Source of the DNA: Anas platyrhynchos
Lineage: Eukaryota > Chordata > Aves > Anseriformes > Anatidae
Reading direction: 5' to 3'
Length of the DNA stretch: 64,000 nucleotides
NCBI RefSeq assembly: GCF_047663525.1
Contig: NC_092617.1
Location: forward strand, 4,220,501-4,284,500
Shown here piece after piece: positions 1 to 64,000 of this stretch (within the stretch, counting starts at the first letter, position 1; each line of letters begins with the position of its first letter). Below the pieces are notes generated by a model. The model was not told the DNA's origin, did no database searches, and worked only from the letters and a program-made list of their open reading frames with translations. The translations under genes and the position numbers were made by a program.

Positions 1-154
1 ACCCATGGGGGACACCACGTGTAACAGGATGCCAGCTGGACTAACCAAAAATCTTGGTTAAAATCTCTGAGGAGAGACATTATGGGCTTCAGAAGGACAG
101 TGTGATTCTGTGTGACAATGGTAGCAGTGTCACAGATAATCATAGAAGCACGGG

Positions 155-733
155 ATCATAGAATGGTTTGGGTTGGAAGGGATCTTAAAGATCCCTTTAT
201 TCCAACCATCCTCCTACTAGACCTGGTTGCTCAAAACTCATTCCAACCTCTCTTTGAACACTTCCAGGGATGGGACATTCACAGCTTTTCCAGGAAAGCT
301 GTTCCAGTGCCTCACCATCCTAAGAGGAAAGAATTTCTTCCATATATCTAATTTAAATCTGCCCTCTTCTAGTTTAAAGTAATTTCTCCTTGTCCCATCA
401 CTACACTTCTAGACAGACTGCCTCCCCAACTTTCCCGTAGGTCCTCTCTAAGTACTGGAAGGTTGCTCTAAGGTTTCTCCGGTACTAAGTATCACAGAAT
501 CACACACAGAATCACAGAATTTCTAGGTTGGAAGAGACCTCAAGATCATCGAGTCCAACCTCTAACCTAACAATAACAGTCCCCACTAAACCATATCCCT
601 AAGCTCTACATCTAAACGTCTAAGTAGTACCAGTTCTCTCAGCACACCTTCATAGCAGAAGTGCTCCAGCCCCTTGATCGTCTTTGTGGCCCTCCTCTGG
701 ACCTCTTCAAATAATTCCATGTACTCGAACTGC
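155..733 (-). mobile_element. CR1 LINE 3' fragment, interrupted by a nested CR1
   Basis: The minus strand carries the C-terminal end of the CR1 reverse-transcriptase ORF (the VQRRATK..IKGLEH region at 660-720) followed by the 3' UTR, ending near 155-165 in the usual CR1 terminus. A 128-base younger CR1 tail is inserted at 492-619. The same element, on the opposite strand, is at 52375-52960, and an uninterrupted copy is at 28660-29130. Confidence 0.8.
492..619 (-). mobile_element. Nested 5'-truncated CR1 tail with 7-bp target-site duplication
   Basis: CTAAGTA at 485-491 is repeated at 620-626 and flanks a 128-base CR1 3' end. The paralogous site at 28773-28782 has a single uninterrupted target. 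The same nested insertion is in the inverted arm at about 52495-52622, so it predates that duplication. Confidence 0.8.
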
Positions 734-1498
734 CGTGTTAAACCACAAAAGTCTTTTTGGCACACGGTGTGGGGCACAAAGGGTTGAGATAAGGACAGAT
801 CTTACCACAGAGTGCTAAAGTTAAATTGTTATAAGCATTAGACCAGTTTAATAGTTGCTGATCACAAGGTCGACATTTTGGGTCTCAGGTCTGTTGGGCT
901 TTCATTCAGAAATGAGTTGTATAGCACATTACTTACTGCCTGTGTTCCCATTGTGCTGTTTATCATTTTTGGGTCTGGTTTAAAGATATTTTGCTATGTT
1001 GTGTAACACTACCTTATGAGTCTATAAAATTACTGGTCATGTGACAAATCTGTTCTTTGTACTGAGCATTGCCATCACATCCATTCCTCAGGAACCATTA
1101 CTCAGTAACTTAAGAATTACAGGCTTGACCTTTTTGCTTTAGGGAGCCAATCTAGGAGAGGAAAAGGGAGGGACACCTCCACTTCTTCACCTCCCCCTTC
1201 TCCTCCAGGCTAATTACACTACCTCTACAAAGCTTAGAATATCCATGGGATGGTCCTATTGTTATGTCTCCTGAATGTGTTTCAACTGTTGTTTAAGGAT
1301 AAACAACTCGTGAAGAACGCCCTCCAGAGACCTGCCCCAAGGCCGGAAAGTGAGGAGTAGCAGGGAGTATGAGAAGATCTGGGCAGGCACCTAGAGCAGT
1401 GGGCACCTCCAGTGCTTTGGAACTTCCCTTCTGAGCATGTGCAGAATCCTTAAAAACTGCAGAAGTGCTTGAAAAGGAGGGGTTATCACCTTGGCAAT
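734..1498 (+). mobile_element. ERVL-like internal leader remnant
   Basis: An LTR-end-like stretch (TTAAACCACA at about 738) is followed by a degenerate primer-binding-site region (GGCACACGGTGTGGGGC, 759-775) and non-coding leader. It aligns along its length with the clearer copy at 36779-37560 and with inverted copies at 27900-28640 and 51614-52374. There is no intact ORF. Confidence 0.65.
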
Positions 1499-1988
1499 GT
1501 TATAAGTTAGACCACACAATTTACTGGTCTATTGAAATTATTTTATTAATCAAGTAAGCAGACACAAGCAAAACAGCGCTGGGCGGCTGGGGAGTCTCCG
1601 CTCCACCATGGCACACAACTTCCCCTTTCCAGTGTTGCTGTTTTACAGCATTGAAGTTCCGGCTTGTCGAGACCTGTCGACTTGTCGAGACCTGTCGCCT
1701 TGTCGACTTGTCGAGAGTTGTTCTGAGGCTGCGCAGTCTGTTGATGGGGGTCGTTATTCTTCCTCCGGTGATCACGCATTGTGCTTGTGTTCAGGTGGGG
1801 GCAAAACAAGATGTCTTGCAGTAGATGGGTAGTATCCTACAGAATCTTTGTTTTAACAAGGATGTTTACCCAACCCCCCTTCCCCATTTGTCCCCATGTT
1901 ACAATGCTGTGAGTTGTGAAACCTTATCTCCTCAGTAGATTCTTTAAATTCTCAAGGACAATGAACAAACCCCTACTAATTTATCACA
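1499..1988 (-). mobile_element. Solo LTR-like element (about 490 bp), minus orientation
   Basis: On the minus strand it begins TGTGATAAAT and ends ATAACA (TG...CA ends), and it contains an AATAAA signal about 60 bases from its end. Its R-like segment (GGTGGAGCGGAGACTCC) is shared with the solo LTR at 11371-12096, so they belong to one family. An 18-bp minisatellite lies inside (1672-1722). Its two flanks differ: ERV leader on one side, alpha block on the other. No clean target-site duplication is visible. The inverted copy is at 51114-51613. Confidence 0.6.
1672..1722. repeat. 18-bp minisatellite (CTTGTCGAGACCTGTCGA), 2 units plus partials
   Basis: Two full units and half units of a CpG- and GTCGAC-rich 18-mer lie inside the LTR. 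The inverted arm has three full units (51379-51451), so a unit was gained or lost after duplication. Confidence 0.85.
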
Positions 1989-2214
1989 GGCACAAGGCTT
2001 GGCTGTGTCTAGCCAAGAAGCTACAAGGCCAGCAGCAGGGCCCTGGCTTGGAAGGTGCTTCTGAGGTGACTTGCGTCTGGTTGGCTGAGAGGCCGCAAGG
2101 AGCCGGCTGGGTTGGGATGCCTACTTCAGGAGTGGTTTCCACCCTGATGGAGCTTTCTTTGGTAGTAGGAAAGAGCAGGAGAAAAAAAAAAAAAAAAGAT
2201 ACAAACCACCCTAA
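1989..2214 (-). repeat. Alpha block (recurring non-OR module), ending in poly(A)
   Basis: This stretch recurs, in either orientation, at 9850-10060, 31940-32140, 44510-44720, 50900-51112 and 55740-55950. A run of 15-16 A at about 2180-2196 ends it here. It lies next to a CR1 fragment in four of the copies. I recognise no gene. Confidence 0.7.
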
Positions 2215-2510
2215 GAGGTGGGCACTGGCCATGAGGAGGAAGAAATGTCCAGGGGAACAACTGGTCTTGCCGCTAGAGACTGAGGTAAAGAAGGCATTAA
2301 GTACCTCAGCATTTACCTCATCTCTTGGCACCAGGTTTCCCCTCACATCCAATAATTTATGATGATTCTTAATCCTCTTTAAAGTATTTCTATAAGCAGT
2401 GTTTATTGTCTTTGACAGGAATGGATTGATTAAGCTCCAGCTGGGCTTTGGCCCTTCTAACTTTGTCCTGCACAGCCCCATAACATTTAGGACACAGTTG
2501 CAGAGAAACT
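2215..2510 (-). mobile_element. CR1 LINE internal fragment
   Basis: Reading the minus strand, the segment upstream of the CR1 reverse transcriptase is visible (KAQLELNQ, then LLDVRGNLVPRDEV, then NAFF). Related fragments are at 32340-32600 and 55985-56260 (-) and 50625-50850 (+). Confidence 0.7.
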
Positions 2511-2625
2511 GACAGCATGCATGAGAATGAAGCACAGAAAAAGTAGAATCTGGCAGCCTTCCACGCATTACCATTCTGTGACTGTGTTGCAGTTCCATTC
2601 AGCTGGTTACTCCTGTATTATCCAA

Positions 2626-2735
2626 ACGCTGGTTAGTGGAGGACTAGCTAGTGTTAGGTCAGAGGTTGGACTCGATGATCTTGAGGTCTCTTCCAACCTA
2701 GACAATTCTGTGTGATTCTGTGTCCCCTGTACCTG
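2626..2735 (+). mobile_element. Short CR1 3' end, absent from a paralogous copy
   Basis: A 110-base CR1 terminus is flanked by CCAA (2622-2625 and 2736-2739). The paralogue at 32728-32731 has a single CCAA and no insertion. The inverted-arm copy is at about 50348-50470. Confidence 0.7.
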
Positions 2736-2739
2736 CCAA

Positions 2740-3500
2740 TGCTGCTGTCTTGTCAGAGACAGCAAAATCACATGAAGGCTGAACTGTCTGCCTTCAGACA
2801 GGAACAGCTGACAGAACACAGCATCAGAGTGTTGGGAGCTTGAGAAACTACAGGATTTTGTCTAAAGAAACCTCTAGACATTTACAAGGAGAAGAGCACA
2901 GTCCTGAACGAGAGAGAGAGAGTAACGCCACACATCAGAGCAGACTGGGACACTGCTGAGTACACAGGAGGAGAAGGGCCTGGGCACCACGAGGGATGCC
3001 ATACAAGCAGTGGTGCCTGCTCAGCAGGAACCAGGCCAACTTCCTACAAAGCTGCCTTCTGAGGAGCATGGCCACCAAGAAGACCTGAGTTACCATACTC
3101 AGCTCTGATCCGGTATGACACCACAAGGACAAGTGTCTACAACTAACCAGTAAAGAGGCACAGGTCTGGGATTCTCTAGGCCATCCTGGTTTGGAGAGGA
3201 GCAAGGGCTATGGCAAGTCCCAGCAGGACCCAGGTCTTTCTGTCCATGGCTATGGCTGTTGTCTCTGCCACTGAGGCCTATGAGGAGACATCTGATCATT
3301 GAAGAACCAGGGCCTCATTGCCTCCTCGCCCCCACCCATGAACCAGGCAGGGGTCGTACCATTCTCCTGCACTTCGCCATGCACATCCCCATCTCCTACT
3401 GCCCCACAAAGAGCCCTGAGCAATGTGTGAAGGAAAGGATCTCCCTTCCTAGAGGCCAGGGGTCAAGGCCTGGCCCTTGTGCTTGGTGACACACATCCAG
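2740..3500. other. Intergenic part of the OR1 duplicon, no gene seen
   Basis: Unique-looking sequence shared with 32750-33620 (direct), 49500-50345 (inverted) and partly 56330-57130. Short open frames occur on both strands but shift between copies, so I do not call a gene. Confidence 0.5.
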
Positions 3501-3689
3501 TTTTCCTCCACATCAGTGTCACCTTCACACTGCCTTTGTCTCCTTGTCCTCACTGCCTCCAGGGTTCTGCTCTAACGAGCTCCAAGGGAGGCTGTGTCAG
3601 TGCTGGCCCTCAGGGGGACACTGCAGGAAACTTGCCTCTGACTTGGCCTTCTGGAGAGATGTCTTCAATTGTCTCTGAGTGCCTGAGGT

Positions 3690-3982
3690 TTGTAGGCTCA
3701 TCAGCAAAGCCCCCAGAGGGGTGATTGCAGTGCCTTGGTCTGGTGCTGTGCTGCTGAGCTGGGCCAGGCTCGTGAGACAGAGAAAACACATTTCAGAAAG
3801 TCCCATGAAGCAGAGAGAGAGCTGTGCCCAGGAGCAGCTCCTCTGCACAGAGCAGCAGGGCTAAGGGCTCTGACCACAGCTGGCATGGGGAGAGGAGAGA
3901 TGGAGAGAGGGCTTGGAGGCATAAGGGAGTGGGAGGATGCTGAGAGCTGCCTGAAGGAGAAATGTGCACAGCCCTTGACAAG
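3690..3982 (+). promoter_or_regulatory. Conserved upstream block of OR1: candidate 5' non-coding exon
   Basis: This GC-rich block occurs upstream of all six OR genes in gene orientation. Here it ends in a perfect splice-donor consensus, ACAAG|GTAAGT, with GT at 3983-3984. The matching acceptor is TCTGCAG(CAG) at 4267-4276, just before the coding exon, giving a putative intron of about 290 bases. Upstream non-coding exons are usual for vertebrate OR genes; the exon itself is inferred. Confidence 0.5.
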
Positions 3983-4299
3983 GTAAGTGTGAAAGTAAAT
4001 ATTCTGTCCATCTTCACTTCTACTGCAGCTTCAGTACTCCCAGCTCTCTCAACTTTCTTCTCAGAGAAATCCCTGACCATGTTCATCATGCTAACCATTA
4101 GAGGGATAACTACTAGATAACAAAAGAAAACTCTACCTTGCTCAAGCAAGAAAGAAACCTGGAGGAAGGTCCTCTTCAAAAAGAGAGGGTAAGGCTAGGG
4201 CATGTTTTAAGACTTGCAATGGCTTTTCCTGAGAGAAGTCTGTTATAACGTTTCTCTGCCATCTCATCTGCAGCAGACAACTGTGTCCAGAGTCAGCAA

Positions 4300-5265
4300 A
4301 TGCCCAACGTCAGCTCTGTGAGCGAGTTCCTCCTGCTGCCATTCGCAGACACGCGCGAGCTGCAGCTCCTGCACTTCGCGCTCTTCCTGGCCATCTACCT
4401 GGCTGCCCTCCTGGGCAACGGCCTCATCCTCAGCGCCGTAGCCTGCCACCACCGCCTCCACACCCCCATGTACTTCTTCCTCCTCAACCTTGCCCTCCTT
4501 GACCTGGGATGCATCTCCACCACTCTGCCCAAAGCCATGGCCAATGCCCTCTGGGACACCAGGGCTATCTCCTATCAAGGATGTGCTGCACAGGTCTTCT
4601 TTTTTGTCTTCTTGGTTGGAGTAGAGTATTCCCTTCTTACCATCATGGCCTACGACCGCTACGTTGCCATCTTCAAGCCCCTGCACTACGGGAGCCTCCT
4701 GGGCAGCAGAGCTTGTGCCCAGATGGCAGCAGCTGCCTGGGGCAGTGGCTTTCTCAATGCTGCCCTGCACACGGCCAATACATTTTCCCTGCCCCTCTGC
4801 CATGGCAATGCTGTGGACCAGTTCTTCTGTGAAATCCCCCAGATCCTCAGGCTCTCTTGCTTAGATGCCTACCTCAGGGAAGTTGGGGCACTTGTGTTTA
4901 GCTTTTCTTTGGGCTTTAGTTGCTTTGTTTTCATCATGTTATCCTATGTGCAGATCTTCAGAGCTGTGCTGAGGATGCCCTCTGAGCAGGGCCAACACAA
5001 AGCTTTTTCCACGTGCCTCCCTCACCTGGCTGTGGTCTCCCTGTTTATCAACATAGCCATGTTTGCCTACCTGAAGCCCCCCTCCATTTCTTCCCAATCT
5101 TTGGACCTGGTGGTTGCAGTTTTATATGTGGTAGTGCCTCCAGCAATGAACCCCCTCATCTACAGCATAAGAAGCAAGGAGATCAAGCATGTACTCTGGA
5201 AAGTTATGCGTAGATATTGTCCAGATGTAATACATTTACAATCTGCTTCTGCAGATAACTCATAA
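4300..5265 (+). CDS. Olfactory receptor, OR14-like (OR1)
   Basis: This encodes an odorant-sensing class A GPCR of 321 residues that would couple to Golf in olfactory cilia. Seven membrane segments fit: TM1 about 24-46 (LLGN, N40), TM2 56-78 (HTPMYFFL at 54), TM3 94-116, MAYDRY at 116, TM4 138-160, TM5 193-218, KAFSTCLPHL at 234, TM6 to about 259, and TM7 with PAMNPLIYS at 281. C95-C177 is the expected disulfide; C167 and C187 are the extra loop-2 cysteines. N3-V-S is an N-terminal glycosylation site. I chose the ATG that gives the family's MPN N-terminus; a splice acceptor ends 23-26 nt before it. Unusual points are F125 where the other five receptors have C after DRYVAI, IRSKE instead of MRNQE, and a long 31-residue tail. 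An AATAAA at 5568-5573 may end the transcript. Confidence 0.95.
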   Translation: MPNVSSVSEFLLLPFADTRELQLLHFALFLAIYLAALLGNGLILSAVACHHRLHTPMYFFLLNLALLDLGCISTTLPKAMANALWDTRAISYQGCAAQVFFFVFLVGVEYSLLTIMAYDRYVAIFKPLHYGSLLGSRACAQMAAAAWGSGFLNAALHTANTFSLPLCHGNAVDQFFCEIPQILRLSCLDAYLREVGALVFSFSLGFSCFVFIMLSYVQIFRAVLRMPSEQGQHKAFSTCLPHLAVVSLFINIAMFAYLKPPSISSQSLDLVVAVLYVVVPPAMNPLIYSIRSKEIKHVLWKVMRRYCPDVIHLQSASADNS

Positions 5266-5299
5266 TGTCACTTATTACGGGAACAGACAATATTCTCTC

Positions 5300-5480
<181 letters not shown>

Positions 5481-5840
5481 CTTTTTCTTTCTTCTCATGA
5501 GTGTGTGTTCTTGCATTTTTAGTACAGGTTTGCTTGTGTTTTTCTTTTAGTTTGACTACTGTTACCCAATAAATGGTATTATTCACTCTTATTTAAGTGT
5601 GTACGAGTCCAGTATAGCTCAGAGACTGTAAATGAGAAGCCCGTCTCTCTGTGAATTTAAACTTAAGGAAGGAGCCTGCAGTGCCTTCTTTGCCTGACGT
5701 CCTTCCTTTGAGACCTGGTCTGGCTCTGCAGGGGCAGTGCCTGTGTGCAGGGCTGCAGAGGAAAAGAGTCCCACCCCAGCAGCATGGCCAGGGAGCACCA
5801 GCACTTGGGGCATGCAGAGCTGCTCTCTTGCCACTGCCAC

Positions 5841-7830
5841 CCTCTCCTGCTGAGCCCTCCTGGTGGTGAACTAAGAAATAGATACTAAAGTTTTGACTGT
5901 AGAACTATAGCATATCTAGAGAAGTCACCTAATGCTGATTTTGCAAGTTTTAGCTAACACAGATGCATATTGTAAATCAACCACAAGGACAGGGAGTATG
6001 AGTATGGGACATCGCTAAAAGATAAGGGAAGAAAAGACTTTGTACACATAGACAATAGAACCAGCAAGAACTGGCTTGGACTGCTGAAGTCTGCAAATGA
6101 GAGGAAGTGTCAAAAGTTTAGCAGTGGGGAAGACTTCTGGCCCTCATCAACAGACCACCAGAGTACAATGGACAACCACCCGAGGACTCTAATGCACACG
6201 TGAATAGGGGCGGGAACCTCAGTTAATGATTCTTCGGATACCTAATGAATATGCAAGAGACTTACAGGGGAAGTGAAATGAATATGTATCTATCCCATCA
6301 TTATAAGCACCCTGGTAGTAACCCTTAGTGTGCAAGTTAGGAGGAGTAATACCCTTTGCACCCAGCGCTGCAAGAAACATAGCTCCTTTAAAACACTCCT
6401 TGAGTTGTAAAATTTGTTTCCATGTGCCAGTCTGATGGCCGATGCCTGCCTGGAGAGGAATCCGGAGCTTCCAGGAGATGTTGGGGGATCTCCATGAAGA
6501 ATACGCAACGCTGAGTTGGCAGTGATTAGAACCATGAGTGACCATCCAAGGAAGAGTCTGGCAAAGGAAAAGAGGAATCTGAGGAGTCCATGAGCTAAGG
6601 AGGGCTCTGCAATGCCAGGACAGCTGCTGAAGAGTCATCATGCAAAGGCCCATGAGACTACAGAGTAATTGAGGAGACCGTCTTTGGAGTCTCGCGGGTC
6701 AGGCCTACTGCAGTTGTCTGTTCTTTAAGATACCCCGTGGTCTTGCCAAGCACTGCCCTGTGCTGCTGAGCCATCAGGGAAGATGGAAAGGGGCTCAGCA
6801 GCAGAGATCCCCATGGAGTTGAGTCTGCTGCCCACCCTGAGCAGCACGGGCAGGGAGAGTACTGGGGGAGTGCCCAGGGCACCACAGCCCCTGGCTCTGC
6901 AGAGCAGCACTGCCAGCTCAGGACCCTCCATGTCCTGAGCTGTGGCTAGCCCCTGTGTGGGGGCTGCTGGGGAGGCCCAGAGACACCTTTGTCCCAGCGG
7001 CTGCGGTGCCTTTGAGGGGCTGGGGATGTGGTGACCATGCCCAGAGCCCTGCAGCAGCCTGCGGTGGGCACTGCCCTGGGGCCATCACAGCCTGAGCTGC
7101 TGTGCTGGGGAGAGGGCAGGGAGGTCGGGAGAGGTGGGCAGGGGCTGGGCTGGACTGGGCAGTGCCCGGCAGAGGGCAACAGCAGCATCAGGGAGCGGTG
7201 GCAGCATGCAGGGTAGGGCTCCCAGCAGGGCTTGGTGCTGCAGAGCCAGGACTGCATGAAGGGAGCCCAGAGCTGCAGGGGCAGGGGAGAGGAGGCCGCT
7301 CTGGGCCCTTGCTGGCCTGGGCAGAGCAGGAGGGGGGCCCAGGGCATTCATTTCCTCACCATGGCCTGCCAGGACCTGCAAGGCAGTCATGGAGTGTCTA
7401 GAGGCAGGATCTGCACTGTGGCCACAAGCCCTGCGTGCCCTCCTCCTGCCATGCTCCATGCGGTGGCTGCAGCAGAGGGGACCCCCAGACAGCCCCTGCC
7501 TGGGGCTGTGCCACCTGCCCTCTCCAGCGCCTTCCTTGATGCTCTCTGATGCATACCAGGACCTCCCTGTGCCTGCCGGCCAGCACATCTACTGGGGGCC
7601 AGTGCGGCTGCTGCAAGGGCAGGGAGCTCAGCATGGCCCTTGCAGCCCCCTGCCCTGGGCCTGCCTCTCCCCTTGGCCTCGGCCCCAACCTTGGCTCTGC
7701 TGGCAGGAGCGCTCTTGGCATGTGCTTCCTGGCCTCCCCTCGCCAGCGCACAGCTGCTGCCCACTCATGCTTCTGGTACAAACGTGTCCTCACCAGCAGC
7801 ACCACCCCTTGCGATGCTTGTCCTGGTGTT
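5841..7830. other. Gene-free region; LTR-like AT-rich part, then GC-rich repeat
   Basis: The part at 5880-6340 has the look of LTR U3 sequence but no clear ends, so I do not call it. The part at 6350-6660 shares segments with 38800-39050, and 6850-7830 is GC-rich and shares segments with 24060-24480 and 39240-39470. Several overlapping open frames occur on both strands, as expected from GC-rich DNA; none shows a recognisable domain. Confidence 0.4.
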
Positions 7831-8350
7831 TCTGAACAATAGGGTTTACTGGACTTTGTATGTTTAATGGCCTGGTACATCAGACTCACAAATGTGTCAG
7901 GTTCTACTGGATACTGGTGCACAGTGTACCCTAATGCCATCAAGACTTAAAGAGGTAGAACCCACCTGTATTTCTGGAGTGACAGGAGGATCCCAGCAGT
8001 TAACTGTCTGGAGGCTGAAGTGAGTCTAACTGGGAAGGAATGGCAAAAGCACCCCATTGGGACCAGTCCAGAGGCTATGTGCATCCTTGGCATAGACTGA
8101 TTCAGAAGAGAGTACTTCAAAGTTCCAAGAGGGCACTACTGGTGGGGCTTTGGCATAGCTACCTTGGGGATTGGGGACATTAAAAAATTGTCTACCTTAC
8201 ATGGTCTTCCACAGAATCCTTCTGTTGTGGGTTTGCTGAGGGTTGAAGAGCAGCAGGTGCCAATGGCTACCATGGTGGCGCACCTGAGGCAGCATCATGC
8301 TAACCGGGACTCCCTGATTGCCGTCCATGAGCTGGTTCATTGACTGGAGA
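7831..8350 (+). mobile_element. ERVL-like protease/pol fragment
   Basis: The plus strand carries a retropepsin active-site motif, L-L-D-T-G-A-Q, at about 7904-7924. Degenerate sequence follows that matches the protease-RT linker also seen on the minus strand at 16620-17200 and 62060-62800. The frame is broken several times. It is an old, dead retroviral copy without LTRs nearby. Confidence 0.65.
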
Positions 8351-9840
8351 GCCAAGGTGTAGTTGTAGAACTTGGTAGAGTGGTTTAGTGATGGACTTGT
8401 CAGTACTAAGGTAAAGTTGCATGACCTCGTTTACACGTCCTTGAGTAGTGTAAGGCACAATGCAATTCTTTTTGTCTTCTGCATCTATAGCACAGGAAAT
8501 AGGACTCTGCCCTACTCTATTGACTGGGCACATCTTTTCACATTACTCAGTTTAGGTTTCTGTGGCTTGAAGGAGATGATTTCCCAAAAGAGGCCAAGCT
8601 CATGGGTACAGCTACAGCCACTTGAAGATATATTTTCTTTATCATTCTTCCTGAGTTTTCCACAGACGACCCAAAAGACACCATGGATGTCCAGGTGTCT
8701 ACTAAGATTTAAGCTGAATTTCTCAGATTCCAACGGTTATTCCAATTTTATTATTCTATTCTATTCTATTCTATTCTATTCTATTCTATTCTATTCTATT
8801 CTATTCTATTCTATTCTATTCTATTCTATTCTATTATTTTATATTGTTCCCAAAGAACACCTGACTTGTCTTAGAAAGGGTTTCATGGGCTGGGCTGGGC
8901 TGCAGTTACAGGGTCAAAGACCACTGCTGGCAGTGGAGCTGTCAGACCTCCAGACTCTGCTTTTCCTCCTGATGGAGGTCTCCAAAGAAGTCACCCTGGA
9001 TGAACAGCAATAGGAGAATGATGCTCAAAACTGAAATGCAGCAAAATTCAGACTTTGAAACAAGAAGTTTTTGATTAGGTGCTTTTTGAAATCTTCTTCC
9101 TTAACTACATCATGCAAGCTCTGCAATTAGCTGAACAAATCTTGAAGTCTTTAAGAAAACTGTGGTAGAGATGTTAGGAGTTTCTTCATTTTAATGAGGT
9201 CCATGGTGTATTTTGGTGCTGAGTCTATGAAGCTCAGGTACTGAGAGGAGAGTGATGTAACCGCTTGAGCAAGTCAAGTCAGGAGGCACAAAAGTTGAAG
9301 AGACTTGGAGTATTAATGGGCCCCACTGAGGGCTGTTACTAACGAAGCCTCCCCAGGGCCTTGTTAGGGCAGATAATTGGAGGCCATGATTAGGCAAAGT
9401 GCTATGCTGAGAAAAGTCTTGGTTTCTTTTAGTGAAGCAGAAGAGTCAAGGCCTGCCACCAGCTACTGGAGGGGAGACCTTGTACCCCATGTCTGGCTCA
9501 GGGTTCTTTCTGGAGATCTGTGGGATGTTCTGGGCAGTGTGATGCCATGAGAAGAACACTGGAATGACACCTCCCAGCATCTGCAAGGGTTGCAAGGAAG
9601 GAAGGAGGCCCCACTGCAATGACTACATCTCATCACCTCATAAGGGGACAAAAACTTCAGGGCTGTTGGGGCTTTCCATTTTCGCCAGCACCCTCTGCCT
9701 TCTCCTGTGCAAGCTTTCCTATGCTGTCCCACAATTTGCCCTATTTTCTTGAAGTTTGCAGACACCCATGTCTGTTCACCACTTTGCTCTCATTTTGGCA
9801 TTTCTTCCTCATAGAGGCTAGTGCCAACCTTCCACATTGC
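8351..9840. repeat. Duplicon shared with 43070-44500 (direct) and 21720-22560 (inverted)
   Basis: Long collinear similarity with 43070-44500 includes an internal pentanucleotide microsatellite. The part at 9000-9800 is repeated inverted at 21720-22560. I see no gene; open frames are not preserved among the copies. Confidence 0.7.
8751..8836. repeat. (TTCTA)n microsatellite
   Basis: About 17 near-perfect pentamer units. The paralogous position at 43306-43366 is a (TTTTA)n array. Confidence 0.95.
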
Positions 9841-11290
9841 ATTTTGTGGCAGCTTATACCCTCCTGCTCTTTCCTACTATCAAAGGAAGCTCCATGAGGG
9901 TGGAAAACACTCCTGAAGTAGGCATCCCAACCCAGCAGGCTCCTTGCGGCCTCTCAGCCAACCACACACAAGTCACCTCAGCAGAAGCTTCCAAGCCAGG
10001 GGCCTGATGCTGGCCTTGCAGCTTCTTGTGGAGACACAGCCAAGCCTTGTGCCTGCTGCTGTGCACTCATGGACTCAAGCAGAAGGGACAGGACAACCCG
10101 TCTGGGGGCTTTCTTTGTGTCTGGGTCCTCCTGGCTCTGGAGGCAGAGGGGATCCCCCAGTCAGCATGCCAAGCAGGTGCCTTCTGCTGGCCTAGCAGGG
10201 CCACTGCCAGATGTCAGCCCAAAAGTGCAGATCCCAGGGAGAAGACAAGGCTGACCTGCCAGGTACACACAGAAGTGACCTCACAGTCCCTTTCTGTGAC
10301 ACGTTCCTGCTGCTGCCCTATCAAGTGCAGAGACAGAAGTGACCTCACAGTCCCTGCCACAGTCACATTCCTCCTGCTGGGGAAAGAGATCCTGAGGTAG
10401 AGCTGACCTCTCTCTACTCTCCTAGGGACTAGATTTGTCCTTTCTGGGTTATTGATTAAACAAAGTTTAAGATGGAGCATTTGGTGTTCTGCTTGTGGTG
10501 TCAGGTCTCTGGTTAGGGTATGGGCAAGCATTATGCTTAAGGGTTTTGTTTACATCTGTCAAGAAGTCTAAGATGAAATAGAGCCATTTAATGTTAGTGT
10601 TAGGGGCAGTGATTTGGGTGAGCAAGAGAGTAAATGTAAGGGAAAGGGGCTATGGGCTGAATTTTTCTTCAGGTGATACTTTGATTTCTGCATTACAGTA
10701 GTGGAGTCCTGTCAGGGTGTTTGTGTAATGTTTAGGTTCAGGGATTATTGTTACTGTTGAAAACAGTTTATAGGCCCTACAAGACTGTTTGAAGTCAGTG
10801 TCACAGCAGCCTCAACATTATATGAACCCTCGTACCTCTACAGAGGTAAGCTTCTGAGCTCCTCCTCCCTTCTCTTCCCTCCCCCAGATCTCACATCTGT
10901 CCTGGCCAGGTTACTCCTGACCTCCCCATATCAGTCATCTAACTGGAATCAGCTTTCTGATGGCTTTCATTATATCAAAGTACCTGTCTCACCTCTGCTG
11001 GCTACTCTATTCCGTAGTATTAGACTGCTCTATACTCTACACTCTGTTGGCCATTCTAGTCTGTTACTATGAAAGCCTCGCATGGGAACCGTTACGGCAG
11101 ATAACTAGAGGCCATGATTACAGACAGGCAAAGGCACTGTGCTGAGAAAAGTCTTGGTTTGTTTTGCTGAAGCAGAAGGCCAAGGCCTGATCCCAGCCAC
11201 TGGGAGGGGAGATCCTGCACCCCCAGCACCTCCATGTCTCACTCAGGGCACTTCCTGGAGTCTGTGGGGTAGGACGATGCCCATAATATC
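9841..11290 (+). repeat. Recurring alpha-beta-delta module, copy 1
   Basis: Alpha (about 9850-10060), beta (10060-10440) and delta (10440-11050) recur between the OR genes at 20740-21720 (-), 31000-32160 (-), 44480-45470 (+) and 54800-55960 (-). Beta holds an open frame of 124 codons (10026-10400) and, in another frame, 61 codons from 10069 (MDSSRRDRTT...). Both are similar in other copies. I recognise no domain, signal peptide or known motif, and coding status is unproven. Confidence 0.65.
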
Positions 11291-11370
11291 ATGTGAAGGA
11301 CAGCATTATGACACCATCCAGCGTTTTCACACGGTTGAAAGGAGAATACATTGTCCCAATGCCACGAGTA

Positions 11371-12096
11371 TGTGAAATATGTTCATCTGATTCGTGTCGA
11401 TATGGAACAATGCTAGGGCTGCATGGTATGATGAATGTGACCTTCTGGCTTACATACCCTTGGATAACCACACGTCTAAGTGAAACAGAGTGGTTAATGT
11501 ATATAGTTGTTGTATCTTGCAAAAGAATTGTCTAGCAGTTCGTGTCAATAGAGCGTTTGAAGGGTAAACCTTGAGACTCGGGTCTAGGGGATAAGAGAAC
11601 AAAGGAGTTTCCAAAAACTGCTGACTTTTGCATGGGACAAGTCTCTGATATCTGGGAGAAGAGAACAAAGGGGTTTCATAATAACTGATAACTACTGCAT
11701 GTGGCGCTGCACGGGTCTCTGAGATCCAGCTAAGATATGACCAAATAAGAAGAAGGGGGGAAGATGAAGAACAATTGAAGGACAAAGCCTGGAAGGAAGA
11801 CTATGAGCCTTCAGTACGAGCGACCCCTCAGAGGAACCACTGGAGACCGATATGCATGCGCACGTGGGGTGGTTTGGATCCCAGAAAACTAATTATAATA
11901 ATGCTGCCTTTTCCAAAAAGTGGTGTAGAACATGTATTAGCCTAGGAGCATAAAAACCAGCCACCTGATGTAATAGGAGTACGTCTTGGTGGAGCAGAGA
12001 CTCCTGGCACACCCAGTGCTGTTTGCTTGCCTCTATTCCTTTAAGAAATTGTAAATTTTAATTGCAATCCTATTTGGGACTCGGTCATTTATTGCA
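11371..12096 (+). mobile_element. Solo LTR with AGTA target-site duplication (726 bp)
   Basis: The element starts TGTGAAAT and ends TTATTGCA. AGTA flanks it at 11367-11370 and 12097-12100. The paralogous unoccupied site, with a single AGTA on the opposite strand, is present at 30623-30626 and 54464-54467, so the ends are well defined. A TATA-like CATAAAAACC is at about 11949, and an R-like GGTGGAGCAGAGACTCC segment is at 11990. The 4-bp duplication fits a gammaretrovirus-like (class I) ERV, but the family is inferred. Confidence 0.85.
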
Positions 12097-12400
12097 AGTA
12101 TAACACGTCTCCTCATAAGCCATGGCCAAGGGGACAAAGGTATCAGTGCTGCTGCAGCATTCCATTCTTGTCAAAGCCCTCTGCCTTCTCCTCTGCAGAC
12201 TTTTCTATGCTGTTCCACACCTCTCTGAAGGCTGCAGACGGGCACTTCTCTTCCCCACCTTGCTCTCACTCCGATATTCCCATGATTTCACTGCTGCCTC
12301 TCCACTCTCACCAGCTGTTCCTTCAAACACAAGGGCATGGGCTGATCCAAACTCCCTCTGGGTGTCCTCTGGACCCACAGCACCAGTGCCAGTGCCTCAC
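12097..12400 (+). repeat. Remainder of the duplicon that hosts the solo LTR
   Basis: Continues the sequence interrupted by the LTR (CCATGGCCAAGGGGACAAAG) and matches 30360-30610 and 54190-54450 inverted, and 9630-9800 and 44180-44420 directly. No gene is seen. Confidence 0.6.
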
Positions 12401-13190
12401 TTCCAAATCAAGAATTTCATCTGACTATCCACTCTAAATCTACCCTCTTTAAGTTTGAAACCATTCCCCTTGTCCTATCACTGCACACCCTGAGAAAAAG
12501 TCTCTCCCCGGCTTTTCTGTTGGCCCACTTTAAACACTGGATGGATGCTCTAAGGTCTCCTCAGAGCCTTCTCCAGGCTGAACAACACCAACTCCCTCTG
12601 CCTGTTTTAATAGGAGAGGTGCTCCAGCCCCTTGATCATCCTTGTGGTCCTTGATTGGACTCACCCTAATAGCTTCAAGTCATTCTTGTATTGGGAGCCC
12701 CAGAGCTGAACGCAGTACTCCAGGTGGTGTCTCATGAGAGCAGGTGGGGGTCTCATGAGGTTCCCACAAGCAACCTCTCAAGCCTGTCCAGTTCCTTACC
12801 TCCAAGAAGGAACATGACAACCTATAGCCAGGTCTTCTTCCTGTAAGGGTCCTACTGGATATGTAGGCAGAGGGGATCTCACAGTCGGCATGAAAACCGA
12901 GTGTCTGCTTGTACTGGGTCTGACAGGGATGGAGTTAACTTGCCCTGCAGCAGCCCACATAGTGTTGTGCTCTGCGCAAGGTGAAGTTGCTCAAGGACTC
13001 CTCCTAGCTTGGCATCAGCCACAAATGAGCTGAAAATGTGCTCCGTGTCATCATAAAGGGAGATAACAAAGAGGGTCAATGGTGTTGACCCAAGTACCCA
13101 TCACTGAGGGATGCTGCTGGTATCTGGCTGGCAGGAGGACTTTGTACCATTAATGTCCAGCCACCCTCCCCCTCACATCATCATCCCTCG
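12401..13190 (-). mobile_element. CR1 LINE fragment(s) with an LTR scrap
   Basis: The minus strand reads as CR1 3' UTR and C-terminal RT (12410-12790) and another CR1 piece (12985-13190). Between them, 12917-12985 resembles the start of a bird ERVL LTR (GGGATGGAGTTAAC). All are degenerate. Confidence 0.6.
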
Positions 13191-13731
13191 TCCTGCTCGT
13201 GCCTCGCCCTGCTCTGCCCTCCTCTGAGATACCCCAGGACATGAGGAATGGGCACAGAGACATTGAAGGAAGCACATCCCAGAGCTGCCTTCAGGTGGCT
13301 TCCCAGGGGACGTTAGCTGGCCTCATGACACTGTCTGCCCTGCTGGCCTTCATGAGACTTGTAGGAATAGCTGATGGCCTTTGCTGGCACATGTTCATCT
13401 CTCTACATGGGTATGATGGGCCTGCTGGCAGCAGTAGCAAAGGGTTTCCCTTCCCATATCTCCCCTGCACACACAGGGGGCCCTGATCTTCTTGGATATC
13501 CCATGTCCAAGGGAACAATTCCCAGGTGAGCACATTGGTGCTGGCCTGGACAGCCACTGTGGAACCCCTTCCCCATGCAATCCCCATTACACACATCCCT
13601 GACCTGGTGCTGCTGCTCTGAAGAGTATTAAAAAAGTCCAAAAACCAACAAACTAAACCTTGTGCCAGAAATACATTACATTATCAGCCATATGTGGAAG
13701 ACGAAGGGCAATTTCCTGATTTTGAAAGACA
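13191..13731. other. 3' flank of OR2, no gene seen
   Basis: No repeat family or gene is recognised. Short open frames on both strands have no recognisable features. I see no AATAAA close to the OR2 stop in this interval. Confidence 0.4.
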
Positions 13732-14646
13732 TCAATGCATCAGTTTCCTCAAAGCATCCTTCAGCTCCTGGTTCCTCATGCTGTAGATTAAGGGGTTCAA
13801 TGCTGGAGGTGCCAATGAGTACAGAACTGCAACCACCAGGTCAATGGATGCGGAGGAGATCAAGGGGGGCTTAAGATGGGCAAATATGACAGTGCTGACA
13901 AACAGAGAGACCACAGCCAGGTGAGGGAGGCATGTGGAAAAGGCTTTATGCCATCCCTGGTCAGAGGGCATCCTGAGTACCACCCTGAAGATATGCACAT
14001 AGGACACCACAATGAAAACAAAGCATACTGTGGTTAAACAGGCACTAAAGATGAGAAGCCGACCTTCCCTGAGGTAGGCATCTGAGCAGGAGAGCTTCAG
14101 GATCTGGGGGATTTCACAGAAGTACTGGTCCACAGCATTGCCATGGCAGAGGGGAAGGGAAAATGTGTTGGCTGTGTGCAGGACAGCATACAGAAAGCCA
14201 CTGGCCCAGGCAGCTGCTGCCATCTGGGCACAAGCTCTGCTGCCCAGGAGGCTCCCGTACTGCAGGGGCTTGCAGATGGCAACGTAGCGGTCGTAGGCCA
14301 TGGTGATGAGAATTGAATACTCTGAACCAAAGAAGAAGACTAAAAAGAACACCTGTGCAACACAACCTTCATAGGAGATAACTCTTGTGTCCCGGAGGGC
14401 ATTGGCCATGGCTTTGGGTGCAGAGGTGGAGATGCAGCCCAGGTCGAGGAGGGCGAGGTTGAGGAGGAAGAAGTACATGGGGGTGTGGAGGCGGTGGTCA
14501 CAGGCTACGGCGCTGAGGATGAGGCCATTGCCCAGGAGGGCAGCCAGGTAGATGGCCAGGAAGAGCGCGAAGTGCAGGAGCTGCAGCTCGCGCGTGTCTG
14601 CGAATGCCAGCAGGAGGAACTCGCTCACAGAGCTGATGTTGGGCAT
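13732..14646 (-). CDS. Olfactory receptor, OR14-like (OR2)
   Basis: A 304-residue odorant GPCR, the shortest of the set, ending soon after TM7 (RNQELKDALRKLMH). The OR hallmarks are present: N3-I-S glycosylation site, LLGN, HTPMYFFL, MAYDRYVAIC, KAFSTCLPHL and NPLIYSMRN. It differs from its neighbours at several normally constant places: CISTSAPKAM instead of CISTTLPKAM, SYEGC instead of SYQGC, DQYFCEIP instead of DQFFCEIP, and MPSDQGWHK instead of MPSEQGRHK. Its TM5 (FSACLTTVCFVFI) resembles OR4 rather than OR1, 3, 5 or 6. The frame is open 21 codons further upstream, but the MPN start is conserved and a splice acceptor (TCCTTGGCAG) ends 23 nt before it, so the upstream codons would be intronic. 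Probably functional. Confidence 0.94.
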   Translation of the reverse strand: MPNISSVSEFLLLAFADTRELQLLHFALFLAIYLAALLGNGLILSAVACDHRLHTPMYFFLLNLALLDLGCISTSAPKAMANALRDTRVISYEGCVAQVFFLVFFFGSEYSILITMAYDRYVAICKPLQYGSLLGSRACAQMAAAAWASGFLYAVLHTANTFSLPLCHGNAVDQYFCEIPQILKLSCSDAYLREGRLLIFSACLTTVCFVFIVVSYVHIFRVVLRMPSDQGWHKAFSTCLPHLAVVSLFVSTVIFAHLKPPLISSASIDLVVAVLYSLAPPALNPLIYSMRNQELKDALRKLMH

Positions 14647-14759
14647 TTGATGGTTCTGGCCATCGGTTACTGCCAAGGATGAAAAAAGCTTTAATAAATA
14701 AGAAGACATACCTCAGATAAACTTCTAACATTTCTCACATAACTGCCCTGAAAACCCTT

Positions 14760-15184
14760 TTTGTCAGGCATTTACCAGTTCCCTTTCATATGCTCTTCTT
14801 GATGCTGCCTGAGGGTGTCCCTGGGAGCAAGGGACCCTGCTCTGGGCAAGGAGTCAGTCCTGCCCCACAACCAGAGGTAAAGAGGAAGATGGGGTATTCT
14901 CAGATTCAATCCGCTGATAATAAAGAGCTTTTCAATTTTGTTGCTCCCAATTCACTCAACTATGGAGCAGGGCTATGGGAATTTATTTTTGTATTTTCTG
15001 TCTAACTGCCTACCCGACCCTGTTTTCTAAGGCATAAATCCTGGGCATTTCAAATGAAAACTTGTGGAGCCTCAGATGAAAGAGTCCCTTCAGAGTTTCA
15101 TTTAGAGACAATTTCGAGCCATGCTTAGGCTCATTTGGCCTGTGCTGACATTTATTGAGCTACAGAAGTATTGCACTGGTAGGT
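14760..15184 (-). other. Upstream flank (putative intron) of OR2
   Basis: It shares stretches with the OR6 upstream flank at 59260-59490, including GGCATAAATCCTGGGCA at about 15032 and the GGAGTCAGTCCTG motif. No coding potential is seen; it lies within the proposed intron. Confidence 0.5.
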
Positions 15185-15410
15185 TCATAGAGACATGGAG
15201 TCACAGATTATCCCAGGTTGGAAGGGGCCCACAAGGATATTCAAATCCAACCCCTGAATCTGTACATGAAAACCCCAGAACTGGCCTATATCTGAGGGGA
15301 TTGCCCAATTATTTCTGGAATTCTGACAGCTTCAGCGCTGTGACCACTTCCCTGTGGTACCTGTTCCAGTGCTTAAGGAACCTAGATACTGCTGCCTGCC
15401 CATGTCCCTG
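15185..15410 (-). mobile_element. CR1 LINE 3' fragment
   Basis: Reverse-complement CR1 terminus (CCAGGTTGGAAGGGGCCCAC) and degenerate 3' UTR, lying inside the proposed OR2 first intron. Confidence 0.65.
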
Positions 15411-15744
15411 CTGGGAACTTGTTTCTCTACCCCCACATCTCTTCCCTGTCCAAGGCCAACAGACCCCATCCCACAAGCTGTGTGCTCAGACTCACTCAGA
15501 TTCCCTGCCACCGCAAGTATCTGAAAGCACAGAAACTAAAAAAGCCTTCCTCTTCAGATAATCCAAGCCTCAGTCTTCCTCTGGAAAAGTCCTTTTATAA
15601 ATGCCATTCCCTACAGCATCTTCTAGTCCACATTAAATGTAGAGTAAAAGCCATCCTGACAGATGCTATCAGCCATCAGATGTGCCAGCTGTAGAAGACC
15701 CCTCTGGCAACCCCACCTGCATGGCCCTGCTGCCAGAGTCTCAT

Positions 15745-16075
15745 GGTACCAAGAGCCTGCAGATGTGTCCTGCCACACGCTGCCCTCTGTTGTTGCGCTC
15801 CTCAGTGCCTCCAAGCCCTCTCTCCTTCTCTCCTCTCTGTGTGCCAGCTGCGGTCAGAGCCCCCAGCCCTGCTGCGCTGTGCAGAGGAGCTGCTCCGGGG
15901 CACAGCTCTCTCTCTGCAGCACTGTCCTCTTGCCAGGAGCTCCCCTTGTGCCAAAGAGCGTGGCCCAGCTCAGCAGCACAGCACCCGACCATGGCATCGC
16001 TTGCTCTGTGCCCTTGGGCTCCCTGGAGGTGTCCCCAAGGCCTCAGGGCTGACAGCTCCCCAAGGCAGTAGGGTC
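15745..16075 (-). promoter_or_regulatory. Conserved upstream block of OR2 (donor column mutated)
   Basis: This is the same block as at 26756-27060 and 60972-61290. At the splice-donor column the sequence is GGTACC|ATGAGA, so the GT is lost. A second candidate donor, ATGCAG|GTGGGG, lies about 30 nt further on (about 15715) and is kept in OR2, OR3, OR4 and OR6. Confidence 0.4.
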
Positions 16076-16369
16076 TCTGCTGGGGTGTGGTGTCTGAAGC
16101 AGCCTGAAGTCATCACTGACTGCTTCTCTCTGTAGATGTCAGAGACGGATTTTTTAAAGTGTGATTTGTGCTTTGGACTGTGGTTGTCAAGCATCTTGTG
16201 CTTTATCCTGGTTCACAACTCAGCACCACATAGCTCATCCTCACCCTTGAAATGCTCATGTGTTGAGATAAGGATGGTTTGATAGCAAAGGAAAGGAAAA
16301 GATGTTGCTGCTGCTGATGATGATGATGAGAATGTAGTTTTATAAATCAAGTGATGCACAGTGCAATTG

Positions 16370-17240
16370 CCCACCACACACTGACCGATACCCAGACCAT
16401 CTCCGAGCAGGGATCCCCCTGAACCTGGCCAGCCTGCCTCAGGATCTCCTGTGTAGGTCCTTTGACCTTGCTTTGTTTTATGTCAAAATCAGTGGTGGCG
16501 GGACTTCATTCAGTCCACAGACATCCACTGTTATCTTCCACTCCCCAGTAGAATTTTGCACTGTCCATATGGGACTATTAAAGGGTGAGAAAGCCTTGCT
16601 GATCACTCCTTGGCTCTCCAGTCAATGAACCAGGTCATGCAGGGGAGTCAGGGAGTCTCTGTTAGTGCAATACTGCCTCAGGTGCACTGTTGTGGTAGTG
16701 ATTGGCACCTGCTGCTCATTGGCCATCAGCACCTCCAGAGCAGAAGGGTCCTGTGAGAGAGTGGGCAAGGTAGACAACTGTTTGATGTCCTCCATCTCCA
16801 AGGCAGCTGTGCTAAAGCCCACCAATACCCTTGTGGATCTTTGAAGTATCCTTTCCTGAAGTAGTCTATGCCAAGGTTGCACAGAACCTCCAGGCCAGTC
16901 CCAATGGGTTGCATTTGCCACTCCTTCCCAGCTAGACTCACTTCAGCCTCCAATACAGTTAACTCTTGGGTTTGATTTGTCAGGCTAATAATCCTCAAAG
17001 TCCAGTACACCCGATTGTTCTCTCCCTGTCCCTGGCTTGAGACAGGGCCTCTCTCATCCTGCTCATAGTATTCATTATACTGTTTGGAGGACTGCCTGCT
17101 GGAGCATCAGTTTTCTCAGAAGAACCACTTTTTGCGAAAGGTTTTCCTTGTGCTTCATGTATCCATGCCTCTAGGGTCGAAGTAGATTTTTCCATCCCAT
17201 TTTCTCATGGTCTTTCCATGGTCACACAGTCAAAACTACA
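16370..17240 (-). mobile_element. ERVL-like gag-pol junction fragment
   Basis: On the minus strand, protease-RT linker sequence (VYWTLRI, GKEWQMQPIGTG, GIDYFRKGYF, TNRDSL) is visible in several broken frames. The same region is at 62060-62800. It is a dead retroviral copy; the RT core is missing. Confidence 0.7.
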
Positions 17241-18946
17241 GGGTTGCACGTGGTATGTACCCACTTGCTCATTGGTGTCCTAACAAGAGAGGGGGGACCA
17301 GAATGCTCTAAAAATATTTCCCTGAAGGGAATGAGACACTAAGACACCATTCATTAAGTTTCCCTAGCTGTCCATTGGAAAGATCCTCTATGCATACTCA
17401 AATCTCTTCCTCTTTCATATATCCAGCACGGTGACTAGGATGTGGAACACCCTCATCACTGTGCTGGTGCCTCCCAAAAAAACCTGCAAATGCCTGTGGC
17501 CTTCTTCCTGGGGGAGAGTTGTCCTCCTTGCACAGCTCCAGCACCCTGTGCCAGATGCTGGCCAGCTTCCTGGCTGGGGACAGCACCCTCTTTGCTCACA
17601 GAGGTGGCAGCACTCTCAGCTGCACCTTCTGCATGACCGCAGTGCTTCCTTCTGGGGTCATGTCCTACGGTCAGCCCTGGGCTGTGTGCCATCCCTGTTC
17701 TCTGCAAGGCTCGAGAAGTGGAAGGCCTGACTCCAGAAGGAAGCTGTACCTGAACCGGGTGAATTTCTCTCATGTACAGGAATTCTTTCTCCTCCTCCCA
17801 GCTATTCTTCTGTGTCCCCAGTGTCATAGACACCTTCTGTGGTTTTGCCCCATTGCTGCAGCTGTCCTGCAGTACCACAGTGATACTCATGGTCTTTGAT
17901 TTCATAATCTACATTTTGGATCCAATCTTCCTCTTCCCTCTCACGCAATTCTCATGTGTGTACGTCCTGTGTTGACAGGCCCAAGGCCTTATCCACCTGC
18001 TCTTCTGTCTACACAAGTGTCACTGTTTTCTATGATACTGCCATCAATGTCTGTGTGAAGCCCATAACAGCCTTCCTCAGAGATTTTAATGAAACCCTTT
18101 CCCAAGTAAACATCATCCTCCCGGTCACTCCTCAGGTTGCATAGAGGTGGTGTGGGAATGGTGAGAGAGGTGTTGGTGGAGCTGCAGACATTGTTATAAG
18201 ACCTCTCTCAAAGACCTTGTAAAGGCCAGATAAAGGAGAGGTGTTGGTCAGGATTTTGAAAAGGCATCTTCTACAAGAAGGGTAAACAGAAGGATGATTA
18301 ACTAAGGATTGATGAAAATGCAAGCTTTAAAGATAGCTCTCTAACCAAATCTAAACTAAAACCCTCAAAACTTCTCCTTATCTCAGATCCTGAGCAGGCA
18401 CCTTGAGCAGAACACCAATCCCTCCTTTGATACCGTTGCCATTCCCTTAACCCTGTAGGGTGAACTCTAATTCCTAAACACTAAAATGATCATCTGACCC
18501 CCAAAGCCCACCACCATGCACACAGCACATCTCAGCTTCAACCCCACTCCAACCCATAACCTCAGCTGCTTGTCCCCTTGGGGCAGGGCAGGGACTCTGA
18601 GGTCCTGCAGCAGTCCCATGGCGTTGGAAGAGGCATGTGAGGTGACAGGTATGTGATCAGATCAGAGGCCACAAGGAGGAGTTGACTGGGAATGCTGGGA
18701 TGAGGTCAGGTGTGCCTCTGGATCTGTTGGGCCTGCAGGAGGCACATGGCTGTGAAGGAGGCTGGGAGGTCACTTTTGCCTCTGGAGCTGACATAAGGAG
18801 GAATGTGGCACAGATAGGGACCATAAAGGGCAGAAGCATGCACATGGCATTGAAGATGATGGCGAGGCACCATCTGTTCTGTTCAGGTGATAGGCCACAG
18901 GAAGGCTGATGGCATGGGAGTCATGCTTGAGGTATAGTTTGTGAGA
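17241..18946. other. Gene-free region with an unexplained minus-strand ORF
   Basis: The minus strand at 17456-17905 is open for 149 codons and faces shorter plus-strand frames. No domain is recognised; position next to the ERV gag-pol fragment suggests degraded gag, but this is a guess. A 100-base part (18010-18120) recurs next to CR1 ends at 29135-29230 and 52975-53090. The rest holds nothing I can name. Confidence 0.35.
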
Positions 18947-20570
18947 CCATAGAATCATAGAATGGCTCCTGTTGGAAGGGACCTTAAAGGTCATCTGGTT
19001 CAAACCCCTCAGCCATAAGCAGGGATGCCCCCCATGAGATCAGATTGCCCAGGGCATCATCTGACCTGCTCTTGATCAGCTCCAGGGATAGGGCACCTCT
19101 AAGGTCTCTCAGCAACCTATTCCAGTGCCTCACTACCCACTAATTGAAGAAATTTTCTCCTAACCTCTAAGATAAATCTCCCCTCTTTTAGCTTAAAACC
19201 ATTCCCCCTTGTCCTATCATTATCTAATTGAGCAAAGAGTCACTCTCCATCTTTTTATACAACCCTTTTAATACTGAAAGGCCACAAAGAGGTCATACTG
19301 GAGCCTTCTTTTCTCCAGGCTGAACAGCCCCAGCTCTCTCAGCCTTTCTTCATAGGAGACATGCTCCAGTCCCTTGATCATCTTTGTGGCCCTCCTCTGG
19401 ACCCGTTCTAACAGACCCACACCCTTCTAGTGCTGGGGGCCCAGTCCTGGATGCAGGACTCCAAGTGGAGCCTCACAAGGGCACATTAGAAGGAGTAGAA
19501 GTAGAAGTGACCTTCCTCTACCTGCTGGCCACTCCTTTGCTTATGGAGCCCAGGATGCAGTTGGTCTTCTGGGCTACAAGCGCAAAATGTACTGTCTCAT
19601 TGTCGATCTCACTGTCTGTCACAGATAAAGATATTAAACAGCACCAGTCCTAGGACAGACCCCTGAGGTACAACACTTGTCACCAGCCTCCACTTGGACA
19701 TAGAACCGTTGAGCACCAGGTGTGACCTTCAAGCCAACTCCTTTATCCACTGAATGGTTCACCCATCAAATGTCTATCTCTGTAATTTGGAGACCAGGAT
19801 GTCATGTGGGACAGTGTCAATGGTCTTACAGAAGTCCAAGTAGATGACATAGGTCGGTCTTCCCTTGTTGTCTGATGTGGTCACTCCATTGTAGAAAGCC
19901 ACCAGATTGGCCAGGCACCATTTACCCTTTGGTGAAGCCATTCTCGGATCACCTTTTTGTCTTGCATGTGCCTTGACATCGATTCCAGGAGGATCTTTTC
20001 CATGATCTTTTGAGGCACAGAGGTGAGGCTCACCATTCAGTGGTTCCCTGGGTCCTCCTTTCTATCCTGTTTTAAAAATGGGAGTGATGTTTTCCTTTTT
20101 CCAGTCACCAGGGACTTCACCCAACTGCCAGGACTCTTCAAATATGATGGAGAGAGGCTTGGAAACTACATCAGGCAGTTCCCTGAGGACCCTGGAATGC
20201 AAGTCATCAGGCCCAATAGACTTGTATTTGTTGAGTTTCTTCAGGTGGTCTCAAACCTCCTCTTCACTTACAGCAAGTGAGAATTTGCACCCCCAGCCTC
20301 CATCTATGAGTTCAGGGAATGAAAGGCTTGGGAAGCCTGACTGGCAGGGAAGACTGAGGCAAAAATGTTGTTGAGTCCCTCAGCCTTCTCCATGTCTGTC
20401 ATTATCAGTTCACCCTTCTCATCCATCAGAGGGGGTACACTCTCCTTGGCCTTTCTTTTCTGAGTGACGTATCTACAGAATCTCTTCCTGTTATTGTTTT
20501 CATCCCCTGCTAAGCTCGGTTCCATCTGTGCCTTGGCTTTCCTTATCATATCCCTCCACATCTGAAACTG
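18947..20570 (-). mobile_element. CR1 LINE, 5'-truncated, about 1.6 kb, degenerate
   Basis: The minus strand reads from the region preceding RT (RDMIRKAKAQ..., near 20560) through RT and 3' UTR to the terminal CATAGAATCATAGAATGG at about 18950. Frameshifts and stops break it. It sits in a duplicon whose paralogue at 39600-39720 lacks it. Confidence 0.85.
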
Positions 20571-20739
20571 AAACATGTGAGAGGGCCTGGGAAAAGTAGC
20601 CCTTGATCCAGAGAAGCCACTTGGGAAACAAAACTTGTAGGTCGGAAGCGTGATTTTGTGGAGGTGCAGAGCTGTTGGGCACATTGTACAGGATGCGCCT
20701 AAAGAACTTTGTGTCCTTTTCCCTCCTGACTACAACGCC

Positions 20740-21720
20740 ACATCCTTCTCAGGAATGGAGGAGCCATCAGAGGTGAGACAGATACACTGAGATGGTAAAT
20801 GTCATCAGAAAGCTGATCCCAAGAAGATATGGGGAGGTCAGAAGCAGCCTGAACAAGAGACATGTGAGATTTTGGGGTGGTAAGAGGAGCATGGCCAGCA
20901 AAAATTAATGATTTCATAGAGGTAAGAGCATTCATGCAATGCCGATGCTGCAGTAACACCGACTTAAATCAGTAATGTATGTCCCTTACCTTACTGGAAA
21001 CAGTGATTTTAATCCCTAAACCTAGATGCTACTACAACACTCTGAATGGAATCAATTTTCTCTCTTGAAAACCATAATCCCTTCACTTAACACCAACATT
21101 AAAATGCTCTATTTAACCCTAAACTCCTTGGCAGATGTAAAACACCCGTAACCACAGAGCTTGTCCATACCTCAACCACAGATGTGACAGCACAAGCAGA
21201 ACACCAAACACTCCCACTAAAACTTTGCTGAATCTCTAACACAGAAAGTGAAAAAGAGGTACCGAGGGGGCTAGAGAAAGCTCACATTTACCTCAGGATC
21301 TCCTGCCCCAGCAGAAGGAATGTGACTGTGGCAGGGACTGTGAGGTCACTTCTGTCTCTGCACTTGATAGGGCAGCAGCAGGAACGTGTCACAGAAAGGG
21401 ACTGGGAGGTCACTTGTGTCTGGAGGTGTCAGGTCAGCCTTGACTTCTCCCTGGGATCTGCACTTTTGGGCTGACATCTGGCAGTGGCCCTGCTAGGCCA
21501 GCAGAAGGCACCTGCTTGGCATGCTGACTGGGGGATCCCCTCTGCCTCCAGACCCACGAGGACCCAGGCAGAAAGAAGGCCCCCAGATGGGTTGTCCTGT
21601 CCCTTCTGCTTGAGTCCATGACTGGAGAGCAGGAGGCACAAGGCTTGGCTGTGTCTAGCCAAGAAGCTGCAAGGCCAGCATCAGGCCCCTGGCTTGGGAG
21701 ATGCTGGTGAGTATCTATGA
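20740..21720 (-). repeat. Alpha-beta-delta module, copy 2
   Basis: Inverted relative to copy 1. The 61-codon frame (21434-21619) is intact; the longer overlapping frame stops earlier than in copies 1, 3 and 5. Delta (20750-21250) contains scattered CCCTAAA-like motifs. Confidence 0.65.
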
Positions 21721-22560
21721 TCAGACCCTAGCTTCATTTTTCAAGGAACAGCTGGTGAGGGTTGATGAGACGTTGGTGAAATGATGGAAATGCTGGGATG
21801 AGAGCAAGGTGGTGAACAGAGATGGGTGTCTGCAGACTTCCAGGAAATAGGACAAAGTGTGGGACAGCATATTTAAGCGTGCAGAGGAAAAGACAGAGGT
21901 TTCTGGTAAAAAGGGAAGGCCCCAACAGTCCTGATGCTTTGGCTAGAACTTTTGAGAAAAAGAGATATAGTCATTGCAGTGCAGCCTCTTTGCTTCCCTG
22001 CAACCTTGTGCAGAGGCAGGGTGGTGTCATACCAGTTTTCCTCTCGTGGCATCACACTGCCCACCACATTCCTCAGACCCCCAAGAAAAGTCCTGAGGCA
22101 GACAGGTAGGTGCAGGATCTCTCCTCGCAGTGGCTGGGGTCAGGCCTTGGGCCTTGTCTTCACCAAAATCAACCAAGACTTTTCTCAGCACAGTGCTTTG
22201 CCTGTCTAATCATGGCCTCCAATTATCTGCCCTAACAAGGCCCTGGGGAGGCGTTGTTAGTAACAGCCCTCAGTGGGGCCCATTCATACTCCAAGTCACT
22301 TCAGCTTTTCCTTTTGCATTTGCTTTTTCGCACAGTTGCATCATTCTCCTCTCAGTACCCAAGTTTCATTGACTCAGCACCAAAATACACCATGGACTTC
22401 ATTAAAACACAGAAACTCCTAATGAGCCATGTCTCTCCCACCATTTTCTTCAAGTCCTCAAGACTTGATCAGCTAATTGGAGAGCTTTCATGTTGTAGTT
22501 AAGGGGGAAGATTTCAAGGAGCATCTAATAAAAGTCTTTCTTCATTTTAAAGGCTGAATT
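21721..22560 (-). repeat. Inverted copy of the 9000-9800 duplicon
   Basis: Collinear, in reverse, with 9000-9800 and 43560-44450. No gene is seen. Confidence 0.6.
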
Positions 22561-25348
22561 TTGTTGTGTTTCAGTTTAGAGCATCATTCTCCTGGTTATA
22601 TTGGTCTAGGGTTTCTCTTTCGAAGCCCTGTTTAGGTGGGAAGAACAGTGTTTTTCCTATTTCAAAACAAACAACAGGAAATCATGCTGCAATTAAAAAA
22701 AAAAAAAAAAAAAACAGAAACAAAGAAACAAAAAAAAACACAGTTCAAGTTCCTTATTTTATTGCCTCCAGTGATGTTTACCTTCCAAAAAGGATGACTG
22801 TACATGATGTATTTTACAGTGATTACAGTGATTTAATTAATTGTGTTAATATTAATCCATATCATACTAATTCAGTGATAAATGATGAGTAGTCTTACTA
22901 AGGAAACCATTACAAAGACTGCTGAGAGATGGGCGACCTTGAACTCACTGATACTCCAAGCAGCAACTGGGTCACTGAGAGTGGTCTGAAGGATTAAACG
23001 GTAAGAGGAGGGCAAACCAGGAGAATGACGGGAAGTGCATAGGTCCAGACAGGCAGCTGGAAAGGGGACATTCAGCAGGGTCTATGTAATCAAGATGAGT
23101 TTTGTGCCTGGATGATGAGGGAGGGAGCACACCACGATAGAAAAGCGATGACAATGCAAGTACAGGTGAACACCAGTATTTCTTCTCCTGGGATGAATAT
23201 GCAAAAAAAATATGAAAAATCACATTTCTTCATGATAGAAATTACACTTCACATGAGACATTTTACAGAACGGATTAAGTCTTTTGAGCTGATGAGTTGT
23301 TGCTTTATTATTCAAGTACTGAAAAAAATACTGGGTATTCCGACAGAGCTTTGCTGCCTGACCATAAGCATAACCAGGGAAAACCTCCAGTGGCCCCGCT
23401 GTGTTTGAGGCACTTCCCTGGACCAGCAGATGTCATTAAAGACCTGCAGGAGGCCAGAGCCCTTTGGGAAAATCAGGTGGAGCCAGGTGGAGTTAACAGG
23501 GCACCTCCACTGCCAGCAGTGCTCTTTGTCCCTGTAACTGCAGCCCAGTCCAGCACAGGAACACCCCTTCAAAGGCAAAGCTCTCAAACCTCTTCTTCAG
23601 TGGGTTCCTTGGATTGACCTAGATTTGAAATGGGCACTGGAAACCTGAGATACTCTCCCTTACTTAAACTAGAAACTTGAACATCTGTTGATGACCTTCC
23701 TGGGTCATCTTTAGCAAACTCAGGCTGAAAAACTCAAGTATAGCATGCTCGAAATGGCTGAGGCAGGACACATCAGCTTGCCCCACTTTGAAAATAGCCC
23801 CCGTCCAAATAACATTTTAAAAGCAACAAATACAGAATGACCCATGAGGTCAATGTGCAGAGTAAGGGAAAGTCACACATATTGTGCTGGAGTAGCAGAA
23901 GGCAAAAAGCATTGCATTGTGCCTCAGAATAATCAAGGAGACCTAATCCAGTTCATCCATGAGGAAAAGCAGAGAGAGAAGGACGTTGAGTTTGGCCTAA
24001 CATGAAGAAGAATGTGCATCACTGGTGAAGGAACCGTCATTTGTGCCATCATCAATGTGAATTACACAAGCACCACCGCACCTAATGGTAACCTGTCTGC
24101 CCCGGCTTGGTATTCCCACAGGGCAGTGGAAGGGGAGCCGACAGCCAAGGGACACATTTGGGTGTGGAAGGTGGGGCCCGGCAGAGACAAGGAGTCAAAC
24201 CCAGGGCCAGGCGGGTGGCAGAGCCCCATGCCCCATGCAGGGGCTGGCTGGGGGTCCCCTCTGCTGCAGCCAGTGCACGCAACGTAGCAAGAGGAGGGCT
24301 CCCTGCACATCACAGGGCACAGCCTGGCCCCACGGGGGTTCTTCCTGACATCCCTGCAACTCCTGGAAGGCTGCGGTGAGGTGTCCCTCAGCCTTCCCTC
24401 CTGTGCTCCCAGGGCACATGGCTGCCTCCTGCCCAGCTCACTGCCCACCATGAACGTCCAACACGGCTACTTCGGAAGTTGGGCCTTGCCCAGGGTCAGT
24501 CTCCTGCAGGGATAGAAAATGGCCCTTGTCCTGGTGGCTTTTTATGAACTTCCTCTCAGTACATGCGCTTCTCATCCTTGATCTCTTTTTACTGAATACA
24601 GAGGCCTAGGGGAGCATTTTGGTACCGACTAATACCAACAAAACATGTCTACTTCATCTCTGTCTGCTGCTATGAGCTGTCTGTGAGACATGGATTTGCT
24701 ATCAGATCTTTTCCTCTGACAGTCTCAGCAATGCCTGGTGATTGGACAAGACATGGGAATTGCACACAGGAAAACACTTTTACTGTGAGCAATATCAAGA
24801 ACTGGATCATGTTTCCAATACCAAGCACTTGATCAGGTTTCCCCAAAGTTGGGGAGTCCTCCTCAACTGGAGATACCCCAAACCCAACTGGAAATGGGCC
24901 TGGGCTGCCTGGTGTAGGTGTCCATGCGTGTCTAGTGGTGGTGGCTAGATGGGCTTTGGAGGTCCCCTCCAAAGGCTGCAGGGAGGGAGTGCCTGCCAGG
25001 GCAGAAAGGGCAGCCCCAAAGGAGGACACCAGGGCTTTCCACCACGTTGCAGCAGGGATCTTCATCCCAAAACCACTGCTGTGCCTGAGAAGAATTTATG
25101 AGAAATGAGATCCACAGAAACTGCCTACCTGCTGGTTCCTTTATTTAGTTAGCTACAAAGAGCTTAGAAGCACCTCTACATGAGATCTTTGGGTAAAAAG
25201 AGAAGTTAGAAGAAGACAGAGGAAGAAAAATATCTTAAATTTATAAAATGAAATTATAAAATTATTTACAATATTGGTATGATATTGAAAAGGATGAGTA
25301 ATTTTGAAATATATGAACAAAGGTGTTTCTGCCTTCTCCAGGTATACT
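22561..25348. other. 3' flank of OR3, no gene seen
   Basis: Contains an A-rich tract (22690-22740), a segment at 23370-23600 that resembles 8880-9010 and 43415-43540 inverted, and a GC-rich stretch at 24060-24480 shared with 6990-7600. AATAAA on the minus strand at 25140-25145, about 200 bases after the OR3 stop, is a plausible poly(A) signal. Confidence 0.4.
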
Positions 25349-26308
25349 TCAGGGAATCAGATGCAGAAGACCATTTCCTTTTTGAAATACTGAATATTGC
25401 AATAACGTCCTCAGTGCCTCCTTGAGCTCCTTATTCCTCATGCTGTAGATGAGGGGGTTCACTGCTGGAGGCAGCACTGAGTACAGAACTGCCACCACGA
25501 GATCCAGCGATGGAGAGGAGATGGAAGGGGGCTTCAGGTAGGCAAACATGACAGTGCTAAGAAAGAGGGAGACCACAGCCAGGTGAGGGAGGCACGTGGA
25601 AAAGGCTTTGTGACGGCCCTGCTCAGAGGGCATCCTCAGCACTGCCCTGAAGATCTGCACATAGGACACCACAATGAAAACAAAACAACCGAAGGCTAAA
25701 GAAATACTAAACACAAGTGCCCCAACTTCCCTGAGGTAGGCATTTGAGCAGGAGAGCTTGAGGATCTGAGGGATTTCACAGAAGAACTGGTCCACAGCAT
25801 TGCCTCGACAGAGGGGAAGGGAAAATGTAGTGGTAGTCTGCAGGACAGCATTGAGAAAGCCACTGCCCCAGGCAGCTGCTGCCATCTGGGCACAAGCTCT
25901 GCTGCCCAGGAGGCTCCCGTAGTGCAGGGGCTTGCAGATGGCAACGTAGCGGTCATAGGCCATGACGGTGAGAAGGGAATACTCTGATCCAAACAAGAAA
26001 GCAAAGAGAAAGAGTTGGGCAGCACATCCTTGATAGGAGATGGCCCTGGTTTCCCAGAGGGCATTGGCCATGGCTTTGGGCAGAGTGGTGGAGATGCATC
26101 CCAGGTCGAGAAGGGCGAGGTTGAGGAGGAAGAAGTACATGGGGGTGTGGAGGTGGTGGTCACAGGCTACGGCGCTGAGGATGAGGCCGTTGCCCAGGAG
26201 GGCAGCCAGGTAGATGCCCAGGAAGAGCGTGAAGTGCAGGAGCTGCAGCTCGCGCGTGTCTGCGAATGCCAGCAGGAGGAACTCAGTGATGGTGCTGCTG
26301 TTGGGCAT
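25349..26308 (-). CDS. Olfactory receptor, OR14-like (OR3)
   Basis: A 319-residue odorant GPCR with all OR signatures: N3-S-S, LLGN, HTPMYFFL, MAYDRYVAICKPLHYGS, KAFSTCLPHL, PAVNPLIYSMRN. It starts MPNSSTITEF like OR4 (MPNRSTITEF), whereas the others read SSVSEF. TM5 to TM7 (FSISLAFGCFVFIVV, LFLSTVMFAYLKPP) are closest to OR6. TM4-loop 2 has a run of four threonines (QTTTTFSLPLC) shared in part with OR4 (HTTTTFSLPLC), so it looks mosaic. The tail is long (QYSVFQKGNGLLHLIP). The frame is open 31 codons upstream of the chosen start, but a splice acceptor (TTCCCTTAGCAG) ends 23-27 nt before the ATG, so the MPN start is preferred. No damage is seen. Confidence 0.95.
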   Translation of the reverse strand: MPNSSTITEFLLLAFADTRELQLLHFTLFLGIYLAALLGNGLILSAVACDHHLHTPMYFFLLNLALLDLGCISTTLPKAMANALWETRAISYQGCAAQLFLFAFLFGSEYSLLTVMAYDRYVAICKPLHYGSLLGSRACAQMAAAAWGSGFLNAVLQTTTTFSLPLCRGNAVDQFFCEIPQILKLSCSNAYLREVGALVFSISLAFGCFVFIVVSYVQIFRAVLRMPSEQGRHKAFSTCLPHLAVVSLFLSTVMFAYLKPPSISSPSLDLVVAVLYSVLPPAVNPLIYSMRNKELKEALRTLLQYSVFQKGNGLLHLIP

Positions 26309-26755
26309 TTGCCTGTTTTGTGTATGTTGTCCTGCTAAGGGAACAGAAATATAGTGAAAATATATCAGGATTATCTGAGAAAAAACATTTCCATTTTTCA
26401 ATTAAACCTCTCAAAGCATTTTCCGAACTGCACTTAGACAGTTGGCAGATCCCTTTCCTTCATTGGTTTCAGTTGTTCTCTCCAGTACAATCCAGACAAT
26501 TCATCGTCATGAAACCTGCCTCCCCTCCATACTAGAAGCACAGAATCCAAGAAAGTCTTCTGTTTCAGATAAACCAAGCCTCGATCTTCCTGTTAAAATG
26601 CCCCCTCAAAAATACTATTCCGTAAAACATCTTCTATGCCACATTACAGGTAGAATAAGACCCATCCTGACAGATGCTATCAGCCATTGGATGTGCCAGC
26701 TGTAGAAGACCCCTCTGGCAACCCCACCTGCATGGCCCTGCTGCCAGAGCCACAC

Positions 26756-27060
26756 AGTGTCAAGAGCCTGCAGATGTGTCCTGCCACACGCTGCCCTCTG
26801 TTGTTGCGCTCCTCAGTGCCTCCAAGCCCTCTCTCCTTCTCTCCTCTCTGCGTGCCAGCTGCGGTCAGAGCCCCCAGCCCTGCTGCGCTGTGCAGAGGAG
26901 CTGCTCCGGGGCACAGCTGTCTCTCTGCAGCGCTTGCCAGGAGCTCCCCTTGGACCCAGGAGCCCGGCCCAGCTCAGCAGCACAGCACCCGACCATGGCA
27001 TCGCTTGCTCTGTGCCCTTGGGCTCCCTGGAGGTGTCCCCAAGGCCTCAGGGTTGACAGC
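26756..27060 (-). promoter_or_regulatory. Conserved upstream block of OR3: candidate 5' exon
   Basis: Lies only about 450-750 bases before the ATG. The donor column reads GACACT|GTGTGG (GT kept, weak); the alternative ATGCAG|GTGGGG lies about 30 nt downstream. Confidence 0.4.
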
Positions 27061-27369
27061 TCCCCAAGGCAGCAGGGTCTCTGCTGGAGTGTGCTCATTG
27101 AGGCAGACTGAACTGATCATCTACTGCTCCTCTCTGAACACAAGATTTTTAGAAGTGTGATTTGCGCTGTTGGACTGTGATTGTCAAACATGATGTGCTT
27201 TAACCTGCCAGGCAGCTCAGCACCACACATCTGTTAGCTCACACCATCCCCCCCAAATTCTTATAGGTTGAGGTCAGCGCAGTTGAAAGGACTGAAATGG
27301 TAGAGAAAGAATTATAATAGCAATTATTTTTAGTACTATTATTGTTATGTAGAAAGCAAGCTATGCACA

Positions 27370-28640
27370 GTGCAATTGCTCATTACTGACTGGTGTCCAG
27401 CCTGTCCCCAACTGGTAGAACATTGTGGTAACCATCTGCACCTGCTCTTCTTTGACCTTCAACAAGTCCACAAATGGAAGGGTCCTCCCAGGGACTGGGA
27501 AAGGTAGACAGTTCTTTAACATCCTTTCTCTTGAAGACAGCTATCCCAAAACCCCACCTGTACCCTTTTGGATCTTGGAAGTGCCCTCTCGTGGGGAAGT
27601 TTATGTCAAGGTTTCATAGATCAACATTCTTCTCCCTCCTTTCTTTTCTGGACAGTAGTTCTCTTCCATTCTCAGGGGCCTGATTTTCACACCCTCTGTT
27701 TTCTCCTGCATATAGAGGGAACGGATCCTGGCAGAGGTTGGTGCTCTGGCCTAGCAAGAGCAGAACCAGGGGTCTGGTCTAGTCTGGGGCCTGTCACAGT
27801 GGCTGGAGTGGCTGCGGGACATGTCAGAGGTGTTGGAGTAGCTGCAGGGCCTGTCCCAGGGCTTGGAGTGGCACTGACTGAGGCTCCCTTTGGAATTCCC
27901 TTTGGAATTGCCAAGGTGATAACCCCTCCTTTTCAAGCACTTCTGCAGTTTTTAAGGATTCTGCACGTGCTCAGGGGGAAGTTCCAAAGCACTGGAAGTG
28001 CCCACTGCTCTAGGTGCCTGCCTAGATCCTCTCATGCTCCCTGCCACTCCTAACTCTCCGGCCTTGGGGCAGGTCTCTGGAGGGCATTCTTCAAGAGTTA
28101 TTTATCCTTAAACAACAGTTGAACCATATTCAGGAGACGTCACAGTAGGATCATCCCATGGATATTCTAAGCTTTGTAGAGCTAGTGTAATAAGGCTGGA
28201 GGAGAAGGGGAGGTGAAAAAGTCAAGTGTCCCTCCCTTTTCCTCTCCTAGATTGGCTCCCTAAAACAAAAAGTTTAAGCGTGTAATTCTTAAGTTTCTGA
28301 GTAACGGTTCCTGAGGAATGGACGTGATGGCAATGCTCAGTACAAAGAACAGATTTGTCACATGACCAATAATTTTATAGACTCATAAGGTAGTGTTACA
28401 CAACATAGCAAAATATCTTTAAACCAGCCCCCAAAATGATAAACAGCACAATGGGAATACAGGCAGTAAGTAATGTGCTATACAACTCATTTCTGAATGA
28501 AAGCCCAACAGACCTGAGATCCAAAATGTCGACCTTGTGATCAGCAACTATTAAACTGGTCTAATGCTTATAACAATTTAACTTTAGCACTCTGTGGTAA
28601 GATCTGTCATTATCTCAACCCTTCGTGCCCCACACTGAGC
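27370..28640 (-). mobile_element. ERVL-like leader and proline-rich gag remnant
   Basis: The minus strand from about 28640 to 27900 matches the leader at 36785-37560; 27900-27690 matches the Pro/Ala/Thr-rich gag-like stretch at 37630-37800; 27620-27370 matches the protease-RT linker fragments. The ORFs are broken. Confidence 0.6.
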
Positions 28641-28659
28641 ACCAAAAAGACTTGTGGTT

Positions 28660-29130
28660 TAATGCGGCAGTTTGACTACTTCGAATTATATGAAGAGGTC
28701 CAGAGAAGAGCCACAAAGGCGATCAAGGGGCTGGAGCACTTCTGCTATGAAGGCACGCTGAGAGAACTGGCACTACTCAGCAGCGGAGAAACCTTAGAGC
28801 AACCTTCCAGTGCTTAGAGAGGACTTACAGGAAAGCTGGGGAGACAGTCTTTGTCTAGGAGTGGAGTGATAGGACAAGGAGTAATGACTTCAAACTAGAA
28901 GAGGGCAGGTTTAAATTAGGTATGTGGAAGAAATTCTTTCCTCTGAGGATGATGAGGCACTGGAACAGGTTTCCTGGAAAAGCTGTGAATGTCCCATCCC
29001 TGGAAGTGTTCAAGGAGAGGTTGAAATGAGTTTTGAGCAAGCAGGTCTAGCAGGAGGATGGTTGGAATAAGAGGATCTTTAAGATCTCTTCCAACCCAAA
29101 CCATTCTACATGTATGATTCTATGATCCCA
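28660..29130 (+). mobile_element. CR1 LINE 3' end, uninterrupted copy
   Basis: C-terminal RT remnant and 3' UTR with terminal TATGATTCTATGATC at about 29112. It lacks the 128-base nested insertion found at 492-619 and 52495-52622, giving the empty site at 28773-28782. Confidence 0.75.
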
Positions 29131-29239
29131 TGTTTCTATGATTATCTGTGACACTGCTACCGTTGCCCTTGTGAAGCCCGTAAAGGCTCTCCTCAGAGAT
29201 TTTAACCAAGATTTTTGGATAGTCCGGCTGACATCCTGA

Positions 29240-30345
29240 TACACGTGGTGTCCCCCAGGGGTTGGTACTGGGACCTATCTTGTTTAATGTCTTTATTGAT
29301 GACCTAGATGAGGAGATTGAGTGTACCCTCACTAAATCTGCAGATGACATCAAGTTGGGAGGTAGTGACAATACACATGAGGGAAGGGTGGCCTTTCAGA
29401 GGGATCTGGATAGGCTGGATTTCTGGGTTGAGGTGAATGGGATGAGGTTCAACAAGGCCAAGTTCAGGGTCCTGCACTTTGGCCACAATAACTCCATGCA
29501 ATGCTATAGGCTTGGGGCAGAGTGGCTAGAAGACTGTGAAGAGGAAAAGGACCTGGGAGTGTTGATGGATGCTCGGCTGAACATGACCCAGCCATGTTCC
29601 CAGGTGGCCAAGAAGGCCAAGGGCATCCTGGCCTGTATTAGAAATAGTGCAGCCAGCAGGAGCAGGGAGGTGATCGTCCTCCTGTACTCGGCTCTGGTGA
29701 GGCCACACCTCGAGCACTGTGTTCAGTTTTGGGCCCCTCATTACAAGAAGGACATTTAGGCCCTGGAACATGTCCAGAGAAGGGTAACCAAACTGTTGAG
29801 GGTTCTGGAGCACAGGTCTTATGAGGAGTGGCTGAGGGAACTGAGATTATTTACTCTGGCGAAGAGGAAGCTCAGGGGAGACCTCATTGCACTCTACAAC
29901 TTCCTGAAGAGAGGTTGTGATGAGGTGGGGGTCAGCCTCTTCTCTCAGATAACTAATGATAGGACTTGAGGAAATGGCCACAAGTCGTGCCTGGTGATGT
30001 TTAGATTAGATATTACAAAAAAAATTTCTCTCAAAGAGTAGTCGGGAACTGGAATGGTCTGCTCAGGGAGGTGGTGGAGTCACTGACCCTCAGTGTTCAA
30101 GAAGCACCAGGACAAAGTGCTAGGAGATATGGCTTAGTAGCTTAGTGGGTATTATTAGTGATAGGAAGGTTGGACTAAATGGTCTTGTAGGTCCTTTCCA
30201 AATTTGTGTTTCTATGATTTCTATGATTTCTATGATTTCTATGACTCTATCATTGGACAAGGAGAATGGTTTTAAACTGGGTAGATTTAGATTCGATAGT
30301 CAGATGAAATTCTTGACTTGGAGGTGAGGCACTGGAACTGGTGTT
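29240..30345 (+). mobile_element. CR1 LINE, C-terminal RT and 3' end
   Basis: The plus strand encodes the end of the RT ([26 protein letters not shown]) with an open frame from 29262 to 29759, then stops. The F of the catalytic FADD is S here. The 3' end at about 30205-30250 shows four TTTCTATGA repeats. A second CR1 scrap follows to 30345. The direct duplicate is at 53095-54175. Confidence 0.85.
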
Positions 30346-30930
30346 GTGGGTCCAGAGGTCACCCAGAGGGAGTTTGGATCAGCCCATGCCCTTGTGTTTG
30401 AAGGAACAGCTGGTGAGAGTGGAAAGGCAGCAGTGAAATCATGGGAACAGCAGAGTGAGAGCAAGGTGGGGAAGAGAAGTGGTTGTCTGCAGCCTTCAGG
30501 GAAGTGTGAGACAGCACAGGAAAGCATGCAGAGGAGAAGGCAGAGGGCTCTGACAAGAATGGAAAGCTGCGGCACACTGACAACTTTGTCCCCTTGGCCA
30601 TGGCTTATAAGGAGACGTCTTTTACTCATGGCATTGGGGCCATGTATTCTCCTTTCAACCCTTCACAAACACTGGAAGGTGTCATACCAATGTCCTTCAC
30701 ATGATATTATGGGCATTGCCCCCTACCCCACAGACCCCAGGAAGAGTGAGACATGGTGGTGCTGGGGTTGCAGGATCTCCCCTCCAGTGGCTAGGGTCAG
30801 GCATTCACCTTCTGATTCACCAAAACAAACTAAGATTTCTCAGCACAGTGCCTTTGCCTGTCTGTAGTCATGGCTTCCAATTATCTGCCCAAACAATTCC
30901 CATGGGAGGCTTTCATAGTAACAGACTAGA
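30346..30930 (-). repeat. Duplicon with the empty solo-LTR site
   Basis: Reverse-complement counterpart of 11100-11370 plus 12101-12400, without the LTR (single TACT at 30623-30626). Direct duplicate at 54175-54760. No gene is seen. Confidence 0.65.
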
Positions 30931-30999
30931 ATAGCCAACAGAGTCTGGAATATAGAGTCTAGAGCAGTCTAATACCACAGAATAGAGTAGCCAACAGAG

Positions 31000-32160
31000 G
31001 TGAGACAGGTACTCTGATATAATAACAGCCATCAGAAAGCTGATCTCAGTTAGATGACTGATATGGTGAGGTTAGGAGTAGCCTGGCCAGGAGAAATGTG
31101 AGATTTGGGGGACGGAAGAGGAAGGGAAGAGGAGCTCGGAAGCTTACCTTTGTAGCGGTAAGAGGGTTCATGCAATGTTGATGCTGCTGTAACACTGACT
31201 TCAGTCTTGTAAGGCCTGTAAACAATAACAATAATCCCTCAACCTAAACATTAGTCCAACATCCTGACAGGAATCCACTATTGGAAAGCAGAATTCAAAA
31301 TACCATGTGAAGAAAAACTAAGCGCAGAGCCCCCTTCCCTTGCATTTCCTCTCTTGCTCACCCTAATTCCTTGACCTTAACACTAACATTAAATGCTCTG
31401 TTTATCCCTAGACTTCTTGCCAGACCTAAACAAAACCCTAAACCATAATGCTTGCCCATACCCTAAACAAACACCTGACACAGTACAGAACAGCACACAC
31501 AAACAGAAGAGCAAACCTTCCAACTAAAACTTTATTTAATCTCTAAACCAGAAAGGTGAGCTGAGTCCATAGAGGACAAGAGAGAGCTGAGCTCTGCCTC
31601 AGGATCTCCTGCCCCAGCAGGAAGAATGTGACTGTGGCAGGGACTGTGAGGTCACTTCTGTCTCTGCACTTGATAGGGCAGCAGCAGGAACGTGTCACAG
31701 AAAGGGACTGTGAAGTCAATTCAGTCTGGAGGTGGCAGGTCACCATTGACTTCTCCCTGGGATCTGCACTTTTGGGCTGACATCTAGCAGTGGCCCTGCT
31801 AGGCCAGCAGAAGGCACCTGCTTGGCATGTTGACTGGGGGATCCCCTCTGCCTCCAGAGCCAGGAGGACCCAGACAGAAAGAAGGCCCCCAGATGGATTG
31901 TCCTGTCCCTTCTGCTTGAGTCCATGAGTGGGCAGCAGGAGGCACAAGGCTTGGCTGTGTCTCCACAAGAAGCTGCAAGGCCAGCAGCAGGCCCCTGGCT
32001 TGGAAGCTGCTGCTGAGGTGACTTGTGTCTGGTTGGCTGAGAGGACGCAAGGAGCCTGCTGGGTTGGGATGCCTACTTCAGGAGTGTTTTCCACCTTGAT
32101 GGAGCTTTCTGTGGTAGTAGGAAAGAGCAGGAGAGAAAAACTTGCCACAATGTGTGCCCA
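31000..32160 (-). repeat. Alpha-beta-delta module, copy 3
   Basis: Contains the 61-codon frame (31740-31925) and an overlapping 201-codon frame (31543-32148), both with their counterparts in copy 5. No known domain. Delta at 31040-31540. Confidence 0.65.
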
Positions 32161-32339
32161 GGAATATTGTCAATGGCCTTGAGGAGGAAGAAATGTCCAG
32201 CGGAACAACTGGTCTCGCTGATCTACCTACCAGATGTTTCCTACCAGATGCAGCTTCCTTTGGTCGCAGGAAAGAGCAGGAGAGAAAAAACTGCCACAAA
32301 GTGCACCATGGATGGTTGGCACTGGCTACAAGGAAGAAG

Positions 32340-32600
32340 AAATGTCCAGGGGAACAACTGGTCTTGCTGCTAGAGTCTGAAGCAAAGAAGGCATTAAGTA
32401 CCTCATTATTTACCTTATCTCGAGATCTTCAACAGATTTCCCGCATATCTAATAAAGGATGATGGTTCTCCTTAATCCTCCTTTATTTATAGTATTTTTA
32501 TAAACAGTTTTTCATTGTCTTTGAGAGTCACAGACAGATTGAGCTCCAGCTTGGCTTTGGCCCTTCTAATTTTGACCTGCACAGCCCCATAACATTCAGG
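32340..32600 (-). mobile_element. CR1 LINE internal fragment
   Basis: Counterpart of 2215-2510, degenerate; includes the stretch reading KAQLE in reverse. The site at 32728-32731 just downstream lacks the CR1 tail found at 2626-2735. Confidence 0.6.
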
Positions 32601-33689
32601 ACACAGCTCCAGACAAACTGACTGCAGGCATGAGAAGGAAGCACAGAAGAGGTGGAACCTGGCAGCTTTCCATTCTCTTCTGTGACTCTGTTCTGCAATT
32701 CCATTTGACTGGTTACTCCTGTATTATCCAATCTGATGCTGCTGTCTTGTCAGACATAGCACAATCACACACAAAGGTTGAACTGTCTGCCTGTAGACAT
32801 GAAGAGCTGACAGAATGGAGCATCAGTGTGGGGCAACCTTGAGAAATTGCAGGATTTTGCCTACAGAAACATCTTGGCATTTACAAGGAGAAGAGCCCAG
32901 TCCTGAAACAGAGGAAGAAGAAGCCCACACATCAGGGCAGACTGGGACCCTGCTGAGTGAGCAGTGCCCAGGAGGAGGAGGGCCTGAACACAACGAGGGA
33001 TGCCATATGAGCAGTGGTGCCTGCTCAGCAGCAGCTAGGCCAGATTCCCACCGAGCTCCCTTACGAGGAGCATGGCCACCAAGAAGATCTGAGTTATCAG
33101 ACTCCTCAGAGATCCAGTGTGGCACTACACAGAAGAGGGCCTACAGCCAACAGGAAAACACGTACAGGTCCAGGAGTCCTTAGGACAGCCTAGTATGGAG
33201 AGGATCAAGGGCTCTACCAAGGCTCAAAGTCTCAACAGGACCCAGGTCTTTGTGTCCATGGCTATGACTGCTGTCTCTGCCACTGAGGCCTATGAGGAGA
33301 CAGCTGATCGTTAAAGCACCAGGGCCTCATTGCCTCCTTGTCCCCACCCATGAACCAGGCAGGGGTCGTACCATTCTCCTGCACTTGGCCATGCACATCC
33401 CCATCTCCTACTGCCCCATAAAGAGCCCTGAGCAACTTGTCAAAGGAAAGGATCCCCCTTAAAATGGGATAGATGTCAAGTCCTGGCCCTTGTGTTTGGT
33501 GACACACATCCAGTTTTCCTCCACATCAGTGTCACCTTCACATTGCCTTTGTCTCCTTGTCCTCACTGCCTCCAGGGTTCTGCTCTAACGAGCTCCAAGG
33601 GAGGCTGTGTCAGTGCTGGCCCTCAGGGGGAAACTGCAGGAAACTTGCCTCTGACTTGCACTTCTGGAGAGATGTCTTCAGTTGTCTCT

Positions 33690-33988
33690 GAGTGCCTGAG
33701 GTTTGTGGGCTCATCAGCCAAGCCCCCAGAGGGGTGATTGCCGTGCCTTGGGCTAGTGCTGTGCTGCTGAGCTGGGCCGGGCTCCTGGGCAGAAGGGGAG
33801 CTCCCGGCAAGAGCTGCAGAGAGACAGCTGTGCCCAGGAGCAGCTCCTCTGCACAGCGCAGCAGGGCTGGGGGCTCTGACCGCGGCTGGCACGCAGAGAG
33901 GAGAGAAGGAGAGAGGGCTTGGAGGCACTGAGGAGCGCAACAACAGAGGGCAGCGTGTGGCAGGACACATCTGCAGGCTCTTGACACC
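33690..33988 (+). promoter_or_regulatory. Conserved upstream block of OR4: candidate 5' exon
   Basis: Ends in GACACC|GTGAGG with GT at 33989-33990, at the same column as the OR1 donor; ATGCAG|GTGGGG follows at about 34016. The paired acceptor before OR4 (TCTTTGTTCAG, ending 35559) would give an intron of about 1.57 kb. Confidence 0.45.
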
Positions 33989-34029
33989 GTGAGGCTCTGG
34001 CAGCAGGGCAATGCAGGTGGGGTTGCCAA

Positions 34030-35559
34030 AGGGGTCTTCTACAGCTGGGGATGGGTCTTATTCTACCTGTAATATGGCATAGAAAATGTTTTAGAGAATG
34101 GTATTTTGAGGGGACATTTTAACAGGAAGACTGAGGATTGGTTTATCTGAAATGGAAGACTTACTTGGATTCTGTGCTTTCAGAGTCTTGGTGTGGAGGA
34201 GAGGCAGGTTTCATGACAATGAATTTTCCCGATTGTAGAGGATATGGAGACTCCAAGATTATTCCAGTGAGAGATCAATATGGCAACAATTAAACTGCAG
34301 GCACCTCAGACTAAAGACTGAAACAACAACGTTTGTTGTCTTCTCAGGACTTATCAGGTCTTTAGGAGCTGCAGCCCCCATGATGCCCTGTACTCAGGAA
34401 TTGCACAGCTTGTGGGATGGGGTCTGTAAGGAAGGACTTAGAAGATGCATGGGGACAGAGATCCTGTTTCCAGCAGGGACATAGGAAGGCAGTAGAGATA
34501 TGAAAAGGGCAGGTGGTGAGAGGGAGCATCTGCCAGAAATGCTGTGGAAGGAAGGGCTCAGGCACCTCACTGCCAGACCCTGCAGGGCAGGTGCCTTCCC
34601 TGGGACACCCCCTGCTCTCCTCTCCCACCAGCACAACCTCTGCCCTCAAGCCCCCAGTTTCCCCAGCAGGAGCTGCCTCATCTGCAAGCAGAGCTGCAGC
34701 ACAGGAGGGTCTGCTGAGTGTCCGTCTGTCTCTCCCTGGCCTTGCCTCCCCTGGCAGCAGCACGCTGGCATTCCTCCTGGCTTCTCCAGCTGGCCGTGCT
34801 GCTGCTGCTCTTGTTCCCAGGCTGGCTGGGGATGGGGGTTTCACATGCCCATGGGGTGAGCCCTCGGTGTGTTGGGTTAGAGGGGAGTAGGGGGACAGGG
34901 TGAGGGTTCTGGAGATGGGCACTTTGAGCCTGGATGTCTCTGCTCTCAGCAGCCTCTTTGTTCTTTTCACTCAAACGTGTGTAGATCTTCCCTGCAGCTC
35001 TCACAGGGCATCTGAGACCGCACTTGATGGACAGACTGGCTGTCCTCCCTGAAGAACACTGTGCGCTAAAGTGACAGTCCCTTTTTCTGTGATGATGATG
35101 ATCTGCAAGGATTCACTTTGAGTCCAGCAGAAGTAACCAGGGTTTGTGACTTGGAAACACTCCTCAGGAGTGGTGGGACAGCTGAAACAAAAAATCAAAA
35201 ACAACAATTTGAAATAATAATAATAAAAAGTCTCCACAGCTCTGCTCTGCAGTTTGTTGAACTGGGAGTAATGCTTGGGCAAAATTCTTTGAGATTAGGA
35301 GGGAAGTGAAACTGACATTCCTCCATGTTCCTCTTCAACTCTTGCTGTAGAACAGGACTGATTCCTGCATTGCCCACAGTAGAGCCTCCTGTTCCAACAG
35401 ACACCCACAGGCAGAATGAATCAGGATGCAAGAAAGGGATCTGCCAAATGTCTGCCAGAAAGTACACAATATAGGCAATGATTTTAAATGAAAAACTGAA
35501 TTTGTTTCCCTCTGATACATTTCTTGTACTTTATTACTCTCATCCTCTTCTTTGTTCAG
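34030..35559 (+). other. Putative first intron of OR4
   Basis: Matches the OR6 upstream region inverted (34680-34860 with 60320-60430, and 34840-34870 with 59700-59735), but lacks the CR1 present there. No gene is seen; GC-rich frames at 34360-34970 are open on both strands and not shared as ORFs. Confidence 0.5.
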
Positions 35560-35581
35560 GACCACATCTCCAAAAAAGAAG

Positions 35582-36514
35582 ATGCCCAACAGAAGCACCA
35601 TCACTGAGTTCCTCCTGCTGGCATTCACAGACACGTGCGAGCTGCAGCTCCTGCACTTCGCGCTCTTCCTGGGCATCTACCTGGCTGCCCTCCTGGGCAA
35701 CGGCCTCATCCTCAGCGCCGTAGCCTGCCACCACCGCCTCCACACCCCCATGTACTTCTTCCTCCTCAACCTCGCCCTCCTCGACCTGGGCTGCATCTCC
35801 ACCACTCTGCCCAAAGCCATGGCCAATGCCCTCCGGGACACCAGGGCCATCTCCTATCAAGGATGTGCTACACAGGTCTTTTTCTTTCTCTTCTTTATAG
35901 CAGCAGAATATTCTATTCTCACTATCATGGCCTACGACCGCTATGTTGCCATCTGCAAGCCCCTGCAGTACGGGAGCCTCCTGGGCAGCAGAGCTTGTGT
36001 CCAGATGGCAGCGGCTGCCTGGGGCAGTGGCTTTCTCAATGCTGTCCTGCATACGACCACTACTTTTTCCCTACCCCTCTGCCAAGGCAATGCTGTGGAC
36101 CAGTTCTTCTGTGAGATCCCCCACATCCTCAAGCTCTCCTGCTCAGATTCAGACTACCTAAAGGAAGTTAGACTTCTGGTGGTTAGTGCATGTTTTGCAT
36201 TAGTTTGTTTTGTTTTCATTTTGGTGTCCTATGTGCAGATCTTCAGGGCAGTGCTGAGGATGCCCTCTGAGCACGGCAGGCACAAAGCCTTTTCCACATG
36301 CCTCCCTCACCTGGCTGTGGTATCCCTCTTTATCAGCACTGCCATGTTTGCCTACCTTAAGCCCCCCTCCATCTCCTCCCCATCCTTGGACCTGATGGTG
36401 TCAGTTCTGTACTCAGGGGTGCCTCCAGCAGTGAACCCGCTCATCTATAGCATGAGGAACCAGGAGCTGAAAGCCACACTGAAGAAACTGATTCTAGTGG
36501 TAATATTTACTTAG
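35582..36514 (+). CDS. Olfactory receptor, OR14-like (OR4)
   Basis: A 310-residue odorant GPCR. N3-R-S glycosylation site, LLGN, HTPMYFFL, MAYDRYVAICKPLQYGS, KAFSTCLPHL and NPLIYSMRNQE are intact. It has one extra residue just before TM5 (SCSDSDYLKE, where the others have SC.DAYLRE or similar), in the loop near the odorant pocket. TM5 (VSACFALVCFVFI) groups with OR2. A cysteine replaces the usual arginine near the N-terminus (TDTCELQ instead of ADTRELQ). The frame is open ten codons upstream, but the MPN start is conserved and an excellent acceptor ends at 35559, 22 nt before the ATG. AATAAA begins two bases after the stop codon (36516-36521), unusually close to be a poly(A) signal. No defect is seen. 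Confidence 0.94.
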   Translation: MPNRSTITEFLLLAFTDTCELQLLHFALFLGIYLAALLGNGLILSAVACHHRLHTPMYFFLLNLALLDLGCISTTLPKAMANALRDTRAISYQGCATQVFFFLFFIAAEYSILTIMAYDRYVAICKPLQYGSLLGSRACVQMAAAAWGSGFLNAVLHTTTTFSLPLCQGNAVDQFFCEIPHILKLSCSDSDYLKEVRLLVVSACFALVCFVFILVSYVQIFRAVLRMPSEHGRHKAFSTCLPHLAVVSLFISTAMFAYLKPPSISSPSLDLMVSVLYSGVPPAVNPLIYSMRNQELKATLKKLILVVIFT

Positions 36515-36591
36515 CAATAAATTGGCTATCTCACTTTTCTAGTTTACCTCAAGTTAATATCAGGCAATATATGACCTCTAGGTATAGCATT

Positions 36592-37845
36592 TGTCCTTGT
36601 TTCAGCTCGGAGAGTGTTAATTTTCCTCGTAGTAGCTGGTAGGGTGTTATATTTTGGCTTAGGATGAGAAGAGTGCTGATGAAATGCTGATGTTTTACTT
36701 GTTGCAGAGCAGTGCTTACAGCTAATTAGAGCTAATGGTTGTTTGGTGTTTAGCTGCCAGCCGGGTTAAACCACAACAATCCTTTTTAGCACCCAATGTG
36801 GGGCTCAAAGCGTTGAGATAACGACAGATCTGACCAGAATGTGTTAAACTAAAATAAGTATAACTATTAGACCTGCATAATAGTTGCTAGTCACAATGCT
36901 GATTGCTTTAATATCAAGTCTGCTGCACCTGTTTTCCAAACTGAGTTTTATAGCACGTTACTTTCTGTATGTGCTCCCTGTCATGCTGTTTATACTTTCT
37001 GGGCCCCGGTTTAAAATTGTTATGGTACTGTGCGGTATAACAGTGGCTTATGATATGATGAAATTTCTGGTCATGACCCTAACCTGGTATTTGTACTCAG
37101 CACTGTCGTAAACTCTATACTTTGGAAACCATATCTCGGAAACAATTAGCAATTACACCTATTGTTTTTTTTTGTTTTGTTTTGTTTTGTTTTTTGGTCA
37201 AGGATCCAATCTGTGGAGGGGAAAGAAGGAGACATTTTTTCTTACTCTTTCAACCTTCCTTTCTCCTTCACTTCCCTCTTATCCTCCGAGCTTGGTACGA
37301 TAGTTCTCCAAGATGTTGAATATCCTTGGGACACTCAGACGAGCATGTTCTTGTTGTTATGTCTCCTGAATGTGCTTCAGGTTTTGTTTAAGGTTAAACA
37401 ACCACTTAGGAATTTTATCCAGAGATATGTCCTGAGGTGGGACACTTGTGAGTGGCAGGGAGTGTGGGAGGATACGGGCAGGTTTCTAGAGCAGTGGGCA
37501 CTTCCAGTGTTTTGGAAATTCTCCCCTGAACAACTGCAAAATCCTAAAAATGGGTAGAATGCTTGAAAAAAGGGTGTCATGACTCTGGCAGTTCCAAAAT
37601 GACACAAATCACTGGAGTGTGCTGGGGTCTGGCCCATGCCTATCGAGCTGCAGCTGATACTACTACCAACTTAGTGACAGACCCTGCGGCCACTCCAAGT
37701 CCTGTGACAGACCCAATGGCCACTCCGACCCCTACGATGGACCCTGCAGCCGCTCCAGCTCCTGCTCCTGCAGCTGCTCCGGCTCCTGTGGCTGGGTGAG
37801 AGAAATGAGCTGTAGCACTGCAAGTAGCCCCTGTAGAGAATATTC
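36592..37845 (+). mobile_element. ERVL-like element: shortened LTR, PBS region, leader, gag-like end
   Basis: A 187-base LTR (TGTCCTTG at 36592 to CCACAACA at 36778) appears internally deleted relative to the usual length of such LTRs. A primer-binding-site-like region follows (TAGCACCCAATGTGGGGCT, 36788-36806), then leader and a Pro/Ala/Thr-rich coding remnant (37660-37800). The sequence ends against an OR fragment at 37847. There is no gag, pro or pol frame of useful length. Confidence 0.7.
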
Positions 37846-37846
37846 C

Positions 37847-37969
37847 GTGGCAGTTCTGTACATGGTGGTGCCTATAGCACCGAACCCCCTCATCTACAGC
37901 ATGAGGAACCAGGAGCTCAAGAAAGCCTTGTGGAAACATGCTTCTTTGGCATCAATAATGTGCCTATAA
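37847..37969 (+). pseudogene. OR 3'-end fragment (TM7 and tail)
   Basis: Forty in-frame codons from VAVLY through the NPLIYSMRNQEL motif to a TAA. Everything 5' of TM7 is missing and replaced by ERV sequence. It lies 1.3 kb downstream of OR4 in the same orientation. P replaces V in the PAVNP motif (APNPLIY). Confidence 0.9.
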
Positions 37970-38560
37970 AACGAACAGGACAGACAGGTTTTCTAAAAAA
38001 CCTCTTCATATAACAGCTTGCAATTCTTCTATTATTTTTAAATTATTTCTTAAACTTGTGATTTTGACTGAATTCTACTCATGTCTTCCTGCCTACTAAT
38101 TATTTATTATCTGTCACCCAATCATCTAATATACCTACAGAACTGGGTTCTCTGTGGATAAATAGAATAAAGAAGCTGTGAACTTTGTGGGTGTCAGCTG
38201 CCGTCTCTTCCCATCTCCTCTTGAGGGCCAAGAGCCCAGCTGCCACATGCAGGAGCAGCTCCGGTGGCCCTCGGGGCTGCCCCCCCTGCCCGCTGGGCTC
38301 TGCCTCTCTGCTGCCTTCGGGTCGGGACTGCTGCTTCCCTGGAGCCATGGCCATGGCCAGCAGCAGGACGTGGCCTTGTCACTGCTGCTCTCTTTTGGTC
38401 TCCACATTTTTCTACTGTGCTCTTATATTTGGATAAGCTGCCAGATCTCATGTACCTTGGTGACAGTCCTGTTGTCTTTGCAGTGGCATCCCTGTGGCTG
38501 CAGGCAGCAGCAGGCACTGTGCAGCCCTGGGTCACAGCTGGCCTCCCTCCTAACACCACA
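37970..38560 (+). repeat. Epsilon block (OR 3' flank type)
   Basis: Matches 57180-57640 and partly 47370-47590 in reverse. In all three places it lies next to an OR 3'-end fragment. It includes a GACAATAAAG-like or AATAAAG motif (38168 on the plus strand), so it may derive from an OR 3' UTR. Confidence 0.55.
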
Positions 38561-39740
38561 GTAACAAAAGGGGCTGCTCAAGGCAAACCCAGAAGCCTGG
38601 ATGCCTTTTCCAAAGCTGCTGTCAGGAATATAGACAAGGGGTTACTCCTTGCTCTTCTGTTTTCTGGGCTTCTTCATGGAGTGATAGACACAGGCTGAAA
38701 GTCCCAGGGGGTCTGTGAACGAACAAAGTGATGGACCCAGAGCTCAATTTGTAGTGGCACTTCTCCAAGCAGACAGCAACTGATCTTGGACTCATCAGCA
38801 CTGGACTGTGCCCCCCGCAGTGTGGGTAGCCGATGCCATCCTGGAGAAGAATCTGGAGCTGCCAGAAGATGTCAGGGAAACCCAGGGAAAACGAGCTCAG
38901 TGCACAGTGAATAGAAAACTTCATAAAATGAGTGACCGTCCAATGAAAGTTCTGGTAAAGGAAAAGGAGAATCTGAGGAGTCCATGGGCTAAAGGAGGGC
39001 TCTGCAATGCCCTCAAATCTGAGGGGACCATGTGCTAAGGGGGATGCACAAACCTCCTCCAGTGAGATGCAACTACTGCAGGAGAAGAGGGGAAGGTTGG
39101 AGAGACACATGGGACCTGTAGGCAAGTGTGGTGTGTGCAAAGCATTTGGAGATATATGCAGGGGCAGCAGTGTGAGCCCAGGAGACAGCAGTGAATGGAG
39201 CCCACAGACCAAAAGCCTGTCCAAGGTGGACTGACCAGAGCTCAATTGCTCAGTCTGGTGTGAGCAGGCAGAGGAGAGCTCTGCAGCCCCAGGGCACACA
39301 GCAGCCCCAGCAAAGGAGCCTGGCAAGTGATTGCTTGCAGCCCTGGGGCAATGGCAGTGATCCCATGAGCTGGGTCTGCCTCCCAGCCTGCCCAGCATGG
39401 CCCTGCAAAGTGCCCCTGTGCCCCGGGCACCACAGCCCCCTCGCTCTGCAGAGCAGCACCTCTGGTTGTCATGTCAGAGATCTCAAATTTTGACTAAACT
39501 CATACCTCAAGGCTGTTTTCAATTTTCTCCATAGAGGCAACCACTGCCTCCAAGATGACTGAGGGGAGGTAAATCCTGCATGAAGGCCTGCAAAATGTTA
39601 GCCTGGATCCATAGGAGTCATTCTGGAACCAACACTTGTACGTTGGATGTACACTTTTGTGGAGGTGCAGAGATGATGGGCACTTGCAGGATGCTCCTAC
39701 AAAACTTTGTGCCCTTTTCCCTACTGACTACAACACCACT
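38561..39740. other. GC-rich repeated stretch, no gene called
   Basis: A minus-strand frame of 258 codons (38622-39398) overlaps open frames on the other strand. Parts resemble 6350-6660 and 46340-46540. No domain is recognised; I do not call it coding. Confidence 0.35.
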
Positions 39741-40232
39741 TCTGTCTCAGCAACAGAGTAGCCGGCAGAACGAGACAGATCCTCTGATTCCATGAAAGCC
39801 ACCAGAAAGCTGATCCCAATAAGAAAACCAATATGAGGATGACAGGAGAAGCCTGGCCACCAGAGAAGTGAGATTTGGGGGAGGGAAGAGGAGCTTGGGA
39901 AGCAGGAATTAACAATTTTGTAGAGGTAAGAGGTTTCATGTAATATTGATGATGCTTTAAAACTGACTTAAAACAGCCACGTTACTGTATTTTGACCAGT
40001 AACCCTAGTCCCTAAACCTGAATGTTGCTCCAACACCTTGAGAGAAATCCACTGCTGTAATACCTGACCTCAGAGTATTCCTTCAAGCAGAACACAGCCC
40101 ATAGCCCCTTTCCCTTACCTTTAGTCTCTTGCTCACCCTAATCTCTTCCTTAACACTATCATTAAAACACTTTTTTTAACCCTAGATGACTTCTTGGCAG
40201 AACTAAAAAAAAAACAGAAACCATGAAGTCAT
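39741..40232 (-). repeat. Delta block interrupted by CR1 (continues 42473-42590)
   Basis: Collinear with 20750-21250 and 31040-31540. The match resumes after the CR1 with TTGTCCATACC at 42475. Beta is not seen here. Confidence 0.7.
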
Positions 40233-42472
40233 AGTGACCATGAAGTGGTTGAGTTCAAAATTTACGGTGACAGAAGGAAAAGTGCCACCAAAACCTCATC
40301 CCTAGATATGGGGAAAGCGGACTTCAGGCTGCTCAGGGAACTAGTCAGCAAGGTCCCCTGGGAAGCTGCTCTTGAAGGCCTCGATGTCCACCAGTGCTGG
40401 TCATTCTTTAAGCGATGCCTCCTAGAAGCACAAGATCAGGCAATTCCTAAATATCGCAAGTCAGGCAGGCGGGGCAGGAGGCCGGCGTGGCTGACCAGGA
40501 ACATTCTGATGGAGATTAGACGGAAACAGAGAGTGTTTCGCTACTGGAAGGAGGGCCAGGTGTCATGGAAAGAATACAGGGATGCTGTTTGTGTTTGTAG
40601 GAAGAAAATTCGTGTGGCTAAAGCACACCTAGAGTTGAAGCTGGCTGTGTCTGTGAGAGAAAATAAAAAGGGGTTTTTTAGATATGTGAATGGAAAAAGG
40701 AGAACTAAAGAATACATAGGGCCGCTCCTTGATAGGGAAGGTCTCCTCACAGACAATGACATAGGCAAAGCAGAGACGCTTGACGCCTTCTTTGCCTCTG
40801 TCTTCAATGCCGATGATGGGCTTCGGGACCCAGGGTGCCCCGAGCTGGAGGACCGGGAGGGTGGGGATGACAAACTGCCAACTGACCCTGAACGTGTGCG
40901 GGATCTGCTACTCCACCTGGATCCCTACAAGTCCATGGGTCCAGATGGGATTCATCCCCGGGTGCTGAAGGAGCTGGCGGACGTCATCACGGAACCTCTC
41001 TCAATTATTTTTCAACGATCCTGGGAGTCTGGAGAGGTCCCGGTAGACTGGAAGCTGGCAAATGTTGTGCCGATTTTCAAGAAGGGTCAGAAAGAAGAGC
41101 GTAGCAATTACAGGCCTGTCAGTCTCACGTCAGTGCCTGGTAAAATCATGGAGAAGATGGTTCTCGAACGTATTGAGGCGCACCTGGGGGACAAAGCAGT
41201 CATTGGTCCCAGCCAGCATGGGTTTGTGAAGGGTAGGTCCTGCCTAACTAACCTGATTTCCTTTTAGGATAAGATCACCCGTATGGTGGACCAAGGGAAA
41301 CCAGCTGATGTGATTTTTTTGGACTTCAGCAAGGTTTTTGACACGGTTTCCCATAGGATCCTACTGGACAAAATGTCCAGCATACAGCTAAATAAAAACA
41401 TCATACGATGGGTGAGCAATTGGCTAACGGGCAGGGCCCAAAGGGTTATGGTAAATGGGGCTGCGTCAGGCTGGTGGGCGGTCACCAGTGGGGTCCCTCA
41501 AGGCTCCATTTTAGGGCCGGTACTTTTCAATATCTTTATAAGCGATCTGGATGTAGGAATAGAAGGCATTTTGAGCAAGTTTGCTGATGACACCAAACTT
41601 GGAGGAGTTATGGACTCGAATGAGGGTGGAAAGGCCTTGCAGAGGGATCTGGATAGGTTGGAGAGCTGGGCGATCACCAACCGCATGAAGTTCAATAAGA
41701 GCAAGTGCCGGGTCCTGCACCTGGGACGGGGAAACCCTGGCTGCACGTACAGACTGGGCGATGAGACACTGGAGAGCAGCCTAGAAGAGAGGGATCTGGG
41801 GGTCGTGGTAGACAACAAGTTGAATATGAGCCGGCAGTGTGCCCTGGCAGCCAGGAGGGCCAACCGTGTCCTGGGGTGCATCAAGCACGGCATCGCTAGT
41901 AGGTCGAGGGAGGTGATTGTCCCGCTCTACTCTGCGCTGTTGCGGCCTCACCTCGAGTACTGTGTGCAGTTCTGGGCACCACAGTATAAAAAGGACATGA
42001 AACTGTTGGAGAGTGTCCAGAGGAGGGCTACGAAGATGGTGAAAGGCCTGGAGGGGAAGACGTACGAGGAACGGCTGAGGGCACTGGGCCTGTTCAGCCT
42101 GGAGAAGAGGAGGCTGAGGGGAGACCTCATCGCAGTCTACAACTTCCTCGTAAGGGGGTGTCGAGAGGCAGGAGACCTTTTCTCCATTAACACCAGTGAC
42201 AGGACCCGCGGGAATGGAGTTAAGCTGAGGCAGGGGAAGTTTAGGCTGGACATCAGGAAGGGGTTCTTCACAGAGAGAGTGGTTGCACACTGGAACAGGC
42301 TCCCCAGGGAAGTGGTCACTGCACCGAGCCTGACTGAATTTAAGAAGAGATTGGACTGTGCACTTAGTCACATGGTCTGAACTTGGGTAGACCTGTGCGG
42401 TGTCAAGAGTTGGACTTGATGATCCTTAAGGGTCCCTTCCAACTCAGGATATTCTATGATTCTATGATTCTA
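40233..42472 (+). mobile_element. CR1 LINE, nearly intact reverse transcriptase ORF
   Basis: This non-LTR retrotransposon copy starts at the SDH motif that closes the APE endonuclease (40233-40241); the rest of the endonuclease is truncated. RT follows in one frame: PDGIHPRVLKEL, YRPVSLTSVPGK, then LDFSK.FDTVSH (41327) and the catalytic FADD (41581). Only one in-frame stop, TAG at 41265-41267, breaks the frame between 40233 and the natural end at 42380. The 3' UTR ends with ATTCTATG repeats (42449-42472). It is the best preserved CR1 in the window, hence relatively young. Confidence 0.95.
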
Positions 42473-42654
42473 AGTTTGTCCATACCCCAGCCACAGACCT
42501 GACACCCTATGCAGAACACCAAATCCTCCCAACAAAACTTTGCTTAATCTCTCACCCAAGAAAGGTGAGCCCTTGTTCAAGGCCAGTTGGCAGGTAAATT
42601 TGGGCAACCTAATCTAATGGAAATTGTCTCTGTCCATAGAAGAAGGTTTGACTA

Positions 42655-43080
42655 GACGATCACAGAATCACAAAATCATCTAGGTTGGAAGAGACCTTCA
42701 AGATCACCTAGTCCAACCTCTGACCTAACACTAAACAGTCCTCCACTAAACCATATCACTAAGTTCAACATCTAAATGTCTTTTACAGACCTCCAGGGAT
42801 GGTGACTCAACCACTTCCTTGGACAGCCCATTCCAATGCCTAACAACCCTTTCAGTAAAGTTTTTCCTAATATCCAACCTAAACCTCCCCTGGCATGACT
42901 TTAGCCCATTCCCCCTCATCCAGTCACTGGGCACGTGGGAGAACAGACCAACCCCCACGTCTCTACAGCCTTCTTTGAGGTAGCTGTAGAGAGCAAAAAG
43001 GTCACCCCTGATCCTCCTCTTCTCCAGGCTGAACAATCCCAGCTCCCTCAGCTGCTCCTTGTAAGATTTGTCCTGGGTTA
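42655..43080 (-). mobile_element. CR1 LINE 3' fragment
   Basis: CR1 terminus at 42660 (CACAGAATCACAAAATCATC in reverse), 3' UTR and the end of the RT frame ([15 protein letters not shown]). Degenerate. Confidence 0.8.
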
Positions 43081-44479
43081 CACGTACTTGGGTAGTGTAA
43101 GGCACAATGCAATTCTTTTTGCCTTCTGCATCTACAGCACAGGAAGTAGGACTGCCCTACTCTATTGACTGGACAATAGAGTAGGGTAAAAAAAAGTAGA
43201 TGTCTTTAATTTTCACCCTGAGTTTTCCAAAGACCCAAGAGAAACCATGGATGACCAGGTACCTACTGATACTTAATCTGTATTTCTCTGGTTCCAATGG
43301 TCATTACAATTTTATTTTATTTTATTTTATTTATTTTATTTTATTTTGTTTTATTTTACTTTATCAAAAAAAAAACCAAAAAAAAAACGTGACTTGTCTT
43401 AGAAAGGCTTTCATGTGCAGGGCTGGGCTGCAGTTACAGGGACAAAGACCACTGCTGGCAGTGGAGGTGTTAGACCTCCAGACTCTGCTATTCCTCCCTA
43501 TGGAGGTCTCCAAAGAAGTCACCCTGGATCAATAGCAAGAGGACAATGACACTCAAAACAGAAATGCAGCAAAATTCAACCTTTAAAAGTACAAAAGATT
43601 TTTTATTAGGTGCTTTTTGAAATCTTCTTTGACTACATCATACAAGCTCTGTAATTAGCTACACAAGGCATGAAGCCTTGAAGAAAACTATCAAAGAGAT
43701 GTTAGGAGTTTCTGTGTTTTAATGAGTTCCATGGTGTATTGTGGTGCTGAGTCTATGAAGCTCAGGTACTGAGAGGAGAATAATGCAACTGCTAGAGAAA
43801 GTAAAGTCAGAAAGAAAAGTTGAAGTGACTTGGAATATTAATGGGCCCCAGTGAGGTCTGTTACTAACAAAGCCTCCCCAGGGACTCGTTAGGGTAGATA
43901 ATTGGAGTCCATGGTTACAGACAGTCAAAGCACTGCACTGAGAAAAGTGTTGGTTGGTTTTGGTGAAACAGAAGAGCCAAGGCCTGACCTCAGCCACTGG
44001 AAGGGGAGATCCTGCACCCCCAAGTCCAGCTCAAGGTTCTTGCTGGGGTCTGTGGGCTGTGGTGGGCAATGTGATGCCATGAGAAGAACAGTGGTGTGAC
44101 ACCTCTAAGGTGCTGCACAGGGTTGAAAGGAATCTATTTGGCCCCATCACAATGAATATAACATCTCCTCATAAACTCTAGCCAAGGGGACAAAAAATTC
44201 AGGGCTGTTGGGGCCTGCCATTCTTGCCAGCACCCTCTGCCTTCTCCTCGGCAGGCTTTCCTATGCTGTCCCACACATCACCCTATTTTCTTAAAGTCTG
44301 CAGACACCCATCTCAGTTCACCAACTTGCTTTCATGCCTTGCTTTCACCGATATCTGGTCAGCCCTGAGCAGCTGTTCCTTGAAACACAAAGCCAGGGTC
44401 TTATCAGAGGGTGACGTATAGAACCATTGCATGACATCTTGAGGGACATTTCTTCCTCCTTGTGACCAGTGCCAGCCTT
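43081..44479 (+). repeat. Direct copy of the 8430-9840 duplicon
   Basis: Collinear with 8450-9840 (offset about 34.6 kb). A (TTTTA)n array at 43306-43366 and A-rich tracts replace the (TTCTA)n array. No gene is seen. Confidence 0.75.
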
Positions 44480-45470
44480 CCATGGAACATTTTGTGGCAG
44501 TTTTTTTTTTTTTCCTGCTCTTTCCTACTACCAAAGGAAGCTCCATCAGGGTGGAAACCTCTCTTGAAGTAGGCATCCCAGCCCAATATGTTCTTTGCAG
44601 CCTCTCAGCCAAGCAGACACAAGTCACCTCAGCAGCATCTTCCAAGCCACAGGCCTGATGCTGGCCTTGCAGCTTCTTGGCTAGACACAGCCAAGCCTTG
44701 TGCCTGCTGCTGCTGTGCAGTCATGGACTCAAGCAGAAGGGACAGGACAACCCATGTTGGGGCCTTCTTTCTGCCTGGGTCCTCCTGGCTCTGGAGGCAG
44801 AGGGAATCCTACCGTCAGCATGCCAACTTGGTGCCTTGACTTCTCAAATGTCAAGGGTGACCTGACACCTCCAGACACAAGTGACCTCACAGTCCCTTTC
44901 TGTGACACGTTCCTGCTGCTGCCCTATCAAGTGCAGAGACAGAAGTGACCTCACAATCACTGCCACAGTCACATTCCTCGTGCTGGGGCAGGAGATGATG
45001 AGGCAGAGCTGAGCTCTTCAGAGCATCCCCACCCATCTCCTCCTTGTGGCCCACAAGCTGATCAGCTCAGGGTGAGCAAAAGAGTAAAGGTAAAGGAAAG
45101 GGTCTATGGGCTGGGTTTTGGCTTCAAGGGATACTTTGAGGTCAGGCATAAGAGTAGTGGATTCCTTTCAGGGTGTGGAGTAACATTTATTTTGGGAATT
45201 AATGTCACTGGTTAAAATAGGGGAATGACTGTTTTAAGCCATCGTTACAGCAGAATCAACATTGCCTAAATGTTCGAACCTCACAGAAATCACTAATTTC
45301 TGCTAGCCAAACTCCTTTATACTCCCTAAAATCTCACATCTCTCCTGGCCAGGCATTTCCTGGAATTCCCCATATCAGTCAATTTTGTAGGGGCAACTTT
45401 CTGATGGCTTTCATGATCTCAGAGTGTCTGTCTCATATCTGTTGCCTACTCCTTTCTTGAGACTGACGTG
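44480..45470 (+). repeat. Alpha-beta-delta module, copy 4 (internally deleted)
   Basis: The 61-codon frame is cut after MDSSRRDRTTHVGAFF... by a deletion near 44835; a second piece of beta with the VPSAALAW end lies at 45810-45900. Delta is at 45060-45450. Confidence 0.6.
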
Positions 45471-46729
45471 GCCTCTAAGTAAGGATGGAAAATAACCCAA
45501 AGCTGTAGGTGAACCCTGCACAATGTGCCCAGCAGCTCTTTTACCACCCCAAAATTTTGTTTTCTGCAACAAAGTTTCGGATATGGAATGCCTTCTTTGC
45601 ACCCAGGGTACCTTTTTCCAAACCCTCATGCATGGTTCACTTTGTCCCAAGCGTCTTGGAGGCAGTGGCCCACTCTGTGTAGAAAACTGAAAGCAGTCCT
45701 AAAGGATGACTTGGCAAAAGCTGACACCTCTGACATGACAACCCCTATCCAAGACCTCTTCCACTATGGGGCCTACCAGGTACTTAGAAAGAGCCGATCT
45801 CAGAAACTACATGCACAGCAAGTGCCTTCTGCTGCCCTAGCATGGACACTGGCAGATGTGAGCCTAAAGGCACAGATCCCAGCCAGGAGTCAAGGGTGAC
45901 CTGTCAGCTACTTCAGAAAGAGCTCAACTCACAGGCCATTTAACAACCATTTGCTTCCTGCTGGACTTAGTGTTTCTGATGCACCACTGAGCTTATAATT
46001 CCACACCTACAAAACACCCCCTTTTTGGGCCAGGATCTGCCTAGGCAGAGGTGATCTGGTTGTGATCCTCCAAGCTCATGGCACACCTGCTGGGCTCCCA
46101 GCCTCTCTGACACTCAGGAGTCAGTTCTGTGCCAGTCCTGGGAGGTGCTAGGGCAGGAGGGACCTTGCAGGCAGGCAGTGTTCCAGCCCTGTGCCTGTTG
46201 GCGGTCTCTCAGCTCCCTGTGCACAGTGAAGATCACACTCAGGTCCAGAATCCTGAAGCCAGCCTAGAAGACACTCAGGGGAAGCACCCTCCCAGCCCCA
46301 GCCTGAACCCCAGCCCCAGCTGGCGGTGCTGCTCTGTAGAGCGAGGGGGCTCTGGTGCCCAGGGCATGGGGGCATTCTGCAGGGCTGTGCTGGGCAGGCT
46401 GGGAGGCAGACCCAGCTCATGGGGTCACTGCCATTGCCCCAGGGCTGCAAGGAATCACTTGCCGGGCTCCTCTGCTGGGGCTGCTGTGTGCCCTGGGGCT
46501 GCAGAGCTCTCCTCTGCCTGCTCACACCAGATTGAGCACTTCAGCTCTGGTCAGTCCACCTCGGAGGAGATCCCCCCTTAGGTGGGAAGTGCTGCAGTGG
46601 AGGCCAGCTGTGCCACTGCCGTGCAAACTGCCTGTCCCTGCCTGCAGTCCCAGCACAGCCCCACAGCAGCACTGGCACCAAGCTCCAGGAGCAGCCGGGC
46701 CTGAGCCCACCAGCAGGGCTCAGCAGGAC
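45471..46729. other. Gene-free, GC-rich in the second half
   Basis: Contains the displaced beta piece (45810-45900) and a GC-rich part (46320-46550) shared inverted with 39240-39470. The open frames are not conserved. Confidence 0.4.
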
Positions 46730-47112
46730 AGGGCAGCATTGGCAAGAGAGCAGCTCTGCATGCCCCAAGTGCTGGTGCTCCCTGGCCATACTGGTGGGAT
46801 AAGGACTCTTTTCCTCTGCACCCCTGCACACGGGCACTGCCCCTGCAGAGCCAGACCAGGTCTCAGAGGAAGGACGTCAGACCAGGCAGTGCAAGCTACT
46901 TCCTTAAGGTTAAATTCACAGAGAGCATTGGTTCACATGCAGAGTCTATAAGCTATATTCAACAGACATATCCGTATCATTTTAATGGGTGTTCATTAGC
47001 TGAATTAATGTAATAAGAATATGTACAAACACAACAAGAAAGAAAACAAAACAAAACAGGTATACTAGTATTCCGCCAATTATTGACATTACATGTCATG
47101 TGCAGAAGCAGA

Positions 47113-47367
47113 TCAGAAATTTATTACATCCAAGACACATCTCACCATCAATTTCCACAAGGCATGCTTGAGCTCCTGGCTCCTCAAGCTACAGATGAGG
47201 ACGTGCTCCGCTGGAGGCACCACTGAGTACAGAACTGCCACGACCAGGTCCAGGGGATGGGGAGGAGACTGAGGGAGATTCAGGCAGGCAACCATGACAG
47301 GCCTGAGGGAGATGGACACCATGGCCGAGGGAGGGAGGCATGTGGAAAAGGCTTTATGCCAGCCCTG
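47113..47367 (-). pseudogene. OR 3'-end fragment (TM6, TM7 and tail), OR1-type
   Basis: Open from QGWHKAFSTC to a stop at 47113-47115 without frameshift, but with damaging changes: PPSAMVS for PHLAVVS, and PPAEHVLICS for PPAVNPLIYS. The tail (RSQELKHALWKLM.RCVLDVI) and the 3' flank match OR1, not the adjacent OR5. It lies about 490 bases after the OR5 stop on the same strand. Confidence 0.9.
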
Positions 47368-47852
47368 TTATAGCGACAACAGGACTGTCACGTAGATCCA
47401 CAAGGTCTAATCCAAATACACAGCTCCTAACCGTGGCAGCTGGGCTCTTGGCCCTGAGCCCCTCCTTGATGCTATGGCTGCTTCCCCAGCTTGAGAGGAG
47501 ATGGGAAGTGGATACTGAGACCAATGAAATTCCACTGACATCTTTATTGTCTTTCTCTACCAAGGAAGCCTGGTTCTTTATGTACATTAGATGATATAGT
47601 AAAAACTAGCACAAAATGTAACATTCTGAATGGTAAGAATGAGATTATTAAAAACAAAATGAAATATTGTTCAAATACTAAGAGAGAAAAATAATTTTTA
47701 AAATGTTGTATCATTTTCCCAAATACCCTTTGATTTCTCTTGTTTTTCTTATTAATGACAATGTTAGAATAACACCAGTAACAATAAAAATGATATGATA
47801 TAATATGAATCAAAATATTTGCATATTATTAAGAATAGATCTTCTGAACACA
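47368..47852 (-). repeat. 3' flank of OR5 with epsilon-like segment
   Basis: AATAAA on the minus strand (47543-47548) within GACAATAAAGA is shared with 57601-57614 and 57963-57976, and is the likely poly(A) signal of OR5. This piece has no counterpart in the left arm. Confidence 0.5.
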
Positions 47853-48788
47853 TCATGGATGTTTAAGAAGAATGTATGGAAACAGTTTCCTCACTGCATC
47901 CTTGAGCTCCTGGTTCCTCATGCTGTAGATGAGGGGGTTCACTGCTGGAGGCACCACTGAGTAGAGAAGTGCGACCACCAGGTCCAGGGATGGTGAGGAA
48001 ATGAAGGGGGGCTTCAGGTAGGCAAACGCAGCAGTGCTGACCATCAGGGAGACCACAGCCAGGTGAGGGAGGCACGTGGAAAAGGCTTTGTGCCGGCCCT
48101 GAGAAGAGGGCATCCTCAGCACTGCCCTGAAGATCTGCATGTAGGAGAAAACAATGAAAACAAAACAACCAAAGCATGAAGAAAAACTAAACACAAGAGC
48201 CCCAACTTCCCTGAGGTAGCCATCTGAGCAGGAGAGCTTGAGGATCTGGGGGATTTCACAGAAGAACTGGTCCACAGCATTGCCTCGACAGAGGGGTAGG
48301 GAAAACGCATTGGCCGTCTGCAGGGCAGCATTGAGAAAGCCACTGCCCCAGGCAGCTGCTGCCATCTGGGCACAAGCTCTGCTGCCCAGGAGGCTCCCGT
48401 AGTGCAGGGGCTTGCAGATGGCAACGTAGCGGTCGTAGGCCATGACGGTGAGAAGATAAAATTCTGATGCAATCAAGAAGACAAACAAAAAGACCTGTGC
48501 AACACATCCTTGATAGGAGATGGTCCTGGTGTCCCAGAGGGCATTGGCCATGGCTTTGGGCAGAGTGGTGGAGATGCAGCCCAGGTCGAGGAGGGCGAGG
48601 TTGAGGAGGAAGAAGTACATGGGGGTGTGGAGGCGATGGTGGCAGGCTACGGCGCTGATGATGAGGCCGTTGCCCAGGAGGGCAGCCAGGTAGATGCCCA
48701 GGAAGAGCGCGAAGTGCAGGAGCTGCAGCTCACGCGTGTCTCTGAATGCCAGCAGCAGGAACTCACTCACAGAGCTGAAGTTGGGCAT
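47853..48788 (-). CDS. Olfactory receptor, OR14-like (OR5)
   Basis: A 311-residue odorant GPCR, inverted-duplicate partner of OR1. Over the first 290 aligned residues I count 40 differences from OR1, clustered at 101-111 (TM3), 201-213 (TM5) and 249-254 (TM6), where OR ligand contacts are expected. N3-F-S, MAYDRYVAIC, KAFSTCLPHL and NPLIYSMRNQE are intact. From about residue 290 the tail (KDAVRKLFPYILLKHP) resembles OR6, not OR1. The splice acceptor (CATCTTCAG(CAG)) ends 26-29 nt before the ATG, and the putative intron (49102-48818) is nearly identical to that of OR1, including about 130 bases without a difference. Confidence 0.95.
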   Translation of the reverse strand: MPNFSSVSEFLLLAFRDTRELQLLHFALFLGIYLAALLGNGLIISAVACHHRLHTPMYFFLLNLALLDLGCISTTLPKAMANALWDTRTISYQGCVAQVFLFVFLIASEFYLLTVMAYDRYVAICKPLHYGSLLGSRACAQMAAAAWGSGFLNAALQTANAFSLPLCRGNAVDQFFCEIPQILKLSCSDGYLREVGALVFSFSSCFGCFVFIVFSYMQIFRAVLRMPSSQGRHKAFSTCLPHLAVVSLMVSTAAFAYLKPPFISSPSLDLVVALLYSVVPPAVNPLIYSMRNQELKDAVRKLFPYILLKHP

Positions 48789-49102
48789 TTGCTGACTCTG
48801 GACACAGTTGTCTGCTGAAGATGAGATGGCAGAGAAAAGTTATAACAGACTTCTCTCAGGAAAAGCTATTGCAAGTCTTAAAGCATGCTCTAGCCTGAAC
48901 CTCTCTCTTTGCAGGAGAACCTTCCTGCAGCTGTCTTGCTTGAGCAAGATAGAATTTTCTTTTGTTATCTAGTAGTTATCCCTCTAATGGTTAGCATGAT
49001 GAACATGGTCAGGGATTTCTCTGAGAAGAAAGTTGAGAGAGCTGGGAGTACTGAAGCTGCAGTAGAAGTGAAGATGGACAGAATATTCTCGTTTACACTT
49101 AC

Positions 49103-49500
49103 CTTGTCAAGGGCTGTGCAGGTTTCTCCTGGAAGGCAGCTCTCAGCATCCTCCCACTGACAATTGCCCCCAAGCCCTTTCTCCTTCTCTCCTCTCCCCA
49201 TGCCAGCTTCAGTCAGAGCCCCCAGCCCTGCTGCGCTGTGCAGAGGAGCTGCTCCTGGGCACAGCGCTGTCTCTGCTTCATGGGACTTTCTGAAATGTGT
49301 TTTCTCTGTCCCACGAGCCCGGCCCAGCTCAGCAGCACAGCACCAGCCCAAGGCACTGCAATCACCTCTCTGGGGGCTTGGCTGATGAGCCCACGAACCT
49401 CAGGCACTCAGAGACAATTGAAGACATCTCTCCAGAAGTGCAAGTCAGAGGCAAGTTTCCTGCAGTTTCCCCCTGAGGGCCAGCACTGACACAGCCTCCC
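49103..49500 (-). promoter_or_regulatory. Conserved upstream block of OR5: candidate 5' exon
   Basis: Ends in the perfect donor ACAAG|GTAAGT (GT at 49102-49101 on the minus strand), as in OR1. Confidence 0.5.
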
Positions 49501-50347
49501 TTGGAGCTCGTTAGAGCAGAACCCTGGAGGCAGTGAGGACAAGGAGACGAAGGCAATGTGAAGGTGACAGTGATGTGTAGGAAAAGTGGATGTGTGTCAC
49601 CAAGCACAAGGGCCAGGCCTTGACCCCTGGTCTCTAGGAAGGGAAATCCTTTCCTTCGCACCTTGCTCAGGGCTCTTTGTGGGGCAGTAGGAGATGGGGA
49701 TGTGCATGGCCAAGTGCAGGAGAATGGTACGAGCCCTGCCTGGTTCATGGGTGGGGGCGAGGAGGCAATGAGGCCCTGGTTCTTCAATGATCAGATGTCT
49801 CCTCATAGGCCTCAGTGACAGAGACAACAGCCATAGCCATGGACAGAAAGACCTGGGTCCTGCTGGGACTTGCCATAGCCCTTGCTCCTCTCCAAACCAG
49901 GATGGCCTAGAGAATCCCAGACCTGTACCTCTTTACTGGTTAGTTGTAGACACTTGTCCATGTGGTGTCACAGCAGACCTAAGCTGAGTCTGATAACACA
50001 GATCTCCTTGGTGGCCATGCTCCTCATGAGGCAGCTCTGTAGGAAGCTGGCCTGGTTCCTGCTGAGCAGGCACCACTGCTCGTATGGCATCCCTCGTGGT
50101 GCCCAGGCCCTTCTCCTGTGTACTTAGCAGTGTCCCAGTTTCCACTGATGTGTGGGGTTACTCTCCCTCTTGTTCAGGACTAGTGCTCTTCTCCTTGTAA
50201 ATGTCTAGAGGTTACTTTAGACAAAATCCTGCAGTTTCTCAAGCTCCCACCATACTGATGCATCGTTCTGTCAGCTGTTCCTGTCTGCAGGCAGACAGTT
50301 CAGCCTTCATGTGATTGTGCTGTCTCTGACAAGACAGCAGCATTTGG

Positions 50348-50470
50348 AGGTACAGGGGACACAGAATCACACACAGAACCACACAGAATGATCTTGGTTA
50401 GAAGAGACCTCAAGATCATCGAGTCCAACCTCTGACCTAACACTAACAAGTCCTCCACTAAACCAACGTC
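50348..50470 (-). mobile_element. Short CR1 3' end (partner of 2626-2735)
   Basis: CR1 terminus with CACAGAATCACACACAG in reverse. Absent from the paralogous site at 32728. Confidence 0.65.
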
Positions 50471-50624
50471 GGGATAATACAGGAGCAACCAGTTCAATGG
50501 AACTGCAACATAGTCACAGAGAGGTAATGCGTGGAAGGCTGTCAGATTCTACTTTTTCTGTTGTTCATTCTCATGCATGTTGTCAGTTTCTTTGGAGCTG
50601 TGTCCTAAATGATATGGGGCTGTG

Positions 50625-50850
50625 CAGGACAAAGTTAGAAGGGCCAAAGCCCAGCTGGAGCTTAATCAATGCATTCATGTCAAAGACAATAAACACTGCT
50701 TATAGAAATACTTTAAATAAAAGAGGATTAACAGTCATCATAAATTATTGGATGTGGGGGGAAACCTGGTGCCAAGAGATGAGGTAAAGGCTGAGGTACT
50801 TAATGCCTTCTTTGCCTCAGTCTCTAGCAGCAAGACCAGTTGTTCCCCTG
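50625..50850 (+). mobile_element. CR1 LINE internal fragment (partner of 2215-2510)
   Basis: Plus strand reads KAQLELNQ, NKHCL and NAFFASVSS in broken frames. Followed by a poly(T) run at about 50905 and the alpha block to 51112. Confidence 0.7.
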
Positions 50851-51113
50851 GACATTTCTTCCTCCTCATGGCCAGTGCCCACCTTTTAGGGTGGTTTGTA
50901 TCATTTTTTTTTTTTTTTTCTCCTGCTCTTTCCTACTACCACAGAAAGCTCCATCATGGTGGAAACCACTCCTGAAGTAGGCATCCCAACCCAGCCGGCT
51001 CCTTGCGGCCTCTCAGCCAACCAGACACAAGTCACCTCAGCAACAGCTTCCAAGCCAGGGGCCTGCTGCTGGCCTCGCAGCTTCTTGGCTAGACACAGCC
51101 AAGCCTTGTGCCT

Positions 51114-51613
51114 GTGATAAATTAGTAGGGGTTTGTTCATTGTCCTTGAGAATTTAAAGAATCTACTGAGGAGATAAGGTTTCACAACTCACGGCATTGT
51201 AACACGGGGACAAATGGGGAAGGAGGGTTGGGTAAACATCCTTGTTAAAACAAAGATTCTGTAGGATACTACCCATCCACTGCAAGACATCTTGTTTTGC
51301 CCCCACCTGAACACAAGCACAATGCATGATCACCAGAGGAAGAATAACGACCCCCATGTCTGCGCAGCCTCAGAACAAGTCTCGACAAGTCGACAAGTCG
51401 ACAGGTCTCGACAAGTCGACAGGTCTCGACAAGTCGACAGGTCTCGACAAGCCGGAACTTCAATGCTGTAAAACAGCAACACTGGAAAGGGGAAGTTGTG
51501 TGCCATGGTGGAGCGGAGACTCCCCAGCCGCCCAGCGCTGTTTTGCTTGTGTCTGCTTACTTGATTAATAAAATAATTTCAATAGACCAGTAAATTGTGT
51601 GGTCTAACTTATA
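51114..51613 (+). mobile_element. Solo LTR-like element (partner of 1499-1988)
   Basis: TGTGATAAAT to TATAACA, AATAAA near 51566, R-like GGTGGAGCGGAGACTCC at 51509. Holds three full units of the 18-bp minisatellite (51379-51451). Confidence 0.6.
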
Positions 51614-52374
51614 ACATTGCCAAGGTGATAACCCCTCCTTTTCAAGCACTTCTGCAGTTTTTAAGGATTCTGCACATGCTCAGAAGGGAAGTTCCAAAGC
51701 ACTGGAGGTGCCCACTGCTCTAGGTGCCTGCCCAGATCCTCTCATACTCCCTGCTACTCCTCACTTTCCAGCCTTGGGGCAGGTCTCTGGAGGGCGTTCT
51801 TCACGAGTTGTTTATCCTTAAACAACAGTTGAAACACATTCAGGAGACATAACAATAGGACGATCCAATGGATATTCTAAGCTTTGTAGAGGTAGTGTAA
51901 TTAGCCTGGAGGAGAAGGGGGAGGTGAAGAAGTGGAGGTGTCCCTCCCTTTTCCTCTCCTAGATTGGCTCCCTAAAGCAAAAAGGTCAAGCCTGTAATTC
52001 TTAAGTTACTGAGTAATGGTTCCTGAGGAATGGATGTGATGGCAATGCTCAGTACAAAGAACAGATTTGTCACATGACCAGTAATTTTATAGACTCATAA
52101 GGTAGTGTTACACAACATAGCAAAATATCTTTAAACCAGACCCAAAAATGATAAACAGCACAATGGGAACACAGGCAGTAAGTAATGTGCTATACAACTC
52201 ATTTCTGAATGAAAGCCCAACAGACCTGAGATCCAAAATGTCGACCTTGTGATCAGCAACTATTAAACTGGTCTAATGCTTATAACAATTTAACTTTAGC
52301 ACTCTGTGGTAAGATCTGTCCTTATCTCAACCCTTTGTGCCCCACACCGTGTGCCAAAAAGACTTTTGTGGTTT
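51614..52374 (-). mobile_element. ERVL-like leader remnant (partner of 734-1498)
   Basis: Reverse complement of 734-1498; direct copy of 27905-28640. Confidence 0.6.
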
Positions 52375-52960
52375 AACGCGGCAGTTCGAGTACATGGAAT
52401 TATTTGAAGAGGTCCAGAGGAGGGCCACAAAGACGATCAAGGGGCTGGAGCACTTCTGCTATGAAGGTGTGTTGAGAGAACTGGTACTACTTAGACGTTT
52501 AGATGTAGAGCTTAGGGATATGGTTTAGTGGGGACTGTTATTGTTAGGTTAGAGGTTGGACTCGATGATCTTGAGGTCTCTTCCAACCTAGAAATTCTGT
52601 GATTCTGTGTGTGATTCTGTGATACTTAGTACCGGAGAAACCTTAGAGCAACCTTCCAGTACTTAGAGAGGACCTACGGGAAAGTTGGGGAGGCAGTCTG
52701 TCTAGAAGTGTAGTGATGGGACAAGGAGAAATTACTTTAAACTAGAAGAGGGCAGATTTAAATTAGATATATGAAAGAAATTCTTTCCTCTTAGGATGGT
52801 GAGGCACTGGAACAGCTTTCCTGGAAAAGCTGTGAATGTCCCATCCCTGGAAGTGTTCAAAGAGAGGTTGGAATGAGTTTTGAGCAACCAGGTCTAGTAG
52901 GAGGATGGTTGGAATAAAGGGATCTTTAAGATCCCTTTCAACCCAAACCATTCTATGATC
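52375..52960 (+). mobile_element. CR1 LINE 3' end with nested CR1 tail
   Basis: Host CR1 with a nested insertion at about 52495-52622 flanked by TACTTAG repeats. Partner of 155-733. Confidence 0.8.
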
Positions 52961-53094
52961 CCGTGCTTCTATGATTATCTGTGACACTGCTACCATTGTC
53001 ACACAGAATCACACTGTCCTTCTGAAGCCCATAATGTCTCTCCTCAGAGATTTTAACCAAGATTTATGGTTAGTCCAGCTGGCATCCTGTTACA

Positions 53095-54175
53095 AGTGGT
53101 GTCCCCCATGGGTCGGTACTGGGACCTATCTTGTTTAAGGTCTTTATTGATGACCTAGATGAGGGGATTGAGTGTACCCTCACTAAGTCTACAGATGACA
53201 CCAAGTTGGGAGGTAGTGACGATCCGCATGAGGGTAGGGTGGCCCTTCAGAGGGACCTGGATAGGCTGGATTGCTGAGCTAAGGTGAATGGGGTGAGGTT
53301 CAACAAGGCCAAGTGCAGGGTCCTGCACTTTGGCCACAATGACTCCATGCAACGCTATGGGCTTGGGACACAGTGACTAGAGGATTGTGAAGAGCAAAAG
53401 GACCTGGGAGTGTTGATGGATGCTCGGCTGAACATGAGCCAGCTGTGTGCTCAGGTGGCCAAGAAGGCCAAGGGCATCCTGGCTTGTATAAAAGCAGTGT
53501 GGCCAGTAGGGCTACGGAAGTGACTGTCCCCGTGTACTTGGCTCTGATGAGGCCGCACCTCTAATACACAGTTTAGTTTTTGGCCCCTCGTTACAAGAAG
53601 GACATCGAGGTCCTGGAACATGTCCAGAGAAGGGCAACCAAACTGTTGAGGGGGCTGGAGCACAGGTCTTATGAGAAGTGGCTGAAGGAATTGAGATTAT
53701 TAACTTTGGCGAAGAGGAAGCTCAGGGGAGACCTCATTGCACTCTACAACTTCCTGAAGAGAGGTTGTGATGAGGCGGGGGTTGGCCTCTTCCCTCAGAT
53801 AACTAATGATAGGACTTGAGGAAATGGCCACAAGTTGTGCCAGGGGAGATTTAGATTAGATATCACGAAAACCTTTTTCTCTCAAAGAGTAGTCGGGAAC
53901 TGGAATGGTCTGCTCAGGGAGGTGGTGGAATCACCGACCCTCAGTGTTCAAGAAGCACCAGGACAAGGTGCTAGGAGATATGGCTTAGTGGCTTAGTGGG
54001 TAGTATTAGTGATAGGAAGGTTGGACTAAATGGTCTTGTAGGTCCTTTCCAAATTTGTGCTTTTATGATTTCAATGACTCTATCATAGAACAAGCGGAAT
54101 GGTTTTAAACTTCAAGAGGGTAGATTTAGATCCGATAGTCAGATGAAATTCTTGACTTGGAGGTGAGGCACTGGC
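53095..54175 (+). mobile_element. CR1 LINE, C-terminal RT and 3' end
   Basis: Direct duplicate of 29240-30345 with more stops (for example in the first 500 bases); an open frame remains at 53580-53819. Confidence 0.8.
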
Positions 54176-54760
54176 ACTTGTGCAGTAGGTCCAGAGGTCA
54201 CCCAGAGGGAGTTTGGATCAGCCCATGGCCTTGTGTTTGAAGGAACAGCTGGTGAGAGTGGAGAGGCAGCAGTGAAATCATGGGAACAGCAGAGTGAGAA
54301 CAAGGATGGGGGAAGAAATGTGTCTGTCTGCAGCCTTCAGGGAAGTGTGAGACAGCACAGGAAAGCGTGCAGAGGAGAAGGCAGAGGGCTCTGACAAGAA
54401 TGGAAGGCTGAGCAGCACTGACAACTTTGTCCCCTTGGCCATGGCTTATAAGGAGACGTCTTTTACTCATGGCATTGGGGCCGTGTATCCTCCTTTCAAC
54501 CCTTCACAAACACTGGAAGGTGTCATACAATTGTCCTTCACATGATATTGTGGGCATCACCCCCTACCCCACAGACCCCAGAAAGAGTGAGACATGGGGA
54601 TGCTGGGGGTGCAGGATCTCCCCTCCCAGTGGCTGGGGTCAGGCCTTGGCCCTTCTGATTCACCAAAATTAACAGTGATTTTCTCAGCACAGTGCCTTTG
54701 CGTCTCTGTAATCATGGCTTCCAGTTATCTGCCCTTATAATTCCCACAGGAGGCTTTGTG
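54176..54760 (-). repeat. Duplicon with the empty solo-LTR site (second copy)
   Basis: Direct copy of 30346-30930; single TACT at 54464-54467. No gene is seen. Confidence 0.65.
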
Positions 54761-54799
54761 AGTAATCGAATAAAATAGCCAACAGAGTATTGAGTATTC

Positions 54800-55960
54800 T
54801 AATACTACAGAATAGTGTAGCCAACAGAGGTGAGACAAGTACTCTGATATAATGACAGGCATCAGAAAGCTGATCCCAGTTAGATGACTGATAAGGGGAG
54901 GTCAGGAGTAGCCTGGCCAGGAGAGATGTGAGATTTGGGGAAGGGAAGAAGAAGGGAAGAGGAGCTCGGAAGCTTACCTTTGTAGAGATAAGAGGGTTCA
55001 TGCAATATTGATGCTGCTGTAACACTGACTTCAGTCTTGTTACGCCTTTAAACAATAACAATAATCCCCAACCTAAACGTTAGTCCAACATGCTGACAGG
55101 AATCCACTATTGTAAAGCAGAACTCAAAATATCACCTCAAGATAAACTCAGCGCAGAGCCCCTATCCCTTACATTTCCTCTCTTGCTCACCCTAATCCCT
55201 GCCCTTAACACTAACATTAAATGCTCTATTTATCCCAAGACTTCTTCCCAGACCTAAACAAAACCCTAAGCCATAATGCTTGCCCATACCCTAACCACAC
55301 ACCTGACACCACAAACAGAACAGCAAACCTTCCAACTAAAACTTTGTTTACTCTCTAAACCAGAAAGGTAAGTCCCAGTCTGTAGGGGACTAGAGAGAGG
55401 TTAGCTCTGCCTCAGGATCTCCTGCCCCAGCAGCAGGAATGTGACTGTGGCATAGACTGTGAGGTCACTTCTGTCTCTGCCCTTGATAGGGCAGCAGCAG
55501 GAACGTGTCACAGAAAGGGACTGTGAGGCCACTTGTGTCTGGAGGGGGCAAGTCAGCCTTGGCTCCTCGCTGGGTTCTGCACTTTTGGGCTGACATCTGG
55601 CAGTGGCCCTGCTAGGCCAGCAGAAGGCACCTGCTTGGCATGCTGACTGGGGGATCCCCTCTGCCTCCACACCCAGGAGGACCCAGGCAGAAAGAAGGCC
55701 CCAACATGGGTTGTCCTGTCCCTTCTGCTTGAGTCCATGACTGGGCAGCAACAGGCACAAGGCTTGGCTGTGTGTAGCCAAGAAGCTGCAAGGCCAGAAG
55801 CAGGCCCCTGGCTTGGAAGCTGCTGCTGAGGTGACTTGTGTCTGCTTGGCTGAGAGGCCAGAAAGAGCCTGCTGGGTTGGGATGCCTACTTCAGAAGTGG
55901 TTTCCACCCTGACGGAGTTTACTTTGGTAATATGAAAGAGCAGGAGAGAAAAACTGCCAC
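54800..55960 (-). repeat. Alpha-beta-delta module, copy 5
   Basis: Holds the intact 61-codon frame (55553-55738) and a 236-codon overlapping frame (55401-56111) that extends the one in copy 3. No domain is recognised. Confidence 0.65.
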
Positions 55961-55984
55961 AAAGTGCACCCTGGAAACTTGGCA

Positions 55985-56260
55985 CCGGCCATGAGAAGGA
56001 AGAAATATCCAGGGGAACAACTGGTCCGTCTGCTAGAGTTAGAGGCAAAGAAGGTGTTAAGAGCCTTTGCTTTACCTCCTTTCTTGTTACCAAGTTTCCC
56101 CTCACATGCAATAAAGGATGATGATTCTCCCTAATCTTCCTTTATGTGAAGTATTTATATAAGCAGTTTTTATTTTCTTTGACAGTAATATACCACTGGA
56201 GCTCCAGCTGGGCTTTGGCCCTTCTAATTTTGACCTGCACAGCCCCATAACATTCAGGAC
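55985..56260 (-). mobile_element. CR1 LINE internal fragment
   Basis: Counterpart of 2215-2510 and 32340-32600, degenerate. Confidence 0.6.
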
Positions 56261-56329
56261 ACAGCTCCAGACAAACTGAAAGCATGCATGGGAGGAAAGC
56301 ACAAAAGACTTTCCTCAAGTCCTGATGCT

Positions 56330-57812
56330 GCTGTCTTGTCAGAGATAGCACAATCACATGGAATTAGAACTGTCTGCCTGCAGACCTTAACGCCTGACAG
56401 AATGGAGAGTCAGTCCATGGGAACCTTGAGAAACCTCAAGATTTGTCTAAAGGAACATCGTGCCCTTTACAAGAAGAAGAGCCCTGTCCTGCACTGATGA
56501 AGAGTAACCCTACACATCACAAGAAGAGTAACCCTACACATCAGGGCAGCATGGGACACTGCTGAGTGAGCAGTGCCCAGGAGGAGGAGGGCCAGGGCAC
56601 CACAAGGGATGCCATACGAGCAGTGGTGCCTGCTCACTAGGAACCAGGCCAGATTCCTACAGAGCTGCCTTATGAGGAGCATGGCCACCAAGATGATCTG
56701 AGTTATCAGACTCAGTTCACATCTGGTGTGACACCACATGGACAAGTGTCTACAGCCAGCTGGTAAAGAGGTACATGTCTGGGAGTCCCTAGGATATCCT
56801 GATTTGGAGAGGAGTAAGGGATATGGCAAGGCTGAAAGTCCCAACAGGACCCGGGTCTTTGTGTCCATGGCTATGGCTGTTGTCTCTGCCACTGAGGAGT
56901 ATGAGGAGACAGTTTACTGTTAAAGCACAAGGGCCTCATTGCCTCTTTGCCTCCACCCATCAACCAGGCAGGGGTTGTACCATTCTCCTGCACTTGGCCA
57001 TGCACATCCCCATCTCCTGCTGCCCCTTGCAGAGCCCTGAGCACTGTGTGAAGGGAAAGGATCTCCCTTCCCAGGAGCTGCGGGTCCTGCACTTTGCTTG
57101 CTTGCTCTGTGCCATTGGGCTCCCTTAAGGTGTCCCCAAGGCCTCAGGGCTTTTGTTACTGTTTGGTTTTTGTTTGGTGCTAGCAGGGAGGCCAGCTATG
57201 ACAGAGGACTGCACAGTGCCTGCTGCTGCCTGCTGGGACACGGATGCCACTGCAGAGACAACAGGACTGGCACCAGATTACAGGAGATATAATGTCTAAC
57301 CCAAATACAAGAAACACAAGAGAATAATGTGGAAGCCAAAAGAGAGCAGCAGTGAAAAAGCCACGTCCTGCTGCTGGCCATGGCCATGGCTCCAGGGAAG
57401 CAGCAGCCCTGACCCGAAGGCAGCAGAGAGGCAGAACCTAGTGGGCAGTGAGGGGGAGACCCAAGGGCCACTGGGGCTGCTCGTTCATGTTTCAGCTGGG
57501 CTCTTGGCCCTGAGCCCCTCCTGCGTGCCAGGGTTTGCTCCCCCAGCTCCAGAGGAGATGGGAAGAGATGGCAGCTGAGACCAATGAATTTCTGCTGGAT
57601 TCTTTATTGTCTTTATCTACACAGGAAGCATGGTTCTATAGGTAAATCTTTAACAAGTAGAAGGCTAAGAATAATATTATTTATATCTGAAACAATAGTT
57701 AGTGAAAATAATAACACAGACAAATGTAAAAAAAAAAAAAAAAAAAAAAACACTTAAAATTTTCTGAGAAAAATAGGTGTTTCTGATTATAGGCTAATTG
57801 TTATAGGAATTG
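56330..57812. other. Gene-free: OR upstream-type duplicon, then epsilon block
   Basis: 56330-57130 matches 32750-33460; 57180-57640 is the epsilon block (reverse of 37970-38560). A run of about 23 A lies at 57729-57750. No gene is seen. Confidence 0.45.
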
Positions 57813-57917
57813 TTATAAGAAGCTGAAGAACATGTATTGAAACGGTGTCCTCACTGCATCCCTTAGTTCCAGGTTCCTCATGCTGTAGATGAGGGGGTTC
57901 ACCGCTGGAGGCACTGG
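57813..57917 (-). pseudogene. OR 3'-end fragment (TM7 end and tail)
   Basis: In-frame from VPPAVNPLIYSMRN to a TAA stop; all sequence 5' of TM7 is missing. It lies about 270 bases after the OR6 stop on the same strand, between two pieces of epsilon-like 3' flank, as if an OR 3' end had been tandemly duplicated. Confidence 0.9.
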
Positions 57918-58184
57918 TGAGGGGAAGAGATTGCAGTTGAGACCAATTAATTTCTCCCTGTTTCTTTATTGTCTTTATTTAAACGTGAATATTGATTGTA
58001 AAGGTATTTGAAATTATTGACTTAATAATAAAAATAAAAATAAAATAAAAATTAAGAGACTTAGAATAACATTAAATCAAAGCCACAAGTTAGAGGAAAT
58101 AATAATAAAGAAAACTACTTTCAAGAATTTGCATTGTGTCTTTTTTTCAGAAATCCTATGTGTCCTGTTGGTATTATATGCACA
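57918..58184 (-). other. 3' flank of OR6
   Basis: AT-rich; AATAAA motifs on the minus strand at 57965-57970 and 57974-57979 are likely poly(A) signals for OR6. Confidence 0.5.
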
Positions 58185-59120
58185 TTATTTCTGCTGAAGA
58201 AAGATGTATTCAAATAGTTTCCTCACTGCATGCTTGATCTCCGTGTTCCTCATGCTGTAAATGAGGGGGTTCACTGCTGGAGGCAACACTGAGTATAGAA
58301 AAGCCACCACCAGATCCAGGGATGGGGAAGAAATGGAGGGGGGCTTCAGGTAGGCAAATATGCCAGTGCTAAGAAACAGGGAGACCACAGCCAGGTGAGG
58401 GAGGCACGTGGAAAAGGCTTTGTGCCGGCCCTGCTCAGAGGGCATTCTCAGCACTGCCCTTAAAATCTGTACATAGGACACCACAATGAAAACAAAACAA
58501 CCGAAAACTAAAGAAACACTAAAGACAAGTGCCCCAACTTCCCTGAGGTAGGCACCTGAGCAGGAGAGCTTGAGGATCTGGGGAATTTCACAGAAGAACT
58601 GGTCCACAGCATTGCCTTGGCAGAGCGGCAGGGAAAATGTATTGGCCGTGTGCAGGACAGCATTGAGAAAGCCACTGCCCCAGGCAGCTGCTGCCATCTG
58701 GGCACAAGCTCTGCTGCCCAGGAGGCTCCCGTAGTGCAGGGGCTTGCAGATGGCAACGTAGCGGTCGTAGGCCATGACGGTGAGAAGGGAATACTCTGCA
58801 TCAAAAAAGAAGACTATGAAAAGGACTTGTGCAACACATCCTTGATATGAGATGGTCTTGGTGTCCCAGAGGGCATTGGCCATGGCTTTGGGGACAGTGG
58901 TGGAAATGCATCCCAGGTCGAGGAGGGCGAGGTTGAGGAGGAAGAAGTACATGGGGGTGTGCAGGCGGTGGTCGCAGGCTACGGCAGTGAGGATGAGGCT
59001 GTTGCCCAGGAGGGCAGCCAGGTAGATGCCCAGGAAGAGCGTGAAGTGCAGGAGCTGCAGCTCGCGCGTGTCTGCGAATGCCAGCAGGAGGAATTCACTC
59101 ACAGAGCTGCTGTTGGACAT
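58185..59120 (-). CDS. Olfactory receptor, OR14-like (OR6)
   Basis: A 311-residue odorant GPCR. It starts MSNSSSVSEF, so S replaces the usual P2; N3-S-S remains. LLGNSLILTAVAC departs from the LLGNGLILSAVAC of the others. MAYDRYVAIC, KAFSTCLPHL and PAVNPLIYSMRN are intact. TM3 (VLFIVFFFDAEYSLL) carries an aspartate that the other five lack, within the expected ligand-contact region. TM5-TM7 are closest to OR3. The acceptor GCCTTGGGCAG ends 22 nt before the ATG. No defect is seen. Confidence 0.95.
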   Translation of the reverse strand: MSNSSSVSEFLLLAFADTRELQLLHFTLFLGIYLAALLGNSLILTAVACDHRLHTPMYFFLLNLALLDLGCISTTVPKAMANALWDTKTISYQGCVAQVLFIVFFFDAEYSLLTVMAYDRYVAICKPLHYGSLLGSRACAQMAAAAWGSGFLNAVLHTANTFSLPLCQGNAVDQFFCEIPQILKLSCSGAYLREVGALVFSVSLVFGCFVFIVVSYVQILRAVLRMPSEQGRHKAFSTCLPHLAVVSLFLSTGIFAYLKPPSISSPSLDLVVAFLYSVLPPAVNPLIYSMRNTEIKHAVRKLFEYIFLQQK

Positions 59121-59742
59121 TTACAGGTTCTGCCACGGAGTCCTGCCCAAGGCAGAGGAAGACTATTTACCACAGAGTTATGTGAGAGGAATAATTTCCA
59201 TTTCTCTTTTAAGCCTCCCTTTGCAAATATCCGTAGACCTTTGGCGGGTCTTTTTCATGCCATATTAGTGATGCTGCCTTAAGGCCTCCATGGGAGCAGG
59301 CGATTCTGCTCTGGACAATGCAGGAGTCAGTCCTGACCTACAGCAAGAGATGAAGAACATAGGTGGATTTATATTTTCTATATTATGTTCTAGCTGCCCC
59401 ACCACACCTGAGCACTGTCTGTAAGGCATAAATCCTGGGCACTTCTGCTGCATTCCAAGTGAAATCCTGTGAATCGTCAGAAGCAAAGGTACTATTCCTT
59501 TAGTTCGGGTTGTACTTTCAGAGGGGACAGACACTCTGTCTATAGAGGCTGGTCTCTTCTGCTGGCATGTGTATGAGCTGTAGGATAATTATGCTCACAT
59601 GTTCACCTGAAAAGAAGTAGGACACTGCTGAATCCAGGCTCAGAGTGCACATCTCCAGACACCTCACCCTGTCCCTGTATTTGCCATTCCCCAAGCACAC
59701 CGAGGGTTCACTTCATGTGCATGTGAAACCCCATCCCCAGCC

Positions 59743-60318
59743 AGAATCACAGAATTGCAGGGGTTGGAAGGGACCTCAAGAGATCATCTGGTCCACCCCC
59801 CCTGCCAAAGCAGGTTCCTTGGAGCAGGCTGCCCAGGTAGGCATCCAGACAGGCCTTGAATATCTCCAGAGAAGGAGACTCCACAACCTCCCTGGGCAGC
59901 CTGTTGCAGAGCTCCGTCACCCTCACCGTGAAGAAGTACTTTTGCATATTGGTGCGGAACTTCCTGTGCTCCATGTTTTGGCTATTTGCCCCATGTTCTG
60001 TCCCCACAAACCACTGAAAAGAGGTTGGCCAAATCCCTCTGTCTCCCACACTAAGATATTTGTAAACATTGATAAGATCCCCTCTCAGTCTTCTCTTCTC
60101 AAGGCTGAACAGACCCAGGTCTCAGCCTTTCCTCATAGTGAAGATGCTCCAGGCCCCGTATCATCTTTGTGGCCCTCCGCTGGACTCTTTCCAGGAGATC
60201 CCTGTCTTTCTTGCACCGGGGAGACCAGAACTGGACACAGCACTCCAGGTGAGGCCTGACCAAGGCAGAGTAGACGGGGAGGGTCACCTCCCTTGACCTA
60301 TCTCCAAGCTCCTTTTAA
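59743..60318 (-). mobile_element. CR1 LINE 3' fragment inside the OR6 upstream region
   Basis: Minus strand shows C-terminal RT ([27 protein letters not shown]) and 3' UTR to the terminus at 59743. The equivalent position upstream of OR4 (about 34820-34826, inverted) has no insertion. Confidence 0.85.
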
Positions 60319-60971
60319 TGCCTGGAAACAAGAACAGCAGCAGCACGGCCAGGTGGAGAAGCCAGGAGGAACACCAGCGTGCTGCTGCCAGGGGAGGCAA
60401 GGCCAGGGAGGGACAGACGGACACTCAGCAGACCCTCCTGTGATGCAGCTCTGCCTGCAGGGGAGGTAGCTCCTGCTTATTTCAAATGCTGTGTGCTCTG
60501 CTTTGGCCCACAGACACCTCCCAAAGACAGGGCACTGGACATCACAGAGGGTTTGCAGCTCCTAAGGTCAGCTAGGATAAAACCTGAGAGGACCACAATG
60601 ATGATGTTGGTGCAATCTGTGGGATGAGGTGTGGGAAGGGATTTCACAAAGTTAATAACTGGCACTTTGATTTCTCAATGCAATGCACCAGGAGTCTCAG
60701 TCTGCTGTACAACCCCAATAATCCATTACTATAAAATCTGCCTCCCCTCCATGGCAGGAATCTCAAAACACAGACTGCAGAAAAATCCTTACCCTTCAGA
60801 TAAACCAAGCGTCAATCTTCCTCTTGAAATGCTTCCTCATAATGCCATTCTCTAAAGCATTTCAGAAACAGAGAGACCCATCCCGACAGATACTATCAGC
60901 CATCAGATGTGCCAGCTGTAGAAGACCCCTCTGGCAACCCCACCTGCATTGCCCTGCTGCCAGAGACTCAC

Positions 60972-61290
60972 GGTGTCAGGAGCCTGCAGATGTGTCCTAC
61001 CACACGCTGCCCTCCGTTGTTGCGCTCCTCAGTGCCTCCAAGCCCTCTCTCCTTCTCTCCTCTCTGTGTGCCAGCTGCTGTCAGAGTCCCCAGCCCTGCT
61101 GTGCTGTGCAGAGGAGCTGCTCCTGGGCAGAGCTGTCTCTCTGCTGCACTGCCCGCTTGCCAGGAGCTCCCCTTGGGCCCAGGAGCCCGGCCCAGCTCAG
61201 CAGCACAGCACCCGACCATGGCATCGCTTGCTCTGTGCCCTTGGGCTCTCTCGAGGTGTCCCCAAGGCCTCAGGGCTGACAGCACCTGAA
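60972..61290 (-). promoter_or_regulatory. Conserved upstream block of OR6: candidate 5' exon
   Basis: Donor column GACACC|GTGAGT, a good consensus (GT at 60971-60970 on the minus strand); ATGCAG|GTGGGG follows. Putative intron to 59143 is about 1.8 kb and contains the CR1 at 59743-60318. Confidence 0.5.
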
Positions 61291-61479
61291 AGCAGCAGGG
61301 TCTTTGCTGGGGTGTGGTGTTTGAAGCAGACCGAAGTCATCACTGACTGCCCTTCTCTGAACACAGGAAGGATGACTTTTACAAGGGTGATTTGTACTTT
61401 TAGACTGTGGTTGTCAAAGATGTTGTGCTTTAACCTGTCAGGCACCTCAGCACCACACAGCTGTTAGCTCACACCCACA

Positions 61480-63310
61480 CCTAAAAAGACAATGGGTTGA
61501 AATAATGATAATGTAAAAGGACAGAAAATGAAGAGATAGGAATAACAGTAACAATACTAATAATAAATAATAATAAACTTTATTTTTATTATTGTTATAT
61601 GTATAAAGCAAGTGATGAACAGTGCAATTGCTCATCACACACTGATCGATGCCCAACCTTTCCCCAAGCAGGGGTCCCACAGAACCTGGTCAGCCTGCAT
61701 TAGGCTCTCGTGTGCAGTTCCCTTGACCTTACTTTGTTATAGGGCAATACAGGTTTTCAGAAGGATTTGCAACATTTGCTTCCCTTCCTCAAATACTTCT
61801 GCTGTGTTGCCCCATGTGATGGGGCATCAGTATGTTGGAAGTGTTCAGGAGATTCCCTGTGTTGCAGGGCAGTCTGGATCAGCCCATGGCAAAAGTAGGG
61901 CTGTGCTTCCAGCCCTGGGGCAGTTGATTCCAGGTGGGCAGGACACCCCTCCATGTGAAAGCAAAGTGTGGCCTTCGTACTGCCACCAAAGGGATGGAGA
62001 AAAAATGCATTAGTAATATTAATTGTGGCATAGCACTTGGCTGCCTTTGACTCCAGTTCATACTGAATGAAGTTCTAGCATGCCTGGCACAGCAGCACTC
62101 AGTGGTGGTGGGACTTCATTCAAGTCACAGAAGTGCACCATTATCTTCCACTCACCATTCGAATTTTGTCCTGTCCATATGGGACTATTATAGGGTGAGC
62201 AAGTGTTGCTGATCATTCCGTGGCTCTCCAGTCGATGAACCAGTTCATGGATGGGAATCAGGGAGTCTCTGTTAGTGCAATATTGCCTCGGGCGCACTGT
62301 TGTGGTAGCGATTGGCACCTGCTACTCATTGGCCATCAGCACCTCCACAGCAGAAGGGTCCTGTGAAAGAGTGGGCAAGGTAGACAACTGCTTGGTGTCC
62401 TCCACCTCCAAGGCAGCTATGCCAAAAGCCCACCAATACCCTTGTGGATCTCCTGAAGTAGTCTATACCAATGTTACACAGAGCCTCCAGGCCAGTCCCA
62501 ATGGGTTGCATTTGCCACTCCTTCCCCGTTAGACTCACTTCAGCCTCCTGTATAGCTAAGTTTTGGGTTTGATGTGCCAGGCCAATAATCCTCAAAGTCC
62601 AATACACCCGATTGTCCTCTCCCTCCCCCAGGGTGAAAGCTGTGTCCCTCGAGTCCTGCTCGTAGTATTCTTTACTCTGTTTGGAGGATTGCCCACTAGA
62701 AATTGGAGCAGCAAGTGTCACAGAAGAACCACTTTTTGACAATGTTTTTCCTTGTGCTTCATGTATCCGTGCCTCTAAGGTGGAGGTCAATTTTTTGCAT
62801 CGCATTTTCTCATGGCCTCTCCATGGTCACACAGTCAAAAGCACAGGATAGAAACTGGTATGTACCCACTATGTTACCTTTCTTGAGAAGAGGGATGCTT
62901 ACATCTGATAGTTGAGCTATTGGTTCGTGCAGGTGGGGAGGAAGCCGTATTCTCTTGGAGTTGTTGGACCTCTTGGGAAAGTTTCTTTCTGGACAAGACA
63001 CAGGCCCATAGGAAAGAAGAGAGACTTTCTTTGTAATGCCATAGTTGGCTAGCCAATTCATCCACCATGGGTTCCTCTTGGTCTTTCCAGGTCATTACTG
63101 CCCATGGGTTGGCATATGATGATGGTGTGCTCTGTACAAACTCCTGCCCCATGGGTCATGTGCACTTGACTTCATCTGGATCTTTGGATAGCTGTTATCT
63201 AGGTTTCTACAAATCGCCTTCAGCACCCCTAATTTCCTCAGGAACGGATACCCCTCTGCATGGTGGTCAACTTTCCTGGTTGACATACAAGATCTTTCAA
63301 GAGAGACCTT
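61480..63310 (-). mobile_element. ERVL-like pol remnant
   Basis: Minus strand, in several broken frames: protease-RT linker (VYWTLRI, GKEWQMQPIGTG, GIDYFRR, about 62780-62440), RT start (TNRDSLIPIHELVHRLESHG), and RT core (FAFTWRG, LPQGWKHSPT, GLIQTAL, 61990-61870). The catalytic YxDD position reads TDAP (about 61825), so the enzyme is dead. AT-rich simple sequence at 61540-61600 precedes it. No LTR is identified here. Confidence 0.75.
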
Positions 63311-63582
63311 TCCTTCAAGCATGATGGGAGTAAGTTCCTTGTGCCCTTTTCCAATCGCTTTGTCCATCACCCCTTCCCTAGAGGGAGATTCTGGCTGCTT
63401 GGCTTCCCTGCTTTCCAATTCCAGGCTATTGGCCCTGCTCTCCCCCCACTGGAGCAGCCAGATGACAATGTGCTCACCGAGATGATTGCTGAAATCTTTT
63501 CCAATACCTCGTAGCTTACCATGGGACAGGGACCATTTGGTTTCTGATGCTTATATGATTTCTTCTGCTTTGACCTCATTTT

Positions 63583-64000
63583 ACAAGGCCAAGTGCCGGG
63601 TCCTCCACCTGGGGCGCAATAACCCCAAGCAGAGCTACAGGCTGGGAGATGAGTGGTTGGAGAGCTGCCTGGCGGAGAAGGACCTGGGAGTGACGGTGGA
63701 CAGTAGCCTGAATATGAGCCAGGAGTGTGCTCAGGTGGCCAAGAAGGCCAACGGCATCCTGGCTTGGATCAGAAACAGTGTGACCAGCAGGGCTAGGGAG
63801 GTGATTGTTCTCCTGTACTCGGCTCTGGTGAGGCCGCACCTCGAGTACTGTGTTCAGTTTTGGGCCCCTCGCTACCAGAAGGACATCGAGGTGCTTGAGC
63901 AGGTCCAGAGAAGGGTGATGAAGCTGATGAGGGGCCTGGAGAACAAGTCCTACGAGGAGCGGCTGAGGGAGCTGGGCTTGTTCAGCCTGGAGAAAAGGAG
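63583..64000 (+). mobile_element. CR1 LINE RT C-terminal part, open to the window edge
   Basis: One frame stays open from 63585 to the last base: [54 protein letters not shown]. It starts abruptly (5' truncation) and continues beyond the window. Well preserved. Confidence 0.9.

Follow-up and report, generated by a model that had tools for sequence, protein, structure and literature searches.

A GC-rich block shared by odorant-receptor genes of Anas platyrhynchos as a probable proximal promoter and non-coding first exon

Six intact odorant-receptor open reading frames (OR1 to OR6), each a single coding exon, lie within a 64-kb stretch of the Anas platyrhynchos genome (the whole stretch analysed, hereafter the window), and upstream of each lies a conserved GC-rich block of ~190 nt. 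The question raised by this locus is what the block does. We suggest that, for every receptor gene, it comprises the proximal promoter together with a first exon that is non-coding, a reading to which we assign a probability of roughly 0.8, with splicing predicted from the sequence.

All six receptors match Pfam 7tm_4 (E 1e-49 or better). OR1 and OR5 sit in the two copies of an inverted segmental duplication (1-5202 versus 47886-53113, 94% identity over 5.2 kb with blastn), one 1706-nt arm of which is 99% identical. Three short C-terminal receptor fragments (37823-37936, 47146-47367 and 57831-57929) lie downstream of OR4, OR5 and OR6, and LINE reverse-transcriptase open reading frames (RVT_1) that belong to an ~11-kb repeating unit occur at 29262-29759 (slightly below the Pfam cut-off), 40245-41267 and 41283-42380. 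A further repeated stretch (31543-32148, reverse strand), with similar copies near 1988, 9850, 21141, 50904 and 55223, contains open reading frames of up to 236 aa; the sole member of that repeat tested, the frame at 31546-32148, had no Pfam match.

The block is present as six full-length copies of 184-191 nt, one upstream of each receptor and on the same strand (Table 1), and no seventh full-length copy was found in the window. The first-pass annotation had described a GC-rich block upstream of every receptor, and this description holds for all six (59-68% G+C versus 49% for the window). The copies are CpG-poor (observed/expected 0.06-0.35), and a 23-nt run inside the block, hereafter the core, is identical in all six. 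When subtype A (OR1 and OR5) was aligned with OR2, OR3 and OR6 using blastn, the block was the sole match within several kilobases upstream; similarity resumed ~2-16 nt before the ATG and continued into the coding region.

Table 1. Coding sequences, blocks and predicted splice sites of the six receptor genes, in window coordinates; the slash in a donor string marks the predicted exon end
Feature	Detail	Position	Strand	Basis
OR1 coding sequence		4300..5265	+	ORF list, Pfam
OR2 coding sequence	from conserved ATG (14646)	13732..14646	-	ORF list, Pfam
OR3 coding sequence	from conserved ATG (26308)	25349..26308	-	ORF list, Pfam
OR4 coding sequence	from conserved ATG (35582)	35582..36514	+	ORF list, Pfam
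OR5 coding sequence	ATG 48788	47853..48788	-	ORF list, Pfam
OR6 coding sequence	ATG 59120	58185..59120	-	ORF list, Pfam
OR1 block	subtype A; 23-nt core 3743-3765	3731..3921	+	
OR2 block	subtype B	15806..15996	-	
OR3 block	subtype B	26817..27000	-	
OR4 block	recombinant: A to left, B to right	33744..33927	+	
OR5 block	subtype A	49165..49355	-	
OR6 block	subtype B	61033..61223	-	
OR1 donor	AAG/GTAAGT, predicted exon end 3982, score 12.4	3980..3988	+	
OR2 first donor column	ACC/ATGAGA, dead (AT for GT)	15739..15747	-	
OR2 second donor	CAG/GTGGGG, predicted exon end 15717	15711..15719	-	
OR3 first donor column	ACT/GTGTGG, weak	26750..26758	-	
OR3 second donor	CAG/GTGGGG, predicted exon end 26728	26722..26730	-	
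OR4 first donor column	ACC/GTGAGG, predicted exon end 33988	33986..33994	+	
OR4 second donor	CAG/GTGGGG, predicted exon end 34016	34014..34022	+	
OR5 donor	AAG/GTAAGT, predicted exon end 49103	49097..49105	-	
OR6 first donor column	ACC/GTGAGT, predicted exon end 60972	60966..60974	-	
OR6 second donor	CAG/GTGGGG, predicted exon end 60944	60938..60946	-	
OR1 acceptor	predicted 3' exon start 4274	4254..4274	+	
OR2 acceptor	predicted 3' exon start 14669	14669..14689	-	
OR3 acceptor	predicted 3' exon start 26331	26331..26351	-	
OR4 acceptor	predicted 3' exon start 35560	35540..35560	+	
OR5 acceptor	predicted 3' exon start 48814	48814..48834	-	
OR6 acceptor	predicted 3' exon start 59142	59142..59162	-	

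Beyond the window, the core was found with at most two mismatches at 401 places in the same genome (1.26 Gb), and its reversed control at none. The copies that we sampled were the first 40 of 100 listed exact matches (401 places in total), on contigs C17, C30 and C31; all 40 are followed, on their own strand, by a receptor gene or remnant, including one frameshifted receptor (L009) and one short remnant (L010). A dispersed repeat unrelated to receptors is disfavoured by this count, which covers exact-core copies only. In the covered part of C31, 30 of the 46 scored receptor hits are preceded at <4 kb by an exact core on their own strand, and the control arrangement (core on the wrong strand or downstream) was seen in one of the 46; among the 16 C31 receptors without an exact core, at least four have an imperfect copy. 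The distance from core to ATG is 0.46-2.25 kb. A first look at the genome gave 1960 receptor-like candidates, many of them very similar, of which 127 were scored.

Other identities for the block were also considered. A coding upstream exon is disfavoured, and was dropped, because the block contains a 7-nt indel. The window had no Rfam match at gathering score to a known structured RNA, and collections of viral and prokaryote contigs yielded no relative.

Comparison of the three subtype-B genes of the window, OR2, OR3 and OR6, revealed a conserved island of ~430 nt, with 21/426, 32/433 and 30/426 differences in the three pairs (4.9-7.4%) against 58/243, 56/235 and 48/229 in the flanks (21-24%; Fisher p 1.4e-12, 7e-9 and 4.4e-7, sites taken as independent). 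Between OR1 and OR5, the comparison runs in the opposite direction (29/342 differences in the island versus 72/1273 beside it, p 0.06). The window taken alone thus indicates constraint on the block for subtype B and none for subtype A. Four-fold sites were dropped as a neutral yardstick because the coding exon is itself a mosaic.

Splice sites were scored with a human-type matrix that is not trained on birds. The first-pass annotation had reported a splice donor conserved in all six genes; the donor strings that it quoted occur as written in OR1, OR3, OR4, OR5 and OR6, and the junction coordinates that it gave (3982/4274, 49103/48814 and 60972/59142) are correct for those sites, but the same column in OR2 has AT rather than GT. 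The donor of OR1 and OR5 is strong, and only three sites score as high (12.4) on both strands of the 64 kb; however, the equal donors of these two genes are not independent evidence because the genes are recent near-copies (94% over 5 kb). In OR3, OR4 and OR6, the first donor column is weak to middling. A second, better-scoring donor had been missed in OR2, OR3, OR4 and OR6: CAG/GTGGGG (score 8.7) is invariant, sits 28 nt downstream of the first column, and is the top donor within 420 nt of the block start in these four genes. On the reverse strand of the block, acceptors of at least 7 occur in all six copies and donors of at least 5 in OR2 and OR6 only, and the six copies share no donor pattern.

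We then compared 53 genes, namely the 40 sampled copies, L002-L008 (the best matches to the OR1 region) and the six window genes; counts over this set refer to relatives rather than independent genes, in a sample chosen for an exact core. The first column has GT in 50 of the 53, the exceptions being OR2 and L045 (AT) and L032 (GC). By position, +1 is G in 51, +2 is T in 52, +4 is A in 52 and +5 is G in all 53, and the positions that vary by subtype are +3 (A in 24, G in 28) and -1 (G in 24, C in 24). Identity across subtypes at +1 to +5 is accordingly patterned (0.93, 0.95, 0.15, 0.97 and 1.00), and in 30-nt steps it rises from 0.41-0.59 to a peak of 0.72 on the donor and then drops to 0.44 and 0.30. 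The column reads AAG/GTAAG[TG] in A and A' (one AAA/GTAAGT, in L035), mostly CCG/GTAAGT in C, mostly ACC/GTGAGG in B, and ACC/GTGAGT in B' (one ACG/GTGAGT, in L016). Because the kept and free positions match those of a donor across the 53 genes, the first column carries, as judged from this alignment, the footprint of a splice donor and is best read as an old common one. Both OR2 and L032 have intact open reading frames though their first donor is lost, and no donor of score at least 6 was found near the first column of L032.

At the other end of the predicted intron, all six window genes have an acceptor whose exon side lies 22-26 nt before the ATG (scores 8.3-13.4 with the same matrix), where chance would give 0.0094 per 5-nt slot; the earlier claim of a strong acceptor at 22-29 nt is thus borne out, as is that of an intron varying from about 0.3 to 1.8 kb (predicted 0.29-1.8 kb). 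The final 120 nt of the subtype-B introns in the window are just 46-59% identical, yet the acceptor is kept. Across the 53 genes, 41 have an acceptor of score at least 8 within 40 nt of the ATG (from unrounded scores; 42 if rounded), versus 9.6% of background windows from the same introns (261/2717). Eight of the 12 genes below this threshold belong to B', which has nine members in the sample; L016 is the exception, and the other eight have either a weak acceptor ending in TGAG (L011, L014, L015, L020, L021 and L022, all on C30, with the open reading frame intact in five of the six) or no AG at the usual place (L018 and L024). A stronger competing acceptor lies at -235/-232 in OR1 and OR5, and OR1, OR4, OR5 and OR6 contain extra intronic donors or acceptors of equal or higher score; additional exons or alternative joins may therefore occur in these four genes. 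The introns of OR4 (34665-34822) and OR6 (60320-60477) share a 158-nt ungapped stretch with 93% identity and sharp edges, which has no counterpart in the remaining four introns at E 0.01.

A spliced 5' non-coding exon is the best reading of these data because donor-type constraint is seen across divergent subtypes, the block accompanies receptors genome-wide, and the acceptor persists despite divergence of the sequence preceding it. The first-pass proposal of a functional 5' non-coding exon is thus right in kind, with splicing as a prediction; its premise of a donor kept in all six genes fails for OR2, and it understated how widely the pattern extends. Transcription would start in or just before the block, and the first exon would end at the first donor column, ~210-245 nt after the start of the core, or, in subtype B, either there or at the second donor 28 nt further down. 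Splicing would then remove an intron of 0.3-2 kb and join the first exon to the single coding exon at an acceptor that usually lies 20-26 nt ahead of the ATG.

For subtype B, we regard it as an even question whether the first column is dead weight and CAG/GTGGGG the real donor, the exon end having moved between paralogs. CAG/GTGGGG is present in 19/19 subtype-B genes and 0/34 others, and because the corresponding position has no GT in A' and C and is mostly CAG/ATGGGG in B', it is, on this comparison, a B-specific second donor in genes with a weak first one. The first column scores <5 in 14 of the 19 B genes and 5-8.5 in four, and is dead in one; in OR2, OR3 and OR6, moreover, no part of the conserved island varies more than the 9-mer of this column (4/9 versus 37/424, Fisher p 0.006). 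Against a moved exon end, 18 of the 19 B genes retain GT at the first column, with A at +4 in 18 and G at +5 in all 19, the scores come from a matrix without training on birds, and B' genes, with CAG/ATGGGG at the second position, must use the first column or another site.

It is unlikely that the block is only a promoter or enhancer, with transcription starting at its 3' end or within the supposed intron, an unspliced 5' UTR, and a GT column present by chance or as a remnant. Such a role would fit the conservation of subtype B, which extends ~60 nt beyond the first donor, and the intact receptors of OR2 and L032 with that donor dead. It would also fit CCCNNGGG, a putative O/E-like (EBF) site situated 22 nt upstream of the block in OR2, OR3 and OR6. 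However, without splicing there is no reason for donor-shaped kept and free positions or for an acceptor placed correctly in 41 of the 53 genes. As regards the elements of mammalian-type odorant-receptor promoters, the O/E-like sequence reads CCCAAGGG in those three genes and has a looser form in OR1 and OR4, with none in OR5, and CCCNNGGG has a background of 31 occurrences per 64 kb; none of the six window genes has a TAAT (homeodomain-type) site or a TATA box in the 530 nt around the block start (250 nt ahead of it and 280 nt beyond).

Very improbable is a block alike merely through recent duplication and sequence exchange, without function: the window-scale duplications (OR1/OR5), the clean recombinant of OR4 within the block, the conflict with a single tree in 109 of the 1225 informative site pairs from the six blocks, and the OR1/OR5 block without constraint would all suit it, whereas in comparisons of A, B and C the flanks are at background, some parts of the block 93-94% identical and a 30-nt stretch between them 65% (a transferred tract would be alike throughout), and donor and acceptor positions are kept while their surroundings have diverged.

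Paralogs seem to have exchanged sequence around the putative promoter and first exon. Upstream of the block, OR4 is A-like for >1 kb, and downstream of it B-like: the first 55 diagnostic sites are A-type and the next 105 are B-type with two A-type exceptions, placing the switch within 33754-33793, inside the invariant 23-nt run. An A-like front is joined to a B exon in OR4, L029, L034 and L044 and to a C exon in L032 and L047, and the nearest fronts to all of these are those of A/A' genes. When the five exon subtypes were placed on a coding tree of 48 genes, 17 changes were needed (minimum 4, shuffled mean 27.3), and none of 200 shuffles reached 17 or fewer; by this measure, front subtype and coding sequence are linked, but loosely. 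The tree is merely a rough yardstick because the coding exon is mosaic, with a nearest neighbour that switches along its length. OR1 and OR5 are 94% alike upstream, yet the second halves of their coding sequences differ at 67 of 450 sites.

We tentatively propose, with slightly less than even confidence, that promoter/first exon and coding exon may be separate modules shuffled among hundreds of paralogs, with exchange at short identical runs in the first exon and in the homogenised coding exon, such that a receptor could be re-paired with another control region. The loose link between front subtype and coding sequence deserves follow-up, and natural recombinants such as OR4 separate front subtype from coding sequence when asking what sets the place of receptor expression.

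The predicted architecture is known from mammals, where odorant-receptor genes have a single coding exon, one or more upstream non-coding exons and a variable intron between them (PMC3247239, PMC4982115). PMC3247239 also describes 5' UTRs that usually contain introns, promoters and first exons that are hard to predict without RNA, and, in mouse, a distance from transcription start to ATG with a mean of 4.2 kb and a range of 0.2-24 kb, within which the core-to-ATG distances reported here fall. Mouse promoter regions average 36.4% G+C in that source, unlike the GC-rich block. Mammalian odorant receptors are also known to include cases with an upstream ATG in frame or with a split coding region (PMC7055050), and OR2 has a comparable upstream ATG in its predicted first exon: the change that kills its first donor creates ACCATGA, which places an ATG in a good context. 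Were the second donor used, the predicted junction would leave this ATG in frame with the receptor and lengthen the protein by 17 residues.

We found no paper on the promoters or first exons of bird odorant-receptor genes. For the avian group gamma-c receptors, within-species homogenisation and possible concerted evolution have been proposed (PMC2758906); that work concerns coding sequences, and the words "upstream" and "promoter" are absent from it. The present receptors resemble that group in that many very similar copies occur in one genome and paralogs exchange sequence, and the window receptors are presumably gamma-c. The architecture itself is thus known, and what is new is its occurrence in this block family: unlike the mammalian system, one family of blocks is common to several hundred genes here, and a block that tags several hundred receptors offers a sequence-based route to the start sites and promoters of the whole repertoire.
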